A stretch of DNA of 55,818 bases from NCBI GenBank assembly GCA_008330645.1, contig VLTN01000104.1:1-55818 (forward strand). Direction: 5' to 3'. The notes beneath the pieces were generated by a model, which ran no database searches, was not told the origin of the DNA, and saw only the letters and a program-made list of their open reading frames with translations. The first letter of the stretch is position 1, and each line of letters opens with the position of its first letter. Source of the DNA: Cafeteria roenbergensis. Lineage: Eukaryota > Sar > Bigyra > Bicosoecida > Cafeteriaceae. The position numbers were made by a program, and so were the translations under genes. Of this stretch, positions 1-55,818 are shown one piece after another.

Positions 1-906
1 GCGGCCTCAGCGGCGGCGGCCTCGGCAGCAGTCGGAGCGGCGTCTTCGCCGGCAGCACTCGAGGAAGCGGTGGTTGTTGTTGTGGTGGTTGGTGGAGATG
101 TGGAGAGGTCAGTCGTTGAGGTGGACGTCACAGACTCGTGGGTCTCGGCGGCACCCCCGGCCGATGCGGCCGGCGCAGGCGCGGAGGCTGCCTCCGTTGC
201 GCTTACGGCAACATCACCCGCAACGGTCGAGTCCAGGTTGGCTGAGTCCGCCGGGGAGGCGCACGCAAGGTGAAAGAAGCTGGAGTATGAACCGTCGTCC
301 GAACCCGATGAGCACATCTCCTCCATTGCGCGCAGTGCAGCCACCACGCGCGTTGACTCGTCACCGGTTGGCTGCTGGCTACCCGCAGGCCTCGATGCCC
401 AAGCTTGGCTCACGGCGGACCCGCAAAGGTCTGAGGCCGCCGTGACCCAAGCTGCCTCTTGGCCCTCAGAGCCAACAGTTTCCGCCAGCTTGGAAAGGAA
501 CTCGGGCGCACGCACAGGAGAAGTGCCCCCGCTTGCCACTGGGAGCTCAAGGATTCGGCCGCTGCACTCTTCGGGGAATGCAGGACCAAGGGAGGCGCGC
601 TTTGGCTGGCGCATCGACCCGCGCAGGCGAGCCAGGCTCTCAGAGACGGCCACGAACCGGTGGGCCGCCCCCAGCGGGGAGCCGTGTTGCACAGGCGCAC
701 TTGCCGTCGCCGGCCCTGCGAATGGGGGGGCTCACGCCGAACGGAGGGGGGCGAAACGATCAGGGTCTGCGCCTCTCGCGCAAGGGGGCCAAAGGCCAGC
801 TCCAGGCCGGGCTCCGCCTTGCCCCGCCACCAGCATACGGCAACAACTCACCCATGATACCGATCGCGAGGACTGCGACGGCCAGCGCCGCGGCAATCGA
901 CCGCAT
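1..906 (-). CDS. Membrane-anchored, Ser/Thr/Ala-rich protein, partial (runs off left edge), frame broken twice
   Basis: I do not recognise the family. The minus-strand ATG at 906 opens a hydrophobic N-terminus (MRSIAAALAVAVLAIGIM), a signal peptide or membrane anchor. From about 715 down to base 1 one frame is open without a stop. It encodes a polar, acidic region that becomes Ala/Ser/Thr-rich, with a run of seven Thr codons (about 75-95), and then leaves the window. The start and this frame are joined only if two homopolymers each gain one base: the C4 run at 822-825 and the G7 run at 724-730. With those additions the protein is continuous. A 20-nt GTGAG...CAG segment (716-735) could also restore frame as an ultrashort intron, but confirmed introns nearby are at least 83 nt. 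It is divergently arranged with the peroxiredoxin gene. Confidence 0.5.
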
Positions 907-1363
907 GGCGGCAAGCAATGCGCCTGCGGCACCGGGTGGCTGCCAACTCTGCCCCTGCGCGCTGACGTCGATTCGGCCGGCAGAGCTTTGGGAGGCAGTC
1001 GATTGCGAATCGCGCTGTGCGCGCCAATGCCAAGGATCGGCAAGGTGTCGACGACCATGGTCCTACCCCGTGCTGCACAGCTGCACCTTGCCCCTTGAGC
1101 GTGGCCGGGGAGGGCGCCGCGTTGTTTTCGAGTCTTGTGTCTCGGCGGCGCGCCGCGTCGCTGGACTCAGCCCCACACATCCCAGCGGGACGATGTGCTG
1201 CGTCCGCACGACAGCCTCGCATGGGGACGAACATTGAGCGAGGCTCTGACTGTGTGGTCGGTCATGGCGCTCTGGTCTCCGGACTTGAGCTCGCTCCGAG
1301 CAGCGAGCTCTGTCGCAGGCAGTTCCTTGTTGCACCTGCACATTCGCAGGCCCGCCGGCAGCC
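907..1363. other. Divergent intergenic region
   Basis: This 457-bp stretch lies between the minus-strand anchored protein and the peroxiredoxin start, so it probably holds both promoters. I see no TATA-like motif, RNA gene or convincing conserved ORF in it. An open minus-strand frame reaches 1058 but has no supporting features. Confidence 0.4.
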
Positions 1364-2510
1364 ATGGCTTTGACCATCGGGGACGCTGTCCCAGATTTTG
1401 TGGCCGCGAGCACTAAGGGCGAGATTCGGTTTCACAAGGTGAGGCGCAGGTGCATGCTCCCGTCCCTTGGCGACCGGGGAACGTTCACCCACCGCAATCG
1501 TGGCGCCGCGTGCCTCCCCCCCATGGCCCCAATGCACAGTTTCTGGACGATGGACCTGGCTGGACCATGCTTTTGTAAGCGCGACCCCGATGGCTGCGAC
1601 GAAACGAAGCGCTTTGCTATTCAGGGGCTGCGCTCTCCCCCGATGAGTTGCCGGCTGCCCGCTCGCGCTGGCCGCAACCGTCGCCATCCTGACTTCCGAC
1701 CTGCCCTGGTGTCGCTTCCCCGCGCTTTGGTGTGTGGCTTCCGCCGTGCTCGCGCCCGCAGCTCGCATCCTCGGGGTGAGGCAGACGACTGACGCCAGCG
1801 TGGCATCCGCAATGTCATTGTCAGGCTTGCGTGCCGCGTGCTCGCCATCGTCCCGCCCCTCCCTGCTGCGGCGTTGCCACCTCGCAGACTTTACGCCGGT
1901 TTGTACGACTGAGCTCGGGGAGTTTGCGAGGCACAAGAGCGCCTTTGACGCGCTTGGGGTGCAGCTCGTTGCGCTCTCGTGTGACACCGCCTCCGACCAC
2001 GCCGAGTGGTGCAAGGACATCGAGGCCTTCAAGGGTGCCCCCGTCGATTTTGCAATCATTGATGACTCGGACCGGACCCTTGCGACTCGGTTCCGCATGC
2101 TGGATCCGGACGAGAAGGACGAGTCCAAGCTGCCAGTGCCGGTCCGTTCGGTGTTCTTCATCGGGCCGGACAAGCGCGTTCGGGCCACAATCTGCTACCC
2201 TCCCCTCGTCGGCCGCAACGTGCCGGAGCTCTTGCGAGTGATCAGGGCCCTTCAGCTTGGCGATGCGCACCCAGTGGCAACGCCCGTCAACTGGCAGCCA
2301 GGAGATCGGGTGATGATCCAGCCGTCACTGAGCGACGAGGAGGCGGCAGCCAGGTTTCCCGGCTTCACCAAGCACGAGGTCCCATCTGGGAAGGGCTACA
2401 TCCGCATGACCGACGACCCGTCGGTGCCAACAACGGCTCCGGCAGATGCACCAGAACTCGCTGCTTCCGCCGCCGCCGCAGGCGCCTCCGCAGGCGCCGG
2501 CTCAACTTGA
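1364..2510 (+). CDS. 1-Cys peroxiredoxin (Prx6 family), four exons
   Basis: A thiol peroxidase that reduces H2O2 and organic hydroperoxides. The spliced product is 248 aa. Exons are 1364-1438, 1540-1574, 1762-1775 and 1888-2510; introns are 101, 187 and 112 nt with GTGAG/GTAAG donors and CAG acceptors. The junctions build the diagnostic active-site segment LFSHPRDFTPVCTTELG, with the peroxidatic Cys at residue 47 and His39, the same numbering as human PRDX6. The third exon is a 14-nt microexon supplying only the SHPR part. The C-terminal half matches Prx6 dimerisation-region motifs (PVRSVFFIGPDKRVR, GRNVPELLRVI). The GxSxG element of the mammalian phospholipase A2 triad is not present, so only peroxidase activity is expected. 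An Ala-rich 25-residue tail is lineage-specific. There is no targeting peptide, so it is probably cytosolic. Confidence 0.93.
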
Positions 2511-2701
2511 GCACTTTTCAGGGTGTGCGCGTGTGCGAGTGTGCTTGGGTGGCTCATTGGGTCACTGACCTTTTCCTTCGTCCGCGTTGCACGCCTTTCG
2601 GGCCGCCGACGCTTTCATGCACTCCGTGCGACCAATTGTTTCCACAAGAGCAGTGCACTGTGCTCGGCGCGCTTGCCCAAGCTGCCAACACGAATATTGC
2701 C

Positions 2702-5700
2702 TCACCACGGCGTGTAGAGCCTTGCCGCACGATTGCGGGACACGAACCCAGTTCCGTCTGGAAGGCGCTCGTCGATGGTGATGTCCGGAACATCGCGGAC
2801 CACGTCGAGCAGCTCTGCCGACGCGTGAACGCGATTCGGCAGGGAGGTGGATTCGACCTCCATGACGTAGTCGACTTGCGGGCCGAACAGCTGGTACCGT
2901 GGCATCTGCGTCCCGATCACTCCGCTGAGCACTGGGCCGACGTGAATTCCAACTCGCGCTTGCAAAGCCCTGCCTCCTGGCGCTTTGAAGGTACGGAGAC
3001 GCTGCATCATGTCCAAGGCACACTTGGTGACGCGCACTGCGGCGTCGGCGGCGGGGCGGGGATCTGGGGCTCCGCAGCACACCAAAAACGCGTCGCCAAT
3101 CGTCTCCACCTTGTACGCTCCTCGTCGTTCGACCATCTTGTCAAACATGTCGTACAATTCATCCAGCATCATCACCAGCTTGTGGGGACCGATTGCCTGC
3201 GACAGCTTGGTGAAACCAACCAGGTCGAACATCAACAGAGCCACCTGGTTCATGGAGGGCTCGTACATCGACCCCGCTGCCCTGTTGAGGCCAATCACAT
3301 GGCCAGTGTTGTCAATCAGCGACATGTCCCGACCTGAAGTATCTCGCACAGACGTTGAAACCCCCCCGGGGATTCTCGCGCCCTTGCCTTCGCGCTCAAT
3401 TGACTTGGAAGAGGCAAAGCGAACCCCCTGTCCAGTTGGCGCTTCGGGCGATCCGCTGCCGTCTTGGCCGGACGCGGTGTGCACCACAACACCGCCACCT
3501 CTGGCATTGGGCCCGCCTCTGCGTTGCGATGGTGGCGGCTTTAATTTCAGGATTTCCTCCGCGATGTCGTCTGGAACGCCAACCCCAGCAATGACCTTTG
3601 GCCTGGTCTCCCGAGGCGACTCCGTCACCCTTGCCGGTGGAAGCATGCGCCTCGAGAAGGCACTCGAGGCCCTGCCGAACGCGCTCATTTCGCTGACCAC
3701 TTCCGCATCCGAAACAGAAATGTGGGAGTCAGACGCCTGGCTATCGCGGCGGGGGTGCTGTGAGGTGCGCCCCGCAGCGGCACCGGCCGAGCCGCACAAG
3801 CTGTCCCTGCTCAGAATTTCCGCTGCCAGCCGTGCCAGCGCCCGCTGCGTTCCACCTCGATTCAACATGGAGTCGGCTATACCCTTGGGGAGCATGGCAT
3901 GGAGCATTCCTTCCGTGATGCGCTGGCCCTCTCGAGCAACATAATTGGTGAAAAAATCGAACCGCCGGCTCCTCTCGAACTCCCGAACAAGGACGATGGA
4001 TAGTACGGAGGTGGCAACGACCCACGCCACCCCGTACCCCCACATGCGGTCGCCCTGAACCACTGTGCCAATCACCCCGGCAGCAACCATCGGCGGCGAG
4101 AGCATCAGCAGCACGAGCGACCGCATACCGAGCAACGAGGGCGCGATCACCATGACAAGGACGAGCGCTCCCTGAAACTGAAACATCTCCGTGCTGTTGT
4201 CCTCGAGGGCACCAGGCCACTTGGTGTTCTTGGAGAACGGAGGGTCCCCCCACACGCGCAAGTGCGAGAACGTCCACGTAAGCACGTACAGGCACGAGAG
4301 CCCCGCCGACAAGAGTTGCAGTGCCGTGAACAGAAGCACTCCGTCGTAGAGAGTCTCGGGTTCGGTCGGTCTCCATCTTGCGCAGCAAGCAGGCGAGCGA
4401 GCTGTCGAATTACCAAAGTGTCTCTCGCCTCGCGAGTCAGGAAGACTTGAGTTGCTTGCTCGGGCCACTCGAGCGCGGTTGCCCGCCGAACCAGACGAGC
4501 CGCTGCGGTTGGACTGCGGGTTCTGCCGGTCCAATCTTTTGGTCAGGCCTGAGCTGAGAATGTCCCCTTTGCGTCCCGAAACCCCATGAATGAGCTGCGA
4601 CACGAGCTCGGAGATTCCTGCGTTGCCCTTGTTCGCCACGATGAACTCCTCCGTGAGCCGAATGGCGCTCGAAGGTCGACAGCAGGAAAGCACTCCGCCC
4701 GGACGCAGCCACAGCTGAAGCAGTTGTGGAGTCGATCCGGACCCTACTGGCAGGCAAGCGAGGCTGACGAGGGCGCAAAACAGCTCGAGCAGAGCAGCAG
4801 GTGTGTCACTGGAAATCAGCAGCGAAAACCGCGCCAAACTGATAGACGCCACAATGAAGATGCCGATGGGGAACAAGTGGGTTGCATGGGCTGCATGATG
4901 AGCCCGATACAGCGGTTCCAGCACATCAGCGCTGTCCAGGTATTGCAGCGTCCAAGGATGCACCGTGGGTTCGGGCAGCGGCTGAGGATCTGACGGAGCA
5001 ACCAACATCCCCGTGGCAGCGGTGGTCTCCGAAGCAACTCCCTGGGTGGTTCCGGGGTGAAGGTGCTGGGCGGCACTGCTGGGGCTGGACCGGCGAAGCG
5101 AGCGCGCACTGGCAGACTCTCCTGCGCCACCCACACGAGGTCTTGCTCGCGGGGGCGCCGGCGACGCTTGAGGAATGATTTGGCTCGAGCTCTTCCACCG
5201 GACTGGGTCGCCCGCCTGCGACGAGCGAACCGCTCTCACGAAGGAGCGGCTGGAAAAAGCAGGGGCAATCGATCGCCTTGACTTGGTCTCCAAGAATCGC
5301 GGTTCGTGTTGGGACCGCGGGGCCGCAGGAGTCCTAGCCCGGGGGGGCGGTGGTGCCGTCGTTGCGCGTGCACCCTTCGGCCTGGAGGGCCCACTTGGAG
5401 GAGTTGGCGGAAGCGGGGGGGCTCCTCGTGGCTTGTGCTGCTGGCAGCCCTGACTGGCGGCGGCGTCTCCAGCTGCTCCAGCTGGCATTTGCATGGCGGC
5501 TTTCGCGTCTGCATGCTCCAGTCCCATGCCCAAGATGTCTGCCATTTGCGTTGGCCCCTGAGATGCCGAGCGAGCCTGGGCAAGGGCCTTCGCAGCTGTG
5601 GAGATGCCCGCTCCTTCCGCCTCCGATTGGGTCCCAGACGAGGGTGCGCCAGCATGCACTTCCTCAACAATGGCGTCTGCCTCCGCATCCAGGCGGCTGA

Positions 5701-8341
5701 GCGCAGGCCGCCCGTGCGGAGAACTGGTCAGACGGATCGGGGGCATCGGCCCCCTTCCTATGCCCAGTCCTCTGACGTGGACAGCAGAGGCGTGGGCGGA
5801 GAGTCCGCGTGAAATCACGGTGAAGCTTTGGCTACGAGCCGCTGCGGATCCGATCGCTTTCGTTGTGGAGCTCGTCGTGGCGTGCGTGGTCCCGGACTGT
5901 TCCCTGGGGAGCGACTGGATCACGGCGGTGCCCCCCGGCTCGTCAAGCGCTCGCGGGGAGGGCAAGGCAGGCGGGCTGCCTGGGTCTGGGAGGATGCCTG
6001 GAATCAATGCTCGGCTCGCAAGAACCGAGGACACAAACATGGAGCTGCGGCCAAGTCTGGAGCGCCTTGACGATTTCGCGTTGTGAGTCGAGCTCGCGTC
6101 TCCCGCTCGCAACGAGCGCAGATCTGCATCGCTTGAGACTGCGGATGCGGGCCCTGGTGCGCCGGAAGACCCGCTGGTGCCGTCTTCCGAGAGCATCCCG
6201 GAGCGAAGGCCGGGGTCACTGGACGCGCGCTTGATCCGACTCAGAGTGGCCTCGGACCATCGAGGAGCGCGCTGTTCCGCCGTGGCGCCCGACTCTGCCA
6301 CGCCTTGCCAACCAACGCTGCGCTGCCGGCCGCCGGCTGTTGGAGTGGCCACAGGAGTCGAGCTTCGCCCCATTGCCTTAGGGAGCTGCGGCTCTGCGTC
6401 ACCGCGGTCATCGAAAACGCCGCCCAGTGGAGCCACTTTGGCTGAGAACCTGCCGGGGACCGCCCTTCCTTCGGCAGGCGCAGCTGGCGACTGAAGGGAG
6501 CTGCGCCCAGAGCCGACCACCGCCGACGGGACGCTGCCAAGCTCAGTACCGCTCGCGGCTGAGTTGGGGCCTGACCGCTGACTGACGTTGGGCCGGCTGC
6601 GATGCCTGCGAAGGTTGTTACGCATGCTCATTCGTGACTTCTTGTCCCGCTCCGTCGCGTCGGTCTCGGCAATCTGAGACACCTGTTTAAGCATACGGAT
6701 CTGCCCGATGTTCGCGTGTTTGTCGCTGGCAGCCGGGGCTCGTCGCTTCGCTGCCCCGCCACCCAGCGCCTCGATGGCGACGCTTCTCGAAGCGTTGACC
6801 TTCCCTGGCGATAGCAAGTGCTTCCTGAGGTGCTTTCGTAGGCCGAGGGTGTCGTGGCCATGCCACCTTGATGCAAGTCGGAGCTTGTCCGATGCCTTGA
6901 GATCGACGATGTACGTCTGCATCACGCCTTTGCCCTTGCACCATATTGTGGGCCGAGGAACCAACGCAATGCCTGCCAGCCTGGCGAGCAGCACATCGGA
7001 CCACTCTGGCCTCACCGATGTCGTGCTCAGCCTGTCCACGCCGTCCTCGGCCGGCGCAAGGTGCTCCGGGTCCGGCGTCGCTCCCTTCAAGTCGTGAGTT
7101 CGGACCATGCTTGGCCAGTCGCCCCAAAGGCCATCGAGCCCGCTCAAGGTGGGCTCTGCCGCGGTTGCCGCTTTGGGGTTGTCGCGAAACTCTGGCTTCC
7201 GCTCTGCGCCAGCGCTGCTGCCTTGGCTAGATCTGGAAGAGTCAGAGCCCCGTCGCCTGCGCGACATGTGTAGCGGCTCTTCAAGACCGGACTCTGTCTT
7301 CTGCAAGGCTCCATGGCGCGCGAGGTCGGCCGTTGCGTATGCCACAAGCCCTGGCTCGGCCACGGCGCAAAAGCCCCGCACGTCATCGAGAAGCAGCTTA
7401 CGGGCGGCTGCTGACAGGTGGATGAGCCCAGGGGCTCCGGCACTTTTAATTCGGGACGCGGTGTTGACCGTGTCTCCGAAGAGCTTCCAGCGCGGCAGCA
7501 GGCGCCTCCCCAAGATCGCCTCGACGGTGGTCCCGGAGTTGATCCCGATTTGCAGAGTGATGCCTTTTGCGCGGCAAATAGGATCATCGTGCACCGCGTC
7601 GAGCATGTCCGTGCTGGCCCGGATCAGGGCGAAGACGGGGTTTCTCGGATGCAGGCACTGCACGGGCAAGCCAGAGACCGCCATGTACTCAGACCCGATC
7701 GTCTCGACCTTGAACACCCCGTGCCGGTCCATCACTCCGTCAATGACCTTGAATACGCGGGAGAGTGTCCGAAGGGTGCCGGAGTGCACGTTGTTCCCCA
7801 GCTTGTGCAGCCCGTCTCCTTGGGCGTGGTCGGGCGCCATCACCTCGCAGAACAGCACGGCCACGCGCTTTGCCGTCGAAACAATGCGTTCGTCCTTGAT
7901 GAGTTCTGCCAAGAAGACTCGAGGAATCACGCGCTGCAGCAGAAGCAGTTGCGTGTGCGACTCCATTTCCATTGTGGCAAAGAGCCGCACAAGCTCGTGC
8001 CGCATCACCTGGTTTTGGCGCTGAGGGATGAACGAGGCCAAGGCAAAGTTCAAGACGATGACCCCGTTGGCGAAAGTCTCGTAGGCGACGCCGGTGGAGA
8101 GGAGCTGCGACACGGTGGAAATGACCATCACAACGATGACAGCCACGAAGCCCACGTCTACATATGCCGCAGGCGTCACAAAGGCCTTGGGGTACGCGTA
8201 CACGATCAGCGTCAAGACGAAGAGGGAAAACGTTCCTGGGCGCTCGCCAGATGCGATGGACAGCGATGGGACAAGAACGATGCCGACCAAGTATGTCACA
8301 ACGGTGAGTCCGTCGGAGGCCCAGCGCAGCTTGTGCGAAGA
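2702..8341 (-). CDS. Twelve-TM-type class III nucleotide cyclase with inverted, complementary catalytic domains (5' exon not located)
   Basis: The product makes cAMP or cGMP. The exon is uninterrupted from a splice acceptor (ctgaccgcag, ending at 8342) to the stop at 2702; with the GTG at 8299 as residue 1 it is 1,865 aa. In order: several TM helices (about 1-90), cyclase domain A (about 146-325), a roughly 780-residue disordered Ser/Pro/Ala linker, a second TM block (about 1135-1460), and cyclase domain B (about 1684-1865, at the C-terminus). Domain A keeps the transition-state Asn279 and Arg283 (LFGDTVNTASR) but has Glu152 and Ser203 where metal-binding Asp is expected. Domain B keeps both metal Asp (MFDLVGFT and VETIGDAF) but has LFGPQVDYVMEVES in place of the Asn/Arg motif. 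One composite active site is therefore expected. The purine-contact position is Glu (VETIG) as in guanylyl cyclases, but the second is Lys272 rather than Cys, so substrate is unresolved. An upstream exon must exist; no clear donor is visible in 8342-8574. Confidence 0.9.
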   Translation of the reverse strand, partial: SSHKLRWASDGLTVVTYLVGIVLVPSLSIASGERPGTFSLFVLTLIVYAYPKAFVTPAAYVDVGFVAVIVVMVISTVSQLLSTGVAYETFANGVIVLNFALASFIPQRQNQVMRHELVRLFATMEMESHTQLLLLQRVIPRVFLAELIKDERIVSTAKRVAVLFCEVMAPDHAQGDGLHKLGNNVHSGTLRTLSRVFKVIDGVMDRHGVFKVETIGSEYMAVSGLPVQCLHPRNPVFALIRASTDMLDAVHDDPICRAKGITLQIGINSGTTVEAILGRRLLPRWKLFGDTVNTASRIKSAGAPGLIHLSAAARKLLLDDVRGFCAVAEPGLVAYATADLARHGALQKTESGLEEPLHMSRRRRGSDSSRSSQGSSAGAERKPEFRDNPKAATAAEPTLSGLDGLWGDWPSMVRTHDLKGATPDPEHLAPAEDGVDRLSTTSVRPEWSDVLLARLAGIALVPRPTIWCKGKGVMQTYIVDLKASDKLRLASRWHGHDTLGLRKHLRKHLLSPGKVNASRSVAIEALGGGAAKRRAPAASDKHANIGQIRMLKQVSQIAETDATERDKKSRMSMRNNLRRHRSRPNVSQRSGPNSAASGTELGSVPSAVVGSGRSSLQSPAAPAEGRAVPGRFSAKVAPLGGVFDDRGDAEPQLPKAMGRSSTPVATPTAGGRQRSVGWQGVAESGATAEQRAPRWSEATLSRIKRASSDPGLRSGMLSEDGTSGSSGAPGPASAVSSDADLRSLRAGDASSTHNAKSSRRSRLGRSSMFVSSVLASRALIPGILPDPGSPPALPSPRALDEPGGTAVIQSLPREQSGTTHATTSSTTKAIGSAAARSQSFTVISRGLSAHASAVHVRGLGIGRGPMPPIRLTSSPHGRPALSRLDAEADAIVEEVHAGAPSSGTQSEAEGAGISTAAKALAQARSASQGPTQMADILGMGLEHADAKAAMQMPAGAAGDAAASQGCQQHKPRGAPPLPPTPPSGPSRPKGARATTAPPPPRARTPAAPRSQHEPRFLETKSRRSIAPAFSSRSFVRAVRSSQAGDPVRWKSSSQIIPQASPAPPRARPRVGGAGESASARSLRRSSPSSAAQHLHPGTTQGVASETTAATGMLVAPSDPQPLPEPTVHPWTLQYLDSADVLEPLYRAHHAAHATHLFPIGIFIVASISLARFSLLISSDTPAALLELFCALVSLACLPVGSGSTPQLLQLWLRPGGVLSCCRPSSAIRLTEEFIVANKGNAGISELVSQLIHGVSGRKGDILSSGLTKRLDRQNPQSNRSGSSGSAGNRARVARASNSSLPDSRGERHFGNSTARSPACCARWRPTEPETLYDGVLLFTALQLLSAGLSCLYVLTWTFSHLRVWGDPPFSKNTKWPGALEDNSTEMFQFQGALVLVMVIAPSLLGMRSLVLLMLSPPMVAAGVIGTVVQGDRMWGYGVAWVVATSVLSIVLVREFERSRRFDFFTNYVAREGQRITEGMLHAMLPKGIADSMLNRGGTQRALARLAAEILSRDSLCGSAGAAAGRTSQHPRRDSQASDSHISVSDAEVVSEMSAFGRASSAFSRRMLPPARVTESPRETRPKVIAGVGVPDDIAEEILKLKPPPSQRRGGPNARGGGVVVHTASGQDGSGSPEAPTGQGVRFASSKSIEREGKGARIPGGVSTSVRDTSGRDMSLIDNTGHVIGLNRAAGSMYEPSMNQVALLMFDLVGFTKLSQAIGPHKLVMMLDELYDMFDKMVERRGAYKVETIGDAFLVCCGAPDPRPAADAAVRVTKCALDMMQRLRTFKAPGGRALQARVGIHVGPVLSGVIGTQMPRYQLFGPQVDYVMEVESTSLPNRVHASAELLDVVRDVPDITIDERLPDGTGFVSRNRAARLYTPW

Positions 8342-8574
8342 CTGCGGTCAGGCACGGCGAGCAGAATCTAGCCACCAGTAGCTTTTGGCGTAGAGGCGAC
8401 CCGTTCTCGTCCGACACAAAGCCGGAGAGCAGACGCAAGCCACGGACAGTGGCGGTTTCAATTCAGCCAGCACCCAGCGCAAGGAGCCGTTCTCAAGCGT
8501 GACAGCCCTGGCATGCCAACACTGCCACCGCATTCCCTGCAGGGCATTGACAAGGGCTCTAAGTGGCCTCCCGC

Positions 8575-9024
8575 TCATGCATCAGCAACACGGCAGAACG
8601 GGGAGGGGGAGGCCGAGAAGGCAGCGGCGTCAACAGGCGGGCCGAGTCGTGCTGCAGCTTTGCGTGCCGCGGGGCTCACCAGCCAGGCTGCAATCAGCAT
8701 CGAAATGAGCAACGCCATTTCGCATGATGAGATCACGACAATGAGGCCCAGCGGCCAGTCGGTAACGTCGTCGGAAAAGAGGCGGGCGGCGATCACGCCG
8801 ACCTCCAGCACGACCAGGGCGGCCGCGTACCGCACCCTTGACAGGCGCACGGCCGCCCATCGCGCCACCTCGGCAGAGATGATGGCAGTCCTCGCAACGT
8901 CAAGAGCCTGCCGCTTCTGAGCCTCAATGTCGTGGAACAGCGAGCTGGTGCCGGCATCGTCGCTGGTGGCCAAGGCCAGGCTCGCCCGCCTGCCCGCTCG
9001 GGAGATGTGGTCCTTGGACACCAT
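8575..9024 (-). CDS. Small two-TM protein of unknown function
   Basis: I do not recognise the family. The ATG at 9024 gives 149 aa. A polar N-terminus (about 1-60, with Ser/Arg and a short DIEAQKRQALDVAR helix) is followed by two hydrophobic segments (about 66-85 and 92-115, the latter GLIVVISSCEMALLISMLIAAWLV), then a short basic/Ala tail. The open frame continues upstream to 9582, but that part overlaps the divergent PDI gene and loses membrane-protein character, so the 9024 start is preferred. It lies immediately upstream of the cyclase on the same strand. It could be a 5' exon of that gene, but no GTGAG-type donor was seen at its end. Confidence 0.5.
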   Translation of the reverse strand: MVSKDHISRAGRRASLALATSDDAGTSSLFHDIEAQKRQALDVARTAIISAEVARWAAVRLSRVRYAAALVVLEVGVIAARLFSDDVTDWPLGLIVVISSCEMALLISMLIAAWLVSPAARKAAARLGPPVDAAAFSASPSPFCRVADA

Positions 9025-9244
9025 GCCGGGGGGGCCAAACAGTCTGGTGGCCTCCCCTTGGCGCAACCGCGCGCCCCGGCGTTGCGGCCCTCCAGCCGGT
9101 TTCGGTGGACGCGGCCTGGTAGTGAGCGAAAAGCACGCGATCGATCGACGACGCCTTGCGCGAACTGGCGCTTGGGTTGTTTGGTCAACTGCGAGGAAGG
9201 CTCTGCCAGCAATGCCGGGCGCTTCCTCCGTGCCACCACCGACC

Positions 9245-11080
9245 ATGAGGACGGCCATCGTCGCGCTTTCGGCTCTGGCCGCCGCGTGCTTGGTGCACGC
9301 GGACGCGGGGGAGGTGGTGGAGCTGAGTGACGATTCGTTTGACCGCCACATCCGTGACGGGGCGTGGTGAGTGCATGCGACTGCTTCTCCGCGCACCCCG
9401 GCCCCCGGCGCTCCCGCGCAAGTGTTGCCAAACGGATGGCGGTTTGCTGGCTTGTGCGCTTCTCGGGGCGCGCCGCAGGATCGTGGATTTTTACGCTCCG
9501 GTGAGTTGGCACTGGTGGACTTGAGGGCAGCCCTGGAGTCGCCTTCCCCGCCTCCCCCCCCCCCGTTGCTGGCCCGCCTCACGCCCCCCTCAAGGAGGCG
9601 TGCACCGAAGAGCGTCCTGGTGCCAGTGGCCGTCCTATTGGCGGGTGCAGTGAGGGGGCATTGAGTGCCTTATCCTTGAGCTGCTTGTTTCTGCTGGCCT
9701 GCGCGCTCGCAGTGGTGCGGACACTGCAAGCGCCTTGCGCCAGTCCTGGATGCCGTGGCGCGCCAGGCCGACGAAGCGAGTGCGCGGTTTGCCAAGGTGG
9801 ACTGCACCGTTGAGAAGGTCGTCTGTGCCCGCGAAAAGGTGGAGGGCTTCCCCACGCTGAAGGCGTTTGTCGGCGGAAAGTCTCAGCTGCTCATGGTGCC
9901 GCGGACGTTGGAAGGGCTGCTCGCAGCGGGCAAGCGCATTTCCCAGCCAGCAGTGCTGCCGGTGGGAACAGAGCAGGACCTGGAGGCACTGCTGCGTGAC
10001 GCTTCGGAGCCGGTGATTGCCATCGGCCCCGGCTCTGACCCCGTCCTCGCGGGCTCGTTCGCGAACGTGGCCGAGAGCCACCGTGTTGACCAAGCCTTTG
10101 CAAGCCTCGGGTTCGGCAAGGGCGGGGTTTGGCGCCTGGAGCGGGGGCAGGAGCCGGAGCTCTTCGCGGGCGGCGTGACGGCCAAGGACTTGGATTCGTG
10201 GGTGCGCCACCCTGGCCAGCGCTTCCCTCGCGTCTCGAAGCTTGACCACAACAACTTCGCCATCGTGGGTCGGGGCGGTGCCCGCCTTGCTCTTGCTGTA
10301 GTTGACCCGGCCAGCGAGGACACACCCTTCTTCCTGCAAGGCTTCCTGGACCTGGCCTCGCCAGGCCGAACAGCCTTGCCCGAGAGCACTCGCGCCGCGT
10401 TCGTGTATGGCCACCTGGACGGGGTTGCGTACAGCGCCGCCATCCAGCAGTTCAACGTGAGCCCCAGCGACCTTCCTCGCATCGTGGTTGTGGACATGGC
10501 TGCGGGCACCTTTTACGAGGACCCGCTGGTGCGTGAACTATCCGACGCCCAGAGCTTCCTGACAGAGGTGGCGGCAGGGCAGTTCCCCGCCCAGCGGTCG
10601 GGCGTATGGCGAGTTCCCACGCAAATGTTCAACGCCGTCATGTTCTCGGAGCACGGCTGGCTCATCGCGGCCGGCGGTGCCGTTGCGGTCGTGTTGCTCA
10701 TCGGCCTCGTTGCCTGGGTCGCCGGTTCGGCCTGCTCCGACGATGACAGCGATGTGCCGCAAGAGCGCGAGCCGGAAATTGCGCTCATCGGGAGCGCGGA
10801 GGAGCAGGACGAAGCCGAGGATGGACTGCTGGTAGACGACGAGAGTGGCGCGGAAGTGGACGAGTCTGCTTCCGACGACGGCAGCGACGAGGACCTGAGC
10901 AATGGCAGCGACCACGGTGACGACGGGGAAGAGGACGGCAACGGTAGCCCCTCTGAGGACGCTGACGTGCGCGCGCAGGGATGCAGCCCCGGCGAGAGCG
11001 ATGTCCAGTCGTCAGGCCCCTCCCCCGTTGCAAGCGAAGGGGACTCCGGGAGCGAAAATGGCTTGCGCCGGCGGCGCTGA
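9245..11080 (+). CDS. TMX-like transmembrane protein disulfide isomerase, three exons
   Basis: An ER thiol-disulfide oxidoreductase. Exons are 9245-9366, 9479-9500 and 9713-11080 (introns 112 and 212 nt; GTGAG donors, CAG acceptors); the product is 503 aa. A signal peptide (MRTAIVALSALAAACLVHADA) is followed by a thioredoxin fold. The split exons assemble WIVDFYAPWCGHCKRLAP, so the redox pair is Cys50/Cys53 in a WCGHC motif as in PDI. EGFPTLKAF carries the cis-Pro loop. A long non-catalytic luminal region follows, then one TM helix (about residues 360-380, WLIAAGGAVAVVLLIGLVAWVA), then a strongly acidic cytosolic tail ending in RRRR. One thioredoxin domain plus a TM helix and acidic tail is the TMX1/TMX3 layout. 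The C-terminal basic cluster could be an ER-retention signal. Confidence 0.9.
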
Positions 11081-11312
11081 GAGTAGGGGGGGGGGAGTAC
11101 GGCGTTTCGAGTTGCGTGATCGGGCCCGCCATTGCAAGTCTCACACCACCCACCCAAGCAGCCCATCTGCGCGTCCAGTGGGGTGCTCCCGAATCGCTCC
11201 AGTCACGCGCTCTCTCAGTTCCAGCGCGTTTCGTCGGTTGCAGAGCCCCATCGCCAGAGCGCGACCCACTCGCAGCGCGTCTCACACTAGCGCCCCGGGC
11301 TTGTCTCGAGCC

Positions 11313-14300
11313 ATGGCGCGGCCGCTCCCCAGGGGCTTCCAGTTCGGGGTCGTCCCAATGGAGGTTGCGTTGAGCGCGTTTCAAGTGGAGGCCGCTTCGG
11401 CCGGCCACGTCGCACGAGCACCACGGCGCACCGCCGCTCTGGGCGGGTCGCCCATCCGAAGCCGCCTGAGGGCAGCAGCTGGCGCGAGCAGACGGGAAGG
11501 CCGCCACACGGGCGAGTCGTTGCCTCGCCGGGGGGCGTCCCGGCCGGCCGAGCCTCGGGCTGCGCGGGCTGCCGCGCGCCCAGGGCCAGCGCGACGGCCT
11601 GTCGCTCATCCGCCCAAGCCTCGAGCGCCAAGCGGCGACAGCAGCGAGGCCAGCCGAATGCGAGCGGGTCGAGTTCGGACCGGCAGGTCGCAGACGACTG
11701 CCTGGGGCGAGCCGGCTGAGCGTTCCGTCGCAAACGCCAGCACCAGCGCAGGCAGCGCAGCTTCGGCCGGCTCAACTCGCGAGGGACGCCGGAAGACGGT
11801 GCGGGGAGATGCGCAGCCACAGGGCCAACCTCTCAAAGATGGGTTCCTGGACCACCCTCCAGGCGTGTTGTTGACCGCCGATCGCAGGGCAAGCGCTCGC
11901 GACGCATCAGGGTTGCGGCTTCCGTCAACATCAACCGCCCACCACGAACTTCCCCTGAGAACCAGTGCGCCATGGCCGGGCGCTCCTCTCGGAGCCGCCA
12001 GCGCAAGAGCGTTCATGTCAGCTGCAAGGGCTGGCGCTGCCAAGCACGAGCTGCAAGAGCCAGACTCTGGCATCGATGGTTCCGACGACACTGCCGCGGA
12101 GCAGGGGAGCGGCGGGGCCGAGCATCACCAATGGCCCGCTAAACACTTGCCGCTGGGCTCGGATATCCCCGGAACGCCGCCTGGGCTCTCGTTGCTCCGA
12201 GAGGCTCCAGTCGCTGGGAGACACGGCCGGTCAGTTGCGCTGCGACTGGGCCCTGCGCCGAAGCCTGGCCGAGCCGGCGTGCCCCCGGCCCTTGCACCCC
12301 CAGGCGTTGCCTTGCAGCAGCGACGCCAGGAAGGCACCAGTGGGCTCAGGCGGTCGCTGTCATGGGATTTGAACTTGGCGCGGATGGGGACGGAGCGGAG
12401 CGAGGCTCGCCCGGCAGGCTTTGGCCAGGGGCATGACCAGCCCCTATCGGCCCTGGCGGTGCCCCAAGAGGAGAGCGAGGGTGGTCTCGCCTCGACTCCT
12501 CCAGCGCCCCCAGCTTCTACAGGATTGGAGGACAAGATCGATGAGCTAGCCCCGACTGCGTCGCCAGTGGCTGCAGGTGTCAAGCAGCAACTCGTGCCCT
12601 CCCTTGACTATTCCCCGAGTATTCCAGCGGCCGAGGTTGACTGCCTCCCTCCAGGAGATGTTCGACGCAACGCAGTGGTGCGCTCCTTGGTTGCGCGTTG
12701 CAACAGCCTCGAGCGAGCCGTGGCAGAGGCAAAAGAGGCCGAAGCCAGCGCTCTGGCGCAGGCAACCAAGACACGCAAGCAGTGCGACGCTCTGGTTGCC
12801 GCGAGTCAGGCTCTGCGATCGAAGCTTGCTGATGCAAGGCTTTCGGCAGAATCGTTGCGGGAAGATGCTGCGGGCCTGCGAGAGCGCAACGCAGCGTTGG
12901 CTGCATCCCTGACGACTGCCGTCACTGCGAATTCGGATGCCAGCCGAGCGGCAACCGAAGCCCGAGACAATGAAAGGCAGCGCATCGCAGCCGAGACTGC
13001 GAGGGCCGAGGCCACGATCGCGAGGCTGCAAGAGGAGCTGGGCGCTGCGAATGCTGCAGCGCTCGCCGAGGCATCACGTGCGGCAACCTTTCAGCGTGCT
13101 CTTCGAGTCGCGGGGATGGAGGACTGCGACATGGAGTCGCCGAAGCGAAGCGCGGAGCTTCCTCAGGAGGGCGAGCAATCTGCCGAGACTGGCAAGAGCC
13201 TTTTGCCCCCCGACGAAGCAGCAGCCGCGGCGTTGAGGGGCCGCTTGGCCGTCGCTGAAGGAGATGCCCGTGCGGCTCTCGAGCGTGCCGCACGCTCCGA
13301 GGCCGCTCTGGAAGCCCTGTCTGCTTCGCACGCCGCCGCCCAGAAGAAGCTGGAAGCAATGGCCTCCGCAGCGGCTGCAGCCCAAACGGAGGTAAGGCTG
13401 CGCCGGGAGGAGCTGTCCAAGGCGGCAGCAGCGTCGGCGGCTGCCGAGTCTGGCCGCGCGGAGGCGGAGCAGCGCCTGCTGGAGGCCCAGGCCGGGCGCG
13501 AGTCTGCGGAGCGGGACGTGGCGGCGCTCCGGCTGGAGCTGGAAGCGAGCCAAGAGCGGTCCGCGGCTGCCGAGGCGGCTGCCGAGGCGGCTGCCGCGGA
13601 GGCGGGGCGAGCGCGGTCGGAGGCCGAGGCGCGCTTGGAGCAGGCCGGTGCTGGGTCGGGGAAGCTGGAGGAGGCGCTGCGGGAGGCGGTGGCGCGAGCA
13701 GCGCAGGCGACGCAAGCGGCCGAGGCGGCGGCAGCGCGTGCGGCGCGCGCGGACGCGGATGCGGAGTCGGCCCGAGCGGCGTTGGCGGAGGCGTCCGAGG
13801 CGAGCAAGCGGCGCGAGGGGCTGACGACGGCGTACGTGGAGGACTTGCGTCGCCGGTTGTCGGCTGCGGAGGGGCTGTCGTCCGCGCTGGCAGCTGCCGA
13901 GTCTGGCCGCGCGGAGGCGGAGCAGCGCCTGCTGGAGGCCCAGGCCGGGCGCGAGTCTGCGGAGCGGGACGTGGCGGCGCTCCGGTCGGAGCTGGAAGCG
14001 AGCCAAGAGCGGTCCGCGGCTGCCGAGGCGGCTGCCGAGGCGGCTGCCGCGGAGGCGGGGCGAGCGCGGTCGGAGGCCGAGGCGCGCTTGGAGCAGGCCG
14101 GTGCTGGGTCGGGGAAGCTGGAGGAGGCGCTGCGGGAGGCGGTGGCGCGAGCAGCGCAGGCGACGCAGGCGGCCGAGGCGGCGGCAGCGCGTGCGGCGCG
14201 CGCGGACGCGGATGCGGAGTCGGCCCGAGCGGCGCTGGCGGAGGCGTCCGAGGCGAGCAAGCGGCGCGAGGGGCTGACGACGGCGTACGTGGAGGACTTG

Positions 14301-16598
14301 CGTCGCCGGTTGTCGGCTGCGGAGGGGCTGTCGTCCGCGCTGGCAGCTGCCGAGTCTGGCCGCGCGGAGGCGGAGCAGCGCCTGCTGGAGGCCCAGGCCG
14401 GGCGCGAGTCTGCGGAGCGGGACGTGGCGGCGCTCCGGTCGGAGCTGGAAGCGAGCCAAGAGCGGTCCGCGGCTGCCGAGGCGGCTGCCGAGGCGGCTGC
14501 CGCGGAGGCGGGGCGAGCGCGGTCGGAGGCCGAGGCGCGCTTGGAGCAGGCCGGTGCTGGGTCGGGGAAGCTGGAGGAGGCGCTGCGGGAGGCGGTGGCG
14601 CGAGCAGCGCAGGCGACGCAGGCGGCCGAGGCGGCGGCAGCGCGTGCGGCGCGCGCGGACGCGGATGCGGAGTCGGCCCGAGCGGCGCTGGCGGAGGCGT
14701 CCGAGGCGAGCAAGCGGCGCGAGGGGCTGACGACGGCGTACGTGGAGGACTTGCGTCGCCGGTTGTCGGCTGCGGAGGGGCTGTCGTCCGCGCTGGCAGC
14801 TGCCGAGTCTGGCCGCGCGGAGGCGGAGCAGCGCCTGCTGGAGGCCCAGGCCGGGCGCGAGTCTGCGGAGCGGGACGTGGCGGCGCTCCGGTCGGAGCTG
14901 GAAGCGAGCCAAGAGCGGTCCGCGGCTGCCGAGGCGGCTGCCGAGGCGGCTGCCGCGGAGGCGGGGCGAGCGCGGCCGGAGGCCGAGGCGTGCTTGGAGC
15001 AGGCCGGTGCTGGGTCGGGGAAGCTGGAGGAGGCGCTGCGGGAGGCGGTGGCGCGAGCAGCGCAGGCGACGCAAGCGGCCGAGGCGGCGGCAGCGCGTGC
15101 GGCGCGCGCGGACGCGGATGCGGAGTCGGCCCGAGCGGCGTTGGCGGAGGCGTCCGAGGCGAGCAAGCGGCGCGAAGGGCTGACGACGGCGTACGTGGAG
15201 GACTTGCGTCGCCGGCTCTCGGCTGCGGAGGGGCTGTCATCCGCGCTGGCGGCTGCCGAGTCGAGAGCTCAGGCGGCCGAAACGTCCCAACGGGGTGCCC
15301 AAGCGCAACTTGCCGCAGTGCGCCATGCTGCCGCCCGGCGGCGCGCCAACCTTCTTCGGTGCTGTCAAGGAGCGCTCAAAAAGGTCAGGTCGCTCAGCTT
15401 CGGCGAGTTCAAGGCAGACGTGCGTTCCTCAATGCAAGAGGGTGAGGCTTGGGCGCTGACCCGCCTGGAAAGCCTGCAAGCGCTGCTCGAGCGTCGATCG
15501 ACAGGCCTGCTCGCTAGGTCGTGTGGCCGTCCAGGGCAAGTCCCGTGTTCAAGTCGGGCCCCTGCCGGTCCCGCACACGCACGGTCGATGGACAATGAGG
15601 CTGCTACAAATCCCTCTGGGCATTCACAGCTGCGAGGCAGTGAGAGCGGGGACGACCGAGATGAGGCAGCGGACGCCGTTGCATTGAAGCGCCTGCAAGC
15701 GCTGCGCGCAGAGCGAGCCGCCTTGGAAGCCCGCCGGGCCAAGGCAGCCGCGGAAGCGCATGCCGCCCACGAATTCATTGCCTCTGTGCGAGGCACAGAC
15801 TCAGTCCTCAAGAGGTCGCAGTCTGTTGCTGCCCGGCGGTTTCGGCGAGCGACGATGGCAGTCGCTGCAGCCGGACGCCTGCGTTCAGGGGGCCTCACGA
15901 TTCGTCGAAGCGGCGAAGCAGCCCCGGACCTCTCTCCAGGAGGCACCCAGCGCACGCCGCCCTCCCAAGCTTTGCCGCTCCGGCTGGACGGATCCTCCGC
16001 TAGCATGGGCCTGCCAAGCCCGTTCGCGTCGCCGCTTGCGGGCCCTGCGTTTGCCCCCTGGCCATCGACGCCAGGAGCTCGCATTTCACAGGACGCTGCG
16101 GCTATCGATTTGCAGAGGCAGCAGGCAACTGAAGGGCCGTTCGCTCCGCCCGAGGCGGGAGTGACCCTCTTGCCACCACCCCCACCACCTCGGTCGCCTC
16201 GCCACGCGTCGTTCCGTATTGAGCGGGATGCTGCAGCGCGCCCAAGCTCGCCGAGACGCCTGACGGCCGTAGAGGCCCTTGCCGGCCTCCGGCGGATCAG
16301 CAGCATGAGCAACAGCAGCAGCGAGGCTGTCGGTGCGGCAACGGAGGCTTGCCCCCCGGCCACTGCCGCCCCTGCTGTTCTACACCTTAGCGCGAGCGGA
16401 CCAGGCTGCCATGACGCCGACGCCGACGAGCGGGCTGGAGCTGCGCAAGGTGCAGTCGCAGCGTCCGAAGACGGCTCGGGCAGCGATCCAGACGAGCTGG
16501 AACAGCAAGCAAGGCGCATGCTGATGTCGGACTGGCTCCGGCAAGGGTCCGACGAGGCAGATGACGGGGGGGACGCGCAAGACGACTCCTTGCCTTGA
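11313..16598 (+). CDS. Long coiled-coil protein with four 151-aa tandem repeats
   Basis: A 1,761-aa protein with no recognised enzymatic domain. The ATG at 11313 (context gagccATGGCG) is chosen because the open frame extending further 5' overlaps the PDI 3' end. Residues 1 to about 450 are disordered, rich in Ala/Arg/Ser/Pro. A continuous Ala/Glu/Arg-rich coiled coil follows (about 456-1400), containing four near-identical 151-residue units (711-1314). Then come a disordered segment, a second short coiled coil (about 1460-1510, RLQALRAERAALEARRAKA) and a Ser/Pro-rich tail with a run of six Pro. Composition suggests a filamentous or scaffolding role, for example cytoskeletal or basal-body, but nothing in the sequence proves localisation. 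It is convergent with the GAA1-like gene; the stop codons are about 90 bp apart. Confidence 0.8.
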   Translation: MARPLPRGFQFGVVPMEVALSAFQVEAASAGHVARAPRRTAALGGSPIRSRLRAAAGASRREGRHTGESLPRRGASRPAEPRAARAAARPGPARRPVAHPPKPRAPSGDSSEASRMRAGRVRTGRSQTTAWGEPAERSVANASTSAGSAASAGSTREGRRKTVRGDAQPQGQPLKDGFLDHPPGVLLTADRRASARDASGLRLPSTSTAHHELPLRTSAPWPGAPLGAASARAFMSAARAGAAKHELQEPDSGIDGSDDTAAEQGSGGAEHHQWPAKHLPLGSDIPGTPPGLSLLREAPVAGRHGRSVALRLGPAPKPGRAGVPPALAPPGVALQQRRQEGTSGLRRSLSWDLNLARMGTERSEARPAGFGQGHDQPLSALAVPQEESEGGLASTPPAPPASTGLEDKIDELAPTASPVAAGVKQQLVPSLDYSPSIPAAEVDCLPPGDVRRNAVVRSLVARCNSLERAVAEAKEAEASALAQATKTRKQCDALVAASQALRSKLADARLSAESLREDAAGLRERNAALAASLTTAVTANSDASRAATEARDNERQRIAAETARAEATIARLQEELGAANAAALAEASRAATFQRALRVAGMEDCDMESPKRSAELPQEGEQSAETGKSLLPPDEAAAAALRGRLAVAEGDARAALERAARSEAALEALSASHAAAQKKLEAMASAAAAAQTEVRLRREELSKAAAASAAAESGRAEAEQRLLEAQAGRESAERDVAALRLELEASQERSAAAEAAAEAAAAEAGRARSEAEARLEQAGAGSGKLEEALREAVARAAQATQAAEAAAARAARADADAESARAALAEASEASKRREGLTTAYVEDLRRRLSAAEGLSSALAAAESGRAEAEQRLLEAQAGRESAERDVAALRSELEASQERSAAAEAAAEAAAAEAGRARSEAEARLEQAGAGSGKLEEALREAVARAAQATQAAEAAAARAARADADAESARAALAEASEASKRREGLTTAYVEDLRRRLSAAEGLSSALAAAESGRAEAEQRLLEAQAGRESAERDVAALRSELEASQERSAAAEAAAEAAAAEAGRARSEAEARLEQAGAGSGKLEEALREAVARAAQATQAAEAAAARAARADADAESARAALAEASEASKRREGLTTAYVEDLRRRLSAAEGLSSALAAAESGRAEAEQRLLEAQAGRESAERDVAALRSELEASQERSAAAEAAAEAAAAEAGRARPEAEACLEQAGAGSGKLEEALREAVARAAQATQAAEAAAARAARADADAESARAALAEASEASKRREGLTTAYVEDLRRRLSAAEGLSSALAAAESRAQAAETSQRGAQAQLAAVRHAAARRRANLLRCCQGALKKVRSLSFGEFKADVRSSMQEGEAWALTRLESLQALLERRSTGLLARSCGRPGQVPCSSRAPAGPAHARSMDNEAATNPSGHSQLRGSESGDDRDEAADAVALKRLQALRAERAALEARRAKAAAEAHAAHEFIASVRGTDSVLKRSQSVAARRFRRATMAVAAAGRLRSGGLTIRRSGEAAPDLSPGGTQRTPPSQALPLRLDGSSASMGLPSPFASPLAGPAFAPWPSTPGARISQDAAAIDLQRQQATEGPFAPPEAGVTLLPPPPPPRSPRHASFRIERDAAARPSSPRRLTAVEALAGLRRISSMSNSSSEAVGAATEACPPATAAPAVLHLSASGPGCHDADADERAGAAQGAVAASEDGSGSDPDELEQQARRMLMSDWLRQGSDEADDGGDAQDDSLP
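13443..15254 (+). repeat. Four head-to-tail 453-bp in-frame repeats
   Basis: Unit starts at 13443, 13896, 14349 and 14802, exactly 453 bp apart, each beginning gccgagtctggccgcg. The units differ by only a handful of substitutions and by no indels. 453 is 151 codons, so gain or loss of units keeps frame. The repeats contain no stop in several frames, which creates long spurious ORFs on the minus strand. Confidence 0.95.
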
Positions 16599-16690
16599 GC
16601 TTCGCGAGTGAGCGCGCTCCACTGAGCGCACGCTGCGTTGCATGTCGCTGGCGAGAGCCACACACCTTTCAAGCCTTTGGCAGCTTTGCA

Positions 16691-19600
16691 TCACTGTTTG
16701 TTCAGGAGCCACGCTCGACCACTCAGCAATCTCGCAGCACTGAGGACGAGTGCGCCGCCGGCCTCGGCAACGAGGGCCACCCAAATGCCAGCAAGGGGAA
16801 TTGCCACGAAAAACAGGGTTGAAAGCGACGAAGAACCACCTTCGAACAGCAGCTGGACAGCTGCGCTGCGATCCGAGAGATGTCGGGATCTCTCCAAATC
16901 GAGCAAACCAGCACCAAAAGCATGCTCCACGGCATGGGTAACTGCTGTCCACACCAGCCAGCCCCCACGCCACAGGGTTTGCACCCAATTCTGAGTGGGG
17001 TCGGCGGCTCCAAGCCCTGCAATGGCAGCAACGGTGAATCCCAGCATGATGGGGGCAAGGGAGGTCATCCATGCCGCAGCGGCGGCGGCCAGCTGTCGCC
17101 AAGGTCGGGGGCAACCCGAGGCGGTTGCTGCTGCTGAACCGAACGCAAGTTGGGTGGACAGGGCTGCGCCTGCGCAGCCGACGGCGAGCGACGCAAGGAC
17201 CGGAGCCCATAGCACGCCAGCCATGGGCGACGCAACGCTTAGCCACAGAGTCGGCAGTTGAACGAGCAGCACAATCGCAACGGCTGCGGTGCCAAGCGCA
17301 GCAACGCCGCGGTCGCGCATGGCCAGGATCGAAGGTCCCAAGTCGCAGGTGGCAGGCCGCGAGTGGGCGACGAGCGCTGCCCCACACGCCAACGCCTCTC
17401 GCTCGCTGGCCCGTACGATTGCTGCTGGCTCGGCCAGCCATGCGTTTGCGCCGGAATGGCCATCGCCCAAGCCAGGCACTGGGATGTCCAAGTAGCTGCA
17501 AGCACACTGCCACAAAGAAAGCATCGTCCCGTCCAGCCAGCTTCCCACAGGCCGGCAGAAGCCCTCCCCGGCTCCAACCCAGCAAGCGCAGCACAAGACG
17601 GGCGAAGATGCGGCCAGCGGCACCACACCATGTGCCATGGCCGCTGTCGCGGTTCCAAGTGCCGAGCCCCCGACAATGGAGTCCCCCGACGACGTGTCTC
17701 GCAGCTCACTCGAAGGCAGATCAGACAGCGCGCCACTCAGGATGGCAGGCGGCATGGTGCTCGGGAGCACAAATCCAAGCGTCGAGTCTGGGTCAGGGCG
17801 CGGTGCAGCAGACTCGAGCCCACCTGCAGCTCCGACTTGGCGTGGCTCAGAACCCGGAGCTTGAGTGCTCGAATCGTCCTCGAGGGTGTCTGCATTCGGA
17901 GCGGCGTCAGTCGCAACGCCTCCGTGATCCAGCGGCAGGTCGAACAGCGATGCAAGCTCGCTGCCCGGCTCAGCGCCGGCAGCCGCAGCTGCAACCCTGG
18001 CAGTGGACTCCAGACCCCCGGTGTCCTCGGCGCACTCTTCGGATTCCTCGGACTCCGCGACGCCGTCGGAAGACACAACCCCTGCATCACTGAGACCCAG
18101 ACCCTCCAGGAAGGCAGATGCCATTGCTGCTTGCATTGCGTCGTCCTCGTGCTCGGTTGGGCCACGGCCGCCTGATCGGTGCGGTCGAGGTGCTGGCTCC
18201 ACGCTGAGGACATGCGTGGCAAGAGTGGATGCCGACGCTCGGGATGGGGCCCAAACGCCTAGCGCCACCCGGCCTGCGGCCTCAGCTTCGAAGCCTTGAA
18301 CTGCCGAGGCAGAGAGCCGCGCGCCTGCTTGGCTGGCCGCAATGGCAAGCATGCTTGCCGGACCGCATGCAAGGGCCTTGCCGGCAGCGCCAAACAACGA
18401 GCCTGGTGGGCCGTCATCGTCCTGGATTCCAGCCCCAGCCCCCCCGTAGTCAAGCACCACGCCCGGCTCGCCCCCGCGCGGTGGGGGCTCTGGGACTGGC
18501 GTGCCCCACTTTGGTCCACTGAGCTCGGCATGCACCGCAGGAGCCAGGGGCTTGCTGTAGCCCGCGAGCAGCTTTGCAACACTGCGCCAGGCCCCTGAAG
18601 GACGAGTCGGCGGATGGAACGTCTCTTCGGCGGCGGAGGAGGCTGCCAACAAGCCATCGAACGAGCGGCAGCACCTGCTGAGGGAACCCGCCCGGCTTCC
18701 AACGTACGTCACCCCGCTGAGCAGGCCATGCTCCGGAGAGATGGCCCCGGCAAGCTTCAGAGCGGTGCCTGCGCTCAGCGCTGGCAGCACAAGCCAAGCC
18801 GCAGCCACCGCGGCAAGGATAGCCCCGGCGATGGCCACCCCTCCTGAAGGGGGTGTCTGACCCCAGCCATGCGACTGCGTCGCAGGGAGATCGGTTGCCA
18901 AACGCACTTGCTTGAAGAGAGACGGCACAGGGGACGAGCTCCACCAAGGCAGGAAGGATCCTGAACGGGCCCAATCCCACACGCCGGACTCCCCACCCAG
19001 CAGAAGCGCACCGGGAATGTCAGGGCGGCTCAGACCCTCGCCGAGCAGGACCAGGCTGGCTTCCCCGAAGGTGATTGCAAGGACGGCTGCAACGATGGCT
19101 GCGGCAAAGCCAGCTGTCCCTGCCACAGCGGCCGACCCAAGCATGACAGAGGCTGAGCATTCCACTCGCGATGCAGCAAGGCGGCCAGCAGACTTTGTGC
19201 TCGGCTGGACTGAAGGAACCGTGGCCGGCTGGGCGGTGATGTCGCTGGCTACCGAAGTCAGGCAGGCTGAGACAAGAGCGAGCGCCACAACAGAAGCCAG
19301 CCAAGCCGGCACCGAGTGGAGGCGAAGCTCGTCGATGGAGACAATTGCTGGCGGGCCACTCGCAGCTGTCGAAGCAGCCGCAGCAAGAAGCGATGCGTTG
19401 CCGGAGGCACCCGAAGCGAATGCACGGGGCGCCGGCGCCCCAAGCCAGCCACGGATTGCGGCATGAGGGCGCGCAGGCAATGCCCCGACTTGCCTTACCC
19501 ACTGTCCCGCTGCGAAGCCAAGAGCTTGGCTCAGCGCCCCTGCGGCCGAGGGGAGTGACCGGGCAACACAAGCTTGCAAAACAGGCGCTACAAAGGCCTT

Positions 19601-21408
19601 GGAACCGGACGACGCCTCCAAGACCGTCCCGGCCTCCGGGCGCGACTGCTCTGGCGCGAACAGCGCCTCCGCTGCTGCAACCCCGCCCTGTCCAAGCGCA
19701 ACTGGGCACGCTGTGGTTTTGGCACTTCCGGCGTCCTGATGCCCGAACACCACGGCCCACTTGCCCGAAGCCAGGGGTACCATCGCCGACCGTTGAGGCC
19801 CGACGCCAACGATGTCAACTCCGGCCGCTCGCAAGCCAGTTGCCCAGGCAAAAGTGTCCTCCGACCGGCGACCCCAGCTCGCGGAACCAAGCCCCTCCAG
19901 TAATTCATTTGCCCTGGAGGCCAGCTGACCCAAACCTGGATTGCGCTGCCCAAAAAGTTGCAGCAAAGGCTGTGCCAGCGACAAATTCCCGAGTTTCGCA
20001 GCACCCGACGCAAGGGACAGCGCAAGAGCGCCCCCCGGACCAGCTTGCCCCACTTGAAAGCGGTCGCCACGAGAACTCGCATCGAGCCAGGATGCGCCAA
20101 TGCGAGCTTGTTGCAGGAAGCTCGAAGCTGCCGTGTTTGCAGCAAGCCAAGCGGCGAAAGCCACGTCCATGTCAGTGCCTGCATCGTCCGCCCAAGCTGC
20201 CAGCGTGACAGGGACGCGCCCCCAGGCCGAAGCCATTCGAAGTGCTGCGAAAGGAGTCGGCCACGGGGCCTCAGCTGGAGGACCTGGGACCCTGCATCCA
20301 TCGCAGGTGGGGCGAGCCACGGCAAGCACAACGTCGCGAGCCAGCCACGGTGCGTTGGCGAGGCGGCCAGCGAGGACGACGAGCACCGCCGCGGCTGGCG
20401 GAGTGACGGAGCCGTTGCACTCATCTGGCGGGGGGAGTGCGCGAGCATTAACCTCCCCATGCAAGCCCGAACGCTTGCCCGAGGGATTCGCTTGGGGTTG
20501 GTCGGCTGGAAAGCTTGAGCTGCCAAAGCGCGTTTGCGCGAAGATCTTTGCTTCACAACTCCCATCGCATCCAGTTGGACACAAGCATGGTGCATCGGCG
20601 ACGATCAGCAGCGGAGCAAGGCCGGCAGAGCGACCCCCGCTCGGAGACACCACTGCAGCCGCCAAGAACGGAGATGTCTCCGAAAGCTGAACTGGAACAA
20701 GAGCGCCTGCAGGTTCAGCGCACGGCGCAGGCTCGCTGCCCTTTGCGGTTGCGGCATCCTGCGTCATCGGGTCAGCTGAAGCGTTCCGTCCAGAGTTCGA
20801 ACAGCTCGAGCTGCCAGACTGGCTGCAACTCAGGGCTTCAAAGGCACAGAGGGACCATTTTCCCACGGCGGCGACGATGTGCGAGTATTGTGAGCACTTG
20901 CCAGGCCTGGTGGCCTCGCCAGGAGCCCTGGGACTGCGTCCGTGCGGGCTCGACTCGAGTCGAGCGCTGGAAATCGCAGCCGCCAGACTGCTGGTCAGTG
21001 AGCTGACAGCGGCCTGCGGGGCACCGAAAGGTCTGGCAAGGTGCATGGCTATCACAGCTTTGGCTTGCGCGCCGCAATTTCCGTCTGCTCTTCGCGCGGT
21101 CTCAGCGCTGGCTGGCAAAAAAGCAAGCACAACCTCACCCCATCAAGTTCGTCGCGCCAGAACGCGCTGCTCCAGGCTGGCCTGAAGGCCTTCAGGTGTG
21201 AGCCCTTGGAGCTGCGGGCCGACGTCCCGTCTGCAGGCGCGGGCCTTGCGGCACGAAGCAGCGCGGTGTCCGCGGCAAACATTGAGCGAACTTTGGGCTC
21301 GCCAGTTGAGACAGACACGAGCGGGCTGAGAAGCAGTGGCCCCACGACCCCCAAAAGCACCAGTAGCACACCGGCACAAGCCATAGGCAGCGGCCACACA
21401 CGGCCCAT
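16691..21408 (-). CDS. Large multi-pass membrane protein resembling GPI transamidase subunit GAA1
   Basis: GAA1 is the membrane subunit of the ER complex that attaches GPI anchors. Exon 1 begins at the ATG at 21408 with one TM helix (MACAGVLLVLLGVVGPLLL) and a short luminal start. A GTGAGG donor follows exon 1 (which ends at 21139). The main open frame then runs from about 21100 to 16691 (about 1,470 aa). Its luminal part contains an alanine-rich stretch like GAA1's 'LALA...WAKDIVFLV' region (here LVVLAGRLANAPWLARDVVLAVA), and several TM helices lie in the C-terminal third. About 1,500 aa is more than twice the usual GAA1 length; the excess is acidic/Ser-rich insertions (about 17,650-18,600). 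The exact acceptor is unresolved: the best polypyrimidine acceptor is out of phase by one base, while an in-phase ctgag lies 38 nt from the donor. Assignment rests on topology and weak motifs, so another M28-like membrane protein is possible. Confidence 0.5.
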
Positions 21409-21445
21409 GGCGCTGGCAGTGGCGTGCGCATTTGTTCATAGCCCG

Positions 21446-21482
21446 ACGGTCACCAATATATACACAACATCCAATATATGGG
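21446..21482. promoter_or_regulatory. AT-rich divergent promoter with duplicated CCAATATAT
   Basis: Between the divergent GAA1-like gene (start 21408) and metzincin gene A (start 21760) lies a short AT-rich island in very GC-rich surroundings. It carries two direct copies of CCAATATAT, at 21453-21461 and 21471-21479, 18 bp apart. TATA-like cores read on both strands. A shared bidirectional core promoter is inferred. Confidence 0.5.
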
Positions 21483-21759
21483 TTCAGGCTCAGGGCTGCG
21501 GGGGACCGTGTGGTGCTTTAAAAGAGCCGCCCGAGCCTCGAGTCAGCAGGTTCCACCGGTGGAGAGACATGACAGCAATGCCAGAGGCGGCAGCCGAGCT
21601 GCAGATCTGCTCCCGGAAGCAGAGCCAGGATTGCCGGCGAATTGCAAACATTGCGCGTCCACGTCGCACACGCATCACGCAACTGGCACCCCTGAAGAAG
21701 AAGCCAAGGCAGAACAGCCCAGCTCAGGCGTTGCCCCAGCTCGAAAGCGTCTGGCCTCG

Positions 21760-24700
21760 ATGCAGCCGAGATGGGTGGGGAGTCTGGCCTTTGCCGCAGC
21801 AGCGCTGTGCTGCTTTGGCGTTGACGCAAAGCCCGGCGGAACGTTCCGCCAGCTCCAGAAAGCGTGCGACACGCTCCTCGACCCTGATCTGGAGCTCGGT
21901 GACAGCGCTGCCGCGCTCTCGGCCTGCGCAGCGTACGTCCAAGACGAGCAGCCGTCCGCTCGCGAGGTCGCTGCTCTCGCGGCGCGCGCCCGGCGCCTCG
22001 GGATGGCCGGCAACACGGAAGCCGCCGACTTTGCCTTGAGCGCAGCGCTAACGCAGCTGTCTCGGAGAGGCAGCATCCTGGAAGGGGTTCGCCGCGTGGA
22101 TCAGACTGGAACGGTCGAGCCCACGGAGTGTCTCCCAATCTGGCGCACAATCGAGCACGACCGCCAAATGGCACAGACCGACGGCGAGGAGGCGGAGGAG
22201 TCTCGCATCCGGCTCAACGCGCTCGCCAACGATTGGCGGCGGGACCACGGTCGCCTCCGGGCGCTCGGTTCCAACGCTGCTGCCACCGAGGCGAGCCGTG
22301 ACGCCATCCTGGATCACATTTCCGCCGTCTCGCGAGCCACGGACTGCGACTCGTCCATGGTCACGTTGGGGGACGGCTCGTGGTTCGACGTCGCGACGCT
22401 GAGCAGCGACACTCGCTTCCGCCAGGGCGCCTTGAATGCGCCGCTCCACGGTTGGTTCCTCACGACCATGCACATTTTCGTGCCCGAGCAGCTGCAAGAC
22501 CTCTGCGAACGGGCGCCGGCCGACGGCCGAGCCCTTGGTGCTCAGGCGGAGTCCTCGAGCCCGGGCCCGAGCGCGGTGCTGTGCAGGCTTGCCGACGGTG
22601 AGGCCGGCGGAGCGGGCCGTCGCCTGTTCGAGTCCCCGCAGCACCACGCGGACGCAGTGGAGGCGGCGTTTGCGCACGCTCGGCAACTGTCGCTCAAGGC
22701 GCTCAGCAACAAGGACCGGACTCGCGGCCAGCGCACGCGCGTCATGTTTGCCGTGGACTTTGAGGACCAGCAGTGGACGCCCAGCGCCGACGAGGTGATC
22801 CGCGTGTTCAAGCGCGGCGCGCGCGAGACGCAGGCCAAGTACGACCTGATGAGCTACGGCGCATGGCAAGGCAGCGAAACCGTGCTCCCCACGATCTACC
22901 GCGTTGTGAACGCGACCTTTGCCGAGGTCCGTGCCGCAGCAAGCGCGGCGATGCTTCGCTCGGTCGGAGAATGGATCGTTCAGAACCACCCCGACCCGTC
23001 CAAGCGCGTTCGGCTGTCCGACTGGGACCATCAGTCCATCACCTTCCCAGACATCAACACCTTCTCGTGGGCCGGGCTGGCCCAGGCGCCGGGGTCCTTC
23101 GGTGAGCTGCTGGATTCTGCGTGCACCTGGCAGTGGCGCCTACTCTGTTGCAAACGGCGCGGCGCGTGCGGCCTGTCGTGTCGCGACTGCTCCCGCTCTG
23201 TGGGCTCCGCTCGTGCTTGCCTTGCCCGCAGTCTGGCTCCAGGGGGGCTACCGCGGGGCTGCCTACGCCGTGATCCATGAGAACGGCCACAACCTCGGCT
23301 TGCTTCACGCGGGCTTCCTGACCAATGGCTATGGCAACCAGAACGACAACATGGGGTGCTGCAAGCGCGGTCACTGGTTCACGCAGCGCAAGGCCGCGCT
23401 GCACTGGATCCCCCGGGGAGTCATCGCGGAGGTGGCGCCGTCGGGCGCATCGCCCAGGTGTCCTCACTGCTCGAGGGGCGGCTCGTTTGCGGTTTGGCCG
23501 CACGACGTGGGCGTGCTTCCTCCCGGCTTCGAGTCGTACCCGGTCTTGGGTGCCACGAGCGATCCGCCTCGTGGCGACGCCAGTGACGGTTCGCCGGTGA
23601 CGACACCAGCCCAGCCTGGTGCGACTGTGTTGTCGGTGGTGGTGGCGTCCAACCCGGCGTCCCATTCTGGCGTCGATGGGCAGGACCAGCTTTGGCTGGA
23701 TGCCAAGGCGGAAGAGACGGAGACGGGGGCCGGCCAGCTCCTCATGGCGCTGGCCAGGACGACGACGTCACAAGTGAAGCAGTCCAGCTACCAGCCCACG
23801 TCGTCGCGCAAAAACTGGGGCCAGTCGTCGCTGAGCCGCGGCGATGCCTTCGTGGCGACCAGCGAGCGCCTTATAGGTATCTCGGGCGTGGCACCCATGT
23901 CAGGCGACCGGCTGCTGGATGCCATCGGGGTGGGGTCGCGGCCTGCGATGCTGGTCGAGTCCCTGACTGAGTTCGAGGCCGTGGCTGCTGGGTTGCTTCC
24001 GCCCGGGCAGAGCGGGTCAGCGTCGAACGGCACCTTCGCCGTCGGGGTGGAGCCACAGCCCAAGCCTGTGCCCAACAACTTTGAGGTCATCCCGGCCGCG
24101 ACCCGGCCGGAGCTGGTGCAGGACCGCTGCTGGCTTGGGGTGAACGCAACTGCAGGGGCAGGTCTTGCCACCCTTGACGATGCGGCGTGCTCGTCGATCG
24201 TGCGTCCCGTGCGTGTGGGCTTCCTCGGGCCGTCTGGGGAGCGCGCAACGTTGGGCGGTGGGTGCGATCTGGCCCGCGGGATGCGCTGCGAGGTGGCCCC
24301 CAGCACTGGCCACGGCGAGGTGCGGGTGACACCGGGCCAGCCCGTTTCGGAGGGCGCTCCTGCAGGTCTGGCAGCGCTTGCCTCTGCGCTGTCCGGGCTC
24401 GAGTACCACGGCTCGGTGGTGGCCCCGAGCGTAGACGCCCCGGTGGGGGGCTGGACTCCGCGTCGTCGCCTGTACGCTCCCACGTATGTATCAACGGATG
24501 CGAACCTGCTGGTGGTGTCGTGCGCGGAGCCGACGCAGCCTGCCGCCTCGTCGGGCGTGCGTGTGAGCAGCGAGGACACGTTCGTAGCAGCATACGCCGG
24601 TGACTTCCCGGTGCACGAAGTGTCGACGTACGGTGCACAACCGACGTCAGCACTGGGCCCTATCGGATGGGCGCGCGGCGGCCCCAACGGTGTGTCTAAG

Positions 24701-27700
24701 GTGGCGAGCTCCCTGGGAGTGGACACGAGCGCGATCCAGGGCATGTGCGGGGCGGGGGCTGGGGCGGCCGCCTTGGTGATGTCCAGCTCGGGGAACAGCG
24801 TGAGCGCGCGCGCCGCCGCCCTTCGCGTCGACGCGGCGTCAGGGAAGCCGTCCACGGTCGTGGGCGGCCTGCCCTCGGCCTCCGCACACGGCCTACCAGG
24901 CTCGCTTCTGCCGTCGCTGCACATCGTGGCTGGCGGGCTTCGCAACAACAGTCTCACGAGGCCGTGGAGCAGTGCGCCGGTTCCTGAGCGGGGCCAGACA
25001 GGAGCAGGTCAGCTGCGGGTGGTGGTGCACGTGATGACGCTTCCAGTGCTGCCGGTCACGCGTGTGCGATTCACTGGAGGCGTTTACCTCCAAGGCGACT
25101 ATTTGTTGGACATCAGTCGAGGCACCCACAACGGTCAGAGAGTTTGGTCTCGGGAGTCAAACCCCGACATTCTGCTCTTCTTCACGGGGACGACTTGGCG
25201 CACTGCGACCTCTCTCGCAGCAGAATGGTACGGCGACGACGTTGAGCCAGACCCTCGGTCCGCGTTCGGGCAGACAGTCTTAGCAATCAACGGCCAACAC
25301 GGCATCTTTGCATACGCCTCGTGTCGGTCGGGGTATCGATTTTCATCCAGCATACGTGCTGGCTCGGAGCCACTCGCCGTGCTTGGAGCCTGCTCAGCGT
25401 GCCCTGGAAGTCGCGAACGAAACGATGGCGGCACTTGCGTCTGTCCTGCTGGTCAGCAGCCCCTCATCTCGGGGTCGTCCACGTCGGGATGCGCCCCTTG
25501 CCCCGTGGGCACGTACAAGTCTTCGCCGGGCAATGGGCTCTGCACCACTTGCGCCAATGGCGCCAAGACGGCTTCCAGTGGAGCGGTGAGCATCGGCTCA
25601 TGCGGCGACGTCAAAGACGAGGAGTTCCCATGGGACATTCGCGAAGACGTTGACTTTGAGACTGTGGTCGGCAGTCATCTTGCCACCGCATTAGTTGACT
25701 CGCCTGTCAAGCCCATCGCAATGCCGGACTCAGTGGCGCCCGGCGATGCGGCATCCGCTGGTCTCCCTGGCGCTGTTCGCGGCAAGCATGGCTGGTGCAG
25801 AGTCCTTCATGCGTCCGGCTTCGTCAACGCAAACGGGTTCAACACGTTGTGGAAGAAGGCACCAGGACTGACATACGGGTCTCGCCCGGTGTACGAGGTA
25901 GCGGACGAAGGTAGCTGGCTGAGATCCAAGGAAGATTCAGAGCTCTTGAACGAGGGGGGGCCTTGGCAAATTTTCAAGACCAAATCTCCAGCGGATGCAT
26001 ACTTCTACTACCTGGTTGGTGAGGCGTTGGGCGAAGCCGTGTCGCTCGCCCCGTTCATCCACATGGTCTCTGATCAGTCGTCCACCGCTGCCCAGCGTGC
26101 CTGGCAGGACAGGGCGCAATGGTACAAAGACTGGGGCGCGGCCCAAGTGTCGTTCCGCTGCGTCTGCAACGATGCCGACCCCTTTGCCGACACGGCGCCA
26201 GACTCCCACCCTTGCGTCGACCCTGCGACGCTCGGCGCAGTGCCGTCCGGCTTCACCATCACTCACTCGCCCACCTGCGGGCAAGGCTACAAGCTCCAGG
26301 ACGGCAACTGCGTGGACGTGGACGAGTGCGCCACGCTGCCGTCGCCGTGCGGGACTGTGGGGTGTGTGAACTCCGAGGGCTCGTTCCACTGCTCCTGCCC
26401 GGCTGGGATGGCGGGCCTGGACGTCGCGCCCGACCTGTGCAGGCCGTGCCCGGCAGGAACGTTCGCCGACGCGGCGCTGGGCAGGTGCAACCGCTGTCCC
26501 TCGGGCTCCACCGCGCCCGCAGGCACAGCAGGCATCGAGGGGTGCAACTGCTTGGCGGGTCACTTCCGCGCGTCGGGGGCCCCGGCGAGCGCCTCGTGCG
26601 TCGCGCCGGACACGTCGGTGCTGTCGATTCCAGGGTCGGCCGCGGCGGTGTTCGTGTCCGCGCCTGCGCTCCTGCCCGCTGCAGCGGGGTCGCTCAAGTC
26701 GTCGCTGGGACTGAGCGGCGTGAAGCTGGAGGCCGCCCAGCTCGGGATGAGCACTCTGGGGTCCGCGGCGCATGCGTCGCTCGGGGCGGGTCTGACGTCT
26801 GCGCCGTTCATGTGGGGGGCGCTGGCGAGCAGCGAGAGCGGGCAGTCGTGCTTGCCGGCAGTGACGGGGGGCGCCGACGCGGAGGTGGCGCCCTGGTGGG
26901 TCGGGCACCCGTCTGCCTCGCTGAGCGGCTTCGCCATGTCGCCGTCGACGGCGGGAACCAACGCGCTGGCGCGCGCGTCCGGCATCGTCGGGAACGGGTC
27001 GAGCGCCTTGCTGGTCCGCCCTGAGGACGCGGACCGGGACGGCAGCGAGGTGGATGTGCGAACGGGCCGTCTTCCGGCCGGGCTGGGCGCGCTCGCGGAC
27101 TTGGACGCGTTCGCAATGCACCCAGGTCCGCGGCCGTCGACGTCGGCCCGTTCCGGGTGCTGGAACGCGTCGTTCATCCTGCCGCCGCCCGTGTCGGAGC
27201 GGCTGCGTGCGGGCTTCGTGCCGATGTCAGCCACCGACAGTGCGCTTCGGCGCGCGATCGGCGCAAGCAAGGGACTCGAGGCGGTGGTGCGGTCCGGCGT
27301 CCCGCTGCTGCGCAGGCAGTCCGAAGTGCCGGCCAGCGCGTCGGGCCTGCTCTTCGCCCGGCCTGCATCAGCTGAGCGCCAGGCATTCGACGGGCCTGTG
27401 CTCGCTGTGGGGGCGACTCCGCACGACGACGGGTGGCGCGTGGCGGCGGCGGTGGCTCCGCAGTCGACGTCTCACAGCCTGGCCGTGAACGGGTCGTCGT
27501 GGCATGCATCTGCGGCCGTGCCGTCGACGCTGGGCCTGGGCCTGACGCGCGTGTTCGACTCGGAGAGCGGCGAGTTCGAGCTGGCCGCGCGGGCCAGGGG
27601 CTCCGCGGGCCGGTCGGCGGCGGAGGCAGAGGCCACATCGTCTGTGTCCAACACGGTGGGGATGCCTCGCGGCAGGGCGGTGGTCCGCGACGCGTTTGCT

Positions 27701-30700
27701 GGCCCGAGCTGCGTGACGCTGGCGGGCCCGGGCGGGCTCGCTCGAGCTGCGTGCGGCGAGGGCGCGTTCCTCGCGCAGGGGTGTGACGCTGTGCTCGGGG
27801 ACGGCGCGGGCGCGGGCGGGCGCGCGGGAGAGCTGCCAGTGCGCTCGCCAGTGCCGTCGGGCGCGTGCCAGACGTGCCGGAGCTGCGGCGCGGGGGAGGT
27901 CGAGGTCAGCCCCTGCACGCCGCTTGCGGACGCAGTGTGCCGCAGCGGGTCGCTTCCGCTCTCGGCGGCAGGCCGCTGCTCCGCCGTGCCGCAGGCGTGC
28001 GGCGAGACCAGCGCGTGCGGCAGGTGCGCGGCAGGCATGTGGTGCGCCGCGGCGGGCGACTGCGCGGCGGGTCACTCGTGCGTGATGGCGCCTGCTGGCG
28101 AGGCGTCGACGCGCCGCCTGCAGGCCGCGGGCGCGCCGGAGGGGCGCAGTGGGGTGTGTCTGCCGCTGGCTGCGTCGTCGTCGGCTGCGTCGGTGGTGAA
28201 CGCCTCGACTCCAGAGTCGATGCGGCGGGGCGCGGCGGGGTCCGTTGTGTCGCCACCGCTGCGCGAGGGTCAGCTGGCGGCGCTGGTGGTGTCGGGCCCG
28301 GGACTGACGGCCCGCGACTTCGGCCCTCTCCGCCACCGGCTTGCGGTGGAACGCGCTCTGCGTTGGTCCATCCGCGCGCGCCTCGCGGGCCGGGCGGACG
28401 CGATGGTGCAGCTTGTTGCTGCTGTGGAGGGGGACCCCGCACTTCGGCGATGCTGACGCACGTGGGGGCGCTCATCAACGCGGGCTCGGCGGCGCTGGCG
28501 CCTGCGGACTTGTCGAGCCTGGTGGCGGCGCACTCGTCGGAGGGGTCGACGGACGCGGACATTGCGTCTGCGGCCGACGCGTTCGGAGTGTCCAGCCGTC
28601 CGGAGGGCCCGGGCGGGATGCCACAGGGTCTGCCGCCGAACCTGACGGAGGCAGCGGTCCAGTCCAGCGGCCCTGGGAGCCGCGCGGTGGTCCTGCTGAT
28701 GCGGGTGCTTGCTCTGGCGCCGCCGTCGATGGGCCCGGATGTGGGCCAGCACCCGAGGCTGATGGTGCCGCCGGTGGGGCAAGACGGGGGCGCGCCGCCG
28801 CGGTCGGCGTCCGGGGTTGCGGCCGGGATCGCGTCGAGCGCAGCGGCTGCCTCGGCGGTCCGGGCAGCGCTCACGGCGGCGATATCCGACGTGTCGACGG
28901 CCGGGTCCATAGCCTCGATGGCACGGGGGCTGCTGTCGGGCTCGTCGGCCGCAGAGGCGTCGCTGGCGTCGCGTCTGATCTCCACGGTTGCCGGATCACC
29001 ACCTCGGATTCTTGATCCAGTTGCCGATTCAGTGCGCAGCATGCCTTGGGAGGAGGCCCGAGTCGCGTTTGCGTTCGAGACTGGTGCGGGGGCGACCGCC
29101 GCCTTCGTAGCATCGCAACAGAGTGGCTGCCTTCTGGAAGACCCTGAAGATGAAGGCGGCGCGGCTCCCGCAGCAGTCGCATGTGATCGCGTGCTCAAGC
29201 CGTCGCCGACGCCCTCTGTTTCGTCATCACCATCCCACTCTCCTTCCGTTTGCCCAACACCCCAACCTTCGTCCTCCGAGTCACCGTCGAGCTCGTCGAC
29301 TCCAACACCAGCTCAAACTCCGACGGCTGATCCTTCGCCAGACCCCTCGTCAACGGCCCAGTCCTCGGCCTCAAGTCACCCCAAGCCGACTGAGAGCCCA
29401 TCCGTGTGCCCGACGCCAGAACCTTCGGCGTCCTTCCAGCCTTCGACGACCCCTCAGCCCTCGGTATCCTCCCAACTTTCGGCGACTTCGCAACCCAAGC
29501 CGACATTGACGTCTGCTCCAGGTACTTCGCCTCGAGCTTCAACTCTGCCTGCAGGGTCGCCTTCAAGTGTCGCTGCGAGTCCGTCCCAGCTGCCGACCCC
29601 GTCGCCGTCCTCGTCATCGCTTCCCGTCCCTTGCGAGTTGTCCGAGGTCCGCACCTCCAACTGCAGCAAGTCCTGCGGCGACGGCGGCTACCAGTACCAG
29701 TTCCGCAGGATTCTCGGCCTTCCAGCCCACGGCGGGGCAGCCTGCCCGGAGCCTGCGCAGCTCGTGACCAAGACTGTCTGCCCGTCATCCGTTTCCAGCG
29801 CGTTCTCTGCCTGCCCGGCCAACGACCCTTGCACCGTTGCGCGTCCGACGTGCGGCGCCTCGGCTGGGGCCTGCAGCCTGTGCCCGTCCGGGAGGAGGTG
29901 CACAAGCAGCGGCGACTGCTTCGCCGGCCTGGTGTGCCGCTCGCGGGCGTCGGGGTCCGGCGTCCAGGTGTGTTTGGCTCCGCTTCCATCGCCTCGTCCG
30001 GGTGCTCGGCAGCGTCCGATCGATGAGACGCTTCCGCCGCTGGGCGACGTCGTGTCGGGCAAGTCTGGCAGCGACGTGACGGTTCGGCAGCCTGCGGCGA
30101 GCGACTCGGCGGACGGAGTCGTCGTGCAGGTGACGCTTCGCTTCGGCTCCTGGGCTGTGCTCAGCTCCCCGGCTGCCACTGCTGCTATCCAGGCAACTCT
30201 TCTTGGGCTCGTCAAGGCACTGGGGCTCCCTGCTGGCGCCACAGTGAAGATCGACCTCGTCGTGCAGGACGACAGCGGGGGCGGGAGCAGCGGTCGGCGT
30301 CTGCAGGCTGGCGGCGCATCTGCGCTCGCTGTCGTGGGCGTGGATCTCAACCAGACCTCCAGCGACGACCCCGCGTTCGGCTCGTCGGTGTCGGCTGCCT
30401 CTCGGCTCGGGGCGAGCGTGGCGCAGCAGCTGGGCTCCACGTCTGGGACGGTGGGGGCGGCCTTGCTCTCGGCGATCATCGAGGCGGACCCGGCGGCGGC
30501 GGAGGGCGGTGTGAGCGTGGACGCGGACGCCCGGTACGCTGTGCTAGCGGCGTCGGACGGGGCCGTGGTGGCAGGCTCGGAAGACGTGATGTCGTCGCAG
30601 GACGGCGGAGGCGGCGGAGGCGGCGGAGGCGGGGACGGGGATCCGTCCGTTCTGGGAGCTGCGCTTGGCGGGGGGCTGGGTACGCTGGCGCTGCTGCTGG

Positions 30701-30819
30701 GGATTCTGGCCGTGGTCTACTGCTGGAAGCGCAAGCCAGCGACGTCGCCGGTGTCTCCGGTTACGTCAGCTCACCCAGAGCTCGAGAGTACCGCCGCATC
30801 TAAGGTGCTTGCAGCTTGA
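21760..30819 (+). CDS. Metzincin A: secreted/membrane-anchored M11 (gametolysin-type) metalloprotease with EGF, Cys-rich and TSP1-like modules
   Basis: The start at 21760 gives a signal peptide (MQPRWVGSLAFAAAALCCFG). Exon 1 ends at 23101, a 130-nt intron (23102-23231, gtgagctg...cccgcag) is removed, and exon 2 begins GTC-TGG. Order: helical N-terminal region; M11-like core (RTRVMFAVDFEDQQW, SYGAW); zinc motif HENGHNLGLLH at about 23276 with Met-turn DNMGCC; Cys-rich modules; a divergent pair of modules (about 25060-26030); Ca-EGF (DVDECATLPSPCG); TNFR/ephrin-like Cys-rich repeats; Ala-rich region; a roughly 150-residue Ser/Thr/Pro stalk (about 29200-29630) containing SPSVCPTP twice; a TSP1-like domain (SNCSKSCGDGGYQ); a C-terminal domain; poly-Gly; one TM helix; a short tail. 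A missing G in 28429-28433 (five here, six in gene B) breaks the frame and would end the protein at 28456. Adding it gives 2,976 aa with exact phase to the stop at 30819. Expected at the cell surface or in wall/matrix remodelling. Confidence 0.8.
21872..30819 (+). repeat. Tandem duplication, unit 1 (metzincin A)
   Basis: The sequence from about 21872 to near the A stop matches 31112-39714 at a starting offset of 9,240 bp, with very few substitutions except in sharply bounded divergent blocks. The 5' boundary lies just downstream of the signal-peptide codons, so the two upstream regions and signal peptides are unrelated. Confidence 0.9.
23102..23231 (+). other. 130-nt intron in metzincin A
   Basis: GTGAG donor and ttgcccgcag acceptor. 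Removal joins phase-1 exons and connects the frame ending at 23280 to the zinc-motif frame. Unspliced, the first frame stops at 23280 just before the HExxH motif is completed in frame. The orthologous stretch in gene B is 32341-32470. Confidence 0.75.
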
Positions 30820-30999
30820 ATTGCGTGCAGCGTCCTTGAGCTCCAATGAAAAGCCACAGTCGCTCGTGCTCTTGGAATGTATTTGCGAGCTGAAATATTG
30901 CTGGCGTTTCTGCCCGCAAAGACCTGCGCGAGCGGCCGGCTCTATGCCACGCCGGCGGCTTGGGGGCCCAGAGCGCTGCCCAGCTCGCTTGCCAGGCAA

Positions 31000-33900
31000 A
31001 TGTGGACGCGTATTCAGTTGCTTAGTGCTTTGGCATCGGTGCTAGCCGCGCAGGTGATCGCTGCGTCGGAGACGCGGGCACAAGCTGGTGCTGCTGGAAA
31101 CCAATGCACCGCGCTCCTCGACCCTGATCTGGAGCTCGGTGACAGCGCTGCCGCGCTCTCGGCCTGCGCAGCGTACGTCCAAGACGAGCAGCCGTCCGCT
31201 CGCGAGGTCGCTGCTCTCGCGGCGCGCGCCCGGCGCCTCGGGATGGCCGGCAACACGGAAGCCGCCGACTTTGCCTTGAGCGCAGCGCTAACGCAGCTGT
31301 CTCGGAGAGGCAGCATCCTGGAAGGGGTTCGCCGCGTGGATCAGACTGGAACGGTCGAGCCCACGGAGTGTCTCCCAATCTGGCGCACAATCGAGCACGA
31401 CCGCCAAATGGCACAGACCGACGGCGAGGAGGCGGAGGAGTCTCGCATCCGGCTCAACGCGCTCGCCAACGATTGGCGGCGGGACCACGGTCGCCTCCGG
31501 GCGCTCGGTTCCAACGCTGCTGCCACCGAGGCGAGCCGTGACGCCATCCTGGATCACATTTCCGCCGTCTCGCGAGCCACGGACTGCGACTCGTCCATGG
31601 TCACGTTGGGGGACGGCTCGTGGTTCGACGTCGCGACGCTGAGCAGCGACACTCGCTTCCGCCAGGGCGCCTTGAATGCGCCGCTTCACGGTTGGTTCCT
31701 CACGACCATGCACATTTTCGTGCCCGAGCAGCTGCAAGATTTCTGCGAACGGGCGCCGGCCGACGGCCGAGCCCTTGGTGCTCAGGCGGAGTCCTCGAGC
31801 CCGGGCCCGAGCGCGGTGCTGTGCAGGCTTGCCGACGGTGAGGCCGGCGGAGCGGGCCGTCGCCTGTTCGAGTCCCCGCAGCACCACGCGGACGCAGTGG
31901 AGGCGGCGTTTGCGCACGCTCGGCAACTGTCGCTCAAGGCGCTCAGCAACAAGGACCGGACTCGCGGCCAGCGCACGCGCGTCATGTTTGCCGTGGACTT
32001 CGAGGACCAGCAGTGGACGCCCAGCGCCGACGAGGTGATCCGCGTGTTCAAGCGCGGCGCGCGCGAGACGCAGGCCAAGTACGACCTGATGAGCTACGGC
32101 GCATGGCAAGGCAGCGAAACCGTGCTCCCCACGATTTACCGCGTTGTGAACGCGACCTTTGCCGAGGTCCGTGCCGCAGCAAGCGCGGCGATGCTTCGCT
32201 CGGTCGGAGAATGGATCGTTCAGAACCACCCCGACCCGTCCAAGCGCGTTCGGCTGTCCGACTGGGACCATCAGTCCATCACCTTCCCAGACATCAACAC
32301 CTTCTCGTGGGCCGGGCTGGCCCAGGCGCCGGGTCCTTCGGTGAGCTGCTGGATTCTGCGTGCGCCTGCCAGTGGCGCCTACTCTGTTGCAAACGGCGCG
32401 GCGCGTGCGGCCCGTCGTGTCGCGACTGCTCCCGCTCTGTGGGCTCCGCTCGTGCTTGCCTTGCCCGCAGTCTGGCTCCAGGGGGGCTACCGCGGGGCTG
32501 CCTACGCCGTGATCCATGAGAACGGCCACAACCTCGGCTTGCTTCACGCGGGCTTCCTGACCAATGGCTATGGCAACCAGAACGACAACATGGGGTGCTG
32601 CAAGCGCGGTCACTGGTTCACGCAGCGCAAGGCCGCGCTGCACTGGATCCCCCGGGGAGTCATCGCGGAGGTGGCGCCGTCGGGCGCATCGCCCAGGTGT
32701 CCTCACTGCTCGAGGGGCGGCTCGTTTGCGGTTTGGCCGCACGACGTGGGCGTGCTTCCTCCCGGCTTCGAGTCGTACCCGGTCTTGGGTGCCACGAGCG
32801 ATCCGCCTCGTGGCGACGCCAGTGACGGTTCGCCGGTGACGACACCAGCCCAGCCTGGTGCGACTGTGTTGTCGGTGGTGGTGGCGTCCAACCCGGCGTC
32901 CCATTCTGGTGTCGATGGGCAGGACCAGCTGTGGCTGGATGCCAAGGCGGAAGAGACGGAGACGGGGGCCGGCCAGCTCCTCATGGCGCTGGCCAGGACG
33001 ACGACGTCACAAGTGAAGCAGTCCAGCTACCAGCCCACGTCGTCGCGCAAAAACTGGGGCCAGTCGTCGCTGAGCCGCGGCGATGCCTTCGTGGCGACCA
33101 GCGAGCGCCTGGTGGACATCTCGGGCGTGGCACCCATGTCAGGCGACCGGCTGCTGGATGCCATCGGGGCGGGGTCGCGGCCTGCGATGCTGGTCGAGTC
33201 CCTGACTGAGTTCGAGGCCGTGGCTGCTGGGTTGCTTCCGCCCGGGCAGAGCGGGTCAGCGTCGAACGGCACCTTCGCCGTCGGGGTGGAGCCACAGCCC
33301 AAGCCTGTGCCCAACAACTTTGAAGTCATCCCGGCCGCGACCCGGCCGGAGCTGGTGCAGGACCGCTGCTGGCTTGGGGTGAACGCAACTGCAGGGGCAG
33401 GTCTTGCCACCCTTGACAATGCGGCGTGCTCGTCGATCGTGCGTCCCGTGCGCGTGGGCTTCCTCGGGCCGTCTGGGGAGCGCGCAACGTTGGGCGGTGG
33501 GTGCGATCTGGCCCGCGGGATGCGCTGCGAGGTGGCCCCCAGCACTGGCCACGGCGAGGTGCGGGTGACACCGGGCCAGCCCGTTTCGGAGGGCGCTCCT
33601 GCAGGTCTGGCAGCGCTTGCCTCTGCGCTGTCCGGGCTCGAGTACCACGGCTCGGTGGTGGCCCCGAGCGTAGACGCCCCGGTGGGGGGCTGGACTCCGC
33701 GTCGTCGCCTGTACGCTCCCACGTATGTATCAACGGATGCGAACCTGCTGGTGGTGTCGTGCGCGGAGCCGACGCAGCCTGCCGCCTCGTCGGGCGTGCG
33801 TGTGAGCAGCGAGGACACGTTCGTAGCAGCATACGCCGGAGACTTCCCGGTGCACGAAGTGTCGACGTACGGTGCACAACCGACGTCAGCACTGGGCCCT

Positions 33901-36900
33901 ATCGGATGGGCGCGCGGCGGCCCCAACGGTGTGTCTAAGGTGGCGAGCTCCCTGGGAGTGGACACGAGCGCGATCCAGGGCATGTGCGGGGCGGGGGCTG
34001 GGGCGGCCGCCTTGGTGGTGTCCAGCTCGGGGAACAGCGTGAGCGCGCGCGCCGCCGCCCTTCGCGTCGACGCGGCGTCAGGGAAGCCGTCCACGGTCGT
34101 GGGCGGCCTGCCCTCGGCCTCCGCACACGGCCTACCAGGCTCGCTTCTGCCGTCGCTGCACATCGTGGCTGGCGGGCTTCGCAACAACAGTCTCACGAGG
34201 CCGTGGAGCAGTGCGCCGGTTCCTGAGCGGGGCCAGACAGGCGCAGGTCAGCTGCGGGTGGTGGTGCACGTGATGACGCTTCCAGTGCTGCCGGTCACCC
34301 GTCTCAGGTTCAGCAACGGAGTCGTGCTCAGGGGAGACTACCTTTTGGACGTCAGTGCTGGGCTTGCAAACGGCAGGCATATTTGGTTCAGGGAGTCCAA
34401 CCCAACCCATCGGCTCTTCTTCACGGGGACGACGTGGCGAACAGCCAACAACCCAGGGGACAACTGGTGGTGGGACAATGTTCTTCCCACTGCGAACAGC
34501 CCGCAAGGAGACACAGCACTGGCGATCAACAATGTCAAGGGCATCTCCGTGCAGCCGGTATGCTCAAGTGGCTTGGTGTTCCGGGCTTCGCTTCGAATCG
34601 GCTCAGCCCCCTTCGCTGTGCTTGGCGCATGCGAGACGTGCCCATCGGGACGCCAAGGGAGCGACACAGGGACTTGCGACTGCCCTGCTGGCCACCAGCC
34701 GTTGACACCAAACTCGGCGACATCTTCCTGCGTGCCCTGTCCCGTGGGCACGTACAAGTCTTCGCCGGGCAATGGTGCGTGCTCTGCTTGCCCTGACGGC
34801 AAGCCAACGGCGTCGAGCGGCGCAGCCGACAGCTCGGCTTGCGATTCGTCCAAGGACTCAAAACTCCCGTGGGACATCCGCGCCGATGCAGCGACGCCTG
34901 GCCTGATGGGAGTCAGCAACGCAACATCCCTTGTCAGCCCTGCCGTCGTGCCAGTGGCTTTGGTTGCCACGTCATCTGACGGCGTTGCCTCAGCGCCAGG
35001 CCGAGTGCGTGGCAACCATGGCTGGTGCCGAGTCCTTCATGCGTCCGGCTTCATCAACGTCCCGGGAAACAACGCGTGGTGGAAGCGAGAAGCAGGGGTG
35101 TCGTATGGCGCTCGGCCCGTGTACGAGCGGAGCAGCGGCGGGCACTGGCTGAGGTCCAAGGCCGATTCAGAGCTTCTGAATGAGGGGGGGCCTTGGTCAA
35201 CGTACAGCGAGGCAAGCCATGCGTCCCCTCGCTGGTGGAAGCAGCTCTCGGAGGCGACGGGCGAAGCCGTGTCGCTCGCCCCGTTCATCCACATGGTCTC
35301 TGATCAGTCGTCCACCGCTGCCCAGCGCGCCTGGCAGGACAGGTCCTGGTGGGACAAGGACTGGGGCGCGGCCCAAGTGTCGTTCCGCTGCGTCTGCAAC
35401 GATGCCGACCCCTTTGCCGACACGGCGCCAGACTCCCACCCTTGCGTCGACCCTGCGACGCTCGGCGCAGTGCCGTCCGGCTTCACCATCACTCACTCGC
35501 CCACCTGCGGGCAAGGCTACAAGCTCCAGGACGGCAACTGCGTGGACGTGGACGAGTGCGCCACGCTGCCGTCGCCGTGCGGGACTGTGGGGTGTGTGAA
35601 CTCCGAGGGCTCGTTCCACTGCTCCTGCCCGGCTGGGATGGCGGGCCTGGACGTCGCGCCCGACCTGTGCAGGCCGTGCCCGGCAGGAACGTTCGCCGAC
35701 GCGGCGCTGGGCAGGTGCAACCGCTGTCCCTCGGGCTCCACCGCGCCCGCAGGCACAGCAGGCATCGAGGGGTGCAACTGCTTGGCGGGTCACTTCCGCG
35801 CGTCGGGGGCCCCGGCGAGCGCCTCGTGCGTCGCGCCGGACACGTCGGTGCTGTCGATTCCAGGGTCGGCCGCGGCGGTGTTCGTGTCCGCGCCTGCGCT
35901 CCTGCCCGCTGCAGCGGGGTCGCTCAAGTCGTCGCTGGGACTGAGCGGCGTGAAGCTGGAGGCCGCCCAGCTCGGGATGAGCACTCTGGGGTCCGCGGCG
36001 CATGCGTCGCTCGGGGCGGGTCTGACGTCTGCGCCGTTCATGTGGGGGGCGCTGGCGAGCAGCGAGAGCGGGCAGTCGTGCTTGCCGGCAGTGACGGGGG
36101 GCGCCGACGCGGAGGTGGCGCCCTGGTGGGTCGGGCACCCGTCTGCCTCGCTGAGCGGCTTCGCCATGTCGCCGTCGACGGCGGGAACCAACGCGCTGGC
36201 GCGCGCGTCCGGCATCGTCGGGAACAGGTCGAGCGCCTTGCTGGTCCGCCCTGAGGACGCGGACCGGGACGGCAGCGAGGTGGATGTGCGAACGGGCCGT
36301 CTTCCGGCCGGGCTGGGCGCGCTCGCGGACTTGGACGCGTTCGCAATGCACCCAGGTCCGCGGCCGTCGACGTCGGCCCGTTCCGGGTGCTGGAACGCGT
36401 CGTTCATCCTGCCGCCGCCCGTGTCGGAGCGGCTGCGTGCGGGCTTCGTGCCGATGTCAGCCACCGACAGTGCGCTTCGGCGCGCGATCGGCGCAAGCAA
36501 GGGACTCGAGGCGGTGGTGCGGTCCGGCGTCCCGCTGCTGCGCAGGCAGTCCGAAGTGCCGGCCAGCGCGTCGGGCCTGCTCTTCGCCCGGCCTGCATCA
36601 GCTGAGCGCCAGGCATTCGACGGGCCTGTGCTCGCTGTGGGGGCGACTCCGCACGACGACGGGTGGCGCGTGGCGGCGGCGGTGGCTCCGCAGTCGACGT
36701 CTCACAGCCTGGCCGTGAACGGGTCGTCGTGGCATGCATCTGCGGCCGTGCCGTCGACGCTGGGCCTGGGCCTGACGCGCGTGTTCGACTCGGAGAGCGG
36801 CGAGTTCGAGCTGGCCGCGCGGGCCAGGGGCTCCGCGGGCCGGTCGGCGGCGGAGGCAGAGGCCACGTCGTCTGTGTCCAACACGGTGGGGATGCCTCGC

Positions 36901-39714
36901 GGCAGGGCGGTGGTCCGCGACGCGTTTGCTGGCCCGAGCTGCGTGACGCTGGCGGGCCCGGGCGGGCTCGCTCGAGCTGCGTGCGGCGAGGGCGCGTTCC
37001 TCGCGCAGGGGTGTGACGCTGTGCTCGGGGACGGCGCGGGCGCGGGCGGGCGCGCGGGAGAGCTGCCAGTGCGCTCGCCAGTGCCGTCGGGCGCGTGCCA
37101 GACGTGCCGGAGCTGCGGCGCGGGGGAGGTCGAGGTCAGCCCCTGCACGCCGCTTGCGGACGCAGTGTGCCGCAGCGGGTCGCTTCCGCTCTCGGCGGCA
37201 GGCCGCTGCTCTGCCGTGCCGCAGGCATGCGGCGAGACCAGCGCGTGCGGCAGGTGCGCGGCAGGCATGTGGTGCGCCGCGGCGGGCGACTGCGCGGCGG
37301 GTCACTCGTGCGTGATGGCGCCTGCTAGCGAGGCGTCGACGCGCCGCCTGCAGGCCGCGGGCGCGCCGGAGGGGCGCAGTGGGGTGTGTCTGCCGCTGGC
37401 TGCGTCGTCGTCGGCTGCGTCGGTGGTGAACGCCTCGACTCCAGAGTCGATGCGGCGGGGCGCGGCGGGGTCCGTGGTGTCGCCACCGCTGCGCGAGGGT
37501 CAGCTGGCGGCGCTGGTGGTGTCGGGCCCGGGACTGACGGCCCGCGACTTCGGCCCTCTCCGCCACCGGCTTGCGGTGGAGCGCGCTCTGCGTTGGTCCA
37601 TCCGCGCGCGCCTCGCGGGCCGGGCGGACGCGATGGTGCAGCTTGTTGCTGCTGTGGAGGGGGGACCCCGCACTTCGGCGATGCTGACGCACGTGGGGGC
37701 GCTCATCAACGCGGGCTCGGCGGCGCTGGCGCCTGCGGACTTGTCGAGCCTGGTGGCGGCGCACTCGTCGGAGGGGTCGACGGACGCGGACATTGCGTCT
37801 GCGGCCGACGCGTTCGGAGTGTCCAGCCGTCCGGAGGGCCCGGGCGGGATGCCACAGGGTCTGCCGTCGAACCTGACGGAGGCAGCGGTCCAGTCCAGCG
37901 GCCCTGGGAGCCGCGCGGTGGTCCTGCTGATGCGGGTGCTTGCTCTGGCGCCGCCGTCGATGGGCCCGGACGTGGGCCAGCACCCGAGGCTGATGGTGCC
38001 GCCGGTGGGGCAAGATGGGGGCGCGCCGCTGCGGTCGGCGTCCGGGGCCGCGGCCGGGATCGCGTCGAGCGCAGCGGCTGCCTCGGCAGTCCGGGCAGCG
38101 CTCACGGCGGCGATATCCGACGTGTCGACGGCCGGGTCCATAGCCTCGATGGCACGGGGGCTGCTGTCGGGCTCGTCGGCCGCAGAGGCGTCGCTGGCGT
38201 CGCGTCTGATCTCCACGGTTGCCGGATCGCCCCCACTGCTTCCTGACCCATCTGCTGACTCCGGGGGCCGTGGCTCCTGGGAGGAGGCCCGAGTCGCGTT
38301 TGCGTTCGAGACTGGTGCGGGGGCGACTGCTGCGTTCGAGGCCACGCGGCGCGAGGGCTGCAAGCTTGAAGACGCAGAGACAGTCGGTGGCGCGGCTCCC
38401 GCGGCGGTCGCTTGCCTCTGGGCACCGAGCCCTTCCCCGGCCCCTTCCACCGCTCCGACCTCCTCTGTCTCCCCGCGCCCGGCCTCGGGGTCTTCTCTGC
38501 CTTCCCCGTCGCCGTCCTCGTCGCCTCAGCCTGTCGCGTGCAGGCTGTCCGAGGTCCGCACCTCCAACTGCAGCAAGTCCTGCGGCGACGGCGGCTACCA
38601 GTACCAGTTCCGCAGGATTCTCGGCCTTCCAGCCCACGGCGGGGCAGCCTGCCCGGAGCCTGCGCAGCTCGTGACCAAGACTGTCTGCCCGTCGTCCGTT
38701 TCCAGCTCGTTCTCTGCCTGCCCGGCCAACGACCCTTGCACCGTTGCGCGTCCGACGTGCGGCGCCTTGGCGGGGGCCTGCAGCCTGTGCCCGTCCGGGA
38801 GGAGGTGCGCAAGCAGCGGCGACTGCTTCGCCGGCCTGGTGTGCCGCTCGCGGGCGTCGGGGTCCGGCGTCCAGGTGTGTTTGGCTCCGCTTCCATCGCC
38901 TCGTCCGGGTGCTCGGCAGCGTCCGATCGATGAGACGCTTCCGCCGCTGGGCGACGTCGTGTCGGGCAAGTCTGGCAGCGACGTGACGGTTCGGCAGCCT
39001 GCGGCGAGCGACTCGGCGGACGGAGTCGTCGTGCAGGTGACGCTTCGCTTCGGCTCCTGGGCTGCGCTCAGCTCTGCCAAGGCCATGGCAGCCATCCGCA
39101 CGACGCTCATGGAGCTGGTGAGAGCCATGGGGCTCCCTGCCGGAGCCACAGTGAAGATCGACCTCGTCGTGCAGGACGACAGCGGGGCCGGGAGCAGCGG
39201 TCGGCGTCTGCAGGCTGGCGGCGCATCTGCGCTCGCTGTCGTGGGCGTGGATCTCAACCAGACCTCCAGCGACGACCCCGCGTTCGGCTCGTCGGTGTCG
39301 GCTGCCTCTCGGCTCGGGGCGAGCGTGGCGCAGCAGCTGGGCTCCACGTCGGGGACGGTGGGGGCGGCCCTGCTCTCGGCGATCATCGAGGCGGACCCGG
39401 CGGCGGCGGAGGGCGGTGTGAGCGTGGACGCGGACGCCCGGTACGCTGTGCTAGCGGCGTCGGACGGGGCCGTGGTGGCAGGCTCGGAAGACGTGATGTC
39501 GTCGCAGGACGGCGGAGGCGGCGGAGGCGGCGGGGACGCGGATCCGTCCGTTCTGGGAGCTGCGCTTGGCGGGGGGCTGGGTGCGCTGGCGCTGCTGCTG
39601 GGGATTCTGGCCGCGTTTCACTTTTGCAGGAACAAGACAGCCAAGCCCGTGTCGCCGAAATCTGCCGCGGCGCCGGCTGAGCTGGCGAGCAGGGCTGGCG
39701 CGCAGAATGCGTGA
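31000..39714 (+). CDS. Metzincin B: tandem paralogue of metzincin A
   Basis: It begins at 31000 with a signal peptide (MWTRIQLLSALASVLAAQVIAAS) unrelated to that of A. From about 31112 the DNA is almost identical to A, including the M11 core, HENGHNLGLLH (about 32515), Met-turn, EGF and TSP1-like domains, and TM helix (VLGAALGGGLGALALLLGILAAF). The frame is open from 31000 to 39714 (2,904 aa) without splicing. The equivalent of A's 130-nt intron (32341-32470) is retained in frame because B has GGG where A has GGGG just before the donor. If that G is a sequencing loss, the spliced protein is 2,861 aa. B differs strongly from A in the paired modules at about 34300-35270, in a much shorter Ser/Pro stalk (about 38420-38540), in about 20 codons near 39060-39130, and in the cytoplasmic tail. 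B stays open through the G6 run at 37659-37664 where A is broken. Confidence 0.88.
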   Translation: MWTRIQLLSALASVLAAQVIAASETRAQAGAAGNQCTALLDPDLELGDSAAALSACAAYVQDEQPSAREVAALAARARRLGMAGNTEAADFALSAALTQLSRRGSILEGVRRVDQTGTVEPTECLPIWRTIEHDRQMAQTDGEEAEESRIRLNALANDWRRDHGRLRALGSNAAATEASRDAILDHISAVSRATDCDSSMVTLGDGSWFDVATLSSDTRFRQGALNAPLHGWFLTTMHIFVPEQLQDFCERAPADGRALGAQAESSSPGPSAVLCRLADGEAGGAGRRLFESPQHHADAVEAAFAHARQLSLKALSNKDRTRGQRTRVMFAVDFEDQQWTPSADEVIRVFKRGARETQAKYDLMSYGAWQGSETVLPTIYRVVNATFAEVRAAASAAMLRSVGEWIVQNHPDPSKRVRLSDWDHQSITFPDINTFSWAGLAQAPGPSVSCWILRAPASGAYSVANGAARAARRVATAPALWAPLVLALPAVWLQGGYRGAAYAVIHENGHNLGLLHAGFLTNGYGNQNDNMGCCKRGHWFTQRKAALHWIPRGVIAEVAPSGASPRCPHCSRGGSFAVWPHDVGVLPPGFESYPVLGATSDPPRGDASDGSPVTTPAQPGATVLSVVVASNPASHSGVDGQDQLWLDAKAEETETGAGQLLMALARTTTSQVKQSSYQPTSSRKNWGQSSLSRGDAFVATSERLVDISGVAPMSGDRLLDAIGAGSRPAMLVESLTEFEAVAAGLLPPGQSGSASNGTFAVGVEPQPKPVPNNFEVIPAATRPELVQDRCWLGVNATAGAGLATLDNAACSSIVRPVRVGFLGPSGERATLGGGCDLARGMRCEVAPSTGHGEVRVTPGQPVSEGAPAGLAALASALSGLEYHGSVVAPSVDAPVGGWTPRRRLYAPTYVSTDANLLVVSCAEPTQPAASSGVRVSSEDTFVAAYAGDFPVHEVSTYGAQPTSALGPIGWARGGPNGVSKVASSLGVDTSAIQGMCGAGAGAAALVVSSSGNSVSARAAALRVDAASGKPSTVVGGLPSASAHGLPGSLLPSLHIVAGGLRNNSLTRPWSSAPVPERGQTGAGQLRVVVHVMTLPVLPVTRLRFSNGVVLRGDYLLDVSAGLANGRHIWFRESNPTHRLFFTGTTWRTANNPGDNWWWDNVLPTANSPQGDTALAINNVKGISVQPVCSSGLVFRASLRIGSAPFAVLGACETCPSGRQGSDTGTCDCPAGHQPLTPNSATSSCVPCPVGTYKSSPGNGACSACPDGKPTASSGAADSSACDSSKDSKLPWDIRADAATPGLMGVSNATSLVSPAVVPVALVATSSDGVASAPGRVRGNHGWCRVLHASGFINVPGNNAWWKREAGVSYGARPVYERSSGGHWLRSKADSELLNEGGPWSTYSEASHASPRWWKQLSEATGEAVSLAPFIHMVSDQSSTAAQRAWQDRSWWDKDWGAAQVSFRCVCNDADPFADTAPDSHPCVDPATLGAVPSGFTITHSPTCGQGYKLQDGNCVDVDECATLPSPCGTVGCVNSEGSFHCSCPAGMAGLDVAPDLCRPCPAGTFADAALGRCNRCPSGSTAPAGTAGIEGCNCLAGHFRASGAPASASCVAPDTSVLSIPGSAAAVFVSAPALLPAAAGSLKSSLGLSGVKLEAAQLGMSTLGSAAHASLGAGLTSAPFMWGALASSESGQSCLPAVTGGADAEVAPWWVGHPSASLSGFAMSPSTAGTNALARASGIVGNRSSALLVRPEDADRDGSEVDVRTGRLPAGLGALADLDAFAMHPGPRPSTSARSGCWNASFILPPPVSERLRAGFVPMSATDSALRRAIGASKGLEAVVRSGVPLLRRQSEVPASASGLLFARPASAERQAFDGPVLAVGATPHDDGWRVAAAVAPQSTSHSLAVNGSSWHASAAVPSTLGLGLTRVFDSESGEFELAARARGSAGRSAAEAEATSSVSNTVGMPRGRAVVRDAFAGPSCVTLAGPGGLARAACGEGAFLAQGCDAVLGDGAGAGGRAGELPVRSPVPSGACQTCRSCGAGEVEVSPCTPLADAVCRSGSLPLSAAGRCSAVPQACGETSACGRCAAGMWCAAAGDCAAGHSCVMAPASEASTRRLQAAGAPEGRSGVCLPLAASSSAASVVNASTPESMRRGAAGSVVSPPLREGQLAALVVSGPGLTARDFGPLRHRLAVERALRWSIRARLAGRADAMVQLVAAVEGGPRTSAMLTHVGALINAGSAALAPADLSSLVAAHSSEGSTDADIASAADAFGVSSRPEGPGGMPQGLPSNLTEAAVQSSGPGSRAVVLLMRVLALAPPSMGPDVGQHPRLMVPPVGQDGGAPLRSASGAAAGIASSAAAASAVRAALTAAISDVSTAGSIASMARGLLSGSSAAEASLASRLISTVAGSPPLLPDPSADSGGRGSWEEARVAFAFETGAGATAAFEATRREGCKLEDAETVGGAAPAAVACLWAPSPSPAPSTAPTSSVSPRPASGSSLPSPSPSSSPQPVACRLSEVRTSNCSKSCGDGGYQYQFRRILGLPAHGGAACPEPAQLVTKTVCPSSVSSSFSACPANDPCTVARPTCGALAGACSLCPSGRRCASSGDCFAGLVCRSRASGSGVQVCLAPLPSPRPGARQRPIDETLPPLGDVVSGKSGSDVTVRQPAASDSADGVVVQVTLRFGSWAALSSAKAMAAIRTTLMELVRAMGLPAGATVKIDLVVQDDSGAGSSGRRLQAGGASALAVVGVDLNQTSSDDPAFGSSVSAASRLGASVAQQLGSTSGTVGAALLSAIIEADPAAAEGGVSVDADARYAVLAASDGAVVAGSEDVMSSQDGGGGGGGGDADPSVLGAALGGGLGALALLLGILAAFHFCRNKTAKPVSPKSAAAPAELASRAGAQNA
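31112..39714 (+). repeat. Tandem duplication, unit 2 (metzincin B)
   Basis: Second unit of the tandem duplication. Only about 180 bp of non-homologous sequence separate the stop of A from the start codon of B, too short for more than a compact promoter. Confidence 0.9.
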
Positions 39715-39916
39715 CTTTCGCGCTTGGTTTGTCGTTTCTCCACCGTTTGAGTTTTGGTTTCGCTCTTCAGGACTGCTCAGTGCCCCGAGTGCTGGCGTGG
39801 GTCTTGCTTGCAAGCTTCCCCGACGCTGCGTTCCAACAACAGAGTTCCCGCTACGCTGGAGGCGCCGGCAGAGCCGCGGTTTGCTGGCTTGCAAGTGTCG
39901 GCCCGCACTCTTTGCC

Positions 39917-41068
39917 ATGCCTCGCCGTCAGGGCGCGTCTGGACGGGTTCCGGCCCATCAGAACACCCACAAGTTTCATCACAATGCGAACAGCAAGTAC
40001 ACAAAGACCGTGAGCCCGGAGGCCAGCGATGCGGACTCGTTGCACCAGAACGCGCCCGAATGAATCACGTGGACTTGCGTGACCCTCCCCCGCCGTGCGT
40101 GCATCGCCAACCGACGTGGCGCAGGTGCTCGCAATCTCCAATACCGGCGTTTGCCGCCGGTGCTACGAGCAGATCGAGTGGCGAAAGCGGTACCGCAAGT
40201 ACAAGCCCCTCAAGACGCCAGGAAAGTGGTGAGTGCGTGCTCGAGATGAGGGGCAATTCGGGCGCTGATTCCATCGAGCCAGCCTGCCCTGGCAAAGCGC
40301 TGGACCTGAGCGGGGCAGCGCTGCTGGCCTTCTCGCGATGGTCATGCCTGGGCGAGGCAGCGTTTGTGAGCCATCAAGCCTCTCCTCCGGCTCCTATTTC
40401 CCGCCCCTTGCCGCGCCCGCCCATGCCATTGCAGCACCAAGTGCTCCGAGCGCACTGTCTTGCGCGCATATCACACCCTCTGCGCGGCGTGTGGCGAGCG
40501 TAAGGGCTTTTGCTGCAAATGCCAAGGCCCCATCGATGCCGAGCTGACGCCAAAGGACGGCGGTGCGGCACGTGCGGCTGGGGAGGAGGAGGGGGGTGAC
40601 GACGTCAAGGGCGACGCGGAGGCGCATGGTCTCGAAGCCGAGACTGCCCCTGAAAGCGGCGCTGGTGCGGCCGCTGCCGCGGCAGCCAGCTCCGGTGCCT
40701 CCGAGGCCATGCTTCCGACGGGAGGCTATGCCACCAAGCCCCAGGCGATTCAAGACGCCGAGGCAGAGCTGGAGGACTTGTACGCGAGCTCGTGCGGCCT
40801 GCGTGAGCGCAAGCGCCGCTCCAGGATACGCGTGCTAGAGCGCCAGCTTGGCCAGCGGGAGGAGGCGGCCTCGTATGCGGCTGATGCGATTGCCGAAGAA
40901 GACGCCGCCACGGTGGACGAGGCGGATGGCGGTTCAGAGGGCGATGCCGAAGAGGGCGATGCCGAAGAGGGCGATGCCGAAGAGGGCGCGGGCGAGGAAG
41001 CTGCTGGTGCTGAAGCCGACGAGGCGGACGAAGGCGAGGCGTCCACAGCGGGGGGGCCGAGTGAGTAG
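39917..41068 (+). CDS. C9orf85-like DUF2039 zinc-ribbon protein, three exons
   Basis: Homologue of human C9orf85, a small conserved eukaryotic protein of uncertain function. Exons are 39917-40009, 40125-40228 and 40435-41068 (introns 115 and 206 nt; GTGAG donors, CAG acceptors), giving 276 aa. Splicing builds the family pattern: a basic start with HQNTHKFHHN; GVCRRCYEQIEWRKRYRKYKPL; then CTKCSERTV...YHTLCAACGERKGFCCKC. The CxxC pairs form two probable zinc ribbons. The first Cys of CTKC is completed across the exon 2/3 junction, which confirms both splice sites. Human C9orf85 is about 180 aa; the extra length here is an acidic C-terminal tail with a 15-bp coding repeat (three copies from 40937). 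It is convergent with the ThrRS gene. Confidence 0.88.
40937..40988 (+). repeat. 15-bp coding minisatellite in the DUF2039 tail
   Basis: Three direct copies of gagggcgatgccgaa encode repeated acidic pentapeptides (EGDAE). The unit length keeps frame. Confidence 0.85.
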
Positions 41069-41260
41069 AGGCTGCCCCTCGATTGGCGCTCGCGAGCTTG
41101 GCTGCGCCATCCGTGTGTGTGCGTGCGTGTGTGTGGTCATGGGCCCGGTTCATTGAAGAGACTGCAAGCACGGCAGCTGCGGCGCTGCCGCACGGGGGTC
41201 ACATTGTTTTGCAATGCTGATGCGAGGGGCTGCCCACCGAGCGGAAGCAAAGCGACGCGA

Positions 41261-44217
41261 TCACAGGCGCGCTTTGGTCGCAATGCGCAGCACAGAGGCT
41301 GCGATTCCGGCCGGCAAGGAGACTGTCAGGTCGGCGTCGGAGTCGGGGTCCGCAAGAGTTGCGGCCGCCGCCTCGAGCTCCGGACAGGCCGCGCTGGCAA
41401 GCTGAGCGCCGCTGGCGTGAGCACCGAAGCGGACTGCGGCTGCCACAAGCGCGGCGGCTTCTTCCAGGGCGACCTGTTCCAGGGCCTTTTCTGTTTCGGG
41501 GTCGCGTGCAGAAGTGGCTTGGGCAGGCGCTGGCACCGCACCAAGCGCTGCCAGCTGCCTCGCCAGAGCGATGGAGGCTGCCGCAAAAGCGTCCGCGACA
41601 GCCCGGTCCCGCAGGCGCACGGGAAGCGTTCCGGCAGCGGCCTCCGTGCGGCCGACGGCGACGATGGCCGCCGTCTGCGACAGCTGAGACTCCCGAACGC
41701 GCTTAGGCAGCGACCGATCAGAATCGTCCACCTCGACGAACAGCCCAGTGCCGTCACCGAGCCACGCGCTGGAGGTAGACACGGCATCCTTGCCGCCGAC
41801 GAACTGCCAGCGCGCGAGTGAGTGCGGGACAGCCAAGGGTGACGACGCCCGGAGGACTGCGGCCGCAGCCTCGCCTGCAGCACCGCACTGAGGCAGCGGG
41901 ATCACTGAGACCTGTCGCGGGGCCAGCCAGAGGGGCCACCGCCCAGCAAAGTGCTCCGCAAGCACGGCCAGCATGCGTTCAAACGACCCTGCAAAGAGGC
42001 AGAAGCGGCAACAGCGGGGGAGGGCAGACTTCAGCTGCGGGGGGACAACACTGCTCGCGCTGCTTGCACACGACGAGGACACGAGGGCGCGACTCCGCCC
42101 CTGGCGCCACGACCGACAGAGCGCGACTCACCGAGGAGAGCGCGGTGCACGATGACAGGGGTGCGAAGCTCGCCGTCGGGGCTTTGGTACCGCAGGTTGA
42201 ATCGGCCTGCCAGCTGGAAATCCAGCTGCACGGTCGCGCACTGGTGGCGCCGGCCAACGGCATCTGTGGCCGTGATGTCGATCTTTGGCCCGTAGAAGGC
42301 GCCGTCGCCCTCAGCGACGGGGAGTTCTTGGAAGCCTTGGCCGGCTCTGCCGGCGTGCGAGGCCATCGCGTCCTTGAGGGCGGCCTCTGCGGCGTCCCAG
42401 TCCGCGTCGGAGCCAAGTCGCTTGTCAGGACGCGTTGCCAGCTGGAGCGCGTACTCAAGGCCACAGGCCTGGCTGAAGATCGCGTGGACCATGTCCAGGC
42501 AGGCGCCCACCTCTGCCTGCACCTGCGCCATGCCACCGTCTTCCACAGCAGCGCAGAAGATGTGCGCGTCGTCCTGGTGGAAACGGCGCACGCGCGTGAG
42601 GCCGGTGAGAGCTCCCGAGGCCTCGTTGCGGTGGAGGGCGCCAAAATCGGCGACGCGGAGCGGAAGCTCTCGGTAGGAGCGAGCGGTGAGGCCAAAGACA
42701 ACGCAGTGGGCGGGACAGTTCATCGGCTTCACTCCGAATGCCTCGCCCTCGGGCATGACCTCGTCAGAGCCCGCCACACCAGGCTCGCCAGGAGCTGCTG
42801 AGGCATCTGGGACAGCAACGGCGGCGCCGCCCGCGGCCCAGTCCCCTGCACCGGCCGCCACAAACATGTCCTCGCGGTAGTTGGCCCAGTGGCCCGAGCG
42901 CTGCCACAGGCCCGTGGAGAAGAGCTGCGGGGTCTCCACCTCCTGGTACCCGCGCGCCGCAATCTCGGAGCGCACCAGGGAGCGCAGGCGGCTGAGCACG
43001 CGGACGCCGTGGGGCAGGAAGTAGGGGCTGCCCGGGGCCGACGGGTGGAGCGCCCACAGGCCTTGTGCGGTGCCGACGCGGCGGTGGTCGCGGGCCTCGG
43101 CCTCCTCGCGAAGCAGCTCCCAGCCCGACGCAACGGCCTTGCTCGGCCAGGCCACGCCGGTGTACCGGGTGGCGTGGACCTCCTGGCCCGCCCCCCCCAG
43201 TACGGGCAAGGCCACCTCGGACTGGGCAACCACCTGCAGGAAGGCTTCCGCGCCGCGCAGCATGCTGGTGTCAGGAAGGCGGACCGCCTGGAGGCGCGCG
43301 GCAACGGCCTGCGACGAGGCCTCGGGAGAGATGGGCGCCTCCGTGGCGTCCAGGGTGGCGGTCCCGTCCCGAACGACGAAGCGCCGGCGCTTCTTGGCGA
43401 CGGCGGCGGCTGCCTTGGCGATGTCAGCGGCCTTCAGGCCGCTGGCGCGCATTCCTCCGCCGAGAATGACGTCCGCATCAAAAGCGCCCTGCAGTCCCAT
43501 GGCCCAGGACGGCGCGCTGGGCCCGAACGGGTGCGATCGGGGTGCGCCGAACCCCCCGCGGCGCACGGCCTGCGTCTCCGCGATGGCCTCAAGGTGCGCC
43601 AGCGCGACTGCCTCGGGCACGCGGGAGCCGAGGCTGGCCACACGCGGTGCGTCTGCGCCGATGCGGTCGGCGCATCGCGCAATCCCCGCAGCCAGCAGGT
43701 GCGCCGCCGAAAGCCAGTACGTGTGCCGGCCCAGCGGGGTGCACAAGTGCACGGGGGACGCAGCCACGGGCCCCAGGCTGTCCATTGTGAACCCGCACAT
43801 GCTCGCCACAACGTCGAGCTGCTCGCCAACGCCGAAGAGCATGCCGTTCACCACGGCTGCCACAACTGGGCTTCCGTCGCTCGCCACCCGCATGCCCTCC
43901 GGAATCGCATCCCAGAGCGTCGCAATCGTGCCACCATCTGCAGACACTGCTGTCTCTGTGAACACGGGGTTCCCTGCAGCCGCCCAGCCCTGCACCCCAG
44001 CAGGCCTGCCGGGCAGCGGGAGCGAGTTCCCCCACGGGTCGTCGTTCACCCAGCTGCAAGCCAGTGCGTCAGTGGGCGCCCCAGACAAGCCTCTGGCCCA
44101 GCCAGCGACTGCAGCACGCGACATACCCCCAGCCCTGCTGGTGCGCGCGCCCGTTGCCGTCACAGCAGCATGCCGGCCTGCGCTTGCGGCGCCGCGATGA
44201 CGCAGAGCGCGAAGCAT
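41261..44217 (-). CDS. Threonyl-tRNA synthetase, two exons, probable organelle targeting
   Basis: Charges tRNA-Thr. Exon 1 is 44217-42132 and exon 2 is 41988-41261, separated by a 143-nt intron (GTGAGTCG donor, ctttgcag acceptor). The phase-1 junction restores HRALLGSFERMLAVL, the family's motif-3 region; total 937 aa. The N-terminus (about 1-50) is rich in Arg/Ala/Ser without acidic residues, consistent with mitochondrial or plastid targeting. A degenerate TGS/editing-like region follows (HTYWLSAAHLL, about 165-176). The class II core starts near 398 (YFLPHGVRVLSRL). The zinc ligands typical of ThrRS are present: Cys501 (PMNCPAH), His547 (RRFHQDDAHIF) and His691 (VIVHRALLG). The motif-2 Arg lies in LHRNEASGALTG. 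The anticodon-binding domain (WLAPRQVSVIPL onward) carries an Ala-rich extension. A transposon lies 143 bp upstream of the start codon. Confidence 0.93.
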
Positions 44218-44359
44218 CTGACAGCGCCTCTGAGAGCGAAAGGGGGCACGAGCCGCTTGTGGCGGAGGAAATTGACGAACTGTGCCCGAGAGCAGTGTGC
44301 TGTGCGCCTACGGCGCCTCCGGCCGCGCCATCGCGGGCTGGCGGGGTCGCCGTTCTGAC

Positions 44360-44389
44360 CGACTGCAGAGCTACCCGGGAGAGAAAAGC
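44360..44389 (+). repeat. 5' terminal inverted repeat, transposon copy 1
   Basis: Thirty bases perfectly complementary to 48781-48810 and identical to 55380-55409. Confidence 0.92.
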
Positions 44390-45268
44390 CAAAAAGCGGA
44401 TGCTCGGAAGAGAAAAGCACTTTTGCGGTATGGACATTGTCCAATCGACCCAAAACTTCGGCTGTGCCCGTTTCCTAGTGAGGCGCTGAAAATGGCCTTG
44501 ACCGATTGCGGCTTGTGCTCCTGGCGCGCGAGGCGCGCCGCGGTTGTCTGCAACGGCTGGCGGGGCGCACCCTCCCAACCGCCCCAGGGCAGCTCCAGCC
44601 CCAATCTCTTCTTCGAAAAGTGTGGGCAGTATGTTTCCATAGCGAATGCATGTGGTCAGGGCGCTGGACTCGCGCTGGTTGGGGAGGCGCCTGCCGCCGT
44701 TGCCGAAAACTTGTGCGCAGCATCCTTCCGCCTGGGAGTCATGTTTTTGAATTTTGAGGCCATCGCACACGTTTTTGTGCTCGTGCAGATCGCGTCGTAC
44801 GCTTTGTTTGCGGTTTTCTTTGAGCGCCCAGCACTTCCCCGACACCTCGACCGTCAGCTCACCCGCCAAATTGAAAAGGATGGAAGACAGCCAGTGACCA
44901 TTTCTCATGGCTCTGGGGTTCTTGAGGTCCCAAAGTCGATAGTTGCGCGGGGCCTTCGCGACGCTGTTGACTGGGGCATTCGGAACGAGGTGCTTGTCGG
45001 TCAACTGCAACTCGGCAAAAACGCCGCCAAACGGGCGTTTGGTGTGGCCTTTGTGATGTCAATACAGTCAACATCCGAGCTAATCTCGCTGCTGAAGTAC
45101 GTTGGGCTCAGGCAATGCAGCAGGGCGACGCAATTTACGGCCAAAGCGTACCCGCCCGTTCCAGCGCAGACGAGGCGAGACGGAGTCTTCGCTCAAGCCG
45201 CTCGAATTGGAGCCAGCAAAGTCCACCCGGCGGCTACTACCAGAGACAGGTGCATCTCTGAACACGGA

Positions 45269-47470
45269 ATGGAATCCCCGTGGGCCAGATGGGTCCGCCA
45301 GGCGCGTGAACACGTCTTCGCCATTCTGACCGAGAGGGGCCTTGCGCGACTGATGGCAGATGGCTTGCCGGAGGAAGTCGCTCGCAAGCAGCTTAACGAG
45401 GGTCTAAACGGGGCCTTCAGGCGCAGCATTTCCCGGAGCATTCGAGAGCTTGGCATCCAGCCCCACCAAAGCGGCGCCAGGCGCGGATTGGCTTCGCCCC
45501 CGGCCAAGGCGCCTGCTCTCGAGGGCGCACCGGCTGTTGCAAGCGAGGCCAAGACGATGGCGAAAAAGCAGTATAAATGGGTCCAAGGCCTGACGATGCC
45601 GCTCTCGAGCGGCTTTCTCCGGGACTTCGGCCGCACATCGCAGCCTCGGTCGCTGTCCGTCGCAGCTGAGATATTGCTCATGCAGTTTCTGTTTCACAGG
45701 ATTGCTCAAGACCATCCCACCACGGTGCAAGACGTGGCACATGCAGTGCTTGGGTACTCCGTCAGCCTCCGTCGCCAAGTCGTAGGGATTATCGCTTCTA
45801 CGCGGCTGTCGACCAGTTCGTGCGCCCCTCATGCAGCAAGCAGCAGCGGCGGCTCCGATCCCGGCAAAGACGGCTCCAAAGTCGATCTACCTCGGTGGCT
45901 TGCACAGACTACCGCTGGGACTGGAGTTGCTTCGGGATTCTTGAAACGCTGGCGGGTGAGGCTTCGTAAGGCGCGTCTCGGGTCAAGCTCACGCATCACT
46001 GCGCCACGAAGCGGAGTAGTGCTCAAGTTTGCTTACTTCTGGAAGCAAGCCGTGGACCAGCTGGAAGAGCTTGTTGGAAGTGGTGAGCTTGCTCGGCGTA
46101 TTTGCAACCTGGACGAAACACATGGTGAGATTTTCAAAATGGTCATTACAAAAATTCTTGGGATTCCTGGTCTTCCTGTTCATCACAATTCGGGTGGCAC
46201 AAAACACCAGCACGTGACATCAATTAATACTGTTACGGCTGACGGGAAGAAGCTCCCAGTGTTCGCAGTCGTCCCAGCCAGCGGCAATGACTCCACTCCT
46301 CCGGCAGCATCATGGGTCGCAGATGTTCCAGAGGAGCACGCGAAGTCCATCGTCATCACCAAAAGCAAAAATGGCTGGTCGGCCGAGAGGCACATTATCA
46401 TGGCGCTGGAGTCTGTCTGTCAGCACTACGAGCAAGTGTGGAAGATGGAAGTGTCGCCTCGGAAGCCAATTCTCATGCTCATGGATAATTGTAGCACGCA
46501 CACCACGCCGCAAGTTCTGGCGTATGCAATGGAGAGGGGAGTTCGATTAATGTTCCTCCCACCCAATTGTTCCCACGTCCTCCAGCCACTGGACATCGGC
46601 GTCTTCGGACCGCTCAAGAACAAGCACTTCAAGCGGGCCAGAGATTTCATCGTGCGGGCGCGAAAGGCTCGAGCTGTGAAGCAAGTCACCACTCGCAATG
46701 GCTCGCTCCGAGAGGCCAGCGAGGCTGCAACTGCAGCAGCGAAGGTGCGAATCCACGATGTTCTCGCTGCATATGTGGTGGGGTTTGCAGAAGTTCCGGA
46801 GGAGACAGTAAGGTCCTCCTGGGTGAAGAGCGGCATTTTCCCTCTGGACATCGCAAAGATCAAAGCAAACGTCTGGGTGGAAAAGGCTGACCTGGTCGAG
46901 GCTATCAATGGCCGCAAACTTCCCATGGAGACGCTGGATGCCGCGATTGAGCTGCTGGCAGACTTGGATGTGATCCCGGCGGGGTACGCAGTTCGTGACG
47001 CAACCGACGACAGCGAGCTTTCCGCACCTGCGGCAGCAGCAAGTGTCCGGCAAGGCTCACTAATGGCAGCGATGACGACCAGTTTGGCCTTCTCGTGGTA
47101 CTCTGATGGGCTGGCCAGAGTGATGGACTCGCCCGCGTTCGACGAAGTCGTCAGGCAGATGGAGGGCGCCGGCACCGATGCGGCCCAAACGGCAGTCGAG
47201 GAGGCCGCCGACAGCAGGCGCAGCAGCACGAGTAGTCGAGCAGATGCATCTGTGCCGAGCTCAGGGCTGCTCGTCGGCGACGACGATGACACGGCCGAGC
47301 AGGCTGCTGGCATGCACGACCAGGACCGCGTGCAAGTCCAGAACGTGTTCACTGCGCACCAGGTGATGGAGCAACATCGCCGGCGCCAAGAGGCCAAGCT
47401 AGCTGCGGCTGAGGCCACCGCCGGCAGGGCCAGAGCGAAAGCGTCGCAGGTCAATTGGGGGCGACGCTGA
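45269..47470 (+). CDS. DDE superfamily transposase (pogo/jerky-like), DD35D
   Basis: Cuts and joins the element ends. The frame is open from 44282, but the element itself starts at 44360, and copy 2 carries a 254-nt out-of-frame deletion in the 5' part. The ATG at 45269 is therefore the conservative start (733 aa); earlier in-frame ATGs at 44492 and in the 44740s are possible. Catalytic triad: Asp in ICNLDETH, Asp in ILMLMDNCSTHTT, and a third Asp in PPNCSHVLQPLDIGVFG, 35 residues after the second, giving DD35D as in pogo/jerky elements. An N-terminal helical, basic region probably binds the ends; no canonical CENPB/HTH motif was recognised with confidence. An Ala/Glu-rich coiled tail ends VNWGRR at 47470, where coding character continues in another frame. 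Confidence 0.85.
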   Translation: MESPWARWVRQAREHVFAILTERGLARLMADGLPEEVARKQLNEGLNGAFRRSISRSIRELGIQPHQSGARRGLASPPAKAPALEGAPAVASEAKTMAKKQYKWVQGLTMPLSSGFLRDFGRTSQPRSLSVAAEILLMQFLFHRIAQDHPTTVQDVAHAVLGYSVSLRRQVVGIIASTRLSTSSCAPHAASSSGGSDPGKDGSKVDLPRWLAQTTAGTGVASGFLKRWRVRLRKARLGSSSRITAPRSGVVLKFAYFWKQAVDQLEELVGSGELARRICNLDETHGEIFKMVITKILGIPGLPVHHNSGGTKHQHVTSINTVTADGKKLPVFAVVPASGNDSTPPAASWVADVPEEHAKSIVITKSKNGWSAERHIIMALESVCQHYEQVWKMEVSPRKPILMLMDNCSTHTTPQVLAYAMERGVRLMFLPPNCSHVLQPLDIGVFGPLKNKHFKRARDFIVRARKARAVKQVTTRNGSLREASEAATAAAKVRIHDVLAAYVVGFAEVPEETVRSSWVKSGIFPLDIAKIKANVWVEKADLVEAINGRKLPMETLDAAIELLADLDVIPAGYAVRDATDDSELSAPAAAASVRQGSLMAAMTTSLAFSWYSDGLARVMDSPAFDEVVRQMEGAGTDAAQTAVEEAADSRRSSTSSRADASVPSSGLLVGDDDDTAEQAAGMHDQDRVQVQNVFTAHQVMEQHRRRQEAKLAAAEATAGRARAKASQVNWGRR

Positions 47471-48296
47471 CGCGCCGCTCCCCGACCCCGGGACGCGGCA
47501 GCGCATTGCCAAGCTGTTGGCGGAACGACGGGGGCTCCTAGCACCACCCGAGCTCACCGTGGACGAGCGCCAAGACCTGGAACACCTCAAGCTGGCAGTA
47601 AGCACGGAGCCAGGGGCCCAGCACCTCGCCAGCGAGCGCATCCAACGGCTCAATGAGCTCACGGCCAAGCAAGCTGCTTGGCAGGGGTACATGGAAGCCC
47701 ACAGCTTGGCCCTGCGCGCACTCAGCGCAGGGAAGGAGCTCGCAGCGTGCCTACAGTCGCCTTTTGGAGTCATTGGCCTCCAAGCTGAAAGCGCGGACTT
47801 GCCGCTCTCCATCGCACTGAACACGATGTACATTGTAACAGCCCACCACGCAGCTGCAGAAGACGCATCGGTGTCGGAAGCCGCGCCGCCATCCTCGTCC
47901 TCGTCGTCCTCGGCGGCCAACCACGCGCAGCTGCACCAGGGGTGCCCTGCTCACGCCGCCGCAGCCAGGCAGTCCTCCGCGATCGCAGCCTCTCCACCCG
48001 ACCCGCCCGCACCAGTAGCGTCCCAACCATGTTCTTCGGCAACTTCAGGCGCTCCCGTTGTCCCGGCTGCCGAAAGGCAGGAGAATCGGCTGTTCCCGGT
48101 CGCGACGAACGAGCGTCGCCGGCGAGTTTCCGCGCGGCTTGCGGCGGCATCAAGCGCAGCGTCCGCCCCATCGATGGAGAGTCAACCAACCCTCGTCCCC
48201 CTGCGGCTGAGCCAGCGGGGGCACCTACAGACGACGCAGGGGCTGAAGCGCCGCCGAGGCAATGCAAACCAAAAATTTCCGGAACGTCCATCTTGA
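47463..48296 (+). CDS. Second transposon reading frame: C-terminal continuation or accessory ORF
   Basis: Immediately after a G5 run (47457-47461) and overlapping the transposase stop, the -1 frame reads GDADAPLPDPGTRQRIAKLL and continues to 48296. A helical, charged segment is followed by a Ser/Pro/Ala-rich region and a basic end (RRRRVSAR, LKRRRG). No family was recognised. It lacks its own ATG near the beginning. Deleting one G, or -1 frameshifting on the G run, would fuse it to the transposase. It may be a separate DNA-binding/accessory protein or the true C-terminus. Confidence 0.5.
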   Translation, partial: DADAPLPDPGTRQRIAKLLAERRGLLAPPELTVDERQDLEHLKLAVSTEPGAQHLASERIQRLNELTAKQAAWQGYMEAHSLALRALSAGKELAACLQSPFGVIGLQAESADLPLSIALNTMYIVTAHHAAAEDASVSEAAPPSSSSSSSAANHAQLHQGCPAHAAAARQSSAIAASPPDPPAPVASQPCSSATSGAPVVPAAERQENRLFPVATNERRRRVSARLAAASSAASAPSMESQPTLVPLRLSQRGHLQTTQGLKRRRGNANQKFPERPS

Positions 48297-48780
48297 GCAC
48301 CATCGGCCGGATGGCCACGGCAGTTCTAGCACATTTTCGCAATGCTGGATATGACGTGTTGATGCATTGAAAACTGCGCGTTAAGGCCCTGGAGCGCGAA
48401 TGATTTTCTCAATTCGAAACGAGCCACTCCTGGCTCCCCAGCCGCTCAGAGTCCTTGTTCCAGCACGCGAATGTGCGCAAACTGTCGTAAAGGCAAACAA
48501 GCAGGCAATGGTAGCAGTTATATCGCACTGGCATTCCCTCAGCGCGAGAAAAGTGGAAAATGCGCTAAAAAGTTTTTCTCTTCCGAGCATTCAAAAAAAA
48601 CTGGCGGCCGCCAAATTCTCACACCCGCCGCGGGCCCGCATCCGCGCCAGGAGGCATGGATCCACAATCGCCTCGGTGAAAACTAACCTTTTGCGCTCTT
48701 CTTGCGTCTGGGCCACATAGAGGGCGCACAGCGGGCCTGTGGGGCCGTTGGGAGGGTAGGGTTTGTGCGTCCCTGCTTAA

Positions 48781-48810
48781 GCTTTTCTCTCCCGGGTAGC
48801 TCTGCAGTCG
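48781..48810 (-). repeat. 3' terminal inverted repeat, transposon copy 1
   Basis: Reads gcttttctctcccggg on the plus strand; exact reverse complement of 44360-44389. Confidence 0.92.
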
Positions 48811-49179
48811 ACGACGGAGCGGCAGAGCCGGCAACATTGCTGCAGGTCCGCGCCAGCCCCGTTCCGCAACGGTTGCTGGTCGCTCCCGACATGACGAGCT
48901 GCACAAGCACACGCATACGCACACACGCTCATTCAAACCGCAAGGCCCACGCTGGGACAGGAGAGACCGTGTGGAGGAAGCCTGCGCGCCGCCGGAAGCC
49001 GCCTCGGCAGCTGGAGGAGCTCCGCTGTCGCGCCGCAGTCCGCACACTGACGGGGCTCTCACTCCACAAGCCGCTGCCGGAGCACTCAGACTCATCCGCG
49101 CTGTCGCCAGAGCCAGCACGGCGACGTGCAGTGTCGCATCCCTCGAGCGGCGAAGGCAGCCGCGGAGTGCGTCGCGTGC
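48811..49179. other. Interval between transposon and next minus-strand gene
   Basis: No RNA gene or repeat seen. A minus-strand frame here (stop at 48929; RLPSPLEGCDTARRR..., then an acidic/Ser stretch) looks like coding sequence. It could be the true C-terminal tail of the neighbouring gene if the G9 run at 49311-49319 is miscounted. Confidence 0.35.
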
Positions 49180-50240
49180 TCAGTGGCACCACGGCGTTGC
49201 CAGGCGTGAGCACCATGGCCGCCGGTGTGCGTGGCTGGGGCCAAGGGGCCAGCTTAGGACGGCTCGGGGGTCGGCCTCTGCATCTGCTCCGCCGTCGCTC
49301 TGCGTGGATTGGGGGGGGGCGGCGACACTCTGCCGAGCCCCCAGCGCATTTGGTGCTGGGAAGAGGCGGGCGCATGTGCCGCTTGCAGACGCGATGGCTG
49401 CGATGAGAGCAACTCCGGCAGCGACGACACCGGCCTCGGTCCCGCTGCTGCGTCGAGCGACAGTTCCGGCGGAGCCGGAGCCGCTGCGACGGTGACCACT
49501 GCTCGCCTCCTGAGAGAGACCAGACCGTTCCAGCGTCGCAGCCGGCACAAGCTCCAAAGTGTTGGGGCGAGCGAGGTCCGCCCAACCTCCCTCCGCCCGC
49601 AGCGTGGCTAGCGCCACCGGAGTCTCGGTTGCGAAGATGGTCCCCTCGCCACAACGCATCGTGACTCGCACTGCCGCGCAGGGAGAGAGGCATGGCCGGG
49701 GGAGCGCCTCTTGTCCCCACCAGCGAAGCCTGCGTCTTCGAGCTCGCAGGTTGTGGCTCGCAATCGGACCTGCGTCGAAAACGGCGAGGAATTTGCTCGC
49801 CGAGCCAAGTTTAAATTCTAGCCCACTGTCCGGCCTTCCCGACGCACGCAGGCGGGCAACAGCCTTGAAAGAGCACCACTCGTCGGCAGGCCGCAGCGTG
49901 TCCTGGGCCAATGCCCAGCGCTGGCGCCATCGGAGGCGCGAGCGCCTCGTCGCAAACGAGGCCAGGGCTGCGCTGCCCCGCTCACCCAAGCGTGGGGCCG
50001 CCCGTCCTCGGCCAGCGTTGCATCAACGGAAACAGCTCCACGCGCGCCCCCGCACACGTCGGAGACAGTTGCTGTGCACATTCGCGCATCGGTGCTGGAG
50101 GGCACCACGTCGAGCAAAAACGACGAGTACACCGTGGGCCCTGCGGCCGCGGCCGCGCCATTCGCAGTGTGGCTCAAGGCAACGGCCGCGAGGGCCCCAA
50201 ACACCGCCGCAGGTGCGCTCCGCGCGCGGTGGCAACTCAT
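49180..50240 (-). CDS. Probable secreted/single-TM membrane protein, unknown family, two exons
   Basis: I do not recognise the family. Exon 1 (50240-49986) starts with a hydrophobic signal peptide (SAPAAVFGALAAVALSHTANG) followed by TVYSSFLLDVVPSSTDARM and two Cys (CTATVSDVC). A GTGAG donor at 49985 and a ttggcccag acceptor give an 83-nt intron. Exon 2 (49902-49180) continues in phase (DTLRPADEWCSFKAVARL...LEFKLGSASKFLAVFDAG), then VRVTMRCGEGTIFATETPVAL, and a probable TM helix (AGVVAAGVALIAAIASASG, about 49440-49380). Total about 325 aa as read. The C-terminus is uncertain because of a G9 homopolymer (49311-49319): one base change would redirect to the frame ending at 48929. Divergent from the RND gene. 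Confidence 0.5.
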
Positions 50241-50956
50241 CGCACTCGAGCGGCACGCGCTCACGCGAGTGTGGGCAACTGCCCCGCTCTGCGCGTTGCG
50301 ACTCCCCGGGCTCTGCCAGCTGCGATCGACCAAACTGGCAACGCGCTCCGATCACCTGCACCTCGGCGGCCATCAAGCACTGCCTGGCACAGCCCCTCTA
50401 CCATCGCACCTGCGACCCTGTCCCCTCGTAGAGTCATGCCTGCCGCGCCCGCGGCGGATTCGAGTGAGTGCGCTGCCTGAGGCCGCTTCTCTGGCCCGGC
50501 CCAAGTGTGTGACGTTGCGTCAGGGCATCGCTGCCTGGCCCCGAGCCACCGCCCGACAGGAGGGCTGCACGCGCCGTCCAGCGGGCCGAGGTCGCGGAAC
50601 GAGTGACAGCGATGCCTCTGAGACGCGGCCCGCAGTCGCCAGCCAGTGGAAAGCGCCCTGGGCTGGCACGAGGGCTCTCCGGCGATTGCGTCCCCCCTGC
50701 CTGTGACGTGTGCACCCCCGACGCCCCGCACTCGCGCCGCCTGGATGCCCCGGGTGTGCGTGTCGTCCCCCAGTGCTTGGCATAGGGTGCGATGGGGCCA
50801 TTGGTCCTGCTGACGCTGGCGGCGGCCGCTACCCAAAGACTTGAGCGCCCGTGTCGACTTGACTTTTGCCACGCGTTTCTCGCAGAGCCTCAGAGCGGCA
50901 CGGATGCGCCCAAGCGGGGCTGCCTTTCCCGAGCCAGCAGGTGTGTGGACGGCACG
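50241..50956. other. Divergent intergenic region
   Basis: 716 bp between the minus-strand membrane protein and the RND gene. Open frames on both strands lack recognisable motifs and have shadow-like composition. I see no TATA-like element, RNA gene or repeat. Confidence 0.4.
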
Positions 50957-53919
50957 ATGCAGTCCGGGTTTTACCATTTGGGCCTGCTCGTTGGCGGAAA
51001 CCCGTGGCTGACCATCCTGTTCTCGGTGCTGTTCATTGGGGTGTGTGTCTGGCTGGCGTGACCCAGTACAACGTCGAAAACGAGGGCGAAAAGCTGTGGG
51101 TTCCCCCCAACAGCATCGGCCTGAAGCAGCTGCGCTCCGTGCGCGACCTCTTCCCGGCCTCGGCGCGCACGTCGTCGTTCTACTTCCTCCCCAAGGGAGC
51201 CGGCACGTCCCCTGACTCCGGTGTGGGAGCCCTCAACTGGGAAGTGGTGGAGACCATGTTCGAGGTGGAGGAAATCGTGCGCAGCATCTCTGTGGAGGAG
51301 AAGTACAAGCCCGAAGACGCGTCTCAGACGTGGAACTTTGCGAACCTGTGCCAGAAGGTTGACGTGCCGGCGTTCCTTGCCAGCGCGCAGCGTCCGCCAG
51401 AGACGAACCAGGCGTCTGCAGGGCCTCCGTCGACGCCTGGCGGTTCTTTCGGGCCGTCAGCGCCCGTGTCCACCTGCTATGTGACCGGTCTCACTGACCT
51501 GTGGGCTGGGAACAAGACGCTCGCGATGCTGGACCGCGCCTCCGGCCGGACCGTCGTGGACGTGCTCAACACCGCTCTTCGCACGTCGACGAACGGCACA
51601 ATCCTCTCCCCTCGCACCGGCCGCCCCATCATTTTCAACACGACGTTCGGCGGCGTGCGCTTCGGCTCCGGCGGCAACGTAACCGGCGCCGCCGTGGCGC
51701 TGTTCTCGTTCCAGCTCGAGAACCGCGACTACCGCGACCCGGCCGCAGGCACAGACGTCGATCCCCCCGCAGAGAAGTGGGAGCTGGAGCTCGCCTCCAC
51801 GCTCAAGGTGGACCCCCAGGAGCAAACGTTCACGGGTGCGAAGCTGCTGTTCGGCATCCCGAGTCTGACAGCAAGGAGCGCAGCTCCGCCATTACGGGCG
51901 ATATTGCCTTTGTCGGTGCCTCCATCATGCTCATCCTGGTCTTCCTCGCCGTCCAGCTTCGCGTGGACTGCTCGTGCGTCGGCTCCCGCATCGGCCTGGC
52001 CCTCGCTGGCGGCCTCACCGTTGGCATGAGCCTTGGATTCGCCTACGGCATCGGCTCCCTGATGGCCCCCTACACAACCGTGCACGCCATCCTGCCATTC
52101 ATCCTGGCTGGCATCGGGGTGGACGACCTCTTCGTGGTGACCAACGAGTTCGCTCTCACCGACAAGACCAAGTCGCGCCGCGTTCGCATGGCCGAGGCGC
52201 TCAAGCACGCAGGCCCGTCCATCACTGTGACAACGCTCACTGACTTCCTTGCCTTCTTCATCGGGTCCACCACGGTGCTTCCTGCCTTCTCCGCCTTCTG
52301 TCAGTGGGCCGGAATGGCGATCTTGGGCGTCTACCTTCTGGCGTGCACGTTTTTTGCTGCCTGCGTGGTGATCGACTCCATTCGCCAGGAGGCCGGCCGC
52401 GCTGACATTTGCTGCTGTGTCACGTGCCGTGATCCCGAGGCGACCGAGGGCGGCGCGGACACTGTGGCGGCCAACCCTGCGTCTGTGGCGACCGGCAAGG
52501 GCGGCACCCCAGCGGTGGACGGCGCCGCCGTGCCCGCCAGCAAGTCTGAGGTGGACAGCGCCGACTCTTCCAAGTCAGCGGCAAGCACGAAGTCCAGCGG
52601 GGGTGCTGCGGCGAGGACGCCACCCGCGAGTGCATCGTGAACTGCTACGGCCCGGCCATCCTCAACCCCTTTAGCAAGGTGGCCGTCGTGGTCGCGTTCC
52701 TCGGCTTCGCTGGCGCCACAGGCTGGGCCTCTCAGTACACCTCGCAGGAGTTCCGCGAGGAGTGGTTCATCCCCGCCGCGAGCCCCCTCCAGGAGCAGGT
52801 GCAGGTTCGCGACAAGTACTTTGGCGAGAACGGAGTGCCCTTGAGCGGGTACGCCGTGAATTTCACCCTAGGGAACAACCGCAACCTTTTGCTCGATGTG
52901 GAGTCGGCCATGCGCGCCAACAAGTGGATCAACACCGAGCTCGGCGTCACCAGCTGGTACCGCGAGTTCGTGGAGTCCGAGATCAACGCCACCGAGTTCA
53001 CTGAGCTCAGCAACGAGGAGTTCCACAGCCGTGCGCGTTCATGGCTGGCCAGCCCCGCCAACGTGCGCTTCAACTCGTCTCTCGTGTGGGGGGACGCCTC
53101 CAAGGGCTACGTGCGCGCAGCCCGCGTGTCCGCGTTCTACGTCGGCACGTCCACTGCAGAGCAGGAGATTGCGGCCATGACCACCCTCCGCGACGACGTG
53201 ACTGCCGTGGAGAAGGCCCGGGGACGGCCCGCCGACACCGTCTTCGCCTCCTCCTTCGTCTACTCCAACTGGGAGCAGCTCGTGGTCATCCCCTCGGAGG
53301 CAATCCAGAACATTGGCCTGGCCATCGCGGCATGCTTTGTGGTCGTTCTCATCTTCATTGCCCACCCGACGACTGCCATCCTCGTCACCCTCGCGGTGGC
53401 CCTGGTGCTGGTGGACATCCTCGGAGTCTGCACCTGGTGGGACGTATCGCTCAACGGTGTGTCCGTCGTCAACCTCACCTTGGCCATCGGCCTGTCGGTT
53501 GACTACAGCGCGCCCACATCGCCCATGCTTTCATGCACAAGCACGGGACGCGCAACGAGCGGGTGACCCTTGCGCTCTCAGAGATGGGCGTCTCGGTGAT
53601 CAACGGGGGCGCCTCCACGTTCCTCGCCGTGGTGGTTCTTGCCGCCTCGAACTCGTACATCTTCACGGTCTTCTTCAAGGTCTTCTTCCTCTCGGTGGTG
53701 TTCGGCCTTGCCCACGGCCTGATCTTCTTGCCCGTCGTGTTGTCCATAATCGGGCCAGACGCGCACGAGGACTTCACACCCCAGGAAGAGCAGGAGGAGG
53801 CGGAGTCCGCGACGGTGGGGACCGCCAAGAGCGATGCCGAGATGGCCCGGGTGAAGCCGGCAACATCGACGGCCCCCCAGGGCGGAATGAAGTCGCTCCA
53901 GTCGCGCTCCGCGAAGTGA
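50957..53919 (+). CDS. Patched/NPC1-type RND protein with sterol-sensing domain; frame broken four times
   Basis: A twelve-pass RND permease-like protein; relatives move sterols or lipids. ATG 50957 starts FYHLGLLVGGNPWLTILFSVLFIGV (TM1), then ENEGEKLWVPPNS typical of Patched-like proteins, ectodomain 1, and a sterol-sensing domain (DIAFVGASIMLILVFLAV ... ILAGIGVDDLFVV, with the GxGxDD signature). A Cys-rich cytosolic loop, TM7, ectodomain 2 and TM8-12 follow, with the second conserved acidic motif (AIGLSVDYS). Frame changes occur at (GT)4 51041-51048, CCC 51858-51860, G5 52599-52603 and CCC 53513-53515. With a 2-nt loss, +1 C, +1 G and a 2-nt loss, the protein is 986 aa ending in phase at 53919. 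Coding quality and family motifs are intact between the breaks, so this is either sequence error or a very young pseudogene. Confidence 0.85.
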
Positions 53920-54165
53920 GGAGCCGAGTCGCCGTTGCCTTTCGCTCGCCCCTGTTGCATCGAGCCTGCATGTGTGATGTTCTGGTGCGTCCTCTGCCTT
54001 GTAGAGCGAGTTCCGAATGTTCGAAGCATTCGGAGCAGCCAGATGCGGGTTCACGCTCACAAGCAGCTGGCGCCACTGCCCGTGACGACAGGCAGACAGC
54101 CAGAAGCGGTCATTCATGTTTGGGGGGGGGGGGGAGGGCGAGGCATGGCACACAGAGTTCAGCGG
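53920..54165. other. Convergent 3' intergenic region with G13 run
   Basis: Lies between the RND and MerC stop codons. It contains an uninterrupted run of 13 G at 54122-54134. No gene seen. Confidence 0.7.
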
Positions 54166-55290
54166 TCATGCCTTGGTTTCCTTGGGGCCTGAGCAGCAGC
54201 TGGGCTTGGAGGCCGCGCAGCAGCTGGCCCGCGCCTGCGCCTGCGTCGCAGCGAGGCGGCGAGTGAGCAGCAGGTGCGCGATCATCAGGAGCGCGCCTCC
54301 AAGTCCAGCGGTGCTCTCCGTCACCAAGGGAGCGGCCTCCACAGCGGCGGTGACGGCAGCAGCCGCGCCAGGAAAGACCGACGAAGGCACGTTCAGCGCC
54401 AAGATGGATGCCACGCCCGCGAGGCCGACAGAAGCCACTGCCGGAGACTTGTGGCTCTTGTAGGCCGATGCCACTGCGTACAGGCCCAGCGGGGCAACCC
54501 CCACAAACTGCAAGCGCGACCAACACGGCGCATTGCGAAGGCCTGTGACACACCAGACGAACTGCAGCAAGCTCTTGCCGCTGCGAACTGGCCGGCAGCT
54601 CCCCTGTCCCTGGATGCTGCCTCGCAGGAAAGCTCAGCAACTCACCGTGAACGTCTTCAGCGCCGCCGTAGAGACGCCCAGGAAGGGCAGCGTCGCCTCG
54701 CACGACGAGCAGGCGGCATCGCCCGACGCGGCAGCAGAGGATGCGGACGCGGCCCCGGAAAGCGCGGGGAGCACCGCGGCCAGAGCGGGAACCACCGTGC
54801 AGTTGATTGTGCACAGCATGGCGGCGAGGGTCGACGATGCCGCAGCAAGCCCGCCAGCTACATCCGCCGGCTGGCTGGCGCTGGGAGGGGCGGGCCTGGA
54901 GCCCGCCTTCTGATCCGCGAGCCGCTCCTCCTCCCCCGCCTGAGAGGAGAAGAATCGCACCCCGGAAGTCTGCCCGTAGCAGAGGGCCGCGGGCCCCGAA
55001 GGGGCTGCGGCCGGAATAGCAAGTTGTTTGTAGCGCACCGTGGTACGGAGTAGACGAGTAGTCAAGGTGAGCACGTCGAGGGCGGTCATGAAGCCGACCT
55101 GGAGCCCGAGGGCGTCTTGTTCATTCATAATAGCATCGTCCTCGACGTGGAAGCCGCTGACGCCGCTGCTGCGCACAAGAGCGCCAGGGATGACAGCTCC
55201 GGCTGCGCGAGCTGCCGTCCGCAGGGTGCCGGCGGCGCGGGCGCCGGAGCCCACGGCGCGCTGCATCACGTTGATGCGAGCGAAAAGCAT
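54166..55290 (-). CDS. MerC-domain membrane protein, two exons
   Basis: MerC family members are small multi-pass proteins first known from bacterial mercury-resistance operons, where they import Hg(II); eukaryotic homologues are poorly characterised. Exon 1 is 55290-54646 and exon 2 is 54507-54166, with a 138-nt intron (GTGAGT donor, gcgcttgcag acceptor), giving 328 aa. The N-terminus is Arg/Ala-rich (organelle targeting possible) followed by a 130-residue soluble region. The domain begins AASSTLAAMLCTINCTVVPALAAVLPAL, with paired Cys in TM1 (LCTINC), then CSSC, then PLGLYAVASAYKSHKS in exon 2, matching the GYRxH part of MerC. Two further TM helices follow. The tail SCCAASKPSCCSG has two vicinal Cys pairs suited to soft metals. 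An alternative acceptor nearer the donor adds 21 residues but fits the family less well. A transposon lies 90 bp upstream. Confidence 0.75.
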
Positions 55291-55379
55291 CGTGGAAGTT
55301 CCCGGGGAGGGGGGAAGGGCGTGGGAGGGTGCGCCTCTCCGGGAGCCGGCCGAAGCACGGGCTCGGCGGTTCGCAACGT

Positions 55380-55818
55380 CGACTGCAGAGCTACCCGGGA
55401 GAGAAAAGCCAAAAAGCGGATGCTCGGAAGAGAAAAGCACTTTTGCGGTATGGACATTGTCCAATCGACCCAAAACTTCGGCTGTGCCCGTTTCCTAGTG
55501 AGGCGCTGAAAATGGCCTTGACCGATTGCGGCTTGTGCTCCTGGCGCGCGAGGCGCGCCGCGGTTGTCTGCAACGGCTGGCGGGGCGCACCCTCCCAACC
55601 GCCCCAGGGCAGCTCCAGCCCCAATCTCTTCTTCGAAAAGTGTGGGCAGTATGTTTCCATAGCGAATGCATGTGGTCAGGGCGCTGGACTCGCGCTGGTT
55701 GGGGAGGCGCCTGCCGCCGTTGCCGAAAACTTGTGCGCAGCATCCTTCCGCCTGAGTGCTTGTCGGTCAACTGCAACTCGGCAAAAACGCCGCCAAACGG
55801 GCGTTTGGTGTGGCCTTT
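55380..55818 (+). mobile_element. Transposon copy 2 (same family), 5' part only, cut by window edge
   Basis: Positions 55380-55754 match 44360-44734 (offset 11,020). The sequence then jumps to the equivalent of 44990, a 254-nt internal deletion, and continues identical to the window end. It has the same orientation as copy 1. The deletion is not a multiple of three, so any transposase start upstream of 44735 would be out of frame in this copy. It may be a non-autonomous derivative. Confidence 0.9.

Follow-up and report, generated by a model that had tools for sequence, protein, structure and literature searches.

RHD and RHCE form a paralog pair with a peak of divergence under gene conversion. 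The human red and green opsins are similarly described as duplicates of low divergence with a sharp peak where their functions differ (PMC3924837), and Tigriopus GOT1p1 and GOT1p2 as a paralog mosaic of low and high divergence with exonic islands, in which rare island conversion made new combinations in some populations (PMC3728101). In Plasmodium, the surface-protein paralogs DBLMSP and DBLMSP2 undergo conversion and carry a deeply diverged domain, one diverged lineage of which is described as common to both genes (PMC10919680). Theory and cases of divergence islands under conversion are already published, as these accounts illustrate (PMC3924837, PMC3728101).

Here we analyzed a tandem pair of predicted membrane metalloproteases, genes A and B, in a 55,818-nt stretch of DNA (hereafter, the window) from Cafeteria roenbergensis, an organism described as having no known sexual cycle (PMC6972860). 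In comparison to the opsins and RHD/RHCE, A and B have five islands instead of one peak, the dS of these islands is high (0.5-1.2), and a functional difference between the copies is predicted only. Unlike the Tigriopus pair, as described, A and B showed no new combinations of islands and, in contrast to the lineage reported as common to both Plasmodium genes, those A islands that could be compared stay A-type. Among the best-matching titles and abstract openings, literature on bicosoecids, stramenopile M11 proteases and conversion in stramenopile surface proteins held none on the A/B locus. On the whole, the pair seems to add a clear new case to an evolutionary process that is already known, and does not look like a novel system for diversifying genes.

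Structure and family membership of genes A and B

The two genes lie in direct tandem, with the following features:

21760..30819, + strand: gene A, predicted membrane-anchored M11-type metalloprotease; ATG at 21760, stop at 30819
23102..23231, + strand: predicted intron of gene A, 130 bp, GT-AG (GTGAGC...CCGCAG)
23276..23308, + strand: zinc-binding motif HENGHNLGLLH of gene A, followed by a Met-turn-like DNMG
30646..30702, + strand: predicted transmembrane segment of gene A, placed by offset from that of B (about 39547-39603, from hydropathy of B); homogenized
31000..39714, + strand: gene B, direct tandem paralog of A; ATG at 31000, 180 bp 3' of A's stop
32341..32470, + strand: predicted intron of gene B, 130 bp, GT-AG, called from its splice pattern
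32515..32547, + strand: zinc-binding motif HENGHNLGLLH of gene B

Gene B's ATG opens a signal-peptide-like start, and its hydropathy profile shows this hydrophobic start and one clear transmembrane segment near the end. The putative introns, located just 5' of the zinc motif in both genes, were called from their splice pattern and from the absence of the stretch in two homologous proteins, P0002 and P0005, to which A aligns without a jump when read across the intron. A third homolog, P0006, also lacks the stretch, its gene model using slightly different splice sites. As assembled, gene A is not one open frame, being interrupted near 28430 by a 1-bp difference in a G run, where it lacks one G relative to B; a further homolog, P0007, has one frame across this spot, and its gene model omits a stretch just upstream. 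Gene B's open frame starts at 30877, encodes 2,945 aa and runs through the 130-bp intron. Since B is one G short in a G run just 5' of that intron, the long frame is a read-through; its ~43 extra residues are absent from P0006, P0002, and P0005, and the 2,945-aa frame is probably not the real protein. These two single-G differences between near-identical copies in a probable PacBio assembly are likely residual errors and less probably real lesions, and since each copy as assembled carries a frame-breaking indel, A and B are functional only putatively.

Pfam placed an Ephrin_rec_like domain within one of the divergent islands (block 1, below) and EGF_CA in the backbone, while TNFR-like and TSP1-like repeats scored under Pfam's curated cut-offs. 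We take HENGHNLGLLH to be the HExxHxxGxxH zinc motif of both genes. The gametolysin/peptidase M11 model (PF05548; cut-off 21 bits) matched the catalytic domains of P0006 (27.5 bits), P0005 (32.4 bits) and P0002 (31.2 bits), and gave no match in the window's own four ORFs, which are split by the intron and the frameshift. A six-frame search of the genome with the Pfam M11 model was likewise without a match and says nothing about absence, since 14 control genomes were equally silent. Thus, the assignment of A and B to M11-type proteases comes from PF05548 in their relatives and from the zinc motif, and their proteolytic activity is predicted. Characterized gametolysins are soluble cell-wall proteases, whereas A and B would combine the M11-type domain with a long EGF/TNFR/TSP1-like ectodomain and a membrane anchor.

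Identity mosaic and age of the duplication

To describe the pair, A (21001-30897) was aligned with B (30401-39950). The identity profile is not uniform and shows the abrupt divergence that a sequence-only reading of the window had claimed:

A 21760..21871 (B 31000-31111), + strand: island 0, signal-peptide region; 53% identity, effectively unalignable
A 21872..25060 (B 31112-34299), + strand: backbone 1, homogenized; 23 differences in 3,188 aligned bp and one 1-bp gap
A 25061..26028, B 34300..35258, + strand: island 1 (block 1), module, Cys-rich repeat (Ephrin_rec_like), module; 58% nucleotide identity
A 26029..28997 (B 35259-38228), + strand: backbone 2, EGF_CA and TNFR-like repeats; 22 differences in 2,969 bp
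A 28998..29663 (B 38229-38570), + strand: island 2, Ser/Pro/Thr-rich stalk, 324 columns longer in A; 70% of 342 aligned bases identical
A 30158..30237 (B 39065-39144), + strand: island 3, 80-bp juxtamembrane patch; 65% identity, flanks 99%
A 30713..30819 (B 39614-39714), + strand: island 4, cytoplasmic tail to the stop; 49% nucleotide identity

Outside the five islands A and B are 99% identical and differ at 23 of 1,599 fourfold sites; inside them, identity falls to 49-70% and 88 of 175 such sites differ. The longest identical run was 867 bp, whereas none of 10,000 shuffles of the 8,717 aligned positions and their 691 differences gave a run above 223 bp. The near-identity claimed for 21901-23100 and 31141-32340 was confirmed (five substitutions and one 1-bp gap in 1,200 bp), as was a sharply bounded block of ~950 bp, for which we found 58% identity over 959 aligned bp and a return to near-identity beyond its end, the flanks of 3,188 and 2,969 bp each being 99.3% identical. 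The coordinates given for this divergent block were good; its description as a single block did not hold, since five islands are present. The backbone between islands 2 and 3 (494 bp) and between islands 3 and 4 (469 bp) has five differences each, and residues of the tail are 44% identical over 52 codons from 30664. Block 1 comprises two Trp/Tyr-rich modules flanking a Cys-rich repeat, has only 9 gap columns in 968, keeps 11 of 11 cysteines in A and B, and is coherent coding sequence in both. Because its edges are located within a single open frame, 3' of the one intron seen, exon shuffling was rejected as its source.

Synonymous divergence followed the same pattern. In four of five coding backbone segments dS was 0.013-0.019, and the fifth (29601-30163) gave 0.050, its limits overlapping the end of island 2; the limits of the dS segments differ slightly from the alignment-based island limits. 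Islands, in contrast to the ~1.5% outside them, had dS values of 0.54-1.23. For block 1, dN was 0.42 and dS 1.23 (near saturation), for a dN/dS of ~0.34, and the corresponding ratios were 0.39 for the stalk, 0.21 for the patch and 0.8 for the tail and signal-peptide region. Block 1 therefore appears to be an old divergence under net constraint; a ratio below 1 is a sign of constraint and does not mean that divergence is favored, and with no excess of dN at a dS this close to saturation, positive selection is an unlikely general explanation of this block. Within each of the long backbone segments, the few A-B differences were clustered over short distances (P 0.002, 0.0004), which fits leftovers between conversion tracts. 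Seven of the 22 differences in backbone 2 fall in a small cluster next to block 1 (26114-26128) that drives the backbone 2 signal (without the first 60 bp, P was 0.48 and 0.09), and the longest identical run within backbone 1 was unremarkable (P 0.23).

A more distant paralog, C5, provided a scale for the duplication. Two pieces of it are 98.3% and 99.1% identical to P0005 (FNF27_00330 of Cafeteria roenbergensis). In block 1, residues of A and B are 56% identical to each other and each ~35% identical to C5, which puts A and B 0.55 times as far from each other as from C5; the corresponding backbone values are 53-55% identity to C5 and 99% between A and B. Scaled by these rates, a backbone without conversion would be expected at ~71% residue identity vs. 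the 99% seen, suggesting that the duplication is probably old and the backbone was homogenized recently or repeatedly. The tails and block 1 are recognizably homologous yet far diverged, and four separate regions and the 5' end are of similar depth. The stalk of C5 (792000-810000) is a very long and regular Ser/Ala/Thr/Pro repeat that far exceeds the stalks of A and B in length, and within this protease family the length of the stalk seems to be the most labile feature.

Homologs, further copies and neighboring sequence

Protein searches with the 2,945-aa query gave P0002 to P0005, of which P0003 and P0004 cover just 12-18% of the query; P0006 and P0007, each under 0.55 of its length, were found with a shorter query. 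Two pieces of P0006, a protein filed as Symbiodinium sp. KB8, match A's N-terminal part at 99.3-99.6% identity, from the first residue of A to five residues short of block 1 (window 21760-25045). P0007 (FNF31_06941, Cafeteria), presumably from a strain other than the window's given its differing sequence, starts 35 bp 3' of block 1 and extends to the tail. We counted residues that distinguish A from B and at which the homolog matches either, assigning cluster 26114-26128 to the backbone and excluding 189 gap columns (mostly stalk). In the four islands other than block 1, 68 of 69 such residues in P0006 and P0007 were A-type, in contrast to 13 of 19 in the backbone (Fisher P 3e-4, the sites not being independent). 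The sole non-A island residue lies at the edge of the 80-bp patch, and two tail residues fell in neither class. Backbone differences between A and P0006 amounted to five residues, against six between A and B in that stretch; for P0007 the figures were six and 13. The totals, 11 against homologs and 19 against B, are of the same order with the orthologs somewhat closer, indicating that homogenization is incomplete. That islands follow the locus while backbone paralogs are about as alike as orthologs fits concerted evolution. By extrapolation from the other four islands, block 1 would be stable between strains as well.

Outside this assembly, the protein searches revealed no B-type homolog, which leaves a single assembly in which the tandem pair is known; scans of IMG/VR and GTDB returned no relative. 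Considering the 99.3-99.6% identity of P0006 to gene A, the Symbiodinium KB8 assembly very likely holds Cafeteria DNA. Four mavirus-like virophage MCP genes are reported in Symbiodinium sp. KB8 (PMC10120064), and these may derive from a Cafeteria contaminant and not from a dinoflagellate.

The sequence-only reading had also called for a search of the genome for further copies and silent cassettes, and for block 1 none was found among the best candidates in the 36.3-Mb assembly (36,303,456 bp, 167 contigs), of which the window forms one entire contig (C104). Since these searches score best candidates only, copy counts are lower bounds. At the DNA level, the A and B versions of block 1 found only each other. 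A six-frame protein search with the B version gave A, B, C5 (37%), and a weak partial match to the Cys repeat on C21, with no silent cassette among the best candidates; on this scope, a cassette reservoir was rejected. The best candidates for the protease domain included A, B, and C5, and those for the 3' part these three and a C-terminal piece located on another contig, C83. This remnant of a further member of the family (C83:111716-110034, minus strand, 40% identity) runs from stalk to tail and is interrupted by other sequence; the protease-domain (M11) search found nothing on C83, and the remnant was rejected as a donor of block 1. The frame there starts with a peptide common to the starts of two other ORFs (C83:109900-119899), which looks like a mobile-element junction.

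A mobile element also occurs in the window, at 44360-48810: a DNA transposon that has 30-bp terminal inverted repeats and encodes a DDE_1 transposase (ORF 44282-47470). Its first 693 bp have at least four other copies at 100% identity (C42, C60, two on C72, one scoring slightly lower) and four more at 85-96%, and the element was probably recently active. The end of the contig holds another piece of the element, shortened internally and placed 11,020 bp beyond the first (window 44360-55818); since the C72 copies are 11,021 bp apart, the window and C72 may share an 11-kb repeat unit here, or the contig may be redundant. Elsewhere in the window, ~4 copies of a 453-bp repeat, 98-99% alike, occupy 13436-15262 within a 1,898-aa ORF (10902-16598), and minus-strand neighbors encode a guanylate/adenylate cyclase domain protein (2702-8299) and a class II tRNA synthetase (42031-44217).

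Origin of the islands

We consider it quite likely that A and B stem from an old tandem duplication whose backbone was homogenized by conversion around islands selected as isoforms. The ancestor would have been a type-I membrane metalloprotease with a signal peptide, an M11 zinc protease domain, a Cys-rich/EGF/TSP1-like ectodomain, a Ser/Pro stalk, one transmembrane helix and a short tail. Non-reciprocal recombination between the direct repeats would keep copying the backbone from one gene to the other, thereby holding the protease domain, along with the greater part of the ectodomain, at ~99% identity, while five stretches (signal peptide, ~960-bp ectodomain block, stalk, juxtamembrane patch, and tail) escaped. 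Gene conversion of the backbone, with the extracellular block left out, had been proposed from the window's letters and is well supported by the 99% backbone against the diverged block and by the contrast in the homologs. Against this, near-identical copies may have been made to look more alike in the backbone by polishing than they are; published C. roenbergensis assemblies are described as using Racon with PacBio and Illumina reads (PMC6972860). The islands appear old, constrained and stable in the partial homologs compared, and A and B may be specialized isoforms with different targeting, binding partner and signaling end on a common protease. Were they two such isoforms, converted islands would be selected against, and sequence divergence itself would then also block conversion across them. 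We lean toward such selection as what holds the islands.

Whether selection is needed bears on a reading that shares this history: mismatches or indels halted conversion and the stretches then drifted neutrally. An alternative of this kind is described in PMC3728101, the repeat-like stalk with its 324-column length difference is an obvious conversion block, and block 1 evolves faster than the backbone relative to C5 (35% vs. 53-55% identity). However, block 1 has few gap columns, all its cysteines and a dN/dS of ~0.34, and drift does not need as many as five separate escapes, the signal peptide and the tail among them; we therefore give neutral islands about a one-in-three standing, as a serious but secondary account. 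Sharp edges would also arise by cassette exchange, if the tandem duplication were recent and one copy had then taken up divergent blocks from a third gene, and a single event would explain the rather uniform ~1% backbone divergence, but five imports would be required, both gene ends included, from donors of similar depth, no block 1 donor was found among the best candidates in 36.3 Mb, and A-type versions of the other four islands exist in homologs from other assemblies, making import improbable.

The sequence-only reading had favored exchange or diversification of the block in a variable, self/nonself surface system. The block is indeed extracellular, sharply bounded, built of Trp/Tyr-rich modules and known from one strain, and DBLMSP/DBLMSP2 are described as a precedent for conversion between diverged surface paralogs (PMC10919680). 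This reading nevertheless fared poorly: there are two copies, neither cassettes nor donors were found among the best candidates, dN/dS is below 1, indicating constraint, and the comparable islands follow the locus in the partial homologs (68/69), so that we regard a diversifying receptor locus as very improbable. An assembly artefact, whether a false join of two alleles or of unrelated loci or a chimera made in polishing, would suit an apparently diploid organism assembled with Canu from PacBio reads (PMC6972860) and the G-run indel in each copy. Yet A's chain is matched elsewhere, from signal peptide into backbone by P0006 and from backbone 2 through islands 2-4 by P0007, and both versions of block 1 are coherent and retain 11 of 11 cysteines. 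Since four published C. roenbergensis strains are reported within 99% average nucleotide identity (PMC6972860), alleles are unlikely to give an island dS of 0.5-1.2, and an artefact seems just as remote.

Returning to the selected-isoform reading, the islands could conceivably form a co-selected set that gives each protease one 'identity' (e.g., partner or prey recognition plus a matching signaling tail) against steady conversion of the catalytic backbone, a suggestion that we hold to be rather unlikely. For loci of this type, ORF-based reading misplaces introns and conceals homologs, as A's close relatives are two partial proteins. As a clean multi-island case of apparent concerted evolution in a free-living stramenopile, A and B suggest, through their islands, the parts of the protease where the copies probably differ in function.
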